A stretch of 64,000 nucleotides of DNA from Cyathus striatus. Its lineage: Eukaryota > Basidiomycota > Agaricomycetes > Agaricales > Nidulariaceae. The stretch lies in the NCBI GenBank assembly GCA_025738555.1, contig JAOVFP010000016.1, forward strand, positions 434,001 through 498,000, read 5' to 3'. Shown one piece after another: positions 1 to 64,000 of this stretch. Position 1 is the first letter of the stretch. Each line of letters starts with the position of its first letter. Both the position numbers and the translations under genes were made by a program. A model generated the notes under the pieces. That model worked only from the letters and a program-made list of their open reading frames with translations, had not been told where the DNA came from and ran no database searches.

Positions 1-2200
1 GTTGACTGTGTTCGACAGGTACGGAGGGACCAAGTATCCAACAAGGGGACACTGACAAGCGGAGTGAATGGGTGCAAAGCAAGAAGGAAAGTACTAGGTA
101 CTACTCAAATGAAACCTCGGGTTTGACGTTGATAAATATCGTGTGGAACCAGCCCGTTATACATGGAAGGTCCAGACAAGTATACCCGTAAGTAAGCAAG
201 ACAACCATGTCATGATCAACGCCCACTGAACCGCCCACACGGGACGACACACCGCCGTTTTTTCGCCGCCGGGGATACTTGGGAAAAATATGGTTCAATC
301 TCCTTTTCATCAGGGCGGCTATGCTTTGTTCTATAAATACATTTTGATTGACACGAGGCTTGCGCTTTTTGTTCTTTGTCGCTGTGTTCTTTGGTAATGG
401 CAAAGATTTACTTGTCACAATGTCAATCTATCATTCAAGTTATAGGTTGACGTGGGCCACAATCACATAGAGCCATATCAGCGATATCAATGAAAACCAA
501 GCATTATCATAGATATGATCATGGGAGAAGAGTAAAGATACCTATCTGTATCATTCATTCATTGTGATTGAATTGATCCTGAAGCCTGCAGGCTTAGAGC
601 GGAGGTACGCTAAGAAGCTTGATGAAAGTAAAATTTACTTCTGATGTGAAGACGGAACTTCACTTGTAAATGTAAATATGTTAATTTTGTACATTCGAGG
701 GCGCAAAATCCATTCGGGCTTTCTTTTCAAGTGATGACGGTTCCCATGAACAATCTTATAGCTCGTGGAACGGACCCACAATGTCCACAACGATCATGAT
801 CAGCTGTGCGACATAAACACACTGTACCTTACTAGCCTGTCGGTGCGCCACAAACAGGCTAATTCGTCCCTGAGGCGCAGTTTACATTTTCCTCCGTCCT
901 CGATCCCATGGTCTGCGCCGAGTTATGTATGTATCTCATTCCGTACCGCTGGAGACTGAGTATGTAGAGCCCAGATATCATGTGAACACTGTAGGAGGTT
1001 TGAATCTTGATCGAGAGTACGAGACTGAGTGGCAGGCACATGAATACATTTAGACCACACACAAATCATCAACTACTCCCAGCACCACTAACAACGTTCT
1101 ACATTTTCTGATAATGGTGGGTAGCAGTGGGTAGCTCGCACATACACGTATGGGAATTATCCATATTTTTGTGCCCACATCACGGTCATTCGTTCGCCCT
1201 GAGGTAATTATATCTAAATTTCTCGTCATCACTGTCATGTCAGGTTCATAGCGCACAACTGACAGTGGACAACAAGAGCGGGGGTGGTGGTGTTATCTAT
1301 CACTCGAAGATATCGGTCATATGCTCTTCCAATCTTACGGTTTACTTTACAAGAGTAGTCTATTATACTGGATAACTTTCGAGAATTGTATTCACTTAGT
1401 CGTACGGCACAATCCTTTTCGTGTGTCCCTATAACCTAGCAAACACCACTCTTTCTCTTAATCTTGTATCTTTAACAGTAGATCAAATGATATATTGACA
1501 ACCAGATAGTGATATGTATTATCTCCTGCTCGATGACATCGGTCATCTGTCCTGTTGTTTCTAGAAGTAGGTCACTTGAGCAAGTCTAATTCTGCGGACC
1601 TTCAAGAAAGCGGAGTACCGTAGATATGACTTATTCTGCTTCTTTAATTTATTTTTACACTCACTGTATCACCCACTGTCTAGTTTGAATGGATAACAAA
1701 CCTTCTGACTTCAACCTGGGGTGAAGAATAGTAGCCGACATCAGAAGGCATTGGTTATCCATGCTCGTAAGCCTAATAGGGATCTTTTTCCTATTGCAAC
1801 GCAAACTCATTGTAGCATAGATTCTTCTACTCGGAAAATGCGATTATTTATGCCAAGTCGTTCATTATTTGGATAATGATCTGCAATCCATGGATAAGCT
1901 GATAGTATCTCCCCGCTGGAATAATGTTATTGATAGTGATCTACTATGAAGGATATGGTTAACGCGTTTACGAGATTATGCTGCAGATAGAGGGGATAGA
2001 ATGACTTGTTAACATGATGTGTACTAGTGCCATCTTCAGTAGTACCTGGACACCATCTACTACTCGAAGACGTCAAGGACGATGAAACACCACGACTACA
2101 ATCCAAGGTTTCACAACGATCTACCATCGCAGACACTGGTATTAGTTACATGTCGGCCTTGTAGAAGGGTAAGTTTCATATTGTGCCTAGAGCAGGCAAA
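1..2200. other. intergenic, no gene recognised
   Basis: No protein family is recognisable on either strand. A basic 105-codon open frame on the minus strand (101-418) begins with Lys/Arg-rich sequence but has no homology I know and no supporting gene structure, so I do not call it. The rest is AT-rich and broken by stops in all frames. Confidence 0.5.
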
Positions 2201-2201
2201 A

Positions 2202-2207
2202 TATAAG
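2202..2207 (+). promoter_or_regulatory. TATA box of peptide gene A
   Basis: The sequence TATAAG lies 84 nt before the start codon of peptide gene A. The same arrangement recurs in front of the other array members. Confidence 0.5.
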
Positions 2208-2285
2208 AGAAGCTCCAAGCACTGTATTATCTCCAAGTCAAATCAAAGTTATCCTCGCACTCTCACTAAAATTATCCACCTTACA

Positions 2286-2514
2286 ATGAACTTTTCTACA
2301 CTGTTCACTGGCATCTGTCTACAAGCACTAATAATGGGACAAACTGCTGTAGCGTTGCCATCTCTAAAACAGGTGTGTAATTCAAAATATTTCACGGGAT
2401 TAGCATGCTAATGGTCTTTTGGCTTCTACGGAGAGAGATGTAGCCACAAGTAACTCAGTTCGCGAAACTCACGCCAAATTTGGACCTGATACCGGCTTCC
2501 ATTGGAATGACTGA
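2286..2514 (+). CDS. small secreted peptide precursor A (GPDTGFHW core)
   Basis: A 55-residue product is predicted from exon 1 (2286-2372) and exon 2 (2434-2514). The phase-0 intron (GTGTGT...GAG) contains a GCTAAT branch-like site. Residues 1-23 form a signal peptide (MNFSTLFTGICLQALIMG then QTAVA), followed by LPSLKQ. Exon 2 ends ETHAKFGPDTGFHWND, the most divergent version of the array motif: Gly replaces the first Asp and His replaces Arg in FRW. The Lys two residues before GPD could be a single-basic processing site, but there is no dibasic pair. The acceptor GAG is not preceded by a strong pyrimidine tract, so the first exon 2 residues are less certain than the core. No known function. 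Membership of the family rests on exon structure, phase, signal peptide and the P-D-x-G-F-x-W spacing. Confidence 0.6.
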
Positions 2515-2917
2515 ATAGTTGGATCATATTTCTTTGCCTAAGGAGAATGATGTGGACTTGACGAGATTACATACGATTATTTACATTAGTTCTTGTAGAG
2601 ATGATAATGGTTATACAGCATATGTTCTACTTCAACTCCACACAGCGCCACATATCTCAAGTGATTGTAGTAGGTACTCATCCAAAAATTACTAGAAGAT
2701 ATGTGAACATCAAATATGCATATATAGAGTTACATTCGGCGCTTCATACCAAGTGGCTCTACATATAAAGATCAACGTGTTAATCATCTTCACTATAATG
2801 CGCAATAGCCACGAAGCCAGCTACAATCTTCGCCGCCCATTCACTTGTTTGGGTTTGCATTAAATTCACCTGCTTCCCCTATTGATGACTGTATTAGTCG
2901 TCAATTTGTTCCTGGGT

Positions 2918-3281
2918 GACAGCAGGTCTCACCTCAGACAAGGCGGAATCGGGGTTAGATGAATATGGTTGTTGGTTAACAACTATAATATTCATTAAAA
3001 TGTGCTATAGAAACCAATTTCTGTTCCTATTTTAAATTTGCACTAAACCCATGTGTTCTTAACCAATTGGATAATTTTTGGTGAATTAGTGTAGCGTTCC
3101 ATATTATGAATCAGGTACAACAACCTGAACTACGGACATATTCGCAGTTGTTTTTAGAATTCGACAATAAATATGATCCTGCTACAAAAATTTTCACACA
3201 TTCTACATACTAAACAGATCTGTTGGTACCATATTAACTTGCCCCGATTCGGTCCTGTCTGAGGTGTCTCCAGGGTTGACT
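2918..3281. repeat. short inverted-repeat element (MITE-like)
   Basis: The segment near 2925-2965 (CACCTCAGACAAGGCGGAAT followed by CGGGG) recurs inverted near 3235-3277, with about 75-80 percent match over 35-40 bp. The interior is AT-rich and non-coding. The outer boundaries and target duplication are not clear, so coordinates are approximate. Its location between peptide genes A and B suggests a transposon insertion into the array. Confidence 0.45.
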
Positions 3282-4030
3282 CTCGAATGCTAGACCCAGA
3301 TACATGTTTTGGCTGGCTGTCGAACCCCTATGAGGGCTAAATCATGTTTGGGAACATATGTTATTTGCCTCCAAAAATGCAAGAATGTAACATTATTACT
3401 ATATATTAGAGCTCAGGGGATATCATGATTGGTTAACGTGCACGTAGAGATAAGGCGGACGCACTTGAAGTACTAGGTATATCCGAAGCTATAGTAAATA
3501 AGTATCAGTAAATCTCTTCAGCTTCTGTCAGAACCTTTAACCAGCAACTATAGGCCGTGGCTAGTACCTGGGCCTGTTCGACACTTGCCTGGTTCGGCTA
3601 TAGTATCTATTTGTGTGTTTATCAGCGCTGAAAATGTCGATTAAGTTAATTGACAATTTATTCCTAGGATGCTAATCGAAGTTATTTTTATAACGCATGC
3701 AAATGTTTGTACCGCTCACTAAAAGTACATGTTTCGTTCGTAACAATGGCAATTAGGCAGATGGTCATATCTGACAGATGGTAAATATAGCGATCTGTCG
3801 TCGTGATTCTAACAATATGCCCAGAATATGCCTATCTCTTCTTTTGGCCTAGTAAGTGATTAGAAACTTGTCGTGGTTGCACACTAGTGAACCTTAGGAC
3901 ATATAATTAGTACGCTGTGACTATGCTTTCACCGACTTTTTGACAGATACTCGAAGACATCAGCGATAGGTACGTACACAGCAGCATTGTGTTTTTGGGA
4001 TAGCAATACTACATACTCTTAATCACTTGC
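3282..4030. other. intergenic, nothing recognised
   Basis: AT-rich spacer between two inverted-repeat elements. I see no signal-peptide exon, no core motif and no recognisable protein. Confidence 0.5.
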
Positions 4031-4032
4031 TA

Positions 4033-4927
4033 TGGAGCGGTTCACCTAAACACCGCTACTTTTGTACAAGATAAATTACTCACTCATATTTTAACCTACT
4101 CTTTATTTGTCTTACAGAAGTGTTTGTATTAGGGATATGAATAAAACTGTAAGACAGATTTTTCTGAAAGTCAAAACTACGCGAGATATTTTTCTTTGTT
4201 CGAAAGATTTTGGCCACCTTATGTAATGAATGCCTAATTAGGGAATTATATTATGTAATATATCAAATGCACGGGCCATTCCAACGCCAATCTCCAAGCT
4301 TTTCACCAATTCCTCTCCCTCAAGCTCACCGAACTCATTATCACAATTTATTTCAGAGCTTGAAATTTCTGTGCTATCCTTCCTTTAAGTTGATTTGTAT
4401 ATACTTGTAGGACTCAAATATACAAAGCTCGACCCAGCTTGGTTCTCCAAAGTAATTATATCATTACCTTCACTGTTTACAGAGAGAAGTTGGAACAATT
4501 TGAATAAAGTAGTGATGGTCCTCTTTCTGATTCTTAGAATGATTTATATTGTATTTGAATTTGTGAGCTCTTTGCCATGCCGAATGTGCCACTTGGTATG
4601 TTAATGGAATTGGTTCTGGTTGCTGTTGCCACTAGTTGCTTCCAGTGTTGGAAGCTTATGCCATGTTGTGGTAGCTTTATCAGCTTTCACTGGCTGCATG
4701 TATATGATAGTTTCTCAAGCTGTTCTTCTTATATTGACCCATGGTATGTGTACATATATAGGAATTAAGAGGAACAGCAAAAACCTCTTCGCCTGTACTA
4801 TATATGTAGTAATACTTACATGTTACAAGCATAGCGCCAGCTTGGCTTTCAGGCGCTTAAAATAAATTCGTTCAGACAGTAAATTGGCCGCTATACAAAA
4901 GTAGCGGTGTTTAGGTGAACCGCTCCA
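4033..4927. mobile_element. Tc1/mariner-type non-autonomous element with perfect 34 bp inverted repeats
   Basis: Positions 4033-4066 and 4894-4927 are perfect reverse complements (34 of 34; left arm begins TGGAGCGGTTCACCTAAACA). Each end is flanked by TA (4031-4032 and 4928-4929), the target duplication typical of Tc1/mariner/pogo transposons. The 827 bp interior has only short open frames without a DDE domain, so the copy is non-autonomous. Identical arms indicate a young insertion. It lies directly upstream of peptide gene B, whose TATA box is 67 bp beyond the element's right end. Confidence 0.85.
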
Positions 4928-4993
4928 TAGGATCTTCTTTCCCGTACCTTACGAGATACCGCCATTGGCGTCACATGCTCCGTGCCATAGCAT

Positions 4994-5000
4994 TATATAA
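4994..5000 (+). promoter_or_regulatory. TATA box of peptide gene B
   Basis: TATATAA lies 69 nt upstream of the start codon of gene B and 67 bp outside the mariner-like element, so the insertion has left a very short upstream region. Confidence 0.55.
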
Positions 5001-5062
5001 ATGAAGGATTAGGATAGAGCCGTGACAGTCACCCACTCAAGTATTCAAGCGTCACAACCACC

Positions 5063-5276
5063 ATGAAGCTACTTCCTGTCTTCATGACACTTCAAACATT
5101 TCTTGTCGCTGTAATTGCAGTAGCTTTACCAAACACTTCAGAGGTCTGTTATATCTCGACGAATTGAGGTAAATTATCTAATATATTTACCACGACAATA
5201 GTTAATAAAACAGGATTTCGAACGTCGACACATTGACCCAGATATCGGATTTAGATGGGAAGATGAGCCACTCTAA
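5063..5276 (+). CDS. small secreted peptide precursor B (RR-HIDPDIGFRW core)
   Basis: The clearest member, with 47 residues. Exon 1 (5063-5143) encodes MKLLPVFMTLQTFLVAVIAV then ALPNTSE: a Lys-positive n-region, a hydrophobic core and a cut near VALP. A phase-0 intron (GTCTGT...AACAG, 5144-5213) separates it from exon 2 (5214-5276), which encodes DFERRHIDPDIGFRWEDEPL. The Arg-Arg pair is a canonical Kex2 site. Cleavage there would release a 15-residue peptide beginning His-Ile-Asp-Pro. The start codon has CCACC immediately before it, a good Kozak context. There is no cysteine after the signal peptide and no CaaX end, so it is neither a disulfide-rich effector nor a basidiomycete a-factor-type pheromone. 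Function unknown; a RiPP precursor is my inference. Confidence 0.8.
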
Positions 5277-5445
5277 AAGTTGTGGGGAACATACCTTCAA
5301 TAATCTCCAGAATGGCTTCAGATTCTAGTGTTTTAAATAATTGGTTTTTAGGGTGGCGCCGACTGCGTAAAAATAGGCATTTAATATACAGTTAAAATGG
5401 TCTGTATGAAATCTTTACGACATTTCAGAGCTGGAATTTAAGTAC

Positions 5446-5454
5446 TATAAAAAG
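5446..5454 (+). promoter_or_regulatory. TATA box of divergent small gene C
   Basis: TATAAAAAG lies 96 nt upstream of the ATG at 5542, giving this locus the same promoter layout as its neighbours. Confidence 0.4.
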
Positions 5455-5541
5455 ACATACTCTACAAGCACCAAACTACCAAACTACCGGTGTAATAAAT
5501 TTTATCTTCAGAATATCACTATTCATCGACTGACAATTACC

Positions 5542-5754
5542 ATGCCAGGATTGCATACTCTCGTAGCATTACAATTTACAATTGTGACGACTGTTGTAGA
5601 TAGCTGCGGTATGACAATCGTGGTCTCCAAAATCATAAAAATATGCTGAAGATGACTATACCGAATTAAGGTAAATGTTCAGAGAATATTTTTAGGCTCC
5701 GTGTTCTCTGTACATGCGCCTGGAACCGAGGCATGTGAATCGATCACTACATAG
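5542..5754 (+). CDS. divergent small secreted peptide gene C, two cysteines
   Basis: A 41-residue product is possible from exon 1 (5542-5608) and exon 2 (5696-5754) joined by a GTATGA...TTTTAG intron in phase 1. Exon 1 gives a short hydrophobic N-terminus (MPGLHTLVALQFTIVTTVVD) ending Ser-Cys. Exon 2 gives GSVFSVHAPGTEACESITT. It lacks the DPDxGFRW motif, its intron phase differs from the family (phase 1 against phase 0), and it sits between members B and D with a TATA box in the usual place. It may be an unrelated gene, a heavily diverged member, or a chance open structure. Confidence 0.3.
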
Positions 5755-5993
5755 AGCTCGGGCATAATGCACACAATTATCTATAATTACCCCTAACCGG
5801 AACAGTAGCTAAACAAACTGATTGATAGGAACACATACAAATCCAGGTATCATAGCATTCTAATTTTACGTTCAGTCATCGCCAAGGCGCAATCTACAGA
5901 AGTCCGTACTCACATGTTAGGCTCCACCACGATATCTCCACGAAACATTGTTTGCTTTGCATACTTCACGGCTTATCAATTTGTATAAAAGAG

Positions 5994-6001
5994 AGAAATT
6001 T
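5994..6001 (+). promoter_or_regulatory. TATA box of peptide gene D
   Basis: TATAAAAG lies 61 nt upstream of the ATG of gene D. Confidence 0.55.
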
Positions 6002-6054
6002 TACTTCCTTGGCTGTCGACCAAATTTATCCTCTCGGACTCTTGCATTGTAGCG

Positions 6055-6257
6055 ATGAAACTTTCTATTATTTTAACCACATTCCAAGCAATCATCATTG
6101 CTCACTTTTCAGTGGCATTTCCTACTCTTCCTCAGGTGGGTCATTCATATTATGTCCACGACCGACATATAATGTATTGGCGGGGCTCTAGTCACTTGAG
6201 CTCCGTCCTCGCCTATTAGATCCGGATATTGGATTTAGATGGGAAACCGAAAATTAA
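6055..6257 (+). CDS. small secreted peptide precursor D (PR-LLDPDIGFRW core)
   Basis: A 48-residue product. Exon 1 (6055-6135) encodes the signal peptide MKLSIILTTFQAIIIAHFSV followed by AFPTLPQ. The intron is phase 0 (GTGGGT...CTCTAG, 6136-6191). Exon 2 (6192-6257) encodes SLELRPRLLDPDIGFRWETE plus a final Asn. Pro-Arg precedes Leu-Leu-Asp-Pro exactly where B has Arg-Arg, so a Kex-like cut after Arg would free a 13-residue peptide starting LLDPD. The eight residues DPDIGFRW-E are the same as in B apart from the tail, while the signal peptides and the segment before the core differ. That pattern fits selection on the core. Confidence 0.78.
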
Positions 6258-6958
6258 TTGGATTCTCAAGAATACACAATGTTACAGTTTTGATTTGGAT
6301 GGTAGAGATGTAATGTAGAGTCGCAAAACAGAACGAACAACAAATCACCATGATACCACTCATTTATATACTAAACTCCAGTATGATACACGTTCTATGG
6401 CATAGATACTCTATCAGCGGTTAAATATTTTCGATATTGCTATATCAATAGAATTAAAGTATTAGCTCCCCCTTTCCATCTTTCTTAAATTACAATGCTT
6501 CGTTGGTGCTTTGTAAATAAATAAGCTCTTTAAATTTCAATGGAGATTGAAGTTCAAGCCGATAATTATATGTCAAAGCCAACAGGATACATCATCACCT
6601 CATAGTAGTGTAGCGTATTTCTTTTAAAAAATAATCGGCATTAAACCATCGGAGATGGCCGGAGAGACCGGTTAACGAGCAACCGAATAGCGACCGGATC
6701 ATGTGTGTCTGTAGATAGAGATACTTAATAAGCACTAACGTTTCAGACAACGGGTCATACTCCTTGCAAGGATAGATGTGTGATATACTTAGCACTCTGT
6801 GCTATAGTAATTAATGTAATACTGTAATATCGCCCATTTCAACAGCGCGCGGATAGTAATCCCAGCTACACCCTTTTAAATATCAAGTGCACAGGTTGCA
6901 GTCAATGCTTAGCTATTGCCACTAGCTTGCTGGGTCTACAGACCTCTCAAGATTTACA

Positions 6959-6966
6959 TATATAAT
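6959..6966 (+). promoter_or_regulatory. TATA box of peptide gene E
   Basis: TATATAAT lies 123 nt upstream of the ATG of gene E, the longest spacing in the array. Confidence 0.4.
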
Positions 6967-7081
6967 GACTCTGTAGAGGTCGTGTCGAATGGACTTGACA
7001 TAACAACCTATTTTCATACTGCAACGAACCGACGTTACATTGCTAAACACATCATAGTCACAACACTCTCTAGTTCAAGTG

Positions 7082-7347
7082 ATGACGCTGCTATCTGTCT
7101 TAATCACGCTTCAAGCACTTCTTCTCCTTCACGATATTCAATCTGTATGCGCATTGCCAACGTATATTATTCAGGTGCGATTACTTCAAGAATTTGAGGT
7201 CAACGGCTTACATAGCTCGCTGGCCGGTAGCGTGGCGGAGTTATACTCCCTCGAAGCACTATTGTTAATCCAATCGGAGTCGTGTCCCCAATTCCTACCA
7301 CTGTAGTCGAAACAGACTGGATTTTCCGGTGGGGTCCAGGAGGATGA
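7082..7347 (+). CDS. small secreted peptide precursor E (diverged core ETDWIFRW)
   Basis: A 69-residue product. Exon 1 (7082-7174) begins MTLLSVLITLQALLLLHDIQ, with SVCALPTYIIQ at the end. The intron is phase 0 (GTGCGA...CGGTAG). Exon 2 (7231-7347) encodes RGGVILPRSTIVNPIGVVSP, then a Thr/Val-rich stretch and VETDWIFRWGPGG. It is the tandem duplicate of F: the block GGVI-P-STIVNPI is shared. E has lost the basic pair and the D-P-D of the core while keeping F-R-W, so either the product has changed or the gene is drifting. It and F carry a longer propeptide (about 20 residues) between intron and core than the other members. Confidence 0.65.
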
Positions 7348-7885
7348 AGAACAACAACGAACCTTCTTCAAGTAGTATTATTATGGCGGTGATGCGCATG
7401 ACGTATGTAATCGCGATGGAAGGGACTTTTCGCAGTAGTAGATATTACGCTGCTTGTGGTATCTACAATAATGATGCTATTGGCGAAAGAATCAGTCTGA
7501 GGAAGTCCATTCACTGACCCGACCGATGGTTACACCACAAAACTTGCATACTTCATTATGTCGTAAGTACTAATAGCCTGGTGCAGTGTATTTTTAAATA
7601 TCGGCACCACACTAAACTATCGGAGATAAATAAACGAGCATAGGCAACGGCGTATCTTGTGAGTCTTTAGAGCCTAGTCTGCAGCGTTTCAGACAACGGG
7701 TCGCATCCTTACATGGATACTAGACTACGATATATTTAGTACATTGGTGACTGCGCATATACTGTAGTGTCTCCTAATGCAACAGCGGAAAGTGATCCTG
7801 AAACCCGTTCAAAACTTGGTCGCAAGCTCTAAATCGCTTACGAATTCTCGTTTACTACCAGAGTCAAAAAATGTCTCGAGCTGCA

Positions 7886-7893
7886 TATATAAG
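7886..7893 (+). promoter_or_regulatory. TATA box of peptide gene F
   Basis: TATATAAG lies 110 nt upstream of the ATG of gene F. Confidence 0.5.
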
Positions 7894-7995
7894 GACTAGG
7901 CAGGGAATGGAAAGTCACCACTACCTATTCTCATACTGCACCGAACCGACATTTTATTTTTAATTATATTATTGAAACACGCCATAATTCAAACG

Positions 7996-8258
7996 ATGAA
8001 GCTACTTACCGCCTTAACCACGCTTCAAACACTTCTTCTCACTCTCGATGCACAATCTGTATGTGCATCACCCACAGGTTCTAGTATTACTAAGGTGCGA
8101 TCGCTTTGAAGAGTTTAAGATCAGCGACTTACGTATAATTGGGTGGCTAATAGAATGGTGGAGTTATAATCCCTCCAAGCACTATTGTTAATCCAATTGT
8201 CGTTCCTACTGGCACTAAAAAAATTGATCCAGACCGAACTTTTAGATGGAAAGTTTGA
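7996..8258 (+). CDS. small secreted peptide precursor F (KK-IDPDRTFRW core)
   Basis: A 67-residue product. Exon 1 (7996-8094) encodes MKLLTALTTLQTLLLTLDAQ and SVCASPTGSSITK. The intron is phase 0 (GTGCGA...AATAG, 8095-8153). Exon 2 (8154-8258) encodes NGGVIIPPSTIVNPIVVPTG followed by TKKIDPDRTFRWKV. Lys-Lys lies immediately before Ile-Asp-Pro-Asp, the same relative place as Arg-Arg in B, so an 11-residue mature peptide is expected. Gly of the consensus is replaced by Thr. The signal peptide is close in sequence to that of B (MKLL, LTTLQT), which supports common origin of all members and not only of the E/F pair. Confidence 0.78.
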
Positions 8259-9090
8259 AGAGCAATGAACTGTCTGTATATTAGTATAGCATTAATACGT
8301 ATGAGGTATATATTAGTGATAGAAATAAGATATCCGTAACAAGTGTTATAAATAGCGTGTTGTGCTCCTAACGTTGCTGCGCCGCGGCCGTGATGCTTTT
8401 GATAATAATTTGTTATGGGTAACATCTAAGTATCAATCTGCGTTAATGTTTCATGAAATATTTGTGTAGAGTCTCCTTTGTATGTATACGTTTTTGTAAA
8501 GGTGAAATTCCGGAATATTAACAGAGCTGGAACTGCACAAGGAACTGTTGAGGATCTGTCGGAACGAGGGAGAGCTGAAGCGCTCAAGAAGCGCTGAAAC
8601 TTCGCTAAGAGCCATCACGTGAAAGTGAACATTCTAATTTTAAAACTGAGTTTAGAAGTTCGGACATACCCGTTTCCGACTTCCCCCGGCGACAGCGCAG
8701 CCATTGTTTCTCCTTCGACTCCGATCATCCTTCGTTCTCCTTCCCTCCATTACTTCTATCTCCCTCCCTCCATTACTTCTTTCTCCTTCCTCTCCTTCCC
8801 TGGTTATCGTTGTCCTGAACTACCTGATCCCTGATCCCTCAACATAAACCTTGACGTCCGGTTTCGATCACAGCAGCCACTAATGCGGCCTATCTCAGTC
8901 CATTACACCTACGCACAACTTGTCGATGGCATCTTAAAACGTAGTTGGATGAAGGTTTGAATATCAGCATAGTGTCTAAGGACGCCGGGAAAGACAGTGC
9001 GGAGGTGTGAGAAGGCATAATGTTAGCACCCTCACTTACAGAATATACTGTGCGGTACTTGGAGATTTCTTCCCTTGAGAGTTGCTTCCT
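8259..9090. other. intergenic, pyrimidine-rich patch only
   Basis: No gene recognised. Around 8730-8800 there is a short imperfect repeat of CCCTCCATTACTTCT within a C/T-rich stretch. Confidence 0.5.
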
Positions 9091-9462
9091 TTAGTCTTCA
9101 ACACAGCTGTCGTTCTTACCACAGTCTATTACTTCCTTATTAGTAGACAATCCATTATTATCTTTACCTAAAAAGATTATCAACTTGGAAATATTGACGT
9201 TGACTGATACACATTTATCAACCTCAGCTTCACAACCATCGGTCAAGATGTTGTCAACATGATAGATCACAATGACGGATGTATTTACCAGCACCACCTG
9301 AAGATAAGCCATACTGGTGATGCAGTGAAGTCTCTGCTTCAAGCAGACGAAATGAAGATCGACAGTAGTGGAAAGTTGATTCCAATGGCTGTATTCAGTT
9401 TTCTTGGCGACTGTTAGCAAGATTGAATGTAACCAACAAAACGATAATCTTGAAATTCTCAC
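9091..9462 (-). pseudogene. possible relic of a copia-type reverse transcriptase
   Basis: A 123-codon frame on the minus strand contains VIVIYHVDNILTDGCEAEVD near its middle. This resembles the Ty1/copia reverse transcriptase block in which Tyr-Val-Asp-Asp is followed by a hydrophobic pair, Gly and an acidic helix. Here a His interrupts the motif and the second Asp is Asn, so it would be inactive. No LTRs or flanking pol domains were found, and the assignment is tentative. Confidence 0.3.
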
Positions 9463-9691
9463 AACTAAATAAGGTTCACTGGCATGTCTATCATAGCAAA
9501 TTGATCAACCACATTTTAGACATGCGTTATGATCCCTTTCCAAGGACATGAGAAGATGCCTGGTTCTGCGTCGGCTCATACTCATCTTGAAATCAGCGCT
9601 CACCGCGCGCTCTTAATTCTTGGTGTCATTCGTTGTTATACGCTTATCAAAGTCTATTTTACACAGCATTGTACCTCAATGAGTTCATATA

Positions 9692-9697
9692 TATAAG
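9692..9697 (+). promoter_or_regulatory. TATA box of peptide gene G
   Basis: TATAAG, inside a longer TATATATAAG run, lies 67 nt upstream of the ATG of gene G. Confidence 0.55.
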
Positions 9698-9758
9698 AAT
9701 GTTAGTTTGTAAGGAAGTACGAGTAACTGTTCGTCTGACCACAATCACACATCCAGCG

Positions 9759-9980
9759 ATGAGGCTGATTTCTATCTTTACCACTCTATTATGCATCCTA
9801 CAAGTTTCAAGGGCTTTACCTGCCCTTCCCTCTAAGGTTGGACGTGTTTTACTTCAAACCGAATAATACCAGTACTAATATCGATTTTTGAATTAGGAGC
9901 CTGCATCCACACACGATAAGATGCCACGTTATCTCAACCCAGATGTGGTTTTTAGATGGAGATTCGACGACGAAGACTAA
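9759..9980 (+). CDS. small secreted peptide precursor G (PR-YLNPDVVFRW core)
   Basis: A 53-residue product. Exon 1 (9759-9836) encodes the signal peptide MRLISIFTTLLCILQVSRAL then PALPSK. The intron is phase 0 (GTTGGA...AATTAG, 9837-9896). Exon 2 (9897-9980) encodes EPASTHDKMPRYLNPDVVFR then WRFDDED. Pro-Arg precedes Tyr-Leu-Asn-Pro-Asp, the same site as in D. Asn replaces the first Asp and Val the Gly. The tail is longer and acidic. This is the only mature core in the array with a tyrosine, which is relevant if the adjacent UstYa enzyme makes Tyr- or Trp-based crosslinks. Confidence 0.75.
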
Positions 9981-10547
9981 AGCGTACCGGCACTCAGAGT
10001 CGCATGATACATAAAGCTAATAGATTATGGGGAGTGATTGTCGTGATCCCTGTCATGGACTTTAATATACGAGGAATTAGTAATTATATACCCCAAGGCT
10101 GCTTGATAGAAGGGCTCGGCTGGCGTCAAATAGAACTTCATTAGAGCCACTGTTACAGTAACATACTTCTATGAGATTCTGTTCAGAAGCTTCACAAATT
10201 ATTGGCATACGTTACAGCCTATTAATCACCCGATTGTAACTTATATTTTCTATGAATCTCTGTGCGAATAGCAGTCGTAATTCACCTGTACCCATACATG
10301 CATAGTTCAGCTATAAAGCCGTTTAATTATCCTTCAACAGCTGATCCTTTTCTTTACGGCTTATGGACACTCGAGATCCGAAATGTTCAGCGTGCAGCAA
10401 AGCAGAGAGCGCGTTCTAAATATGTTCGAGACTGTATTATAAGTAATCAAATGCGGCAACACGCTGTTCGCTAATCGGTTATCGGGTTTGCATGGGCTTC
10501 TCCAACTTCTATTTACGTATCACCCACTTACTGCAGTCGATTGTACT

Positions 10548-10555
10548 TATATAAG
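10548..10555 (+). promoter_or_regulatory. TATA box of peptide gene H
   Basis: TATATAAG lies 86 nt upstream of the ATG of gene H. Confidence 0.55.
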
Positions 10556-10633
10556 TAGTAAGACCATGAATGTGGAGCTCAAGCTTACTCCACAATAAGT
10601 GGCTGCGTCCTACTTATATGATATTCAGCCACG

Positions 10634-10838
10634 ATGCTTTTCAGTATCCCAATCATACTTCACGCACTTTTCGTTTTGCATGTTGTGGTGGCTTTACCTT
10701 TACCAGCTCCTAAGGTCTGATTCTTTCACTTAATACTTCTGGCATCTTCTAATCCTATTTATTTAGGGAGATCTAGTGTCGTTCCAAGCTCGCATACTTG
10801 ACCCCGACGAAGGATTTCGATGGGGAAGTCAAAATTAA
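10634..10838 (+). CDS. small secreted peptide precursor H (AR-ILDPDEGFRW core)
   Basis: A 50-residue product. Exon 1 (10634-10714) encodes MLFSIPIILHALFVLHVVVA and LPLPAPK. The intron is phase 0 (GTCTGA...TTTAG, 10715-10766) with a TCTAAT branch-like site. Exon 2 (10767-10838) encodes GDLVSFQARILDPDEGFRWG then SQN. A single Arg precedes Ile-Leu-Asp-Pro-Asp. The expected mature peptide has 14 residues and begins Ile-Leu. The n-region lacks the Lys/Arg seen in most members, but the hydrophobic core and the Ala-Leu-Pro boundary are typical. Confidence 0.77.
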
Positions 10839-12060
10839 TGCATTAGGCATGATCAGTCTAGATTTCGACATCAATCATACGTAGTACCGATTACACATGG
10901 GGGAATAATAGTAGGAAGAACCGGTCTCGGTTACAGTTTCACAATATAAGCCGTTATCTCGCAATGATATAAGACCATCAATCATTGTCGAACCAAATTA
11001 TTTCCAAAGGTCAGTCGGTCACAAGTGAATCAACAAGATCTCATACAATCTTTGCCATGTTGCTGTCAGGTAACCACAGCGTTTTTCTACTTTGAAGAGA
11101 AAGAGCTAGTGTGGAGTTATTTGAGTATATATGGAATTAAAACCGGAGGAAACGTAAGAGCCGTATCCCTGAAGATACATACTGAGAAAGTAACCAACGT
11201 CACTGGGGTGAATGGTACGGCGACTCGTTGACTCGGAGCTGTATTAAAGTCGGTTGGTGATAGTAGCTATCCATGCAAGTAGTCAGCACTTCACCAGTGG
11301 TGCTAACACGCACTCTTGGGATCGGCCTAGTAATCTTGGACTTTATTATTATGGATTTTAGTTTTTCGACGTTTGTCAAAAATATTGCGCCATGACCATT
11401 ATGATTTGATTATGATGCAATCCTTGCTTGCTGACATTATAAAAGTTGTTTTTCAATTTTACCAGTGTATTACTCCTTGAACATTATCTCACTTTATCAG
11501 AATAACAGACAGTGGCCACTGCTACAAAACTCATTCCCTTGCCACTGAAGCAAGTCTTTGATTCCATTTCTTTTTATGTTAGCTAATCATCTCAGATAAC
11601 CGCGTTTCAGCGAGGGTGGGCGTGAAGGCCTCGACCGGGCCTCCCAAGCAAGGCAAAATGCAGAGCGCCAATTCATCTGTTAGATTTAGATAAGCAAATG
11701 AATTCAAAGTAGCCAGGGTAGATTTGTTGGAAATGGCAGATGCCAAGACTCGACCGTATGAAGAAAATTCCCATATGGACCAATATCAGCTTTTCACATA
11801 AGTCTTGGAAATTCCTAACTTATATTCGACCTGCAAAGCGCATATAAGATCGGCGTTAAAAGCTGAAGATGGATTGAGCACATGGATGATGAGAGCCAGG
11901 CTCATTAGTACTACCCGGACCCACGGAATAGTTTACATGTATTATCACTGAGACTGTTTGAGAAATGGGCGGTATACTATATGCATTGATATGTGTCATA
12001 AGAATTCACACAATTGCTTTACATATCACCCCGCATTAATCCCTTGATACGTGTGAATGA
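10839..12060. other. intergenic, possible eroded peptide-gene relic
   Basis: No intact gene. A TATAAAAG at about 11436, followed near 11540-11560 by codons for IPLPLKQ and a GTCTTT donor-like site, recalls the end of exon 1 of the peptide family. There is no start codon, signal peptide or core motif. Confidence 0.3.
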
Positions 12061-12068
12061 TTGCAGGC

Positions 12069-13221
12069 AGGACCCCCGAAATCTCCTATAAAGGCCCTAT
12101 CCCATTTCGGACAAATTTGCGGCCTGATCCAAAACGGACATTTTGGGGCCAAAATTGACAAAATGGTTGAGTTGCTTTGAGGACATTTTTGTGCCAAATG
12201 GTGAAGGTCAGATCTGATATGAGGACAAATATGCCTTCGTGGACTAGCAGTTATGAGCATGGTAGAATTTGAAGTAAAAGCAAATTTAAGTATTGTGTTA
12301 CATCTTTGTTGCCGGGTTCGAATCCCACTGTGATGGATACATTTATTGGATGGATATAACACGTGTTTCTGAGGTAATCGACGATGAGTAGGCTGACACA
12401 GCCGACATCTGCTGACGTCGTGCTTTCAGTGATAATGCGGTCATGTTTGGCAAAGGTGAGTCTTAATATTGTGATATTGTTTTCATTCTTTTTGTTTAAT
12501 GCTCTTCTAGTTATTGTGATCTACTCTAGAACTGGTGGAACTAACGGGCGGCATGCAGATCAAATTGAGACAACAAATATTGCTGCAAACTCATACATAG
12601 GCGTTCAAATTTTCTAGTACCTGCAGGAATCCCTCTTTACTTCCCATACCGATAACATGACTCGCTTCTACACTCAACAATATGGCTTTCTTTCTTCTCT
12701 TGCCTTTTTAACACATCTCACAGGTGTCCCAACAGTTCTGAATGCCGGGGAAATGATAAAACTCGAGTCAACTGCGGACATATCCACTCAACATTGGCCT
12801 TGCACGAGACAATGAAGCTATCACGAAACAAAAGCTTCGGGTTATAATAGGTGAAGATAATGTCTAAGTAGTACATATATATATATATATATATCCTTGC
12901 TACATGCCTTCAACATTGCCAATACTCATTCTATATTGATATTTTCATTGCTTTAAGCCCCCCTTCTTGTTTACTTGCCTAAAAGTGTTGCGGCGCGACA
13001 GCGTCGCAGCTAGAACGAAATTTGACCGAAATTTAATGCCAGATCCAATTTTCGGACATTTTTGAGGGTCTGGAGAGGCCTGAGGCGAATTTCGGACAAA
13101 TTTCCGGAAATTTTGGAGGCCTGATCCACTTCGGACAAATTTGGCCTCAGCTGGCCAAAATCCATGGGGACAAATCACCCTGTTCTGGGATCGGGCCTTC
13201 ATAGGAGATTTCGGGGGTCCT
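12069..13221. mobile_element. hAT-type non-autonomous element with 8 bp target duplication
   Basis: Inverted ends (12069-12104 and 13186-13221, about 34 of 36 matching, beginning AGGACCCCCGAAATCTCC) are flanked by an exact 8 bp duplication TTGCAGGC (12061-12068 and 13222-13229). Eight-base duplications are characteristic of hAT transposons. The interior has no transposase. It contains Gly/Pro-rich subterminal repeats of TTTCGGACAAATTT, an (AT)n microsatellite (about 12875-12894) and a tRNA-like B box. It separates peptide gene H from pseudogene I. Confidence 0.8.
12241..12330 (+). other. tRNA-like segment, possible SINE head
   Basis: GGTTCGAATCCCAC at 12315-12328 is a perfect RNA polymerase III B box. 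TAGCAGTTATGAG at about 12245 loosely matches an A box some 70 nt upstream. No cloverleaf with paired acceptor stem could be drawn, so it is not a functional tRNA. It may be a tRNA-derived SINE or a captured tRNA fragment within the hAT element. Confidence 0.35.
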
Positions 13222-13410
13222 TTGCAGGCCCATATGCTCGCATCAGGAAGAGTCTTAAGAATATTCGCGGGTACGGTCTAGAGACCGTCTAGTAACTAGT
13301 TTTCCACAAATTTTACATGTGCTTCCCAATCATAAAAGGCAATCTGGATCACACATTGACAATAATGCTGTGCAGCGTACTACCGGTTGATGAGATATCA
13401 ATCCTGTTTG

Positions 13411-13419
13411 TATAGAAAG
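13411..13419 (+). promoter_or_regulatory. TATA-like box of pseudogene I
   Basis: TATAGAAAG lies 57 nt upstream of the ATG of the broken copy, one base different from the TATA boxes of the intact copies. Confidence 0.35.
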
Positions 13420-13467
13420 GGTCCTTACGGCCGAAAATATCTACATAGATCCGTCGCATCAGCCACC

Positions 13468-13674
13468 ATGAGATATCTCCTACATACGTAGTTATTTTAG
13501 TTTTCCCTGTCCTTGCGACAATTCATGCCGTCGGTGCTCAGCCTTTCCCGGTACCTTCCTATGGCACTTAAATCCAAGGCTGTTCCAGGCATACATTTAC
13601 TTACCTGAAATTTCTAATTATAGGACATGACCACAGAGCGACGTATAATTGATCCGAATGTAGGGTTTAGATGA
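13468..13674 (+). pseudogene. broken peptide precursor I (ERR-IIDPNVGFR, Trp codon lost)
   Basis: The start MRYLLHT is followed by a stop, but the next frame continues at once with VVILVFPVLATIHAVGAQPF, an obvious signal-peptide remainder, so there is a frameshift near 13488. A donor (GTACCT at 13551) and acceptor (TTATAG ending at 13623) give a phase-0 intron. Exon 2 (13624-13674) reads DMTTERRIIDPNVGFR and then TGA, where all other members have TGG (Trp). Two independent lesions make this a pseudogene. The Arg-Arg and Ile-Asp-Pro-Asn spacing confirms the family and the processing-site position. Confidence 0.7.
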
Positions 13675-13753
13675 AATCCTTAATATATTGAAGGCGAGTT
13701 GCGTTTCTACTCATCGTGTACATCTATGAATTTAATAGGAAATATTTTAATTA

Positions 13754-14685
13754 TTAGACTTTAATAGTTAGTTGACGAATAGGATTTCCTTCCACCCAAA
13801 CCTTTTCATCATATGCATCCACTACTCGCTCTTCTGCCCACTGTTTAATCTTATCAAAATTTCGGCATGAATGAGCGACATCAAGAGCAGCGATTGACTG
13901 ATTCGCTCTACTATCCCATTGCCATACCATAGTGCTTATATCGGGATTGCACATAATTGCTTGCCTTATTATATCCACGCAGTGCTCTATATGTTCAAAC
14001 ATTGTCTGGTTTTTCAGACTCATGTGGGGGTAATAGTCAGGGTATAAAGTTTGCCGAATTGAATTCTAGTTAAGTGTGAGCATATTATCTTAAAATCGAT
14101 GAAAACTACGTACAATGCAGTGAAGGTGATGGAATACCGTCAAACTTGCGATATAATGACCTGGTTCCCCAGGAATAACGGAAGTCTTGTTAGGCAAACG
14201 ATCTGCTTCACTTTTTGAAAGGGTTGAAATTCCGACTAATCATTTGTTTAGATCAGTACGGCAAGAATACGAAATTTAGATCTTACCGCCATATAGATCA
14301 TGCCATCGCGTATCCATCTCAGGGGACGGTGGCCCTTGAAAGGGGGTGCGACTGGATACTAAGCTTTGACTGAAAGTCTTGACCTCATATTCAATTACGT
14401 ATCCGGCCGGTGCTATAGTAGAATCAAATTTAGCTGATTTTGAACTTATGAAAAGTGGGATTACTTACAATATATCGTTGGATATACACCATCTGTTTTT
14501 GTAAAGCGGAAAAATGTAACAGCGACGATTACAAGGAATTCTAGTATTGCGATTGCCTTCCACGAGAAAATTGATGATTTAGGCGTCGGAGGGGAGTGCA
14601 ATGAATCGGGATTGTAATATTCCGGAGAGTCATCTTCATCACCGGAGAGTTTAAAGTAGCTGGGCAAGTTTTTTTGGGAGCTCAT
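13754..14685 (-). CDS. UstYa/DUF3328-family peptide oxidase
   Basis: Intact 258-residue protein from four exons: 14469-14685, 14287-14412, 14114-14235 and 13754-14065, with introns in phases 1, 1 and 0. Residues about 42-62 (IFSWKAIAILEFLVIVAVTF) form a single transmembrane anchor after a short cytosolic N-terminus. The lumenal domain has YEVKTFSQ, the family hallmark PFQGPPSPEMD, the first HxxHC motif (VFHHLHC) and the second (FEHIEHC followed by VDIIRQAIMC), and ends with the typical HSCRNFDKIKQWAEERV. Both HxxHC motifs are the copper-linked catalytic signature of fungal oxidases that form ether or C-C crosslinks in ribosomal peptides (ustiloxin, phomopsin, asperipin). I chose the ATG at 14685 because the in-frame upstream ATG (14775) adds a non-conserved stretch. 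The gene points toward the peptide array, 80 bp from pseudogene I. The role with these peptides is inferred from position. Confidence 0.92.
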
Positions 14686-15264
14686 GCTTTGAGTAGAAGA
14701 AGCGAAGAAGCGATACAGATTCGATGCATATACATATATATACTTTCTCAGAGTATGCGCATTGATGAAAGGCATAATTATTACGCCACGGATGCTGTGG
14801 GTTGGTATTCATCCAGATCAGAATTACTCGGACTTTTCCGTATTGAAACCTTATAATTATACGCTTCGGTGGGTTCATGCATCATGCAAACAGGCCAACC
14901 TAGCCACACCGAAGTATGTTGTGCTTCGATTGTTCCTATCTGACCTGGTGCGATCCAGTGCTATAATCTATAAGAGATCACACAGGAGGTTTCCAATAAG
15001 ATTCAACTATTCCGAGTCACGTATGGCATGGGAGTATGCCAATTATAACTGAGTGGCTTTCAGGCCGCCCAAGAAGCAATCGGCATGTGCTTTGCTAACC
15101 CGAAGTAGAAGCTTCCAAAGATAACGTTCGTTCACATGGGCGCTTCTGATACCTATCATACCGACTACTTCTAACAAACTTCTAACATCAGGAAGACATC
15201 CATCATGAACAATTGATGGATAAATAGCTAGTAGTAAACTTACTACGAATATGGCATTATTCCC
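14686..15264. promoter_or_regulatory. divergent intergenic region between UstYa and GNAT genes
   Basis: About 580 bp separate two genes transcribed away from each other, so promoters for both must lie here. A TA-rich run (ATATACATATATATAC) is present at about 14727-14742 on the UstYa side. No specific operator was recognised. Confidence 0.4.
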
Positions 15265-15903
15265 ATGTTTACCACCGAGCGCCTCGTTCTTCGTGCATAC
15301 AAAAAAACAGACGTTGATAACGTTCTTGATCTCTTTAATAACCCTGAAGTAACCGCTTATCTCAATCACGACGAATTTAACGTACCTCGAGGACCCAAAT
15401 TTGCAGAAAACATAATGAAAATGACAGAATCGTGCCTTATGTTTTGTGTTGTGGAAGAGAAGCAAGGGCGTTCGTTCGCGGGATTGGCGCTTATCAATCA
15501 TCTTCAGAGCGCTAAAAATCGGGAAGCCTCCCTCGGAATCGCATTACTTCCTCAGTTCTGGGGGAAGGGGTACGGTACAGAGGCTATGAAGTTTTTTATC
15601 GATTATGCCTTCCGAACTCTTGGGATGCACCGCGTATCTTTGGATGTGAATAATGCCAACTGGCGAGCAGTGGAGCTATACAAAAAACTGTATGGATAAT
15701 GGACTTATATGCATTATACATTATTAATATACATCTTCAGGGGTTTCATTACAGAAGGGGTGAAACGACAGAGTACTTGGACAGACGGAACGTGGACAGA
15801 CCTTACGTTTATGGGGTTGATTGACACCGAGTGGCACGCTAAAAGGACACAGCCTGTAAATCCCATGTCTCCTACCGCCATTAAAACACTTCATACATTA
15901 TGA
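15265..15903 (+). CDS. GNAT-family N-acetyltransferase (RimJ/RimL-like)
   Basis: A 195-residue protein from two exons (15265-15689 and 15741-15903). The intron is GTATGG...TTCAG. The start MFTTERLVLRAYKKTDVDNV is typical of the RimJ/RimL branch. The acetyl-CoA pyrophosphate-binding motif appears as LLPQFWGKGYGTEAMKFFID (Q/R-x-x-G-x-G/A form: WGKGYGTEA). The fold's final strand-helix pair follows as LGMHRVSLDVNNANWRAVEL with a YKKLGF end. Exon 2 adds ITEGVKR and the W-x-D-x-x-F/M segment ending in GL. The substrate cannot be told. It could N-acetylate a processed peptide or be a general cytosolic acetyltransferase unrelated to the cluster. Confidence 0.85.
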
Positions 15904-16187
15904 AATTTGATTTTGAATGCTGAACGCGAATGTTTGAAACTGTCAATGTACTATTTATATGAAGTTCGCTGCGAGATTCAGAAACAGATCACATCATCAC
16001 AATAGTTGTCTTATCTTGTTTACGCTAATTGGTTATTAGATGTGAATCATGGCGGTGCCTGCAAACGCGTTCATATACAAGCATCATTAAGAGCTCGCAC
16101 CTCATTCAGGTTGAAGATTTATGGAGTAAACATGCCATTATGATACATTGGTAAATATTAAACTCCAAAGCCAGCGAAGTCCATGTT
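15904..16187. other. intergenic between convergent GNAT and SGNH genes
   Basis: Short AT-rich spacer between two 3' ends. No other feature seen. Confidence 0.4.
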
Positions 16188-17499
16188 CTACTTTAGTAGA
16201 TTGTACAATCCCAATGCCCATTGCTTATGGGAGGTCCAAGAAGGATGTAGCATATCCTTCCACATAACTTTCGTGGCGTGAGGTTAAATCCATGAATTAA
16301 TGAAGCAATTACTCACAGGCATCGATGGGGCCGTTGCAAACCGGATCGACAGTAGGATCAATCTCACACCCCATCCTCAACATGTACGTCATGCAAAACT
16401 TATCACCGGTGTTAAATCCGTATGAAGATGGCTTGTTGATCATGTTCGTGAATAGCTTGTCTAAACCCGAAGCCATTAATACCAGACCATAGCTAAAACG
16501 AAGTCGACATACGAGTATCAAAAACCACGATGGATGTGTCTGGCTTAGACTTCTGGAATTCAGCCGCTTTCTTTGCCAGAACTGCATTATATTGAATTGC
16601 ATTTTGCTAGAAGTATGCGATTTACGATGGGTATATGTGGAATATAAAATCTGAAAACTCACCGCGAGCTTTCCAAGACCACCAGCACCGAATGGTGTCT
16701 TTGCCAAGGGAATAACGTTACTTAGAACAAATCGACGACCTCCAGCAGCATAGAGCTGTCCGACAATCTGGAAATATGAATCAAGAACCTGGTTATATAA
16801 ACTCGTCTTATCCGATGCATCCAAGGATGAGTTCAAGACATCGTTAGCTATATACAAACATAAGCTAATTTGCAGGTTGAATGAGGGCGATATGTAAATG
16901 CTTACTTCCAACAGCGATTTCAAACACTGTGTCGTTTCCACTCCACGAAGCCTGGCTCTGGAATTTCAGAAATGCGGCCGCCTGTCCCTTAAAATCGAGC
17001 GAAGGCGAAATTGGGGGGATAATTGAGTCGTTAGTTGTCGATCCGCCGACGGCGATCTGTGTGAACATCAGTAAAATGAAGAAGTTATACGTCGATTTCC
17101 GTACGTTGAACAAAGTAGCATTCCCAATCAAGGTGGCAAGTTGTCTAGGCCACATTGGGCCACCCGTAGAACATTGCAATGGATAAGGTTCCAAGGGATT
17201 TCCAGTACCATTCCAGGCCTCAGAAGCTAGTAAAATTAGTATAACACCCTGACATAGATAGAATGACGTGCGTACTAAAGCTGAAAACCACAGATGGAAA
17301 AAATGATTAAAGTAGTAACCACGATGACATTCATATATCACTAACCTATCCCCACTATATACTCGTTAGTCGCAAACGCTAAGAGGATATGAAATTGTAC
17401 GAACAAGGAAACGACAAATCGTGGTGTTGGGAATTTCTGGGACGCAGAAGCCCCCAAGGTAAGAACTGCACACAACAGTGTAGTTGAAATGAGATGCAT
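16188..17499 (-). CDS. secreted SGNH/GDSL hydrolase, many exons, possible junction lesion
   Basis: Signal peptide MHLISTTLLCAVLTLGASAS starts at 17499. Conserved blocks follow in order: GDSFT (block I, Ser), AWNGTGNPLEPYP, STGGPMWPRQLA, IAVGGSTTND, a GTND block III (Asn), the LSNVIPLAKTPFGAGG region, VVFDTHKLFTNM, a Cys-rich loop and the C-terminal DMLHPSWTSH, which carries the DxxH catalytic pair. The Gly-Asp-Ser motif is spread over two micro-exons, 17346-17354 (9 nt) and 17276-17280 (5 nt), that splice in phase with the long exon starting at 17226. The join of exon 1 (ends 17401) to the first micro-exon is out of phase by one base, so either a noncanonical site is used or a 1-nt insertion has damaged the gene. 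The family includes carbohydrate esterases and lipases. Stop codon at 16188-16190. Confidence 0.75.
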
Positions 17500-18067
17500 G
17501 ATGGATGTAGACTCCACTTCTGTCCTTTGAGCACAAAATGAAGAGCATTTTATACTTGAAAAACTTGGGACCATAGTAAACTGTTGCAGACGTAAACGCG
17601 TAACTGGAGATTGTATCCGCTAACTTGGCAGGGAAACCCCCTCATCATGTCAAACCGGTGTCAGGATTGACAGTTTCATATAGACGCCGAAACGGACTCA
17701 GCGGAGAGATTTATCCGCCAGCCATGAGCGGAATGTACTATTGAATTGATCTACCGATGTTCTCTTGGTAAAGCCTTCAAAGCTTCAAGCATGAGATAAC
17801 CACAGAGCAATTTCTCCAGCCCAAACATTGAGGAAGCTCAAATCTTTAGCATAACAGTCAATGGTTTGACATAAGCGTCTCCCGCCGCCTTTCTCCCACT
17901 AGTAATTACTTCATGATCAGCAGCCCTGATCGATGATCACCCGATACTCCGGGGTTGTTCCTCCGGCAAATACGCAGTAGGTGTAAGTTGTCCTTGGGGA
18001 AGTCGATATTGTCTATGGAAGTACAAACATTATAAGGTGAATATTATAATCCGATATCTATGTAACC
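17500..18067. other. intergenic
   Basis: Spacer between the 5' end of the SGNH gene and the 3' end of the ABC transporter gene. No gene or repeat recognised. Confidence 0.4.
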
Positions 18068-21000
18068 TCAATCTCTATTCAAGGCCTGCATCTGCACAAA
18101 TTCGTAGTAATCTCCCCGGTTCGCTAACAACTGCTCGTGAGTTCCTACCTCACCAACAACACCTTCCTTGATGAAGTATCTACGATAATATTAGATATAC
18201 ATCAACCCGACGAACCAAGGGTACACTCGGAGGACTTACATGCGGTCGGCGTTTTGAATCGTTGAAAGCCTATGAGCAATAGCTATCGTCGTTCTACCCC
18301 TGGCGGCTTTGTCTAGAGCTTCCTGAACTATCTTCTCAGAATTAGAGTCCAGCGCTGATGTCGCCTGTAAGATATGTGATTAGTATCATCGCAATTACAA
18401 TACAAAATACTCACCTCATCGAGGAGGAGAACCTTGGGATTCCTCAGAAGAGCGCGTGCAATAGCAATACGTTCTATTAAAGAAGTTAAAGTTTATGAAT
18501 GAATTCAATGGTATTATAATTACGTTTCTGTCCGCCAGAAAGTTGAGAGCCCTTTCCGCCCACCTCGGTTTCAAATCCACTGAATGAATACTTCGTCAGA
18601 GCAACTTCAGAAAGAACAGAACAGAAGCATACTCTGGAAGCGAAAGAATGAAATCGAGAATATTCGCATTGCGACAAGCATTTTCGATCTCTTCCTGCGT
18701 AATTTCTCCCTCAGGTTTCGTGGCTCCAAGGAGGATATTGAAGCGGATAGTTCCGGCATATAAAGTAGGTTCCTGTGACACAAGTGCAATTTGCTTTCGG
18801 TATTCTTGGATGTTAAGTTCTGATATGGGTTCTCCATCGAGCTATACCCGCAGACACGTAAGCGCTTGGAAGGGCAAAATGAAGAAAGCTACTTACATAA
18901 ATATTTCCAGCAAGGGGATCGTAAAATCGTTCAATAAGTTGAATACTATCCCTCCTCGTTAGTACATCATGTTACCCATTGAACGGAATGTGCTCACACT
19001 GTACTCTTTCCACAGCCACTCATACCAACAAGCGCAACGTAAGACCCAGGTACAACATCTAAAGATAGTCCACGCAACACTCGCACACCAGGACGAGTAG
19101 GATATCTGAAGTGGACATCTTCAAATCTCACATGTCCATTACATTTATCTGAATTGACAGCCCGACCCTCGTCTGATTCCGCGTCGATTTCTGGGTTCGA
19201 AGCAAGAAGTTTGAGAATCTTGTCTCCAGCACTCCGTGCGGACGAAACATCAGGTACATAGGAGAACATATCCCCCACTTGAATAGCGCCAAACGTAGTG
19301 GTCTACAAGTATCTGCGTAAGTTTGCTAAATGGGGGGGAACGTAATCATAACGCACCATGAGGCAAACGAAGAACTGTAACGTGCTATACTCCAAATCCG
19401 CGATCAACCTAGATCCATACCAGAACACAAGAGATATCACGAAGAACACAGTGGCCTGCGACAACGCAAACAAGCCATTACTCCATAACGCTGTTTTATG
19501 AGAATGACGCAAAGGCTCCTCCAAGCTTTTGCTGTACTGCTCAAAGCAATCCACTTCGCGCGTAAGTGCAGCGACAGTCCGGATGGAACCGGCCGCTTCA
19601 CAAGCTAGCTGCGCCGAAGACTCGTATGCTTTCTTGTTCGTTTCGTCTTTCATCACGACAACGCGCTACAGTATGATTCGTAAGCGAACGTTGGTCGATA
19701 TAAAGATACGACATACCAGGCGAATATATCCAGTGCTGACGAGAACGGGAGTGCAAGCTATGTTCGGATTAGTTCCGTGAAATGTTTCACGATGACTAAC
19801 ACATACCAATCCCGACAAGCGCTAATTTCCAACCAAACGCAAGACCAACAATCGATCCGATAACCAAATTAGATACACCCTGTACGATACTATCAAGGAA
19901 TCAGACAATTGTATGTTTGGAAGAGAGATAGCTTACGTAGAAAGAGTAACTCCAACGAGACCATTCAGCTTCTGAGGGTTCTCGCTCAAGCCAGAAGTAA
20001 GGCTTCCAGTCTAAAACATATCGTAAGCCAATCCCTCTGACACGTGAAATAACATACACTATTTTCATCCTTATCAAAGAATTCGACTAGACATACAATC
20101 AATACCATAATTCACCAAAAAAAAATTGCAATAGACTCACTATCTTGCCTCAGAATGGCTTTAAAGCAAAGTATCCGCAACTTAGCAATAACCCTCGCGG
20201 CCGACGCACCAAAAAGATAATACTGAAGTCCAATAATAAGCAAACTTGCAACAGCAACCACAAAGAACCTGTCACAGCATATCAGATAAGCATAATCCCA
20301 AACACCAAAAAATCAAGGTCACAAACCAAAGTGCATTCCGATCCCCCTCAAACCGTCTCCTAGCCGGATCATCCAACGAGAACGCTTGAAGCCCTTTCGC
20401 GTATATAATCCCGAATCCAGGTTGAATGCCACCCGCCACTGTATCTATCCTTCAACCAACCATTCTCAAATAATGAATAGAAGGGAACTCACAAGCAGCA
20501 AAAATCGATCCAAACAAGTACCCTTTCCACTCATCCTTCCCAACCGTCTTCGCCAACTTCACAAACACAGCACCAATACCAATCCGATCGTCCACAGGCT
20601 CAGCAGTATCCCCCCTCCGACGAATAATCTCACTCGCAAGAGATTGTCTAGTCTTCTGGCGCTCCAATGACATATCCTCCGGAGGAGTCTGAACAACCTT
20701 TTCATTATCACTATCATCGTCCTCATCTGTAGACCGATGTTCCTCGGACTCTCGTAACGTCTGCGCATGGACCAATCGAGCATAAGCACTTTCAGCACGT
20801 AAAAGCTCCGTATGAGTCCCATGTTCCAAAATCTGCCCATCGCCCATAACATAAATATCATCCGCATTCTTAACAGTAGAAAGCCTATGCGCAATCGTAA
20901 TCGTCGTCCTTCCTAAACCCTTATCAAAATACAATCTCAAAAAACAAAAGAGAAAACACACCAGCAGAAGCCTTATCCAACGCATCCTGCACAACCCCCT

Positions 21001-23243
21001 CGCTCTGAGAATCAAGCGCACTAGTAGCCTCATCAAGCAACAAAATCCTCGGATCAGAAACAATGGCCCTAGCAATCGCAATACGCTGCTTCTGGCCCCC
21101 CGAAAGCAAAAACCCCCGCTCACCAACGAGCGTCTCATACCCTTCCGGCAACTTTCTAATAAAACTATCCGCGTTAGCCTTGACACACGCTTCCTTGATA
21201 AGCCTCATCTTCTCCTCCTCCCCTACATGTTCAAAAGGAGTCCCAATAAGCCCATGTACGACGTTGCCTTTTATCGTAGTCCCAAACAGAGCAGGCTCCT
21301 GCGATACGAGGCCGATAGACGACCTCAACCAGCGTATATTGAGCTGTTTAACATCCACACCGTCAAGTCTCACCACTCCCCCCGAAGGATCGTAAAACCT
21401 TTCAACGAAAGATACAATGGTGGATTTTCCGGAGCCAGAAGCACCCACCAGCGCAGCTGTCTTCCCGGCTTTGAACGTCACATTGATACCTTTCAAAACA
21501 GGCACATTCGGTCGAGAGGGGTAGCTGAATTTAACGTTTTCAAGTGTAATGCAGCCTTGGATGGTGGTAGGCTTTAGCCCACCTGGATCGGAGGAGTCGA
21601 TGGCGGGTATACGGTCGATTGCCGCGTAGAGTTTCGCCGCGGCGCCTAGACCACGTGTTATTGCTGCGCAGGAGAATTAGTACGGTATACGGGGAAGAAT
21701 GAATGGAGAATATACCTTGAAGTTCCGACGTGATGAGTGTAAGAGAAAAAGACCCGATGATAACGGCGAAAATCACATTCACAACCTCCCCAGCGTCCGC
21801 TACAGTAACATATCCCAATATCAACATCTCCCCCACCCCCTAAAAAAACACAAAAAACACACCTTTGCCACGATTAATCAACGTAGTCCCAAACGAAAAC
21901 GCTGTCCCCCCTCCATATTAGCACCCCCATCATCCCAAATCCAAAGTAAAAAAGCACACACCAAGTCCATAAGAAGCATAAATCACAAAAAAGAATGCAG
22001 CAAATCCATTCCCGGTCCACCACGCACTTTTCAAATCGGCACCTTCGGACTTGCGTATGTGCGCTCCGAATAGCCCACTTAGGGTTTTTTGGATGTTGAA
22101 TGCTTGGGCTGTGCGGATTGAGGATATTACTTCTTCTGCGAATGTGCCGCTTGTTGCTATTGATTCCAGAGATTGTCTTGGTAAGAGTGTGAGTGATGAT
22201 ATACATATACGGTAGAGAATGGAATGATAGGCGTACTGCATATATCTCGCGATGTAGATATCCATCAATGTGCCTACTAATCCTAAACACGGGAGCATAG
22301 AGGATAAAGCCAACGCGAGACGCCACGATTTCGCAAATGCGACTGCAAAGCCTGTTATGAATGATGCCAGATGACGGATTACGAGTGCTACTTTTTCCGA
22401 TATGGCCACATGGTACAGATCTAATTCTCCTCAGAACACTTCACATAGAGAGGATGAAAGAAAAAAAGGAAGAAAGAAACGCACGGGTATCAGTTTGAAT
22501 CCTTGTAGTAACTTCCCCCGCACCAATTCTATCGAAATAAGCGATATCTTGTCTTAGAATGGCACGTAGGTACCGCTCGCGGATACGTTTACCGTTCATT
22601 TCGGAGGTGTAGACCCAGAGGGTCATGTACATGTATGTGCATACGAACACTCCGATTCCTGTTTGTTGGATTTGAAGTTAGCTTAGTCGGAAGTAAAGAA
22701 AGATAGCGAAGATAGTAAGGATAGGAAGAATAAAAACACACCAATATAAACTAGATAACTAGCATTCTTAGATGCCTCAGTGCGGAATGCAGCTGTAACA
22801 GCAGGGAGATTTGCTTGTGCTTCAGCATCTCCAGTTTGCGCTTTCGCTACTGTCATTCCGAAGCTTACGAAGTTTTGTGTTAGGCGGCCAAAGAGGAGGG
22901 ACATGAGGGGCTTTCAATGTACAACGTCAACGGTGAGTTGAGAATGGGGGGAGGGAGGAGGGGGGGACGTACATCAGCTGCCCCTGCTGCCGCTGCGAAT
23001 CCTAATCCTATAAAGTCGAGTAGTAGTTCGAGTTTCGTTGAGAATCTGTCTTGCGTTAGATGTTCGAGGAGGGAGGGGGGGGAAAGGGGAAAAGTACCGA
23101 AACATGGATAAGAACGACGCAGGCTTTACTTCTTCCTCTATCGTCACGGCTGCGGGTGGTGTACAATCCACACTGAGGACTTCGTTCTTGCCCACCACAA
23201 CATCCGACTTTTCGTCCGACCCTACGAGCGTGAGCGTAGCCAT
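18068..23243 (-). CDS. full-length ABCB (MDR/P-glycoprotein type) exporter
   Basis: A multi-exon gene of two transmembrane halves and two nucleotide-binding domains, about 1300 residues. The N-terminus [20 protein letters not shown] leads to a cytosolic segment and TMD1 ([20 protein letters not shown]). NBD1 has Walker [10 protein letters not shown] (about 21440), signature [14 protein letters not shown], Walker [13 protein letters not shown] and the H-loop [10 protein letters not shown] charged acidic linker (DEDDDSDNE) precedes TMD2. NBD2 has Walker [10 protein letters not shown] (about 19005), LSGGQK and a typical end ([20 protein letters not shown] followed by a stop at 18068). No frame lesion was seen across the exons I could follow. 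Such pumps export hydrophobic peptides and toxins, including a-factor, so a role in secretion or self-protection for the nearby peptide pathway is possible but unproven. The start could also be 12 bases upstream at 23255. Confidence 0.9.
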
Positions 23244-24500
23244 ATTCCCCCACAATGATCAACGAGATACGTCCTTGCCGACGAGTGAACAGTGAAAGGA
23301 GGGAGCTCGATCGTAAACGTCACCGCTGCAGCACAATTCCACAAAAAAAAGAGGTTCAAATAAGTACGAACCCGGCGGATATTTTATCGGCACCCCTGGC
23401 GTGAGATGCAACGATTAGGATATGTCACCGGGATCAATAAATCCCTCCCTTGAGCTTGAAAAGCGAGGTTGTTATGAAGCTTGGCGCATGCAAAACCTGA
23501 TATCGCCGAGGGTATGACTCGGAGCGCCGCCGCGATGATGGCGACTCGATGAGGTTGAGTGTGGTCTGGAATCGTACGATAAGCAACCTGGGGAATGGAG
23601 ACGAGGATCGTGCCATACGGTGTACCAAGCCCTACAAGGAGATATCCCATCAGTAAAAAGGCGCGCGGCGTACATTGGATTGGTGGCAAGGGAAAGTGCC
23701 GAAATCGTTTTATTAGTAATACATTCCCATAGCACAATTCTGAGCCAATAGAAAGTGAATAAAATGATTCTGCTGCAGTACAACGCACTACAATTATTTC
23801 TAGGGCATGCATTGCTCATACAATAGTTCCTAGCCATTTAATTGTGATTCTATCTAAATTACAATAATCTTGCAATATCTTCCCATGCTCTCGACATAAT
23901 ACAAGCCCAACGAAAGGTTTCTTACGCATTACATAGCTCCATAATTATTTTATAAACGTCTTATGTTGATAGAATAGTAATTTTATTTGTAAACGTGCCA
24001 ACAAGAGATTTAGCCTAATAATCATATTAAACTGTGCGAGCGTCTAATTCAACATCCGCTGTAATTGGATGTATAGAGATTATTAAAAGATAGGTCATCG
24101 AGGCTCATAACACCTAGCGATGAAGGGTGAACAGACAGATTGATTAGAGTGAGAGGATTCAATGATGGAACCATACTGAGATGAAAACTGGCGATGTAAT
24201 CTGTTGATGAGTAGGGGATGTAGAAATATCCATAAAAAAAAACACTCAGAAATACTGACCATAAGTTTGAATGGTATACCAGAGGATAAACAGTCATTCG
24301 ATATGGAGAATAGAATGAACTGGGAACGTAACGTTTTGGTGATAGAGGAATAGGTGAGTGCTGGAGCTGTGGAACACGTGTCTCGGTTGCGATACAAGGT
24401 CTTCTGTAATATTCTGGTGCGACTTTGGAGTTTCCGACGAATCATTGAGGTGTTCGGAGGTGCACTATACCGAGTGAAATAGAACGGGAGGAACTCTTGG
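23244..24500. other. intergenic, nothing recognised
   Basis: Promoter side of the ABCB gene followed by AT-rich DNA. Open frames here are short and without family resemblance. Confidence 0.45.
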
Positions 24501-24530
24501 CGAGAGTAAACTGTGATTCAAAATATGACA

Positions 24531-25040
24531 TTATCTCGCCGGCTGGTATCCCAAGTCGATAAAGTACTGCCTCGCAGCGTCCGTGTGGCCAAAGTACGCT
24601 AAGCGTCCTTTGTGTACTTTATTGCATTGGTGGTATAGTGATTCACCAGCTTGGTAGATTGATCCGATGGTGCTGAATCTGAATGTGTCAGTTGCGATGC
24701 CTATGGAGCGTATGAATGCGAGGGCGGTTGATGCACCAACCATTCCTCTTGTTCAACTATACCATGCATCAGCATCTTTAAAAATAAATGCAGAAAGAAC
24801 GCACTTATCCCAAGCACCGACCAAAGCCCTAGTAGCCAACGCCTCAGCAATAGGTAACCACTAACACCTTTAATAGTCGCATCACCAACAGGTGCATTAG
24901 TGTATTCCCCCTATACCCATGTCCAAAAATAGCCATAAGCATCTCCGCGACATTATTCACATACTGCGCTCGACTCAAATCAGCTCTCCCGTGAGGAATT
25001 TAACACTGGAATCTGAGTGCTTGTTCGGCTGTTAGAGTGA
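24531..25040 (-). pseudogene. relic of a PDR-type (ABCG) ABC transporter
   Basis: Minus-strand fragments match the first nucleotide-binding domain of fungal pleiotropic drug resistance pumps: RADLSRAQYVNNVAEMLMAI (about 24990-24930), ATRALVGAW-like remnants, then STALAFIRSIGIATDTFRFS and SIYQAGESLYHQCNKVHKGR followed by LAYFGHTDAARQYFIDLGYQ. The Walker B and signature region between them is scrambled by frameshifts, with TAA and TAG interruptions. Neither the rest of the protein nor a 5' end is present. It is a dead fragment of about 500 bp. Confidence 0.75.
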
Positions 25041-25326
25041 TATCATCTTCAAGGCAATGAGGGTGAGAACGTACGAATCCTCTCCACAGATCTAACTACA
25101 CCTGGGGGGGGGGGTGTTACACTGAGATAGATGGTGCAGTCTCTCGGTATTCTCAAAGATCGTTTCGGCTTAAGAGTGAACCGAGTGTTTTTGACGACAA
25201 CACGCAATTCATGAATTTTAATACGATATTCCTCATGCCCACCAACCACAAAATTAAAACTCTATACCAAACAAAAGGAGAAAAAACGCACTTTTGAATA
25301 ATATACCTCAACGTCTTTGATGACTA

Positions 25327-25950
25327 TGGTGCGCGGCACTTAGTCACCACCAACTTTGTGCAACCAAAATGACTTCGTGAGAAAAAGTCCTATGGCTTAT
25401 TCCTCTTGCCAAAGTGCTTAGTTTGATGAGGGGAATAAAATGCCCAGACAGATTTTTGAAATTCGCAAAACTGACGGAGATATAATTTTTGATCAACCCA
25501 AATTCCGCCGCATTATGTAACACCTTCCAAATATGTTAATATATTCCCACAATTCGTGTATTAGTAATCAAAGGGAGATGTATAGCGCCGTGAAGTCTTC
25601 CCACTTTCCTTCCGAATCTTCGAAGTCAGATGGCATATGAATGACAGTTCGATCCCATCCCACACCGTCTTCATATTCACTGTCTGGCACGTCGCTATTG
25701 GATTGGATCGCATGATCAATTGGTGTTGAATTGTCATATAAGCCCAATTTCCGGTGAGCCTTGGCTTCTCGAGCTCGTGCAGCAGCTATCTTTTAGGCTT
25801 TTCGTGGTCCAGCCATTGATATTAAAGTGTAGATATAGATAGTTACAGGTACGAAACGGTAATCCTACATCGATTCTGCATATTTCAAATTTTTTCGCCA
25901 TCGGATTCCGCCGCTGCACATATTTAGTGGTGACTAAGCGCCGCGCACCA
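25327..25950. mobile_element. TA-flanked MITE with ~24 bp inverted repeats
   Basis: Ends beginning TGGTGCGCGGCRCTTAGTCA are inverted (25327-25350 and 25927-25950, one mismatch) and bordered by TA at 25325-25326 and 25951-25952. Inside, on the minus strand, a broken frame starts MAGPRKA, has a stop, continues KIAAARAREAKAHRKLGLYD and ends at about 25580 with an acidic tail. This may be the N- and C-terminal remnant of the parent element's protein, indicating a deletion derivative. Confidence 0.7.
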
Positions 25951-25952
25951 TA

Positions 25953-28900
25953 GTCAATGTCATATCAGAACTGGCCTCCCCCGGGTGTCTCCCTTCTGCG
26001 TCAACACGATCGACATTGCCGCTCTTCCGGCTCTAGGTCTTGGATGACCTGGACAGCTACATCGCAAAGGTGCTGTACGGCAGTTGGGGTCGAAGTAGTC
26101 TACATTGTTGGACATGCGAGACTATGCTGCCGCGAGGTCAGAGCAGTGTGGCATGGTCTACGGCTGACGTGCAGATAGAGCATGAAGCTGTTGAATCAAA
26201 CGGTATAAACACCGGTAACCCAAAACCGAGAAAGTTGAACAAAGCTGAATTAATTCGTTATTTTTTTTGAGATGACCGTGTTACACGTACTACAATATTG
26301 AATGTATAACTACTCGTTTCTAAAGTTTTGATCTCACAACTCCAGCATAGTGGTTTAGAGCGGGGATAACTGTTGTAGGGGATTTATAATGTGGTGGGCC
26401 CGCTTCAAGTTTCCATGTGCAACTCAAAGCGCTTGAGCTTGAACATTTCAGATGAGTCAGCAAGAATACCAACCCGTTACCCGGAGGTCCAAATTGGCAC
26501 CCTGCGGCTAGCTTAGCGTAAACATTGTATTTTAGTGGTATAAATGGCAAAGTCCACCAAAAGCTGCGACTTGGCGGACTCTTGGGCTTCGAGACAAGTT
26601 GAGTGTGATGATGAGGAGACAATTGAAGAGTTTTTGAAGAGACTCAGACTGGATTAAGCAGTGGTTTGAGCTAGAGGATAAATTTCATAAGGGGATTTAG
26701 GGATGGGGAGACTCGATTATTGCACAGTGAGTACCGAATTGGTGCGATGTTTGGGTTTATTGCACTATTCTAGCATGAATTTCGTCGATTGAGTGTTCCT
26801 CATATAATATTTAAGCACTTGGCGGTAGTCAGCAGTAGGGGGATGGAGAGAAGCAGTGAATAGAGAGAGATAAGTAAGATAAGGCAGTGGTTTGGTGCCC
26901 GTTGTTTATCATTATGTAATAATCACGTGACTTAATCACTCTCGAACGCGTCGCGATTGTACTTGGCCCGTGCACCGTCTCAATTTCTGGGGGAGTCGAG
27001 CACCTTATGCCTGACTCTTCCTTCCTTCCTTCCTTCCCCCACCATCTCCCCTTCACCATGACATTCCCATCTCCTCCCCCCCTTCCTCCGTTCCCTCATC
27101 CCATTCCTGCTGCTCTCTGAGTCATACTCCCATGCTCTCTTTGCTTATCTTCTTCCCTACATTTTTGTTGAAATCCCAGCCAATATTGAAGTTTGTATTT
27201 GTATATTCGGCCTTTTGAGGTCAATGCAACAGCACAGAGCTCTTGGTGCGTGTTAACGTTCGGTACATTGTTTCGGTTCTTCTGTTCTTCTTCTCCCTTG
27301 TTGTTTTCTGGCTTGAGCCTGGGCGGTGGGTGCGTGAAGGACTTTGGTGTGCAGATGTGTCTGGGGAGATATTGTTCGACTGGGAGGGGAGGCACCACTG
27401 GGACGCTGCTAGTCCTGCAGCACGGCTTCATCATCAGGTTTCTCCTGGTCAACATTTTCCTGAGCCAATCATTCTTTCAGCTGTTGCGTCCCTCCTCGGG
27501 GTACATTGTCCTCTGAATCGTGTGGGTTGTCATGAGACGACGGGAATGGAGTTGATTGCTTGTAACCCGTGTTCAGTGAGGGGTTTTATTATTGTCTTCA
27601 TGTCATGATGAGAGAGTATGGGTGCAGAGATGCACCTCATCGTTACTGTCCTCGTCGTTCATGAGGTAGACGTACTCTCTCATCTCAATCGAGTATTGAA
27701 TGCGCTCGTCGCTGTTATGATGTTGCTGTGTTTGTGTGTAATTTTGATGTGGAGGATTAGGTTGGGGCATAGTACTGTCTTTTATGATCGGTCTTTTTCC
27801 ATTACCTTTCTGTTTTCTCGCTTCGTGTTTTTGTGCTGTCTTTGTGGCTGCGGGGGGGGGTTGTGGTCGCTGCTGGAATCCTCGGTGACTGTGGGGTCCC
27901 AAGGAGGATGAAGGTAGCGATTCTCGGTTGATGTGGTTATGTCTTCTTTTATTATTCCCCTTTTGCTCCCTGGCTCAAGCTTGGGTGTGGGTGCACAAAA
28001 CGAAGCTTTCGGTGGTGTTCTAATGCTTTGGTGATATGGAATGGTGATATCATATTATGACTCCTAGTAGGTGCGAAATCGTCACTTTTACCTTTTGGAT
28101 GTACTAATATGAGTACCCTTTAGTTTTATAGTCATTCATTTATACTGCTACAATCTTCCTTCCCCTCTCAATCTTCATCCCATGTATTTCGACGTCCCCG
28201 TATTCCCTGCGTGTCATCCAGCTAGCGTCGTCGGATCTTGAAAGTTATCAGTATGTATCCTGTCGCTTTCAGTGCAAAGGAAGTCTACTCACGGGCTTGT
28301 TGCTACTCAGTTATTTCATGACGCCAACTGGTATGTGTTTTATAGGCTTTACATTGTGTAGGTCTGTCTTTTTCAACTGTTACTATCTTGCTTCCGAGTC
28401 CTTGTCGCCTTCATTCCATGTCTTCCTTCATGTTATATCTCATGTAATTACTTTATTATGAAATGATTAAATTATTATTTAATTTGAATTTAAGTGGAAA
28501 ATGAAAATTGCTAAGCTTTCCTCCTATATGTTGCCTTGTTATGTGAGAACTCATTCCCACCGCTTTCCAATGGGTGGGAAAGATTCTATTGGATTCTATT
28601 GGATTCCGAGCTTTCTATGGCATTAAAATAATTCTAATCCCTTACATTGCGACAAAATAATTAGTCTGGTATGTATTCTAGCAATATAATCCATTGCACT
28701 TCATGCTCACAACCCTATCCCATGCCCACAATTATTGCTGGGTATCCCAAGCAACCCCGGCTTCCATAGCGCTCACAACAAATCCAGTCATTACAATACA
28801 TTTTACATAATTACATTTAATTCTACATAAATATATTATATTCTGTTCCCTATGTATGTGGCGCGCTTTTTTACTGATGCCTGATCTTGTGTCTCTTGGC

Positions 28901-29939
28901 TTGTACGATATCACATTGTTCGTCGAGACTCGAGTGATGAGTCAGTGAGATTACTCTACTTGCTGGGTGTAGTGGTTGTTTCTGCGCTGGATGTGGCCCA
29001 TGGGAAGGAGTTGTAGAGGGTTGTAGAGTCGTGTATAGTGTACCTCGCGTTACGCAATGGATGATAGGAATCTGACATGGTCGAGGGGATTTTCACAAGA
29101 TTTTCACGGTGCGGTTGCCGACGTCATCAGTTTCTCGTTCATGTCACATGTGGATAAGGGTATGTACACGTGACTGTAACGCGTCGCGACTCGCCTTTCC
29201 TTACGCCAACTTTAGGCTTTAATCGTACCTTTTATAATTGACGTTACATTTTCCAATTTTTGTTAAAATTCTTCGAATCATAGTTCAAATTATTGAGTAG
29301 GTTCCAGTGCCACTGTGGCGGAGTAGCTCCAATATGGTACACCATTTTGCATTCAAGAGTCAAATATCGATGACGAATTACATACCAACGTTATACTTTC
29401 ATTATTAGCTGCCATGCTTGTTTCTGTACCGTAAATCAAAAGGCCAAGTGCTTTATGATGCATGTAAAGTTTATAGATACAAGATTGAGTAAATGTAACG
29501 CAATCGTGAACTATGTCATGGCACTGGTTGACGCGCAGATAAATAGTCCTGATGATTTATAAACCAGTGTCTTTGCATCATAGCTTGAGTACCCCATTTT
29601 ACATCAATGGAAAGACGTAAATAATGTAACATACGCCTCCGCATTACAGTGTGAAATATATCCCGAATATAAATCCTCGTCGCTCGTAATGACCATTAAG
29701 AGCACTATATACACTAAACGCATCTCTAATTTCCACCTCTACCCTGCTTACAATCAGAAACCGAATGTTGGGCACTCGACAACAAGCCAACATGTCGATA
29801 CAGTAATCCGTGTCTGAACTGTCGGTCCATCCTTGCATCCACCCAGACCATCTATAATCACAACGTACGTAAGGTTCTCGCAATATCCGATATGCCGCTG
29901 AGAACTTTAACGGTCTTCCAACAAGCGTAAGTAATCATC
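25953..29939. other. gene-poor stretch
   Basis: About 4 kb without a recognisable gene. It holds a CCTT microsatellite near 27020-27040, long pyrimidine- and T/G-rich tracts at 27050-27950, and AT-rich sequence from 28450 on. Several open frames of 70-120 codons in both orientations overlap each other and have low-complexity products. I see no domain, intron structure or RNA gene in them. Confidence 0.5.
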
Positions 29940-30314
29940 TACGGTGTCCGGGAACCGCATGCACTTACATTTTAATTCGTGTCAGCGCTTGGCGCTCAAT
30001 TGTAAGCGAACCAATAACGAAGCAGAGGTGTCGTGTTCACTGTTCACTGTGTTCCTTCTGAGCCTTCTGGTACCATGTTCTTACCAAGTTTATGAATTGG
30101 CTTTAAGTAAATGGCGAGTAAATACAAGAAAATTTATGTACTTGTGTATGTCACCGACAGAATATGGGTACCCCTGATAGGAAAATATTGATCCTACAAG
30201 TGATAGAAATGAAACTGTATTATTTAATTGCAAGTGTGCCAGCCAACCGTTATATTTGAATCATGAAAGATCCAGAAGTCATCGCGGGATTTGAGATTGA
30301 GTACTTGAGACTGG

Positions 30315-30400
30315 AACTGGGGGGGACGCGGTGATTTATGGGGGATTGAACTCGTGACCTGCTGAATATTAAGCGAGCTATAACTATGCTGTGGTATTAC
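30315..30400 (-). other. tRNA-like sequence
   Basis: On the minus strand, GCTCGCTTAATATTCAGCAG followed by GTCACGAGTTCAATCCCCC resembles the anticodon arm, variable loop and T arm of a tRNA, with a B-box-like GAGTTCAATCC. The 5' half does not pair convincingly, so I read it as a tRNA relic or SINE head. Confidence 0.35.
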
Positions 30401-31839
30401 TATCGTTCACCAGTACATTAGATCACCACTCAATGAGATCGCTTCAATTTCTATACTTTCCCATCATTTCTTTTCCCTCAAACTTTGCATATAGCATAAT
30501 ATTAGTGATACTGTGTCTTTTTTATTGCAAAATTCATGAAGATTTGAATGTTGAAAGTATGAGGGATGTCACACTTGCCGTGCATCGGAACAGGCGGAAA
30601 TCAAAATATAATTGATGTGATGTCATGGTCTGTTTACCATGGACACGGTCATGACACATATCGTGTACCGGAACCGCATGCCTCACCTTTTCGGCTTCTC
30701 CCTTAGACGGCAATGTCCTAATGGACAGTCATGGACCACTACACCCCTTCACCCTAGCTTACGTAATCAATTCAATTTCGTACAGGAGCCCAGGCAGGAG
30801 TGTGGGAATAGCGACAAGAAATGGTCAAATTTCTCCTGTAAAAGTAGAGGAGTAGAAATAAAATATTAAAATGCTCACTAAGAACAGATACTGATGGACA
30901 GAAGGAGTGAACTTACTTTCCAACAGCACAACTCATTGAATTTAAGTAATATTTAAAGTGCTGGCCGGCATCACCTTTCTGCAGCGCATTGCGGTGTAGG
31001 CCCCACTGAAGTACAAACACAAACAAACAAAATCATGTGATTCTGGGACCAATCAATGATCTCTAATTTCCCAGGATACGTGTCGTGCTCTTTCTCTTTC
31101 TCCACCATCATGCATGCAACATTGCCGCTCTCCTGCATCAAGATGCTGCCACCGCACGAAGTTTTCAAGCTACGTATTCAGGATAGTATCTCTGCATCCA
31201 CCTCCTCACGCTTGATGACAGAACGAGAATGAAAATTATCAACCAACTGTCACTTTGATGTGCGTGCAAGAGCTGGGTTATGGAGATGTCGTGGGTGGAA
31301 GGAAGTAAATGACAGATAAAGGGGACTTGCAAGATATGGGTACGAGGGTGGGGGACATATAGCAACCTTTGTTTATGGTAGCATGTATTCACATGTATAT
31401 AGATGCTAATATATATATGTTATACATAATTTCAAATTTCAGTGCATGAGTTGATATGAAATTGATGGGACAATGGACTTATCACATGATGAGAGCGAGA
31501 TGTTGTTTAGCTCTTAAGCCGAAAAAGGGAGGCATGTGGTTTAGGAACACCGTAGACATGTCTCACTTGCCTGCATGTCGCGCATCATTTCGCATCTTGC
31601 ATCTATCAATCACATCTCATTTTTCTGCCTATGTGCATACTTCATCACACACTATATTTTTACTCCTGCTTTCAAATGGGATACATCATATCAGTGGAGC
31701 CCAAGTTGAACCTTCAAATTATCCACAGCTTGGTCTCAATAGTTCAGCTAATGTTGTATCATATCAATATCCCCCTTCACTACATCACAATAACAATAAT
31801 TCAGCTTAAATTACAACTGTTACAAATTCTTAATACTTT

Positions 31840-32116
31840 GAATACGCTACAACATGTATTACTTACCTATTTAATTTACAGAGTTTCTGAGAGATTTAGT
31901 TGTAAAAAGACAGATAGAAAGCAATATCGTTGTGAATAAAGGAAAAGATAAACATGTGATAAGATTACTAAAGTGCTTATGAAATTTAGAAACGACATTG
32001 AAAGTCTAAGGGAAAATGTGCTATGGTTAGAAACAGACCTTAGATTAGCTGAGCGCCACTCACTTAATGTTTAGAAAATAATCTGCATTTCTAAACCCTG
32101 TGGGAAGTCACCCAGT
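31840..32116. repeat. copy of the 37.26-37.54 kb repeat
   Basis: This block and 37262-37540 are about 80 percent identical in the same orientation. Shared strings include GGTTAGAAA, AACGACATTG and TTTCTAAACCCTG. It appears to be the right-hand part of a second member of the 36788-37539 element family. Confidence 0.6.
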
Positions 32117-34997
32117 AATAGTTTTGTATGGAAAGCCTAACAACCACGCTCAAATCCATTGAATAAAATTAAGATCTGACATTCGGCAATGTCAGCTCGT
32201 TAGTTACAACTTCCAATTACGTTGTTCACTTGCACTCAGTGAATTGTATAAATTCCATAGTATATTTCGACTTCATAAATCGTAAATTGCAAGATAAAAA
32301 CTAATATAACACATTTTAAGTTATGAGAATCAGCTCTCTGATACATAATTTTAAATCAATGAGTAGTGAAGTACAACAAAAAACATGTCTAGCTTATGGA
32401 CAAAGCCAGTATATTTATCTCCCACTTACTGAGGTCATAACTGTCGTTTTTGCCTCAGTTTATCTATATCAAGTTTTTTCTTGCCATTCACTGTCTTAAT
32501 TCCCACCCTATTGTCTTTTCTCTCACAAATCACAGTCCTTACTTTATTCCACAGGTCGTCATGTTCTCAAACAACAATATATTACACTAAGTACTATTCC
32601 ATTAAACTTAGCATGTCACATAAGGCTGAGCAGACATTCAACTGATTCGCGTTTAATTTCCCCGCCTAGGAGCCAAGTTCTCTGTCACCTTTACAACCAA
32701 CAGTAATAGGAAAAAATCACGGCAATGGCGGTGGCGCCAACATTGTGTAAGTTAATGACTAGTCAATGGCTAGTATACAACTTGACTCAGGTAATATTTA
32801 GTTAAATTAACTGTAACTTGATGCATAATAACAGTAATATTCACAGAGCAAAAAGGAAGAGAATTACTTATGAATGCTATTGAATAATCCAAGGTCTGGT
32901 GTAAAACAGGTTTGTTCTGATGTGGCTTTCATCCTTGTATTACAAATACCTCATTCCATACATTTGGATTCGAGACGTGACACTAATTTTTCAACAAATG
33001 CATACATAATCATATTTTATAATCAGCGACAGTGTCTGGTGTGTCGTAAATTGTGATGCACATTCTTACACATGTAATACTAGACTGCCCGATTTTACTG
33101 GTTTCCATAAAAATTTAATGTATAACTCATGCTCACGCTCACTATGAGTTGTATTGACAGTCCACATGCACTGCAGAAAAATGTAGGTATTCATACTCAT
33201 GCACTCAATGTTTGCCAGATGTTCACTGCACGTTCTCGTTTCATTCTCTGTAATCATATGGTATGGGTTTACACAGTAGCTTATGTAAGCGCTAAGCGAA
33301 GATCTGGAGAAGCCGATATGTCAGAACTCAATTCCATCTGATGGGATTGAGTGTGGTTGTTAGGCTTTCCATAGTTTTGTACTTATACAATAAATCAATA
33401 AGGCCGACAAGCAGCAAGGCCCGCTACCTAACACAACCTGATTCTCTCCAATAAACATATAATATATCATTTATATATGTAGTTAGACCTGTTGAATCCT
33501 ACTAAAAATGTGAGGCATTCTCACATTAATTAGAATGTAGCATACTACACTCTGTGCAGACCACCTTGAAATGTTGTATATATACTTTCCATGATGTATA
33601 CTACTGGAATGAAACTTTATAACATAATGGACTTATTTAATGGCATGATATACACAATCTAATTCACCAGCTATATTTGTGTCATACAATCTACAAATTA
33701 GCCTACAGACGTTGTTCTTGTTGGTATTTCTACATGATATCTTGGACATATGATGTACTATATATGTAGTATAAACTATTTAAGTATCAAAAGATACAGG
33801 CAATTGTATACTGAGATACTATAATAATATTTATGTGAGCCTTCTTAATTGTTAAACCTGAGAAATCACATACCCAACTTCTATATAGACTAATGTAGCA
33901 CTACAGAAATTCCTGGGGATATGTAGAACTCATGCTTTAGAATAGTACTGTACACACAGTATTACATTTACTGGTAGGAGATGAAACACATATATCAATG
34001 TGTGATCAAACTTATTACTCTTGTTTTCAGTACAATAATGAAGCAATCTTTAAATCATCTGGATATTATATTAGGTGGTATACAAGTTATGTCTCACAGA
34101 AATTTAAATTTTGAACAGTTCTGTAGCTCTCAAAGTGCTCTGCTGGTCAACAAATCATTTCCCTAAGAAAATGCGGCTTCATAGAGAAATTGAATATGCC
34201 ACCAAGATATTAAATTCAATCCTAACTTTACATACACGTAGTTCAAACTTCACACTATTTAAACATATAATCAAATGTTCAAGGTATTCCAAACTGTGTG
34301 TAACGTGCTACAACCCGGGCCACTCAATGATGCAAGAAACCATTCTCATTATACATATGTGGGGATTGTTGTTGGTTGCCATCATTTTTGGCAACCACGT
34401 GTATTTAAACTCCGGTTGAAGGTGTTTGCTCTGCAAAAAACGAGTTTTCATCGCCCTACATAACCCTACTACCTTAAAAGGTAGTGGGAATAGCTTTTCC
34501 ATGTGCAGGATGCCAACACGTATACAACATGGAGTGAAGTATGTATAAACAAACTAGATGGAGAGGACATTTATACAGATTGTTGATACATATACAACAT
34601 GGTATTTCATATGTTAATGTGTTGGCTGAAGTTAAAAAAGGAGTGGCCCTTCAAACATCTTCCGAGTTATTTCCTGAGTTGCCACCAACCCGATAATTTT
34701 GACCATAATCCCCACCAGCACTACCTAAAAGCTTGTCAAAGTCGGATTGAAGATTTGATAGAAATTATCATTTATAGTTATCCCATGTTTAATTATATGT
34801 GGGACATAAAATCATGTTCATGATCAATAAAGGACTATGACTGACAAGCAGCAAAGCTCACCAGCAACTGCCTTCTTTTGACCTTCTTGCTTAAATTTTT
34901 ACTGCCGTGTCTCGAATATATTCTAAGTAATATATCATGTGGCCAAAGAACTTAGTTTATAAATATCTATCATTCTTCATTCAGGTGTATGGCATTA

Positions 34998-35671
34998 CAG
35001 TCAAACTTGTCCTAACTCATAACTGCAACAAGTCATAACCTGTACAAACTCATAAGATTTCAAGTCCACCAAATTGGTGGGCGGGAAGATTGATCAAAAA
35101 TGGCATAATCCTGTGAAATGCGATAACTCATAGGTTTGGTGCGGTTCCAAAACTCATAATAGTGTCTTAAAATAGAAATATATATGTAACAATGCGCTCT
35201 TGTTTCTATTGTTTCACCAATGGGCTGCGCCGGAATATAGTGAATACACACCAGTGATGAAGATATATACCAGGCTGTTATGGACATGCGCAATTGAGAG
35301 GAAATGCTAGAAGTAAATGGTGGGGATGATGATAATATGGAAAAACTTCATGTTAAACCCACATGGCGGGAAGCACTTGAAGCAGCAATTACCCTTGGTA
35401 GGTATGTGTCAGATATAAATGATACATATACATGAAAGTTGGAGAAGGTACTTACAATGTTTGGACATCAAACTCATGTTGAACAGTCACATAGCATGGT
35501 GCCCACCAAGATCACTTAGTTCTTTTCCTGCATGTAAGGTGAATTATGTAATCTACTACACTGTCAAATAGTATTATGTAATAGATGTGTGTGTCGCGAC
35601 AAGTCATAACCCACGAAAACACATAACTTTTCAGGTCCACTGACCCCTATGAGTTATGACAGGTTCGACTG
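34998..35671. mobile_element. Tc1/mariner/pogo-type MITE
   Basis: The inverted ends read CAGTCAAACTTGTCCTAACT on the left and CAGTCGAACCTGTCATAACT on the complement of the right, each preceded by TA. Further ACTCATAA motifs recur in the subterminal regions. No coding capacity. It is nested inside the 6.8 kb element. Confidence 0.7.
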
Positions 35672-36787
35672 TAGTGTGTAATATAAAATATTTGAAAGTT
35701 GTAAGTATACACTAATTCATAATAGAAGAGTACTTGTTATGTTCGATTACAACCAGCGTCTTCAAAAATACTGTAATGTTCATACTGTCATACCTTCAGC
35801 CAGGCGTCTCCAACAATGACAGCGGCTATGTGGTGCTCACATTCCCTTTTCCTGTTCATTGCAGAGACGGAAACACGAACAAGCTCTCTCATTCGGCACC
35901 TTGTCGATTTGAACTCATTTCAAGGGCTTAGGAAGGTTGAGGCTAAGGTGAGGTAGCAGAGGTGAAAGGCGATAACAGATGCGAAAGAGTGTCTCGATGA
36001 CAGTTGAATAATGAGGGGGATGACAAGGGATCTGCGTGATGTGTGAATTGACCAAATTTTGAGGGGAATAAGTACTATTAGATATTACGAAAGATCATTC
36101 AACTTCAGATTGCAGTGAGATTCACTCAAATGATGAGGCAACAGTCATGTCAGACACCGAGTCTAGAGGCAATCTGACCATGAGATGTAAATGCTGCATA
36201 CAGAATTGTACATATTCATATCGATCCCATCTTCAGATAAGTACATCGAAAACAGATAAATGCGTAGATACACAGGTGCACACATAAGATGATACATCGA
36301 CGGATAAGTGCAAATTCTTACATGCTCAAGTAACGGAACAACAGGTATTGTGCCAATGTTATTACTTATAATTTTTATAGGACATCCGCATATTTCATGG
36401 TGTATCGAGTGTTCATTATATTGCGACGAACGCGTCCGGGCTATGCATCACATTCAGAAATCTATAAAGATTCTTTTTCATTTCTCGGGAGAGTAGAATA
36501 ACTTGGACATGAAAGTTGCAGACACTATTGACACTATCGCTCTACTTACGAAGTCCTTAGAACACCATCCGATAAAATACTACACTTACATCTTAGTGGT
36601 CTACTATTATAAGAGTACTACTTGTTGCAGCCTGTTTTGAAGCTCAACACTAACTTCTATCCAAAATACATTTAAAGCAAGCTCGGTCTTTCATAATCGG
36701 TTCGCTTATGTTGACTCTTGTTGAGCGCCAAGCGCCAAGCATTGACATGAATTAAAAGTAAGTGCATGCGGTTCCCAGACACCATAA

Positions 36788-37539
36788 TGGATGACTTCCC
36801 GCAGCGTTTAGAAACCCAGATTAAATTTCTAAATGTCTTAAGCGAGATTGGCCATGATGCCGACGTCCAAATTGGCTCACTTTGACAGCTGATCTTTGAA
36901 CCGACCTCTTTCTAGATGATAATCTGGAAGAGGCCCCCTCCCCCCCCTTCCAGTTCTAAACACCCTCCTCTAAACGCATTTTCAACCTCCGATGTCACAA
37001 TCCCTGCAGGGACGTATTATCTCAAGATTCCCAATACCGTACATGGTATTCTCCTTCATCTTGCATAAAATAGTCACAGTTAAAATGGCAATGTAGTAGC
37101 TCTATGTCGTGTTATTTTGTGTACTTATTCATTATAATGACACTCTCGGCAAATGACATATAATTGTATAGCTTATTGTTGAGAAAATTGGTTCATAGTT
37201 GGTCCATAGTGCCATTGAAGTTCTGACTATGGGAGAGAACAGTACTTACACCAGAGAAAAGGTTACATTATACTAGCATGTGCATGTATATTATTTAATG
37301 TACAAAGAATCTGGGAAATTCAGTCACAACAAGACAGGTAAAAGCAATATCATGGTGAATAAATGAAAAGATAAATATATGATAAGATTACAACAGCACT
37401 AATGAAATTTAAAAACGACATTGGAAGTTTAAAAGGAGATGTGTTATGGTTAGAAATGCAGACCTAGATTAACTGAGCGCCACTCGCTTAACGTTTAGAA
37501 AAATAATCTGGGTTTCTAAACCCTGCGGGAAGTCATCCA
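36788..37539. mobile_element. 752 bp inverted-repeat element
   Basis: The left end TGGATGACTTCCCGCAGCGT, continuing to about 36845, is repeated inverted at about 37485-37539. The left flank AAT and right flank AAT may be a 3 bp target duplication, though the left one overlaps the end of the 6.8 kb element. Non-coding interior. Confidence 0.6.
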
Positions 37540-39007
37540 ATCATCTGTTTCTCCACTGACACCATCTTCCTCCTAGAAATCTGGTTTATTTTTAAGCTGA
37601 GTTATCACTAGCTCCGTCATCGCTGGAATACAACTTATCATTTGACATGCGATAGTAGGGGCAAGCTTAATTGCATTATCGTGCCCTGACTCCTAACTTC
37701 TAAGCCAGGATCCATTTTCCCAGAAAAAAGAAGCTGGTTGTCGCATTTTTCAGCGATTGACCCCACGCGAGCGATGATTGTTTTCCTGTTCCTGGAGGTC
37801 CGTTTAGCTACATTATGGTTCGTTTGTGGCCTTTTGTGTTAAGCTAGCTCGGGAGTCATTTCGTTGGTTGATTGGTATGTTGCTTCCATGCGGGCGGCTT
37901 CGGTGAGTTGTTCGAGTTTTGTAGTGTTTGAATGGTATAATATTTGGCAATAAAAATACCAATAGTTACCCAAGTTGGTAAGTAGTGCTCGGCGTTAAAT
38001 AATATCAAGGCCGAGAGAGCGCAGTTGGGTGGGAGAGGGATATATGGTCCAAATACCCGTGGACGCCGAAGTACAGACCGCATGTAAAGACTATATATAC
38101 TATATACACACAGTTACTTGACACCGCTGTGATTGATACAGCAACTGAACATAGCATTTTAAACTTGCTGTGTAAATAAGCTGCTACACCAGACATCCAC
38201 TGCTGAGAAACTTATCAGCGGGAAGACAAAGAGAGGTTCCTAAAAAGCGTGACACATAATTGATACCTTAAAGACAAGATGGAGTGAAGGACTAGAACAG
38301 GTGCATGATTGGGAGGTACGGTATGCCGCTCGAAGATTTTACAGGTAATTGATCTGGCCCGTACGTCTTGAATCCAAGGTCTATCAACCATTTCTAAATT
38401 TTTGCATGCATCAAAATCCGAGCTCTACGGTGGAAAGTTCAACTACCTGAATTGGGAACAGCTCGCGAAACATCGACTTTGAGCCATACTACTATTACGG
38501 TGGAATAGTGTTCAAAATGCGGTGGGGCAACGTGTGTGCGGCTCACGATGCTAGACCGCCAGTCCAACTTAAGTTACGTAAAGGGCACGCCATACTTAAT
38601 TCACGTGCCTGCCAAGTATCAGCTTTCAGCGGAGCCTATTTTTATGTACTACGTATTTTGGATTGATCTCCGTTCGATCTTGGAAGCAATGGGTTGTAAG
38701 GAAAAACAGAGGAAAACATCGACACAGCACCGATATCGTTTTCCAGTTGGGACCTAATTTACTTAACATCGTGGGCAATAGTAGCGTGGCTCTTCCCGAT
38801 GTACGTACACATAAATAGAATAGAAACGCCCATACGAGTTACATTAGGGTTCAGGCTGGAGTTTCCCAGCATGTAAAAACACATGGATGGTGCGTGTAGG
38901 ACTTCATCGTTTGGTATTTAAAACTTTCAACTCCCTGCATTCACTTACACCCACTTTCATATCGCCCTTGACCCCCGTTTAAATCAAACACATTTCCAAC
39001 GTTCGTA
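37540..39007. other. intergenic upstream of NACHT gene 1
   Basis: No gene recognised. The 500 bp before the NACHT start presumably hold its promoter, but I see no clear TATA box. Confidence 0.4.
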
Positions 39008-42000
39008 ATGGCATTTAGTAACGCACACCACTTTTCCATTGGAAAATTATACGCAATTGATGGGCCAGGTGGGAAAGGTATGTAGAAACACATTGGTACA
39101 TCGTATTGGGGTTCAAACTGATTCGTGTGGACTGTGTTAGAGCTCCTTCATCTCGAAAAAGCTGCTTGTCTCGCAGCTGGCCACCAATCTTCTGAACGTG
39201 GTGACGCTCCAAAGTGTCACCCTGGAACTAGGACGGAGGTCATCGACATCATCATGAACTGGGCTAACTCAAAGCACACGAATAATAGTATCATGTGGTT
39301 ATCGGGACCTGCCGGTGCAGGAAAGTCAACCATAGTTCAAACGATTGCTGAAATGTGCGACGAGAGAAAGAGACTTCTATCAAGTTTTTTCTTTTCCAGA
39401 ATGGGTACCACCGTAGGTCAAGATGATGGAAATAGGCTAGTCCCAACCATGGCCTGTCAGCTTGTGATTGCAGTGCCGGAAACGAGATGCTATGTGACAG
39501 ATAAACTCATAAATGATCCAGCTGTCCTCACGTACTCAATGAGAATACAAATGCGGAAGCTCATTATCGAACCACTACAACATGTTCGCGAGAACAGCAA
39601 TAAAGGACTCATCGAAGCTCATCCACACACGAATGACGTTGACTTCACCATTCCGAACGTGATCGTAATTGACGGTTTGGATGAATGCAAGGACGCTAAG
39701 ATTCAGTCAAGGATTATAAAGATGATAGCGGGAATTGTGAAGGATCATCCAGCCCAGTTCCGATTCCTCATATCAGGCAGGCCCGAATTGGAAATTAGAA
39801 ACACCTTCAATTCGCATCTTACCACATGTACAAGACTGACTCTTGATGACGATTACTGCCCTGATAAGGATATCGAGACTTACATCCGTAGTGAATTCGA
39901 CGCGATAAAGCGGACACATCACTTAGCTTCAAGCCTTTCTAATGATTCAAATTGGCCGTCTCAAACGGATTTAACGACATTGGTTGAAAGATCATCTGGA
40001 CAGTTTATCTATGCCTCTACAGTCATGAAATATGTTGGTAAAAATCGTCAGGATCCTAGAAAAAGGCTTCGCACTATCATTGACTTACAACCTGGAGGGA
40101 GCTCGATAGAGTCACCATATGAAGAACTTGATATGTTGTACACACACATTCTGACTACAGCCACAGCTGCATTGCAATCTGAAGATTATGAACTGATCAT
40201 CTCAATATTTCAAGTATTACTATATGTGGAACGTGAAGGTTCGACATTGATATTAAGCAAAGTTTCAGCACTTTCTGTTTTCTTAAACAAAGAGAAGGAT
40301 TCACTTGATTTGTCGCTTGTGGATCTATATTCTATAATGACAATTCCAGAACATTCGAACTTCGGTCAACTTCGGTTCTCCCATGCGTCATTCTATGACT
40401 TTTTGAAAGACCCATCTAGGTCAAAGAATTTTTTTATTTCAAAAGAGGAGGCTCATGCTGCTTTGGGACGTAACTGTCTCGCGTTGATTCAGCATGCTAA
40501 GCAAGGTACTACCATGGAACACAGTGATCCCTCAACAGATTTAGAACCTCTAAAATATGCAAGACTCTATTTATTTAGTCATCTAAACCGAAGTTCATAC
40601 AATATGTCTCTATTACGCAAACTACGGGACGGCATTGCTGAGTTCGTACATGAGATATTTAGTGATTTTTCTGAAGAAAGCTGGGATGCTATACTGCCTG
40701 CTTTGCTTAAGATTCATTTTTATACAGAAGGAGCAACTGTAAGTTAATTACTGGACTTGACTACATTGTACTAAATTATTATATAGAATTTATCATCTGA
40801 AGTATTACAAATGCTGCAGTGTATTTGTAATCAGATTTACCCAGTAGTGGATGGTCAATTGCACCGTGACTCAGTTTTGGGGGATGAATTGGAATATGAC
40901 CATGACTTGCACTGCTTAATCGCCATCATAAAGGCTAGGCGATTTACTCGCATACCATATGACAAAAAAAAATGTTGGATGGCAACAAGGCTTGAGAGTC
41001 CTACTAGAGGTGGACATTCCCATTGGAGCAATATTAAAAGTCAGACTTTATTTCAAAGTATATGGGAAATGACAAATAGAATTACTTGGTAAGTTTGTTT
41101 TGCTTCTGAGTATTCTTTATGAATTTCTGAATGTATTTGTTTCATTTTTAGCACCATAAAAACTAAAACAAACAGCACTACCAAGAGCCTGCTGCTTACT
41201 AGTGGCGAGAATGCCTCTTTGAGTAACGACAATATTCAGAATCTATTTCAGAGTATGTTGGACATGACAAATAAGACTACTGGGTATGTTTGCTTTACTT
41301 TTTAGCATTTATTTGTGAATGTCTGAATGTATTTTTTAGAATCTCAGAAATTAAAACAACCAGCACTTCCAGGTATGCCATTTTCTAATAAACTGATGTA
41401 ATCAACAAAGCTTGAGAGAATTAGTAGAGGAGAAGATTCCTATATGAGTAATGACAAAAGTCAGAAGTTATTTCAAATTATATTAAAAATGACAAATGGG
41501 ACTACTGGGTAAAATATGTTGTGCTTTTGAGTACTTTTTATGAGTTTCTGAACGTGTTTTTCAGAGCCGCAAAAATTACAACAACCAGCATTTCCAGGTA
41601 AGCATTTATCTCATCAACTGATGACATTGGAACTAAAATCTTGACAGGTATGAAGGTAGTTATTTAGTATACGAAATTATTAGAAATAATATTTTCGCAG
41701 CGCGGAAATAACTAGCACTATTATTAATGATTCTAGGTATGAGAGATTTACTTAAGGGTAAAGACAGAAGTAAAATAATTTCACAGAATATGCCAATTGA
41801 CAATCACCAAAGATACCATCAAGTAAACTATTGTTCTTACCTCATGATTAAATATTAATTTTTTTTAAAAAAATGTGTAGCTGTTGCTTGATCCGCTATG
41901 ATCATGCATGGATTTTATTTTCATTGGAATATCTACTGAAAAGAATTAAATCATCCGAAAAAATTGCAATATTTATTGAAGAGAACATATTGCCACATTT

Positions 42001-42458
42001 AGATGAAGAAATATCAGCAGCACTCCATGTGGATCATAAACCGAGTGGCATATCAGAGAAAGAATGGTTGGATAGTGTGAACAAAGTGAGAGAGACTATA
42101 CTAGGATATTATCAGGTTAGTCTATTATTTCCGTTTCTTAGTTGAAGTCTAAATATGTCATAGGAGTGCTCTTCCTTATCCAGAAAAGTAGTGGAAGATG
42201 ATAGGCCAGTACTTGGAAAATCACATGGTACCCAGAAATGTCGTATGCAATTATTTTAATTATACTAACAAGTCACTAGGGGACAGACAAGCTACAAATG
42301 ATATATCAGAGCATAGAATGGAAGATCAGAGTACAGGTAAATTAGATGTCAAACAGATGAATGAAGATCCAGTGAAGCTGAGCTTTTGGAGTTTTATGAG
42401 GTTGTACTGGAAACTAAAGAAAGTATTCAAGAAAAGAAATAGGTCAACTACAAACTGA
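39008..42458 (+). CDS. NACHT NTPase (fungal NLR-like) 1
   Basis: Exon 1 (39008-39077, 23 codons) gives MAFSNAHHFSIGKLYAIDGP and joins exon 2 (39141-40738) in phase 1. Exon 2 carries CHPGTR, Walker A GPAGAGKST (about residues 79-87), FFFSRMGT, Walker B VIVIDGLDECKD, the sensor region FLISGRPELEIRNTF and a winged-helix/arm region with RFSHASFYDFLKDPSRSKNF. Exon 3 (40787-41088) continues with MLQCICNQIYPVVDG. Several small exons follow (41152-41283, 41340-41372 and others), then an exon at about 41881-42115 and a last exon ending at 42261 or 42458, depending on frame. No ankyrin, WD40 or TPR repeats are visible, unlike classical NLRs. Such STAND proteins act in fungal non-self recognition and programmed cell death; this gene's role is unknown. 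It is paralogous to the minus-strand gene at 56700-59499. Confidence 0.82.
40981..41600 (+). repeat. three reiterated exon-intron-exon modules in NACHT gene 1
   Basis: Three copies begin near 40981, 41164 and 41398. Each has an approximately 110 nt coding-like part ending in codons for LFQ...MTN-x-(I/T)-T, a GTAAG/GTATG donor, an intron with TGAATTTCTGAATGT-like sequence, and a short exon reading (I/A)-x-x-I-K-T-(T/K)-T. Copy three cannot be spliced in phase with the preceding short exon, so it may be dead or alternatively used. Confidence 0.6.
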
Positions 42459-42889
42459 AAGATTTATTTATGTATATAGTCATTGGATGTATATTTTAAT
42501 TTAATATGCAAGGTTATCTTTTTGTCATCGCTATGCTTAAGTAATGCTCTTTGTTAAACATCATTGTGCATACACAAAGAGAAGGCAGCATTTGGTGGGG
42601 AAGTTGCAGCAGTGAGATATAAGGTCTATATGCCACCCATCTCAAGTGATGTTGAGGAACTGCATGTTCAGACTATACATATTTGCACTTGATGTCAATT
42701 GGTCCATGTACAATTTCAAAACTTTGAGTCCCATGTGATCTCATCAAATTTTGCTTCTTGGACCGGGAATGATGGACATGAACCTAGTTCTCTCTTTAAC
42801 TGCTCTTCAACTTTAAGCATCTCCTGGTACCTATAGCTATCACTCCCAAGTAGATCCTAAAGAAATGTTATAAATTTCTTCTGTAAATT
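42459..42889. other. intergenic
   Basis: 3' flank of NACHT gene 1. Nothing recognised. Confidence 0.4.
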
Positions 42890-42920
42890 GTAGAGCAGGC
42901 ATTTTGCCTGTACTACAAAA
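42890..42920. repeat. near-palindromic TGTAGAGCAGGC...CTACA motif, copy 1
   Basis: TGTAGAGCAGGCATTTTGCC continuing TGTACTACA forms a 29 bp near-perfect palindrome. Related sequences occur at about 60031 and at 62396/63657. It may be a transposon terminus or a hairpin-forming signal. Confidence 0.45.
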
Positions 42921-43189
42921 ATCGACACTAAGTCATGTGACTGTCACGTATAGCAGTCGATGCATCAAACTAGGACCCCTGATAATCCCACCTTAGGTTG
43001 GATACTAATCCCCCTACAATCACCAAAAATTTCTGAAATGTCAGATATGACTTGGCAGATGTCCCCCTATTGGTGTTAAATTTTTTAACATGATCTCAAG
43101 TTTAGCATCCCCTTATTATACATTCGAGGCTTTGCTGGCAGGTCAGATACACTTCCACCTGTTTCAACACAGTTACACTTACCTTTCAT

Positions 43190-43345
43190 TGCATCAACAA
43201 GAGCTGAACACTCCCAAGAATTTAGCTGCACTGGCGACATAAGTCAATGCCACTGCCTCTGACAAACACTGGGCATTATCCCACAGTGAAAACCCCCCTC
43301 CGATGAAGACTGAGGATGATGAAGAATTAGCTTAGATAGATTGGA
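43190..43345 (+). pseudogene. LINE 3' coding remnant
   Basis: Codons for QTLGIIP and KPPSDED match the C-terminal end of the LINE at 49347-49989, in the opposite orientation in this window. Frame is broken. It ends where the following sequence no longer matches the LINE 3' untranslated region. Confidence 0.55.
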
Positions 43346-43547
43346 TTCAGAAAAAACAAGACTTGAAACACTTTGAGAGACTCAACACCCACATCAGGAA
43401 AAAACAACAAGGCAGTATAGTCTCACATAGGCTGTATAGCATGTATAGTCGGCTAGACAAGTCCCCTTTTTATAGACTTATATAGCAGCCTGCCAAGCTA
43501 TCATAGATCAATATAGACTGTGATAGCCAAGGCAAGTATCACCATAC

Positions 43548-44300
43548 AGTGCCATCATTTTTGGTAAAACTTAAACTACATTTTATAATTGTGTCCTTTC
43601 ACTTCAGAAATACATTTAATGGCATTAGATAGACTAGTTCTGATGATGATGTACTTCCCAAGTTGATTGGACAACATTTTTTTCTTTTTTTCCCCAGGCA
43701 GCCAGAAAAATGAAACATGATGTATTATGTAATAATTAATTACCATATATGGTATAAATTACATAATCGCACCACCTCAATTCTAAGCTCAAGCAATGAT
43801 GTCCATCCAAATACTTTGAGGTATACAAAGGTGTAAAGTATATTTTTTAACCATGTATGCATCCTGTTGGATGTTAAGTTCAATTCTACAGTGCCATCAG
43901 TCACTTCTCAACACCTGATTTGGCAGGGAGCCATCAATTTTTGTCAAACTCAAACTACATTTTGGCAACTTATTTAATTGTCACAGAATCATGTTTAATG
44001 GTGATATATAGGCTAGTTCTATCTTTACTGTGCTTTTCAAGTCAATCAAACAAATTTTTTTCTTCAGTCTTGGAAAAAGTGAAGCAAGACATATTACATA
44101 ATATTATTATGTAATATATGCAAACATTCTCATGCTAAAGCTACCCTAAGGTCCTCTCTTGAACCTCCACTGCAGCAGCTACATACCTTAAATGGAAATA
44201 ATTCATTCAAATACCCATTTTGAGTGACGAGACCACTATTTCATGATGTTTCACTGTGATTGATCCCCAATTTTTTTCGGTCAGCCATAGAAAACTGAAA
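43548..44300. repeat. diverged direct repeats, three units
   Basis: Units beginning near 43548, 43925 and 44220 share a Ser/Leu-codon-like block with AAACT(C/T)AAACTACATTTT (first two), a run of T residues followed by a purine-rich GAAA-TGAA string, and TATTATGTAAT. Spacing is about 375 and 300 bp. Confidence 0.5.
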
Positions 44301-45734
44301 CACCGTGGGAAAAAACGAGATGACACCGTAAATCATGTTTTTTTGGTGTGTTTCCTTCCCAAAAAAATATCAAAAAAATGTACAAAAATTTTCTTAACCT
44401 AAAATGGGATGTGTAAGGGAGGTGCCCATTGGCACTGTAGATTGACATCAACTTGCCTTTAGAAATGTAGTTAACTAATCTATCTAGCTATGGAAGATAT
44501 GTAGATAAGTGTAGATCTTCATGCCAATTCACAGCGCAATGAATCCCTTTCTGATCATATCATACTGTACAACTTGCATTCAAAATAGATTGAAACAGAA
44601 CCACAGATGATATTAACATTGTACTAGTACAGAATCAAATGTACAGTACATATATTACAGGTCCAAATGCCCATCCACTGTCACCAGCCTTCTATGACCA
44701 TTGCCAATAAGTAACACACATACCTTGAGTTTACATAGCCCATTATACAAGAGGTCGAGAGAGTGTCTGCTTTATTTGGGTCATCACACCCTTGAAGAAA
44801 ATGAGCAGCATAAGAGTATTAGCTGTGAAGGCATATAAGTAAAAGGTAGGAAGAAAACATAATAAAATTGATGTACCTAAACCGCAACAACCAGCCAATC
44901 TACACTGAGGACAACCTCAGGAGAGACATGAGAATTGTCTAGAGGCAAATATGAAAGGGTTAGCAAAGAAAGGTATAAGTGATACTGTACTTATGACCTT
45001 TTACAGTGGGCACTGTCTATCCTGTTGTCCAATGAGTGTATGTAATATATTTTGTGCAGCAAAAAGGATGTTAGAGACATAGTGTGTTGGCATAAAGTAG
45101 AAATAGAAGCTTGCATTGAGTATTATTGGCTATACTTCCAAGGAAATTCAATGTAAGGCATGGCTTTGAGGGAAGGAGGATGGTGGTGTTAGAGAAATAA
45201 GGAGTCAGACCCGACAGGAACTTGAAGATTTGAAAACTTCGAAGCAATGAACAAACAAACCCAAAGCGATTGGTTGCAGTCATGTGCTTGTGACATTGAC
45301 ATTACTCGGATCCATGCATCGGAATTCTCTGATTCTGATGATTCTCTGTCACGTCCGAGTCTCATCGTTTGCATGTATCACCTTGGCACTCTTCCTACTG
45401 CCCGCTGAGTTTCCCTCCCACTTTTTCTGTCCTTCTTAGTATTACGAAGTAGCAGAATTAAGATAATAGTACTACTAATAGTAATACTATAATCCACTAT
45501 CTAAGGCTACATGGTAATATAGGTTGGCTAGAGCACTCTATGCAGAACAACCTGTAAATTATATGTTTATATAGTGTCTCTGTAATATACACCTGAGCTG
45601 CATGGAACTATGAAGTACCACACTGCATTTTTGTAGAGCTATAATGCTTCCTCATGTCCTACAGAGTGCTATGCCAACTATGCAGAACCGCATAAACATC
45701 CAATGATTGACATTGGCTATCAATCTTGGTGCTT

Positions 45735-46060
45735 ACTGATGTTGCTAAAACCATGTTTCCTGATGCACCCTGCCAAACACACACTTTCACTCAGGCCTTA
45801 AGACCCCAACTGAACCATCTCACAGTGCACTCCCACCATGGGATGCCTCTATTACTCCCCTCCTGGTGCCCAACCACTTGCATGGCATCCCAAGGTTCAC
45901 TTCATACTGCTGATGGACACTACATCACACATCTCATCTTTCACTATGATCACTCATACAGCGCACCTCATACTATATTTTACATATAAGTAGACACTAC
46001 ACTGTCGCGACATATGGTACCCCATCACTGACAATAAACACATGATTGGAAAAAAAAAGG
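45735..46060 (+). mobile_element. LINE 3' untranslated fragment with A-tail
   Basis: GGGATGCCTCTATTACTCCC and the end with CGACATATGGTACCCCATCA match, in inverted orientation, the 3' region of the LINE at 49347-49989. A run of A residues at about 46050-46058 marks the 3' end. Together with 43190-43345 it may be one LINE split by a later 2.4 kb insertion. Confidence 0.55.
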
Positions 46061-47094
46061 GCCAAACACGCAAGCCCAACCTTCTTCAGGTGCCTTTATG
46101 CACAGTCTGCCATACAAATCGCCATTCCCCGCTACACACCAGCCACCATCTCAACTACATACTGACATAGGTCCTACTGGATAGGCCTAATGCCTCACGA
46201 ACAAGTCTGGACATAGATAGATTTTTCAAATCCTCTAAAAACCCTCACTGCTTTGCTATTTGAAATGCAGTCTTCGGTCTACTTATTTCTTTGGGGTGTT
46301 TTCTCTACTGTTTTGTATATATAATTAATGTGTACTAGCAATTATAAAATTCAGCTTTCAGTCTAATATCTAAGAATCTATTCATGGAAGATTTGGCAGG
46401 TATTGCGAGACCATGAACAATTGCAGGGTACAAGCACAGGCTTGAATCGAAAGGTATAGCATTCAACCAAATTGGCATATGTGGCAGTACAGACAAGGAA
46501 AAAAGACGATACCGGTAATACAGCAAATGTGAGACTGAAGCTGGTGTTGGAAAAATCTTCAGCAATGAAGACATGAACTTTATTTCTTGGTGCACTCTGA
46601 ACTAATTTGCAACAGCTCGTGTTGGGCTAGTCTTGTTGCATTATTGAGTAATCAATATTCAATCGTAAAATGACATTGGAGTTCATTCATATACCAGTTG
46701 GAGCATTTCTTTGGCATTTCTATGTGAATTGTTAATTCTGTCAGTAAATCTAGTTTCCCATAATGACTGTATGAACCATTGTCGAGATGCACACAAACAC
46801 ATTCACACAGGCTTTTGTGAGGATTTCAGAGTAAAATCAACTTGCTTTGAGTGCTGTAAAGCAGCTAATGACATGCCAGATATCCTCAAAGAGAGATACA
46901 GTAGAGTAGAAAATTCCAACTATTTCTAGAGGTCGGATACATAATCCCCCTATAAACCAGAAAATTTGTAGCTTGGATACACTACCCGCCTAAAATTCGG
47001 AAGATTTTGACGATTTTTTGTCCCCCTATTACAGCCAAAAAAGGGTGATTTCAGTATCTGACCTTGGGCAGGATTATCAGGGGTCCTATCAAAC

Positions 47095-48808
47095 TACGGT
47101 TTATGCTCTACGCGTCTTTCTCTTCTCTCTCTTCACCGCTTCTCCTCATCCCCTCGCTGTTGACCACCTCCAAACGCTCCAATTACGCACATAGAAACAA
47201 GAACCGACGCTAAAGCAGTACAAGAAACCCCGACACCTCACTAATTTGGCACTTCCTCAACAGCCGAGTCTCCCCATCCTCAAATTTTATTTCCAACTCG
47301 AACCACCGCTCGACTTCTATCACAAACTTACGTCTATCTTAAGGTCCGACCTCTCCTAATTTACGTGTAGAACTACCCCTCGCCAAGTAGTTTATTCAAC
47401 CTCTTTCTTGTGAAAAGCCTATATCCAGCTTATTGAGAGTCAGTGAATTTTACCCCCACTCAACTACAGCTTATATTCGTGATTCCTCTCGTATTCGATC
47501 TCTTTATATCAGTTATCAGTCTCAACGTTTCAATCGCCCCAGAACCTCTCCCTCTTTACAAATTGTCCTCCAACTCCCTCAAAAAATCGCTCAGAACTCA
47601 TTTCCAAGTTCTTTACCATCAATACGTTCATAAGCAACTCACCTCTTCGCTAACGGTTTTCCTCGTGCATCTTAGGACACTGCAGGTTGAGCAGTCTTCA
47701 ACCGACTTGCAATCTTTTAACTGAAGAGGTGATAAGTTGGTTGGGTGTACCTAAACAAAGACAATATGTGAGTACATCGAGACATCCATCTAACTGGGTG
47801 TTCTAAGGTGAGAAGGAGGGAGTTAGAATGATGAAACGAGAAATTGTTGCGTAGTTGACATTCCGCATCTGTATTTTCATTAAGAAAATGGTTGATAAGT
47901 TTTTCAGCTATGACTCTTTCCAAGGAAAAAAATGCCTTTTGAAATTCTATGAGTATGAGTTAAAAATGTCTTAGATGAGATTTAAAGGTATAGTTGACTG
48001 GGGCACCCCTCGGCGTCATCATACCCAGTTTATCCAGATCACTTCGAAGGTTTATTTTTGCATAAATATTGTTCGCGAGAACAATATAAAGGACCTGTTG
48101 TATAATAATATTAAACTTTGAATACACGAAGATGAATTTCATTAGGATAAAAGCGTACCTCGTTAAACGCATAGCTTTTTGCATATTCTGCGACATATTG
48201 TGCATAAATATTTAAGCCAAAGTGTGAAGCCCGGTGGAGCACCATATTGGAAAAAGTTTGCAAGTTGTAAAGCTTAGGATGTCTCTCGATGAAAGGTGTG
48301 TTGGGGGATGTAAGAGGCAGGTAAGAATGAGTGAACATGTCCAGAATATCGCCCGCTTTTATCTGAATTCTCCTATGTCACAGCGGCGCTTCGCTTAATA
48401 ACACTCCTCATTGTTGTCATTATCCATATCAATGCGATATGGACTGACGATAGCAATGATCACTGCGATGATCAAAATCTGAAGTATTCCTCGGATAGCC
48501 AGACAAATAATCAACAATGACATATATCACAATACACATTGTATATGGGCTTCAAGTTAAGGACTCGATTCTTTTGATTCATTTTTGCTGTGGGATTTGT
48601 CAAGAACCATGCAGACCAGCCCAACTTGTAGGTGTCGAAATCACGTTAATGGCGACGGTAAGGATCCAAACGTCCAAAGCTGCCTATACATCGTAGCAGA
48701 GCTCAAGGCAGCTCAACTTCACATTAACGGTGACGGTAAGCACGTCAAAAACTGCCTATAAATCATAGCAGAACTCTAAGTTACTACGACTTGGGATTGA
48801 TTTGAGAC
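47095..48808. other. intergenic with a two-unit tandem repeat
   Basis: A C/T-rich stretch (47100-47700) without a recognisable gene. Near 48638-48703 and 48718-48781 two approximately 65 bp units repeat (shared ACGGTAAG and AGCAGA with TGCCTATA). About 45 bp at 47718-47763 recur inverted at 60553-60597. Confidence 0.4.
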
Positions 48809-49007
48809 TACTGTATCAATACGACCAAGTGTTCGGTGACGCGTCACAAGAGGTCATGAACAGGAACAGATGTCCTGTTTGTCACGCGTCACGGACAAGT
48901 TTGAACAGAGGTACAACAGATTTAAAATATCAAAAAAACGGCTTTAAAACCATAGCTATTCACTCAAAATTTCTGTACAATGTATTATTAGAAGTATAGC
49001 CCGTTAT

Positions 49008-51717
49008 CTAGTGCTCCTCATAAGACGTAGACGAGTACAATGCATTTTTCTTTTTACTTCTCTTACCACGTCCCATTTTTCCTACAACCTCAACCAAAGT
49101 ACATTCTGCTTCGGTGGAAAGCTCGAGTCCACCCAGTGGGCTGACCTTGTACATTGACATCCCATTACCCTCTTGTATTAGCTCTGTCCCTTGCGCATTT
49201 GACTCCAAATGCTGCATGATAACTTCAACAGGTATCGCAGAGTCCGAAATAAAACTCTCTTCCGCAATGAGCTCGCCATGGTTCAATATAAAATCTTGAT
49301 CGGCATCAGCAACTATAGCATCCTGAGTGGTAAGATTCAGTTCTTCTTTTTTTTTTTTTTGAAATCCTGTATTTAATGTCGGTGATGGGGTACCATATGT
49401 CGCGACAAGGTAGCGTCTACTTGTAAGTAAAGGTATAGTAAGAGATGTAGTATATGATATATCATAGAAAGGGAGGCGAAATAGAATGTAAAGTGTTCAT
49501 CGGCAATATGTTGTAACCTCGGGATGCTGTACCGGGGGCAAAGCACCAGGAGGGAAGAAACGGAGGCATCCCATGGAGGGTGCGCACCGTGGAGTGGTAA
49601 GTTTGAGGCCTGGAAGCCAGGGTGGCGGCAGGTTAGAGGCGGGGTAAGTGTCGGGTCTCTCAATGTAGGTCCATATCCAATCCATCACAATTAATCTTCA
49701 TCAACTTCAACTTCAATCTTCATCTGAGGGGGGTTTCCATAGAGGGATAATGCCCAGTGTTTGTCGGAGTCGGCCTGTGGCATTGACATATGCTGCGAGT
49801 GTGGCGAGATTCTTCGGCTCAGAGAGTATCTTGCGGAGGGAAAGTTGCTGGTGCCGAGGGGCGCACAGTGCCTCCAGCGAGGTGCGACGTTGGTTGAAAG
49901 CTGGGCACCGCAGTAGAAAGTGGTCCACCGTCTCAGTAGAGTGTGTCTCACACTTGCCACAGAGAGGAGAATCCACCTTGCCCATGCGAATTCAGTTCTT
50001 CAGAGGCATGCGTTTGCATAAGTTCAGCATAAAACTTTGGCTCATTAATATGAAGGTTACGCAAAACATCACGAGCTTCTCTGCTTGTTAGGCTCTCCCA
50101 TGAAAGGTTAAAGTTGCCAGCACGGCATGACTTCCAAGCCTAAAACAAGGTGTTAGTAATAAAACAAGATCAAAGCACAATAAGTTACATGCCCTCTGAA
50201 CAAGTTCTGGTTTATTCAATGTCTCGAATGCATCAACAAGCCAGCCCACTGTGCGCTCACGCAATGTTTTGAGTTGAGTGTTGATAATAACATCGTTCGC
50301 TGGAACCCCTTCAACAAGTTGGGATAGTACTTCTTCAACTAGGTCACGGTGGGCTGACTGCTTGATAGAATGTTTGAATACGTAGTTGATTCCTACATCG
50401 CAAGGTTGGAATAGACCGGTCATACCTGCCGGAACATAGAGAATTATGATATGAGGATAATGAATGCACATCCAATCCCGAAACTCAGCGGATCGATGGA
50501 CCGACCAACAATCTATAATCCAGATGACTACTTGATCAGGCGGTAGTCCAAGTTTTCTTCTGACATCTGCAAAGTATGGAGCGAGAACATTTTTGACGTA
50601 ACTTTTCATGGTGCCCTGTGTTGACCAGTATGTATCGGTTTTTGACATTTCAAACAAAAAGCCATGGTTAATAGCATCATCCATTCGCCTCGCAGTCAAT
50701 GAAGGAACTGAGCGTACTGTATGTCCTTGATAAATTGCCTGAAATGGAAGCAAAGTACCATCGGCAGCTATATTTACAAAAGTGGTGAAAGCACACTTAT
50801 CTTCAGCACCAACCGTTGAGACTTGATTTGAGCCGGTCTCTGCATAGGTCATACCAGATCCAGGGGAAAGGATAACTTGTGTTTGGTCCCCATTGACGAT
50901 TAATGCAGGGGAGGGGATGTCATACATTTTGATGACATGTGCCATGCGAAGAAATGCTTGACGCAGAATCCCATCAGCATTTTTGGGAATCTTCCGTCCT
51001 GCACGAGTTGCTTTTCGTAAAGTCCATCCCAACGAACGATGGAGAAACTTAAGAACAAAATTGTCAGAACAAAGAAAAAGAGAACCGTCACTAGAAGGAA
51101 CTTTGAAGATTGTAGGTGCAAGATGTTTCAGCTGGCCAATGATAATGCTGCGTATTACAGGAAGTGTAAGTGGTACCGATGATTGTCAAAGGCCATGAAG
51201 GTACATGAGAATAGACTGTGTTGCAACAGGATAGTTTACCTATCAACGATTATTGTTAAGAGTTACTAACTTACACAAAAAACACATGTTTGACACATAC
51301 CAATATCCCAACCCGTGTTGTTAGTCCACCTGGCTTGTTCCCTGCAATGACACGTTGTAATGTCTTGTCACTCCAGCGTGTCTTGTTTCCAGTTCGATCA
51401 ATCCATCGGCCAATGACTTGTGGAGTAAGCTTTTGGAATAGCGTAATGCTCAGCTTCCGAAGCTCCTTGACAATCTCAGAGGGACTCATTCCAGGTCCAA
51501 CTTTGATTGCTACATCAGCAATCTGAGCCCAGAGCGACGGTGTCATCCAGTTGACTAGAGTTGCTTCCTGGTACGCATTCTCTGGTTTTCTGGGTTGTCC
51601 AATACCTTGACTCTCATTTCGCAGGTCTTCTTTGAACACACGGTTAGGCTGAGAAATCTCAGCTACATTTAATGCAGAGGTCAATGTTGTAGTCTGAGGC
51701 TGTAGCATGGTGAGCTT
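49008..51717 (-). pseudogene. pogo-like DDE transposase, broken by stop and LINE insertion
   Basis: The segment at 51717-51301 contains a helix-turn-helix-like region (SPSEIVKELRKLSITLFQKL). After an intron the chain continues to the conserved SLGWTLRKATRAGRKIP. Catalytic carboxylates are visible as NGDQTQ (first Asp), IIDCWSVHRS (second Asp) and QPCDVGINYVFK (third Asp), the DDE_1/pogo pattern. Lesions: an in-frame TGA at 51186-51188, where the context suggests a former CGA Arg codon, and a LINE inserted after the codons SEELN (49347-49989). The frame resumes beyond the LINE and stops at 49008. The intron near 50140-50190 does not join cleanly. Confidence 0.8.
49347..49989 (-). mobile_element. 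5'-truncated LINE with 12 bp target duplication
   Basis: The 12 bp ATTCAGTTCTTC occurs at 49335-49346 and 49990-50001. A T-run at 49347-49360 is the poly(A) tail of a minus-strand insertion. The coding remnant reads SPLCGKCETHSTETVDHFLL and RCPAF, a CxxC-x9-HxxxxC zinc knuckle found at the C-terminus of LINE reverse transcriptases (zf-RVT), and ends KPPSDED. Length 643 bp, so more than 80 percent of the element is missing, as usual for target-primed reverse transcription. Confidence 0.88.
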
Positions 51718-51767
51718 CTACTGACATGTTAGTTTCATGCGTACAAAGAAGTGTGTACAAAACTTAC

Positions 51768-53437
51768 TCCTTTCAGCTTTCCAGACCTTTCACGTATTCC
51801 TGCTGTGATACCTTCCTCCACCTTTCGAGCGCATGCTTTACGCTGCCATTCGGCCGTGAGAAATCGCCTTTTTACTGCGGCCTTCTCCAATCTTTCTTTC
51901 TCCTGAGCAACTCTCTCGTCCTGTCCTGCCTTCCACTCCATTCTCATTCGCTTTCTATCTGCCTCAATCCGCTCAGCCCCAGGGTTTGTAACAAAGTACG
52001 CCCTAATATCATAAGGTCTATCTTTATCCTCACACTTACGCTTCTTTAAAGGTGGTGATGCTGGTGATAATAGCAGAATATTAGGAAGGGAGTCACTTGA
52101 CTGTGATAAAGGGGTATTATAACGAGCAGGAGATGAAGAATAAAGGCCCGGTGATGTTGGTGGTAGGACTGGTGTCAATTGGAGGGCAGTAGGGGATATG
52201 CCGTGAATTGGTGATACCGAATGCTCATTGTTTATACTGGGACGCTGATATTTTTCATTAGATTATACACATTCTTAATGAAAAGACTTACAGTATCAAT
52301 ATCTCGCTGTGCAATATGTATGAAGGTATGTATCCGTTCTGTTATCGCCTCAGACTCTTCCAGTAGGCTGACTGTATTCGGAAATATAGAAGCTGAGATA
52401 GCGTTCAGTGCGAGTACACCACATGAGAATGGATCATTCTGGTGGGTGATTGGTAAACGTGAGTGCGTGTATTTCTTGCTCGTATGCATTGTAGTCCACC
52501 AGTTGAGTGCATCTAGCAACGCTGATTCTTCTTCACGGATATCAGAATCAGGATCCGCAAGCGAGTCTCCATATAGAATATTATTCTGAGTACCGTCAAT
52601 TCCAATTGCTACCCAATGGTTCCCAATATTCGCTACTCCCCACACCCACTTGCAAGTTCCGAGTGCGAGTTCTTCCCCAACATTCCAATGATAGCAGCTG
52701 CTTCCTTTACTGCTATAGTCAACTGTATTGCGATCCCAATAAAACCGCTCCAGCAATGAAAAGAAGTGATCTTCTACGACTTCATGCACTATGCTGTTCC
52801 CCGCACGAACTAAATCAAGTTGAAGAAGCTCGTTGTTCTGCGTGATATGCGCACTGGACAGCCAATCTTGGGATAGGTATGTAACGAGAGTTTCAATAGC
52901 TCCACCAGATATAAAACCGCTAATATCACCGCTCCAGGGAATACTGTCAAGCAAACGAAGTGCACTGTTGCAAGCCTTTCGCTTGTCTAGTGATTTGTGT
53001 GTTCCCCGGTGCTTCAATAGAAATAACTCAGCAGCAGCCCATTTCTTCTTCGATTCCACAAGAAGCGAGACTTCAGCCCAGTATGAAATGACCCATGCTG
53101 GATATAACAATGTCGATACCATGTCATCCATAGTAACATGGGCATAAAGAACCGAAAATTCTCCATCAACTGCCCATCTCCGTGTTGCGAGCTTTGCAAT
53201 AACATTCTGTGGAGGAATGGGTGTAGTCTTCAACGCCTCAATGATATCCGGTATGCTGTTGCAAACTGTACGAGTTGCGCTAGAATAGCTCTCTAGCATA
53301 TAACTTTGACAGGATAGATTGGAGATGTGGTTTGGAAGTGGAAACGTGAGGAGCTGCTTGACTGAAGCTGTTAAGTTTGGTAGAAGCAGATGATAGATCG
53401 TCGCAGGAATGTGGGGAGCGTCGAAATATAATTCCAT
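51768..53437 (-). CDS. Ulp1/C48-type cysteine protease with basic coiled-coil tail (transposon gene)
   Basis: Exon 1 (52292-53437, 382 codons) and exon 2 (51768-52244, 159 codons) join in phase 0. Catalytic residues of the C48 fold appear in order: His in NIGNHWVAIGID, Asp in LYGDSLADPD and Cys in QNDPFSCGVLALNA, with the Gln-x-x-x-x-x-Cys oxyanion arrangement. Exon 2 is Pro/Ser-rich, then KKRKCEDKDRPYD (possible nuclear signal) and a Lys/Arg/Glu-rich helix. A GTAAGT donor after exon 2 and a TAG acceptor at 51718 join it, still in phase 0, to the transposase segment, so protease and transposase may form one polyprotein. It probably acts on SUMO-like conjugates or on the polyprotein itself; unknown. 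Confidence 0.8.
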
Positions 53438-53865
53438 ACTACTATATGATTAGATACAACTTGTAAGCAACTTGTAAGTGATACATATAGGACTGTAAAC
53501 AGGTCCAACTCACTTTGTTCCTCACAGTACGGCGTTCACTATGAAAACTTTGGCACTTATGCGGGGGATAAGTATGCGAGTTTTACAATCCTCCCTTGAC
53601 CCTCTCATCCTATTCCAAACCAGTAAAATGCCGATGAACAGAAGCTGCTAAATCACCCCTGCTGCGGTTTTGGCTATACAGAGTCGGCGTGTCGGCTCGT
53701 GTCGCGTACTACCTAATGTCATTAGCACCCAGTCATTTGAACACTTGGCAACCATGAACAGATTATGCGTATGTCACGCATCACATAAGCGGTTGAACAC
53801 AGGGTGCAACTGTTCAAGGCCGTCACGCTCAAAAGGCACGAACACTTGGTCGTATTGATACAGTA

Positions 53866-54571
53866 ATGTAAGGATTTTCAGATGTGGTTCGTGCACTATC
53901 CCGGAACTAGCACGTGATCGCATTAAATTTACTCTCGGACCGTGGTCCGTCACAGACTGTCACACCGACTCAGTCACTCCAACCAACGAAGTTTGAACGT
54001 CCAAAGTTCTACTTATCATTCTCCCTCGAGTCCCCTCAACCTACATATACAGGTCCTACAAAGGCTCAGCGCTCAGCGCTCAATGGCTCTGAATGTCCTA
54101 ATCCGTGCCATTTATCGCATAACTCCGCTCGTCGACGTCCTCATGCCACCCCCTACCACTCGCTCTACACTTCCAGCAGTATATATCACCAACGCACGTC
54201 GATTCCCAACCGACTCACATCGAACGCCCATCTCGTCACATTCCGTACACTCCCTCCCACTCCTTTCCAGAACACTTTCCGTTACTCCTATCGAACCACA
54301 ACACGAATAACCACCTCCACCTAAGTATATGCATACATAGCAGCGGTCCGCAAAATCCGAACAGGCACCTTTCTCATTCCACACCAAACCGGAGAAACAT
54401 CGGCCCGCAAGACAAAATAACACATTTCCTCGTGTCGTCGTGACCAGCTCATCCCCTACGGCCCGGCATCCATCGAAGGTCATATAACGTCCTCATTTGC
54501 TTCTTATCCCATCTCTTCCCTGCTTTCTCTTCTCTACTTTCTCTACCTGCGGACACCCAAAAAGCAGCACG
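53866..54571. other. promoter region of DUF2264 gene
   Basis: C-rich, gene-free DNA between the pogo-like element and the DUF2264 start. Overlapping minus-strand and plus-strand frames are shadows of low-complexity sequence. Confidence 0.4.
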
Positions 54572-56551
54572 ATGTCGCACAACTTCACCACGACTCCATA
54601 CTCCTCCAACCCCCTCAAAACCCGCTCAGACGTAACTTTATTCATCACAGGCCTCCTCGATGCCCTCGCACCACACACTTCCCCAGGAGGTGCACGCATC
54701 CACCTAGGACACACAGCAACGCACTACGACGACATCGCAGCCCAGCTCGAAGGGTTTTCCCGGCCCATTTGGGGGCTTGCCTCTCTTCTCTCCGGGGGTA
54801 TACCGTACGATGGCGCACAACGCTGGGTCGATGGCCTAGGGAGCGGTACCGATCCTGCAAGTGATGAATTTTGGGGCAATATGCGGGATAAAGATCAGCG
54901 TATGGTGGAGTGTAGTGCCATTGGGTTCGCTTTGGCCGTTGCTAAGGAAAAGTTGTGGGATGGGATGAGTGTTGAGAGACGGGAGGGGTTGGAGAAGTGG
55001 CTTGGAGGGATGAATGATAAGGCTATGCCGAATACGAATTGGTTGTGGTTCCGTGTACGTTTTCTTTTTTCCTCTTTACTTCCACTGCTTACGTTCGATT
55101 TGCAGGTATTCGCGAACATGGGGCTACATAAAGTCGGCTCGTCGTTGTACAATGCCAAACGGATGCTCGCAGACCTGGACCACTTGGACACATTCTACAT
55201 TGGCGGTGGCTGGTCGCGCGATGGACCCCCAGGCGTCCTTCAACTAGACTACTACTCATCCTCCTTCGCAATCCAATTCGCACAGCTCACTTACTCTCGA
55301 CTCATGCAATCAGAAGACCCAGCACGCTGTGCGGAATACCGCAACCGTGCAAAAAACTTCGCTCTCGACTTTCTACATTACTTCGACTCGGAAGGACGTG
55401 CTGTTCCTTTTGGAAGGAGTATGACCTATCGCTTTGCGATGTCCTCCTTCTGGTCTGCTTTCGCGTTTGCGTTTACGGAGTATGAATCGGAGATTCCTGC
55501 TCCGCTTACTTGGGGCGTGCTTAAAGGGTTGCAGTTGAGGAATATACGGTACTGGGCTCGACAGCCTGGGGCTTATAATCCTGATGGCACGTTAACGATT
55601 GGGTATAATTACCCTAACCATGCGATGACGGAGAATTATAATTCTCCTGGGTCGCCGTATTGGTGCTGCAAATCGTTTTTGTGCCTTTCGTTACCGGAGA
55701 CACATCCGTTCTGGACTGCGGAGGAGGAGCCGTATCCTTCGTCCTTGCTTAATACTGTCAAGCCTCTCACGTTCCCCCTGCACATTGCTACAAATCTAGG
55801 AGGACATACGTATATCCTCTCATCGGGACAGCAGTGCAGCTATCACATCAAGCAGTCCGCAGCCAAGTATGGCAAGTTGGCATATTCCGCTGCGTTTGGT
55901 TACTCGGTCCCTGTCGGTTCTGGGAGTCTCGACGAACTAGGAGGCGACAGCACCCTAGCTCTCAGCGACGACTCTGGAGAAACATGGAAAGTCCGCAGAG
56001 AGACCAGGAACGCCCGCATCGAAGGCGGAGTGTTGAGGAGCATGTGGTTCCCTTGGAAAGGCGTGGAAGTAGAAACATGGCTCGTTCCTCCCACTCCCGA
56101 GGCCCCACTATGGCATATCCGAATCCACCGAATCAAATCCGACCGTCCACTTAGATCAGCAGAAGGCGGATGGGCGATATACGGTCAAGGAGCTGACGAA
56201 CGTCCTTTGGAACTGTTACCTTCTTCCTTTTCGGAAGAATATGGTACTTGGGAAGGGGAGGGTGAAGCGAGAGCTAGTAGTCGCGCTGGCGTTTCTGGCA
56301 TTATTTCTCTACCGATTCATTCCCATTCAATTTCGTCGAGGACGGGTAAAGCGATACGGACGGATGCGAATTCGAATCTTGTTTGGGCGCGTGCTGTGCT
56401 TCCTACGCTTATGGGTGAGCATGAGCCTGGGGAGGTGTGGGTTGCTTCTGCGGTGTTTGGGTTGCCTGCACAGGAGGGGGAGGAGGGGGTTAAGAGGTGG
56501 TGCGGGGAGTGGGGACGGAGGCTTGTTGTGCCGAAGGTTGAGGGTGTATAG
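54572..56551 (+). CDS. DUF2264 family protein
   Basis: About 642 residues from two exons. The intron 55055-55105 (GTACGT...TTGCAG, 51 nt) keeps the frame open, but its signals and the resulting join [19 protein letters not shown] match the family better than retention. Further family features: [20 protein letters not shown] start, [20 protein letters not shown], the [16 protein letters not shown] segment, [13 protein letters not shown] and [20 protein letters not shown]. The fold is thought to be an alpha/alpha-barrel with a beta-sandwich, as in glycoside hydrolases and lyases, and a polysaccharide-related function is often assumed without biochemical proof. I chose the ATG at 54572 because upstream in-frame residues are low complexity. 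The gene is GC-richer than its surroundings and looks like conserved core-genome DNA. Confidence 0.9.
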
Positions 56552-56699
56552 GGAACGGAATTTGTGTATTTTTACGTATGTACTATGTATGATATGGATA
56601 GTTGCTGTATTACTTATTGGGTCAATTTATGCAAATTAAGTGTATCACATTCGATGTATGATTTATTATCAATGTAATATATGTGTACAGACCACTAGT

Positions 56700-59499
56700 T
56701 TACTGAGTGCTGGGTTTTGAATTAGTCCTCCTATCTGACCTAATTGATTCTTCTATGCATAACCAGAAGATATAAAATGTCATCTTTAGGTGCAGCCAGA
56801 GGAGAACCCAATTAGAAGCGAGAGCATTTTCGTCTGCGGAATTGGTTTGTGTAACCTCCGCCTCCCTTGGCCTATCACCCGTCTTCCGAGCGAAATTCTT
56901 TTCGACCTCCCTATGCTCAAGTTGATTCTCTCCCTCTTCGAAGAAGTCGTCGCTTTCGGTATTTTTCTCTTCCGTCTCGTATATAGTATTCATTTCACCT
57001 CTAACTTTCTTCCATTTTATTGCCACTTGGCTGCAAGCAAGGCGAACCACCTGGAAAGTACCCTGTCTCGTTCCTGATGTGATTTTGCGCTTGTCATCAT
57101 GTACCGCAGAGCATTTCTACTAGACATGTAAGAATCACTAGATAATATGAAGATTCCACGTACCGTCAAATATGTATCTATGGATTCCCGTATTCGGTCT
57201 CCAGCATTTGGCCAGTCTTCCTTTGGAAACTCGTAGGGCCTACGGAATATTTTGAATGCCTCAAATACCCTTTGGTCTAGACGAGGGACTACCTCCAGTA
57301 AAAGATATTCTTCCATTTTTTTGGAAGGATTAACTCGTTGCAGTAAATAATCGAGGGCAAAAAGTCTCCATGCCGGGTTTGAACGAGTTCTAAAATATCT
57401 GCCGCGGATTTAATACAAAATAGAAGTGAGAATTAACATAGAAAACTTACAAACCATCATCTGTTTTATGTGACCATAGCGCACGGAAAACTTGTTGACT
57501 TTTATCGCTACTTAAGAAGAAATCCCCTCCTCTAACACGGCTCTCAAACATGGTCGCCTTCCAACAGTCCTTCATATTGTTTGGAAAGTCTGGAAATCTT
57601 CTAGCCTTTATAATGGCTATCAGGTAGGGTAAATAATCAGTAGCTTCGAAAACATCAGGAGGTAAAAAACCATCAATGACTGGATATATGCAACGAACAA
57701 TGTGCTGTAGCATTTCTTTGACCTCCAGTGAGATATTCTTCATACAAGTCTGAATCAGTACCGAGGAGTAATAAAATAAAGATGATAACTTACAGATGGT
57801 CTTTCTAGAGAAAAATGAATCCTGAGCACAGCTGGTAGTAGATCTTCAAAATCATCAGCTGAAAATATTGCATGTAGATGTTTGGAGATACTGCATTCAA
57901 GCTCATGAGCTAGCGATTTGTTGAACATACTCTGCTCAAGATGATAAAATAAAAAGCGTCTCGCATATTGGAGTGCTAGCGAGAAATGCCATGAGATCGC
58001 TTCCTTGGGTTGGCGAGAATATTGAATCAATGCATTGCAGTAATGACCAAGAGCCGCATGTGCTTCGTATTCCGCAATAAAAAATTCCTTTGATCTGGAC
58101 CCGTTTTTGAGAAAGTCAGTGAATGATGCATGGGAGAAATGCAATTTTGCAAGATCTGAATCTGGAATCATCATGATCGAGTGTAAATCCACAAGTGATA
58201 GCCTCAGTGCATTATTCTCCATGCATAAGAAAGCAGCAAGTTGTGGAATCGTATTCTCAAATGCTATGGGGTTGTCTTGGCGCTGATTCATGTACAATAG
58301 TGTCTGAAATATAGAAGTAATGGTGCACCGGTCCTTTGTTTCAACCATGGCTGTCAGTAATATATAATTGTACAGTGCATCCAAGTCTGCATAGGGTGAC
58401 TCATCCGAGTCACTATGTAGGCTTATAACTGTTTGCAGTCGTTGTCTCGGATCCCGTCGATTGTTACTAATATATTTCATGACAGTTGAAGCATATATGA
58501 ATTGTCCCGATGATCTTTCAACCAATGTATTTAAATCCTCAACAGATGGCCAGTTGATATCCACTGAAAGGCTTGGAGCCAATGTATGTGTTCTCTTTAT
58601 TATAGAAAATTCACTTTGAAGATAAACTTCTATATCTTTGTCAAGATCATAGTGACCATTGAGAACAAGATTGGTACACAGTGAGTGAACATTAGGCAAG
58701 TTGAATGTATTTCGAATTTTCATTTCTGGCCTACTTGAAATGAGAAATTGTAGTCCAAGATGGCCTGATTGCTCATGTAGAACTTTGGCTATCATCTTAA
58801 TAATTCTTGACTGAGCTTGAGGGTCATTGCATTCATCTAGACCATCAATGATTACTAGGTGTGGTCCAGGAGTATAGGTATTGTTGCCAATCAGAGTATT
58901 TAGGCCACTTATCTTGGTATTCTCTCTGTTGTATTTGATTAGAGGTTCCACAACAAGTTTCCACATTTGTATTTCCATTGAATAGGCAAGAATAGCAGGA
59001 TCTTGTGCAAGATTTTCCACAACATATTCTCTAGTTCCTGATACAGCAACCACCAGCTGACAGGCAATGGTTGGAACAAGTGTATTTCCATCATCTCTTC
59101 CAGTACCAGTAGCTGTTCTGGAAAAGAAAAAACTTGATACAAGCTTCATCTCCTCATCGCATCTTTCAGCAACTGTCTGAGCGATGGTGGTCTTTCCTGC
59201 ACCAGCGGGCCCTTGTAACCACATAATTTTTTCATTCTGTTCATTTGAATCAACCCAACTCATTATGTCATTGATCACCGCTTTTCTCGTCTCGGGATGG
59301 CACTTTGGAGGGTCGCCTCGTTCAGCTGATTTATGGCCTGCACCAAGGCATGCTGCATTTGCAAGGTGATAGAGTTCTGAAGCTTCACAGGTTAATCACG
59401 CTCATTGTGAGAATTCCATTGTTACACACCCTGCCCCCCTGGTCCATCCTTCGCAAAGAAATATTTAATGCAGAAGTCATGTGCATTGTTAAAGGACAT
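56700..59499 (-). CDS. NACHT NTPase (fungal NLR-like) 2
   Basis: Paralogue of the 39008-42458 gene with the same exon plan. Exon 1 (59430-59499, exactly 70 nt as in gene 1) gives MSFNNAHDFCIKYFFAKDGP. Exon 2 (57794-59376) has CHPETR, Walker A GPAGAGKTT, FFFSRTATG, Walker B LVIIDGLDECND, FLISSRPEMKIRNTF and LHFSHASFTDFLKNGSRSKE. Exon 3 (57451 to about 57734 or 57743), exon 4 (57164-57389) and exon 5 (56700-57050) follow in consistent phases. Exon 4 carries WRLFALDYLLQRVNPSKKME and exon 5 an acidic stretch and a hydrophobic C-terminal helix (WVLLWLHLKMTFYIFWLCI), a possible membrane anchor. There are no C-terminal repeats. Gene 2 lacks the reiterated modules of gene 1 and appears intact. Confidence 0.85.
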
Positions 59500-60887
59500 C
59501 GCAGCAATAAACGATTAGCAGAGAGGGAAGCGTGAGGTAGATACAATGATAGCCACAGAAGATACTTATTTAGTTTTGAACAAGGGCTGGTAAGAAGCAC
59601 CCGGGGGCGCTGAATTTGAATAGTAAACAGCTGAAACACACAATACAGCCGCTCGCCACAGCAATCACTGATACAGCCAATAACCTTGAAGCTGGAGCGA
59701 GCTGGAGATACAAAACGAGAACAAGGCAAAGGAAAATGAATATAAAGATTGCTACCGCTCCTAGCTTCTCCCGAATCCAGCCCAGGGTCGATGTTACTTG
59801 GAATCCTGGCGCCTGAATATTTGAATACTCATAAGTTCTTTGAAGTTGAATGGAACGGAAGTACATCGCGTGAGTTCTGACGGAACTCGAGTAACACATA
59901 CAGGTATTCATATTAAATTGAGTATATGAGAGAAGACAAGTGGTAGGCAAGACTAAAAAGGAAAACAAGAGCGTCTCTTGTGGGATATCAGTACATATCC
60001 CCATCTTACAGATCATCAAGGTACTGTAGAGCAGGCAAAATGCCTGCGATGCGATTCAGGAATCATTCGACATATCAAGATGTTCCAGATCGGATTACGT
60101 AATCACGCATCACGCATCATTGATGTGTCCATACGCGTTCCGCTCGTCTCAACCTGTCCTTCCCGCTCATTTGTGTCAATCTTTCCTCAAAATATACTTC
60201 TTCGTACACCGTCCCGACTACACCAATCCCCTGCGACACTCCGAGTTCTCAAAATAGCTCTGACATCGGCACCGACACCAGACCCTGATGTTTGGAAAAC
60301 TTGTCTCCTCGCAAACTCCTCAATTCACTGGACTTCTGTACTCGAGTTTTCTATTCAATCTTTATGTTTCAAGCTATATTCTTTATAATAATTTACATTC
60401 CTTCTTCCGATGTACACAGTCTTACTTATTTTAGATTTATTGGTTTTTCTGGTATATAAATCCCTGTAGTTACACTACAGAATCGAATCAATTTTCCTTC
60501 ACCTTAGAAATCCCTAGATCGGACGGACGTCTCGATCGACTCGTTTATTTTGTCTTTGTTTAGGTACACCCAACCGACTTATCACCTCTTCAGTACCAAA
60601 ACCTCGAAGTGAACTGTGACATGGAAGGGGGGAGATGAAAACTGACTTCCTATGAGCCAACCGAAAAGGAAACCAGCAACGTACGACCTCGATATACCTT
60701 CAAAATTATTCGAGCCTATTTCATCCTTTACCATTTCTACCCACGCAAATAACGCAGAGATATGAGAGACAATTTCGACAAGTGATGTCAAGAGACGGAC
60801 CGTAAGGTAAGGTTGTGATTGCAAATGCTTGGTAGGTTACCAAGTATTGTGATATCCGTACACTAAGTATAATGTTATCTTTGACAG
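59500..60887. other. intergenic; truncation point of the P450 fragment
   Basis: Promoter side of NACHT gene 2 (59500-60020), then a repeat-like block with TGTAGAGCAGGCAAAATGCC at about 60031 and the 45 bp shared with 47718-47763. P450 coding sequence should precede 60888, but none is found. Confidence 0.45.
60031..60055. repeat. near-palindromic TGTAGAGCAGGC motif, copy 2
   Basis: TGTAGAGCAGGCAAAATGCC followed by TGCGATGCGA. Same family as copy 1 at 42890 and copy 3 at 62396/63657. The central AAAATGCC is inverted relative to copy 1. Confidence 0.45.
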
Positions 60888-61380
60888 TGCAATCCTACGG
60901 GACGAAACCATATATACAGACCCGGACACTTTTAATCCTGACAGATATATTTCCAAACTGGAGGGAAATGGAGAGCCCTATCCAATTGGTCAGTTTGGAT
61001 TCGGTCGCAGGTAAGTCTTCAAGTTGTAGCAATGGGCGAAATTTTATTGTGACTGCACGTTAGGATATGCCCGGGAAAACATCTCGCATGTGTGAGCTTA
61101 TGGGTTGTGATATGCTCTATTTTAGCAACCCTCGATATTGGCCGAGAGCTAGACGATAATGGAAACGAAATTATACCTGAGGGCGAACTGGTTATAGGTA
61201 CAACTAGGTATGTCTTTCTTTAAGCTCTCTATGCATTCATTCTATTGACTAAGCTCTAGTCATCCTAAAATGTTCCCGTGCTCGATAAAGCCGCGGAATC
61301 AGATTTCAGAGAGTATGATCAGGCAAGCGCAATTGTGGGATGATGGTGGAGCACTGAGAAGCAGCATTAATCACAAATGA
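60888..61380 (+). pseudogene. 3' remnant of a cytochrome P450 gene
   Basis: Three well-spliced exons (60888-61010, 61064-61207, 61260-61380). The first reads AILRDETIYTDPDTFNPDRY and ends FGFGRR. The second starts with ICPGKHLACVSLWVVICSIL, completing the heme-binding FGFGRRICPGKHLA with its axial Cys. The third begins SHPKMFPCSIKPRNQ and stops normally. This is the last quarter of a CYP protein (fungal multifunctional P450 type). The first three quarters, including the I-helix and ExxR, are missing, with repeat DNA in their place. The remaining part has no stop or frameshift, so the truncation is probably young. Confidence 0.8.
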
Positions 61381-62395
61381 CCGTTAAACTACAGTCAACT
61401 CTCTCTAAATACGTAGCGTTCCGTGGATCTAAAAAGCTATTAACTAGTACAGAATATATAGTAGTGAGAAGGACCCTTAGTCGGCTAAGCCGGACCGGAG
61501 TCCCCGGGCCAATGCCGTGTTGGAACATATAAAAAATAAAATCAATTTACATATTACTAATGATTATAATAGTTGGTAATGTGTGATGTCTTTAAGCATG
61601 AGAGGCATGAAGTTGGATTTTGCATTGACAACAATAGCTGTGTAATTGCTCTTGAGGTTAGACTTAGAGGCTAGAGCTGCAGCCTGCCTCGCGCACACAT
61701 GAAACTGAAATCATTCCTTTCAGTAATTGATTGGTAAAGCAGCCGTTATATCGATTTATCGGAGACGGATGCTATATATGGCCTTATGTTTCGATCGAAA
61801 CAGTACCTGCTGTTACTTCTACATCATTTGTCCTTACGTTGGGAATGGTGTATAAGGCAGTCAGGCTAATATAGCTAAGTACTTACATGACGCCTGGGAC
61901 TTCAATTGGATTTGACATTTATTTCTCTCACTGTCAACTTCATCTTCGGTATGTGCTTATGTAACTATTATATCAGCTGAGGGTGAAGTGCCTTACGGCT
62001 CCTATATCCGCTGTAATGATGAATTTCTCAATATCTCACGGTCTCTCCAGATATAAAGCTCACACTGTAGGGCAGGAAGGCCACCATATAATCATGGAAT
62101 GGTCACCATATCACCTTGCACTCGCCATAGCCGGCATTTTCTTTATATGGTCGCAACAGCGCAGATCTATGGAAACCCGGAGCACCACGCTCAGAAGCAT
62201 CAAAATATTTTGTGCTCCGAGCATCGGCTGCTCGGCAGATCGCTTACGCCTTCGCTTAGATATGTATGCTCGGGTCAAGAAATTCGGTAGCGAGTTGGAT
62301 AGAATATATTGAGAAAAGGTGGTAGTGGGTAAGCGTTCTTATAGTTATGCATTGTAAGTAAATAGCTATACATTACCAGTGAGTTGTGGTTTGGC
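61381..62395. other. intergenic
   Basis: No gene recognised. AT-rich with scattered short open frames. Confidence 0.4.
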
Positions 62396-62415
62396 TGTAG
62401 AGCAGGTGTTTCGCC

Positions 62416-63645
62416 AGGCTCCTAAAACCAGCACTCGTATCTCGCAACAACCTCCTTAGGTAAACAAGGGCAAATATTTGCTTAAGGCAAATAAACCTAA
62501 GGAGGTTGTGCTCGATAGAGCGGCTGGCATAAGTGGTCACCGAAGTTTCCCCGCGGACCCTTTCCATCAACAGGGAAATCGACGGCGGGGCACGCCGCGT
62601 TCCCACCTCATACCTATGTACTCGCGCCCATGAACACCAATTATCTACAATTATTTGAACCTCATACTCTCCATGTACTTATTCTCAAACGCACAAATAG
62701 TTTAATTTTGGTCTTTCTTTGTTGATTGCAGTAATAGTATTTGTATTATGAAGTAATAAAATATACTGGATGTGTCAAAATTACCGGCCTACATATACTT
62801 ATATGAATTGAAGTGAAAGATAAAAAATAAAGCAGGTACTGTTGGATATGCAAACGCCTCCAAGTTCGACTCGCGCTCCTGTTTTTCATTAGACCACGCC
62901 CGCTTGTATTCACTCAGCAACCACCACCTTGCCACCAAGGTCATATGCTCATCACACAGCAAGGTAATATATTGTATATATTGTATCTCTCTATGTTTCA
63001 CTACACCACCGTGTTTTATTCTAATACTTTATTATCTTGTACTGTTGCTGTGCTGCACAGCACACTCTGTGCCACACACATTCCCTCCTATGTAGTTTAC
63101 TCCTTTATCTAGGAGTAAAGGACTCATAATGTATGTTAATTACTCTAGGTTTTCTTCAGGTACTACGGTGTGTACTCCACAGACAGTTAAACAACAGCCA
63201 AATAAGTGAATGCCGGTTAGCTGACAGGCTCAGGCCTCAGGCTTCAAAGCTTCATATACATACTGTATTTTAAAAGGTAAGTACTTTCATCAATCACACT
63301 TGTAAGTCTATGAAAGGCAAGTACTTACTGCAGTCAACAAAGAAAGACCAAAATTAGATTATTTGTGCGTTTGAGAATAAGTACACGGAGAGCATGAGGC
63401 TCAAATAATTGTAGATAATTGGTGTTCATGGGCACGAGTACATAGGTATGAGGTGGGAACGCGGCGTGCCCCGCCGTCGATTTCCCTGTTGATGGAAAGG
63501 GTCCGCGGGGAAACTTCGGTGACCACTTATGCCAGCCGCTCTATCGAGCACAACCTCCTTAGGTTTATTTGCCTTAAGCAAATATTTGCCCTTGTTTACC
63601 TAAGGAGGTTGTTGCGAGATACGAGAGTGCTGGTTTTAGGAGCCT
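62416..63645. mobile_element. MULE-like non-autonomous element, 320 bp arms, 11 bp target duplication
   Basis: Inverted arms 62416-62734 and 63326-63645 are nearly identical (for example GGTCTTTCTTTGTTGA in both, inverted). The 11 bp GGTGTTTCGCC lies at 62405-62415 and 63646-63656. Long terminal repeats with 9-11 bp duplications are typical of Mutator-like elements. Each arm contains an internal hairpin with AACCTCCTTAGGT paired to ACCTAAGGAGGTT. The approximately 590 bp centre is AT-rich and non-coding. The duplicated minus-/plus-strand open frame in the arms is a by-product of the inverted repeat. Confidence 0.85.
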
Positions 63646-63656
63646 GGTGTTTCGCC

Positions 63657-64000
63657 TGCGCTACAAAACTTCGCACCTTATGTAACTGTTATCTCAAAAG
63701 ATAACACTATCAAATCTAACCACGCTCGCATCAACGCGCTATTTGTGTTTGCTCTCTCCCTCTCCCTTGTCCCTCCCGCAGACCCCCTTCAACGCTGACA
63801 CTGGTACATCGCCTAGAACACCGCTATGACTCAACAGGACTAAAAAATGTCGGCGTCACGCACTACTAAGGCCTGCTGAATACTGCAACTAGCGTTACCA
63901 AAGGGTGCGTCATTGTCCCCAAGTCTCTCTCTTCAAGCTTTATTCTTCAAATTTTCTCTTCAATTCATCGCTACTCTCACCATTTCATATCATGCATTAT
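63657..64000. other. right edge of the window, C/T-rich DNA
   Basis: Begins with the right half of the split palindrome (TGCGCTACAAAAC) and continues with C/T-rich sequence resembling that after the 42890 and 60031 motifs. No gene recognised before the window ends. Confidence 0.4.

Follow-up and report, generated by a model that had tools for sequence, protein, structure and literature searches.

The window, i.e., the whole 64,000-nucleotide stretch analyzed here, comes from a bird's-nest mushroom (Cyathus striatus or a near relative) and carries an array of seven two-exon precursor genes; one further copy is broken, a core remnant lies between the genes, and a UstYa gene close by is intact (Table 1). 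These precursor genes share a common build: a signal-peptide exon encoding a hydrophobic N-terminus that closes with A-[L/F/S]-P, a phase-0 intron of 52–70 bases, and a short second exon with a single C-terminal core. A preliminary description of this DNA had claimed seven such genes and a broken eighth copy, and both were found, all seven genes lying on the forward strand. Convincing models were obtained for genes B, C, E, F, and G, while gene A requires a poor acceptor (CGGAG) with alternative phases possible, and gene D carries a degenerate core. The consensus proposed earlier, D-P-[D/N]-x-G-F-R-W, was slightly too tight: G occurs in only 4 of the 7 cores, gene A has FHW, and gene F has NPD. 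The core remnant was absent from that description; no signal-peptide exon was found in the 260 bases preceding it.

Table 1 Genes and gene fragments of the window (position 1 is the first letter of the stretch).
Feature	Span	Exons	Strand	Remarks
Precursor gene A	2286-2514	2286-2372, 2434-2514	+	core GPDTGFHW; splice uncertain
Core remnant	3263-3340		+	DPDTCFGW; no recognizable signal-peptide exon
Precursor gene B	5063-5276	5063-5143, 5214-5276	+	core DPDIGFRW preceded by ERR
Precursor gene C	6055-6257	6055-6135, 6192-6257	+	core DPDIGFRW
Precursor gene D	7082-7347	7082-7174, 7231-7347	+	degenerate core ETDWIFRW; paralogue of E
Precursor gene E	7996-8258	7996-8094, 8154-8258	+	core DPDRTFRW preceded by KK
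Precursor gene F	9759-9980	9759-9836, 9897-9980	+	core NPDVVFRW
Precursor gene G	10634-10838	10634-10714, 10767-10838	+	core DPDEGFRW
Broken precursor copy	about 13468-13674		+	stops in exon 1; TGA where the core Trp should be
UstYa gene	14685-13754	14685-14469, 14412-14287, 14235-14114, 14065-13754	-	PF11807; 258 aa
GNAT acetyltransferase ORF, UstYa neighbor	15265-15699		+	PF13302, 80.4 bits

The four exons of the UstYa gene are joined at GT-AG borders throughout. As the preliminary description had it, this UstYa/DUF3328 neighbor is intact: the spliced protein scored 175.3 bits against Pfam PF11807 (cut-off 25), retains both HxxHC motifs (HHLHC and HIEHC), and has a single hydrophobic stretch, located at the N-terminus. 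The gene model is supported by the C. striatus protein P0001, which is of equal length (258 aa) and 96% identical. DUF3328 proteins are binuclear copper enzymes (PMC12435403), and the window protein is a predicted copper oxidase.

A gene family with a second array

Inspection of the exons around the other UstYa genes of this genome revealed a second array, on contig C14, with eight further two-exon genes of the same build, whose cores are two residues longer than those of the window (contig C16), and a UstYa gene with an intact double HxxHC motif. Four additional, scattered members (C3 and C21 with one each, C14 with two outside the array) have no UstYa match nearby and bring the family to 19 genes in this genome. 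Among the 13 family genes recovered by genome-wide patterns, 9 have a UstYa match no more than about 16 kb away. The suggested co-occurrence with UstYa elsewhere, checked within this genome, thus held for the only other array found; since the window locus was chosen for its UstYa gene, C14 is the sole independent case of an array with UstYa. A UstYa tree did not resolve the C16 gene with that of C14 and gave no resolution inside the clade.

Overall, the genome has about 16 UstYa loci, and this gene type occurs at C16 and C14 only, with no family genes at 13 further loci examined (C5 being outside the set). Two of the loci carry other, KEP-like precursors (KEPs, KEX2-processed repeat proteins). 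At the third UstYa locus, on C8, an adjoining gene encodes six related cores, NGP-[D/N/K]-[T/S]-[Y/W/F]-W, one per exon, each with its Trp end immediately ahead of a dibasic site. At the fourth, on C4, there is a precursor of the plain repeated KEX2 type. For the remaining UstYa loci examined, the searches turned up no precursor.

Features were counted over 18 gene models. All 18 carry one core per gene, in line with the earlier view that diversity is spread over single-core paralogues, and all have a hydrophobic N-terminus with an A-x-P end, as judged by hydropathy and not by SignalP. The core exon follows the pattern [D/N/E/G]-P-D, two or four variable residues, then [F/Y]-x-W near the C-terminus, the Asp at position 3 and the Trp being invariant (18/18). 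Lys or Arg directly follows the core Trp in 8/18 models, a dibasic site stands ahead of the core within exon 2 in 3/18, Tyr occurs in a single core (1/18), and no model reaches three tandem repeats between KEX2 sites. Upstream of the start codon, TATAWA was found in 16 of 18 genes (6 of 7 in the window) vs 12.8% of random positions. Most measurable pairs (4/5) displayed dN/dS ratios of 0.29–0.50, the fifth reaching 0.98, and genes B and C have identical cores despite saturated synonymous sites (pS 0.79). Donor sites in the window depart further from GTRAGT than those of other family genes.

Specificity of the core pattern and database matches

A relaxed core pattern gave 8 matches in window positions 1–15000, i.e., six of the seven genes (D fails), the remnant, and the broken copy, and 6 matches in 20 kb of C14, vs none in 229 kb of comparison DNA (window positions 15001–64000 and 18 stretches of 10 kb). 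The first genome-wide core pattern matched 15 times, four times in window genes; of the 11 remaining matches, 10 had no two-exon model and 1 was a hydrophobin-like ORF. When off-target pattern matches were submitted to a two-exon test, 16 of 17 failed, the 17th being the hydrophobin-like ORF, while all nine known members tested passed. For the later genome-wide patterns, six off-targets were tested and none gave a model; outside this set lie C1:2575011 and C14:370418, where a stop interrupts the core, and C8:3846984, which matches through the same letters as C8:3821402. A core-blind search (signal peptide, phase-0 intron, and C-terminal Trp) returned 6 matches in window positions 1–15000, all of them family genes, and 8 in C14, of which 6 were family genes; in 209 kb elsewhere, it returned 15 matches, none judged convincing. 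Given a relaxed pattern confined to two arrays, off-targets failing the two-exon test, and TATAWA enrichment, we rejected a chance motif. Basidiomycete lipopeptide pheromones, which have a C-terminal CaaX box and no signal peptide, were likewise rejected: the N-termini here are signal-like, no CaaX was found, and Cys occurs in exon 2 of one model only (1/18), where it is not terminal.

Searching with the 18-member alignment picked out three proteins of C. striatus from 764 candidates; the seven window precursors, used as protein queries, gave no match at E ≤ 10 among 95 candidates. Proteins P0004 and P0006 have the same splice models as predicted here, with their cores retained, and P0004 differs between this genome and C. 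striatus by six changes in the pre-core segment and none in DPDSAQGFRW. The 3′ part of the P0005 annotation truncates the core after F. Against solved structures, the best match (E 0.88) was meaningless, and a structure prediction from three sequences had a mean pLDDT of 34, too low to be of use. No description of this peptide family was recognized in the literature searched, and arrays accompanied by UstYa suggest that these mushroom peptides form a modified family not described before.

A candidate UstYa-type peptide locus and its alternatives

We estimate at roughly 55% the probability that the window is a basidiomycete UstYa-type, dikaritin-like RiPP locus built of small genes, one for every core peptide; we infer that the peptides are oxidized or crosslinked, and hence RiPPs. 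Specifically, precursors would enter the ER, where a membrane-bound UstYa dimer with its catalytic end in the lumen may use two copper ions and dioxygen to oxidize the core, either at the invariant Trp or close to it (by crosslinking, hydroxylation, or similar). A protease would then free the peptide at mono- or dibasic sites ahead of the core, and a carboxypeptidase would remove the Lys or Arg following Trp in the 8/18 models that have one. Diversity would stem from gene copies and from variation in the residues that separate DPD from FRW, whereas ascomycete dikaritins use repeats within one precursor. We counted as support the same gene build at the independent C14 locus, the six-core gene beside the C8 UstYa, the closeness of 9/13 family genes to a UstYa match, the failure of off-target matches in the two-exon test, the TATAWA enrichment, the invariant Asp and Trp, the low dN/dS in 4/5 pairs, proteins P0004 and P0006, and the binuclear copper chemistry of DUF3328 proteins. 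Counted against were the 4/19 members without a nearby UstYa, the 13 other UstYa loci without family genes, the rarity of dibasic sites before the core (3/18) and of Tyr (1/18), the pair with dN/dS of 0.98, the P0005 annotation that cuts the core, and the UstYa tree, in which C16 and C14 are not resolved together.

Dikaritins (ustiloxin, phomopsin, and asperipin-2a, all from Ascomycota) likewise combine a signal-peptide precursor with an adjoining UstYa/DUF3328 gene. Their known precursors carry repeats of the core, several per protein, set off by dibasic KEX2 sites, and lead to Tyr-based crosslinks; here, in contrast, each gene has a single core, a dibasic site is mostly lacking, and Trp stands in place of Tyr. 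The DUF3328 gene expected within a dikaritin cluster is present at C16 and C14 but not for the genes on C3 and C21 or the two scattered C14 genes, and the pieces tested showed neither a tyrosinase nor a methyltransferase. MSDIN/cycloamanide genes of Amanita resemble this family in having one core per short gene and many paralogues; their precursors lack a signal peptide, have no known UstYa link, and are processed in the cytoplasm. CctR and other DUF3328 enzymes have the double HxxHC, membrane anchor, and DUF3328 domain also found in the window UstYa; the CctR substrate is a non-ribosomal cyclic peptide, which is hydroxylated. KEPs share with this family the signal peptide and, in some members, dibasic sites. 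According to PMC7329392, KEP surveys demand at least 3 repeats of at least 8 residues, a requirement that single-core genes would escape, and only 103/1680 basidiomycete KEPs had a UstYa nearby.

At slightly less than even odds, we further propose a separate basidiomycete RiPP class, in which UstYa copper enzymes would act on Trp cores, with a single core to each gene at C16 and C14 and to each exon at C8; the phase-0 core exon would be what is duplicated, and release would proceed at least partly without dibasic KEX2 sites. Such a class would supply orphan mushroom UstYa genes with substrates that are invisible to repeat-based searches. UstYa genes are numerous in mushroom genomes; in Pleurotus ostreatus, 16 are reported, six of them developmentally expressed (PMC8893723). 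The dikaritin-like reading, if true, would provide mushroom UstYa genes with concrete single-core precursors and a gene anatomy to search for (a core exon ending near Trp, joined by a phase-0 intron to a signal-peptide exon), and would predict chemistry at Trp, not Tyr.

Alternatively, the products may be linear secreted peptides, either signals or antimicrobials, that are processed but unoxidized, with the neighboring UstYa serving other substrates. The scattered members without UstYa and the lack of Tyr in most cores would fit, as would the linear, minimally modified KEX2-derived peptides found in agaricomycetes (PMC9769878). However, UstYa genes accompany both arrays even though <1% of the genome lies within 25 kb of one (an estimate based on ~16 loci), and at C8 and C4 the UstYa gene adjoins a precursor of another kind; we regard this explanation as less likely. 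Still less probable is that DPD..FRW is a recognition or docking sequence for a functional product located in the variable segment upstream. A variable segment preceding a conserved tail does resemble a follower-plus-core pattern, and P0004 has six changes in that segment against none in the core; yet it spans just 7–13 residues in several genes (B, C, and G) with no common aromatic residue, and C8 cores finish at Trp directly before a dibasic site. Finally, the broken copy, the remnant, the uncertain gene A, the degenerate gene D, and the divergent window donors could mark a decaying, functionless array, but this seems highly improbable given the B/C core identity at a pS of 0.79, an intact UstYa sharing 96% identity with the C. 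striatus protein, and TATAWA ahead of 6 of 7 window genes.

Single-core precursor genes in two arrays

From sequence, the two-exon, single-core genes of the window probably constitute a gene-per-core, dikaritin-like putative RiPP family of Cyathus. The seven window precursor genes (A–G) share one orientation. Their first exons are signal-peptide-like and stop soon after A-[L/F/S]-P, their introns are 52–70 bases long with G as the fifth donor base, and their second exons (63–117 bases) encode a core DPD-x2-F-[R/H]-W near the end, with ETD in D, NPD in F and GPD in A. Phase-0 splice models were selected for A–G, other phases being also possible in A and C. The preliminary description had proposed D-P-[D/N]-x-G-F-R-W as consensus, which is slightly too narrow: four of the seven genes have the G, A reads FHW and F reads NPD.

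A search of the genome (107.45 Mb, 24 contigs), in which the window is C16:434001–498000, returned 32 exon-level matches to UstYa (DUF3328, PF11807), which we grouped into about 16 loci. Of the loci retrieved, C14:1296902–1297518 scores highest by tblastn against the window UstYa protein (43% over the best stretch), and both HxxHC motifs occur there. At this locus, signal-peptide exons are joined to second exons in six genes built like A–G, one of which (C14:1298650) can also be read through without intron. Two further genes of this array lie at 1313477 and 1320071 (the latter with splice read by eye). In the eight cores (DPDSADVFRW, DPDSPGVFRW, DPDSPDVFRW, EVDSVNAFIW, EPDSADIYGW, DPDSAKLFGW, DPDSSNIFRW and NPDSVDVFRW), four residues separate PD from the aromatic residue, versus two in the window. 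Genome-wide patterns yielded four scattered members (C14:1105854, C14:1181529, C3:1113647 and C21:1139157). Each of the four has an exon resembling a signal peptide and can be modelled with a phase-0 intron, and they bring the total to 19 apparently intact genes.

We next consider chance motifs. A relaxed core pattern had 8 matches in window positions 1–15000 and 6 in 20 kb at C14, but none in window positions 15001–64000 and none in 18 further 10-kb stretches. Of these stretches, 17 cover or adjoin other UstYa matches, and one flanks the window on its upstream side. Three strict genome-wide patterns gave 13, 11 and 15 matches versus 6, 0 and 2 for reversed-pattern controls. A two-exon test that required a signal-like exon, a donor whose fifth base is G and an intron 44–94 bases long was passed by all 9 family genes tested, while 16 of 17 off-target loci gave no model and the remaining one was a hydrophobin-like ORF. 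Of 18 genes, 16 had TATAWA 30–150 bases upstream of the start codon, versus 12.8% of 5000 random window positions; counts out of 18 exclude C14:1320071, found once the gene set was fixed. The dispersed single-core genes reported beside UstYa are thus real, and their array is repeated at a second locus of the same genome. No description of the family was found among the papers listed by literature searches of limited coverage.

Features of the window and of related loci on other contigs (positions without contig are those of the window)
Feature	Position	Strand	Remark
Core remnant	3263–3340		dead member
Perfect 37-base inverted repeat	4030–4066, 4894–4930		arms 827 bases apart, between A and B
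Broken precursor copy	about 13468–13674		dead member
UstYa gene	14685–13754	minus	opposite to precursors
GNAT acetyltransferase ORF	15265–15699		adjoins UstYa
Two pieces without Pfam match	16309–17365	minus	
Pieces matching ABC transporters	between 18994 and 21676	minus	one 106.9 bits, one just under cut-off
NACHT/NPHP3-type NTPase ORF	39122–40747	plus	
DDE superfamily endonuclease ORF beside Ulp1-type protease ORF	50088–51185 and 52232–53449	minus	
DUF2264 protein gene	54488–56551	plus	
NACHT/NPHP3-type NTPase ORF	57755–59395	minus	
C8 UstYa	C8:1487363–1488005		
C8 precursor	C8:from 1486583	minus	other strand from UstYa, about 0.8 kb away
C4 precursor	about 9163–9800 of C4:3050001–3060000	plus	start about 4 kb from UstYa match at 3054909
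C19 UstYa copy	5453–5785 of C19:1501001–1511000	plus	stop inside second HxxHC motif

The inverted repeat perhaps marks the ends of a mobile element, and the endonuclease/protease pair perhaps represents mobile elements.

Association with UstYa genes

The database protein P0001 of Cyathus striatus (Agaricales, Nidulariaceae) matches the window UstYa protein over its full length at 96%. Among the 13 family genes found by two of the strict patterns, 9 had a UstYa match no more than about 16 kb away. By our estimate (about 16 loci), <1% of the genome is 25 kb or less from a UstYa gene. Genes within one array are duplicates and hence not independent cases, and since the window was picked for its UstYa, only C14 tests the link independently; there, the co-occurrence proposed for the window recurs. 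Against the link, the genome-wide UstYa search gave no match near the four scattered genes, and this gene type was absent from all 13 other UstYa loci examined (C5:589118 left out). In the UstYa tree, the branching of C16, C14, C1, C8 and C18 among each other is not settled. Four UstYa matches fall in about 4.4 kb within C3:2560001–2570000, where no precursor was recognised, and the C19 copy, interrupted by a stop inside its second HxxHC motif, is apparently broken.

Two other UstYa loci adjoin different precursors. The C8 gene combines a signal-peptide-like exon with six units, EVSVEPAYANGPKSYWVRKE and DFDIEVRIDNGPDTYWARRE among them; their cores read NGP-x-x-[YWF]-W, and five are followed by a dibasic site. 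With splice sites read by hand, units 1–5 each close with W-[A/V]-[K/R]-[K/R]-E immediately before GT, so that each exon carries a single core and its borders are in phase 0, and unit 6 closes with WARQEKV and a stop. The C4 gene is a repeated KEX2-type precursor with six ATHEYG[I/V]DEDE units among eight LSKR (units ATHEYGIDEDEALSKR). Three precursor layouts thus coexist in this genome, with a single core in each gene, a single core in each exon, or plain repeats; these forms may derive from each other.

Proposed maturation and core conservation

We infer all steps from transcription to product. CctR, a membrane-bound DUF3328 protein, forms a homodimer whose double HxxHC motif holds a binuclear copper centre; it requires dioxygen and electrons, and its C-terminus is assigned to an organelle lumen (PMC12435403). 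In such a lumen, precursors that carry a signal peptide would encounter a UstYa-type enzyme, and oxidation would likely occur at the invariant Trp close to an aromatic residue. The release route of the core peptides is uncertain: a dibasic site precedes the core in exon 2 of 3 of 18 genes, and K or R occurs within five residues before it in 12. Release would be followed by KEX1-type carboxypeptidase trimming of K/R after the Trp, a rule compatible with the 8 of 18 genes in which K or R follows it.

Core position 3 (D) and the last residue (W) were unchanged across the 18 genes, the aromatic residue was F in 17 and Y in one, and 14 cores included R, while codons for core D, P, F and R differed among genes. 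The family is mostly under purifying selection: dN/dS in five gene pairs was 0.50, 0.34, 0.98, 0.45 and 0.29, and B and C share an identical core with synonymous sites saturated. Among C. striatus database proteins matching the family, P0004 displayed six changes from this genome in the intron-to-core segment versus zero in DPDSAQGFRW and in the first exon. P0006 kept EVDSVNAFIW but ends in S rather than R, and P0005 diverges after DPDSAQVF.
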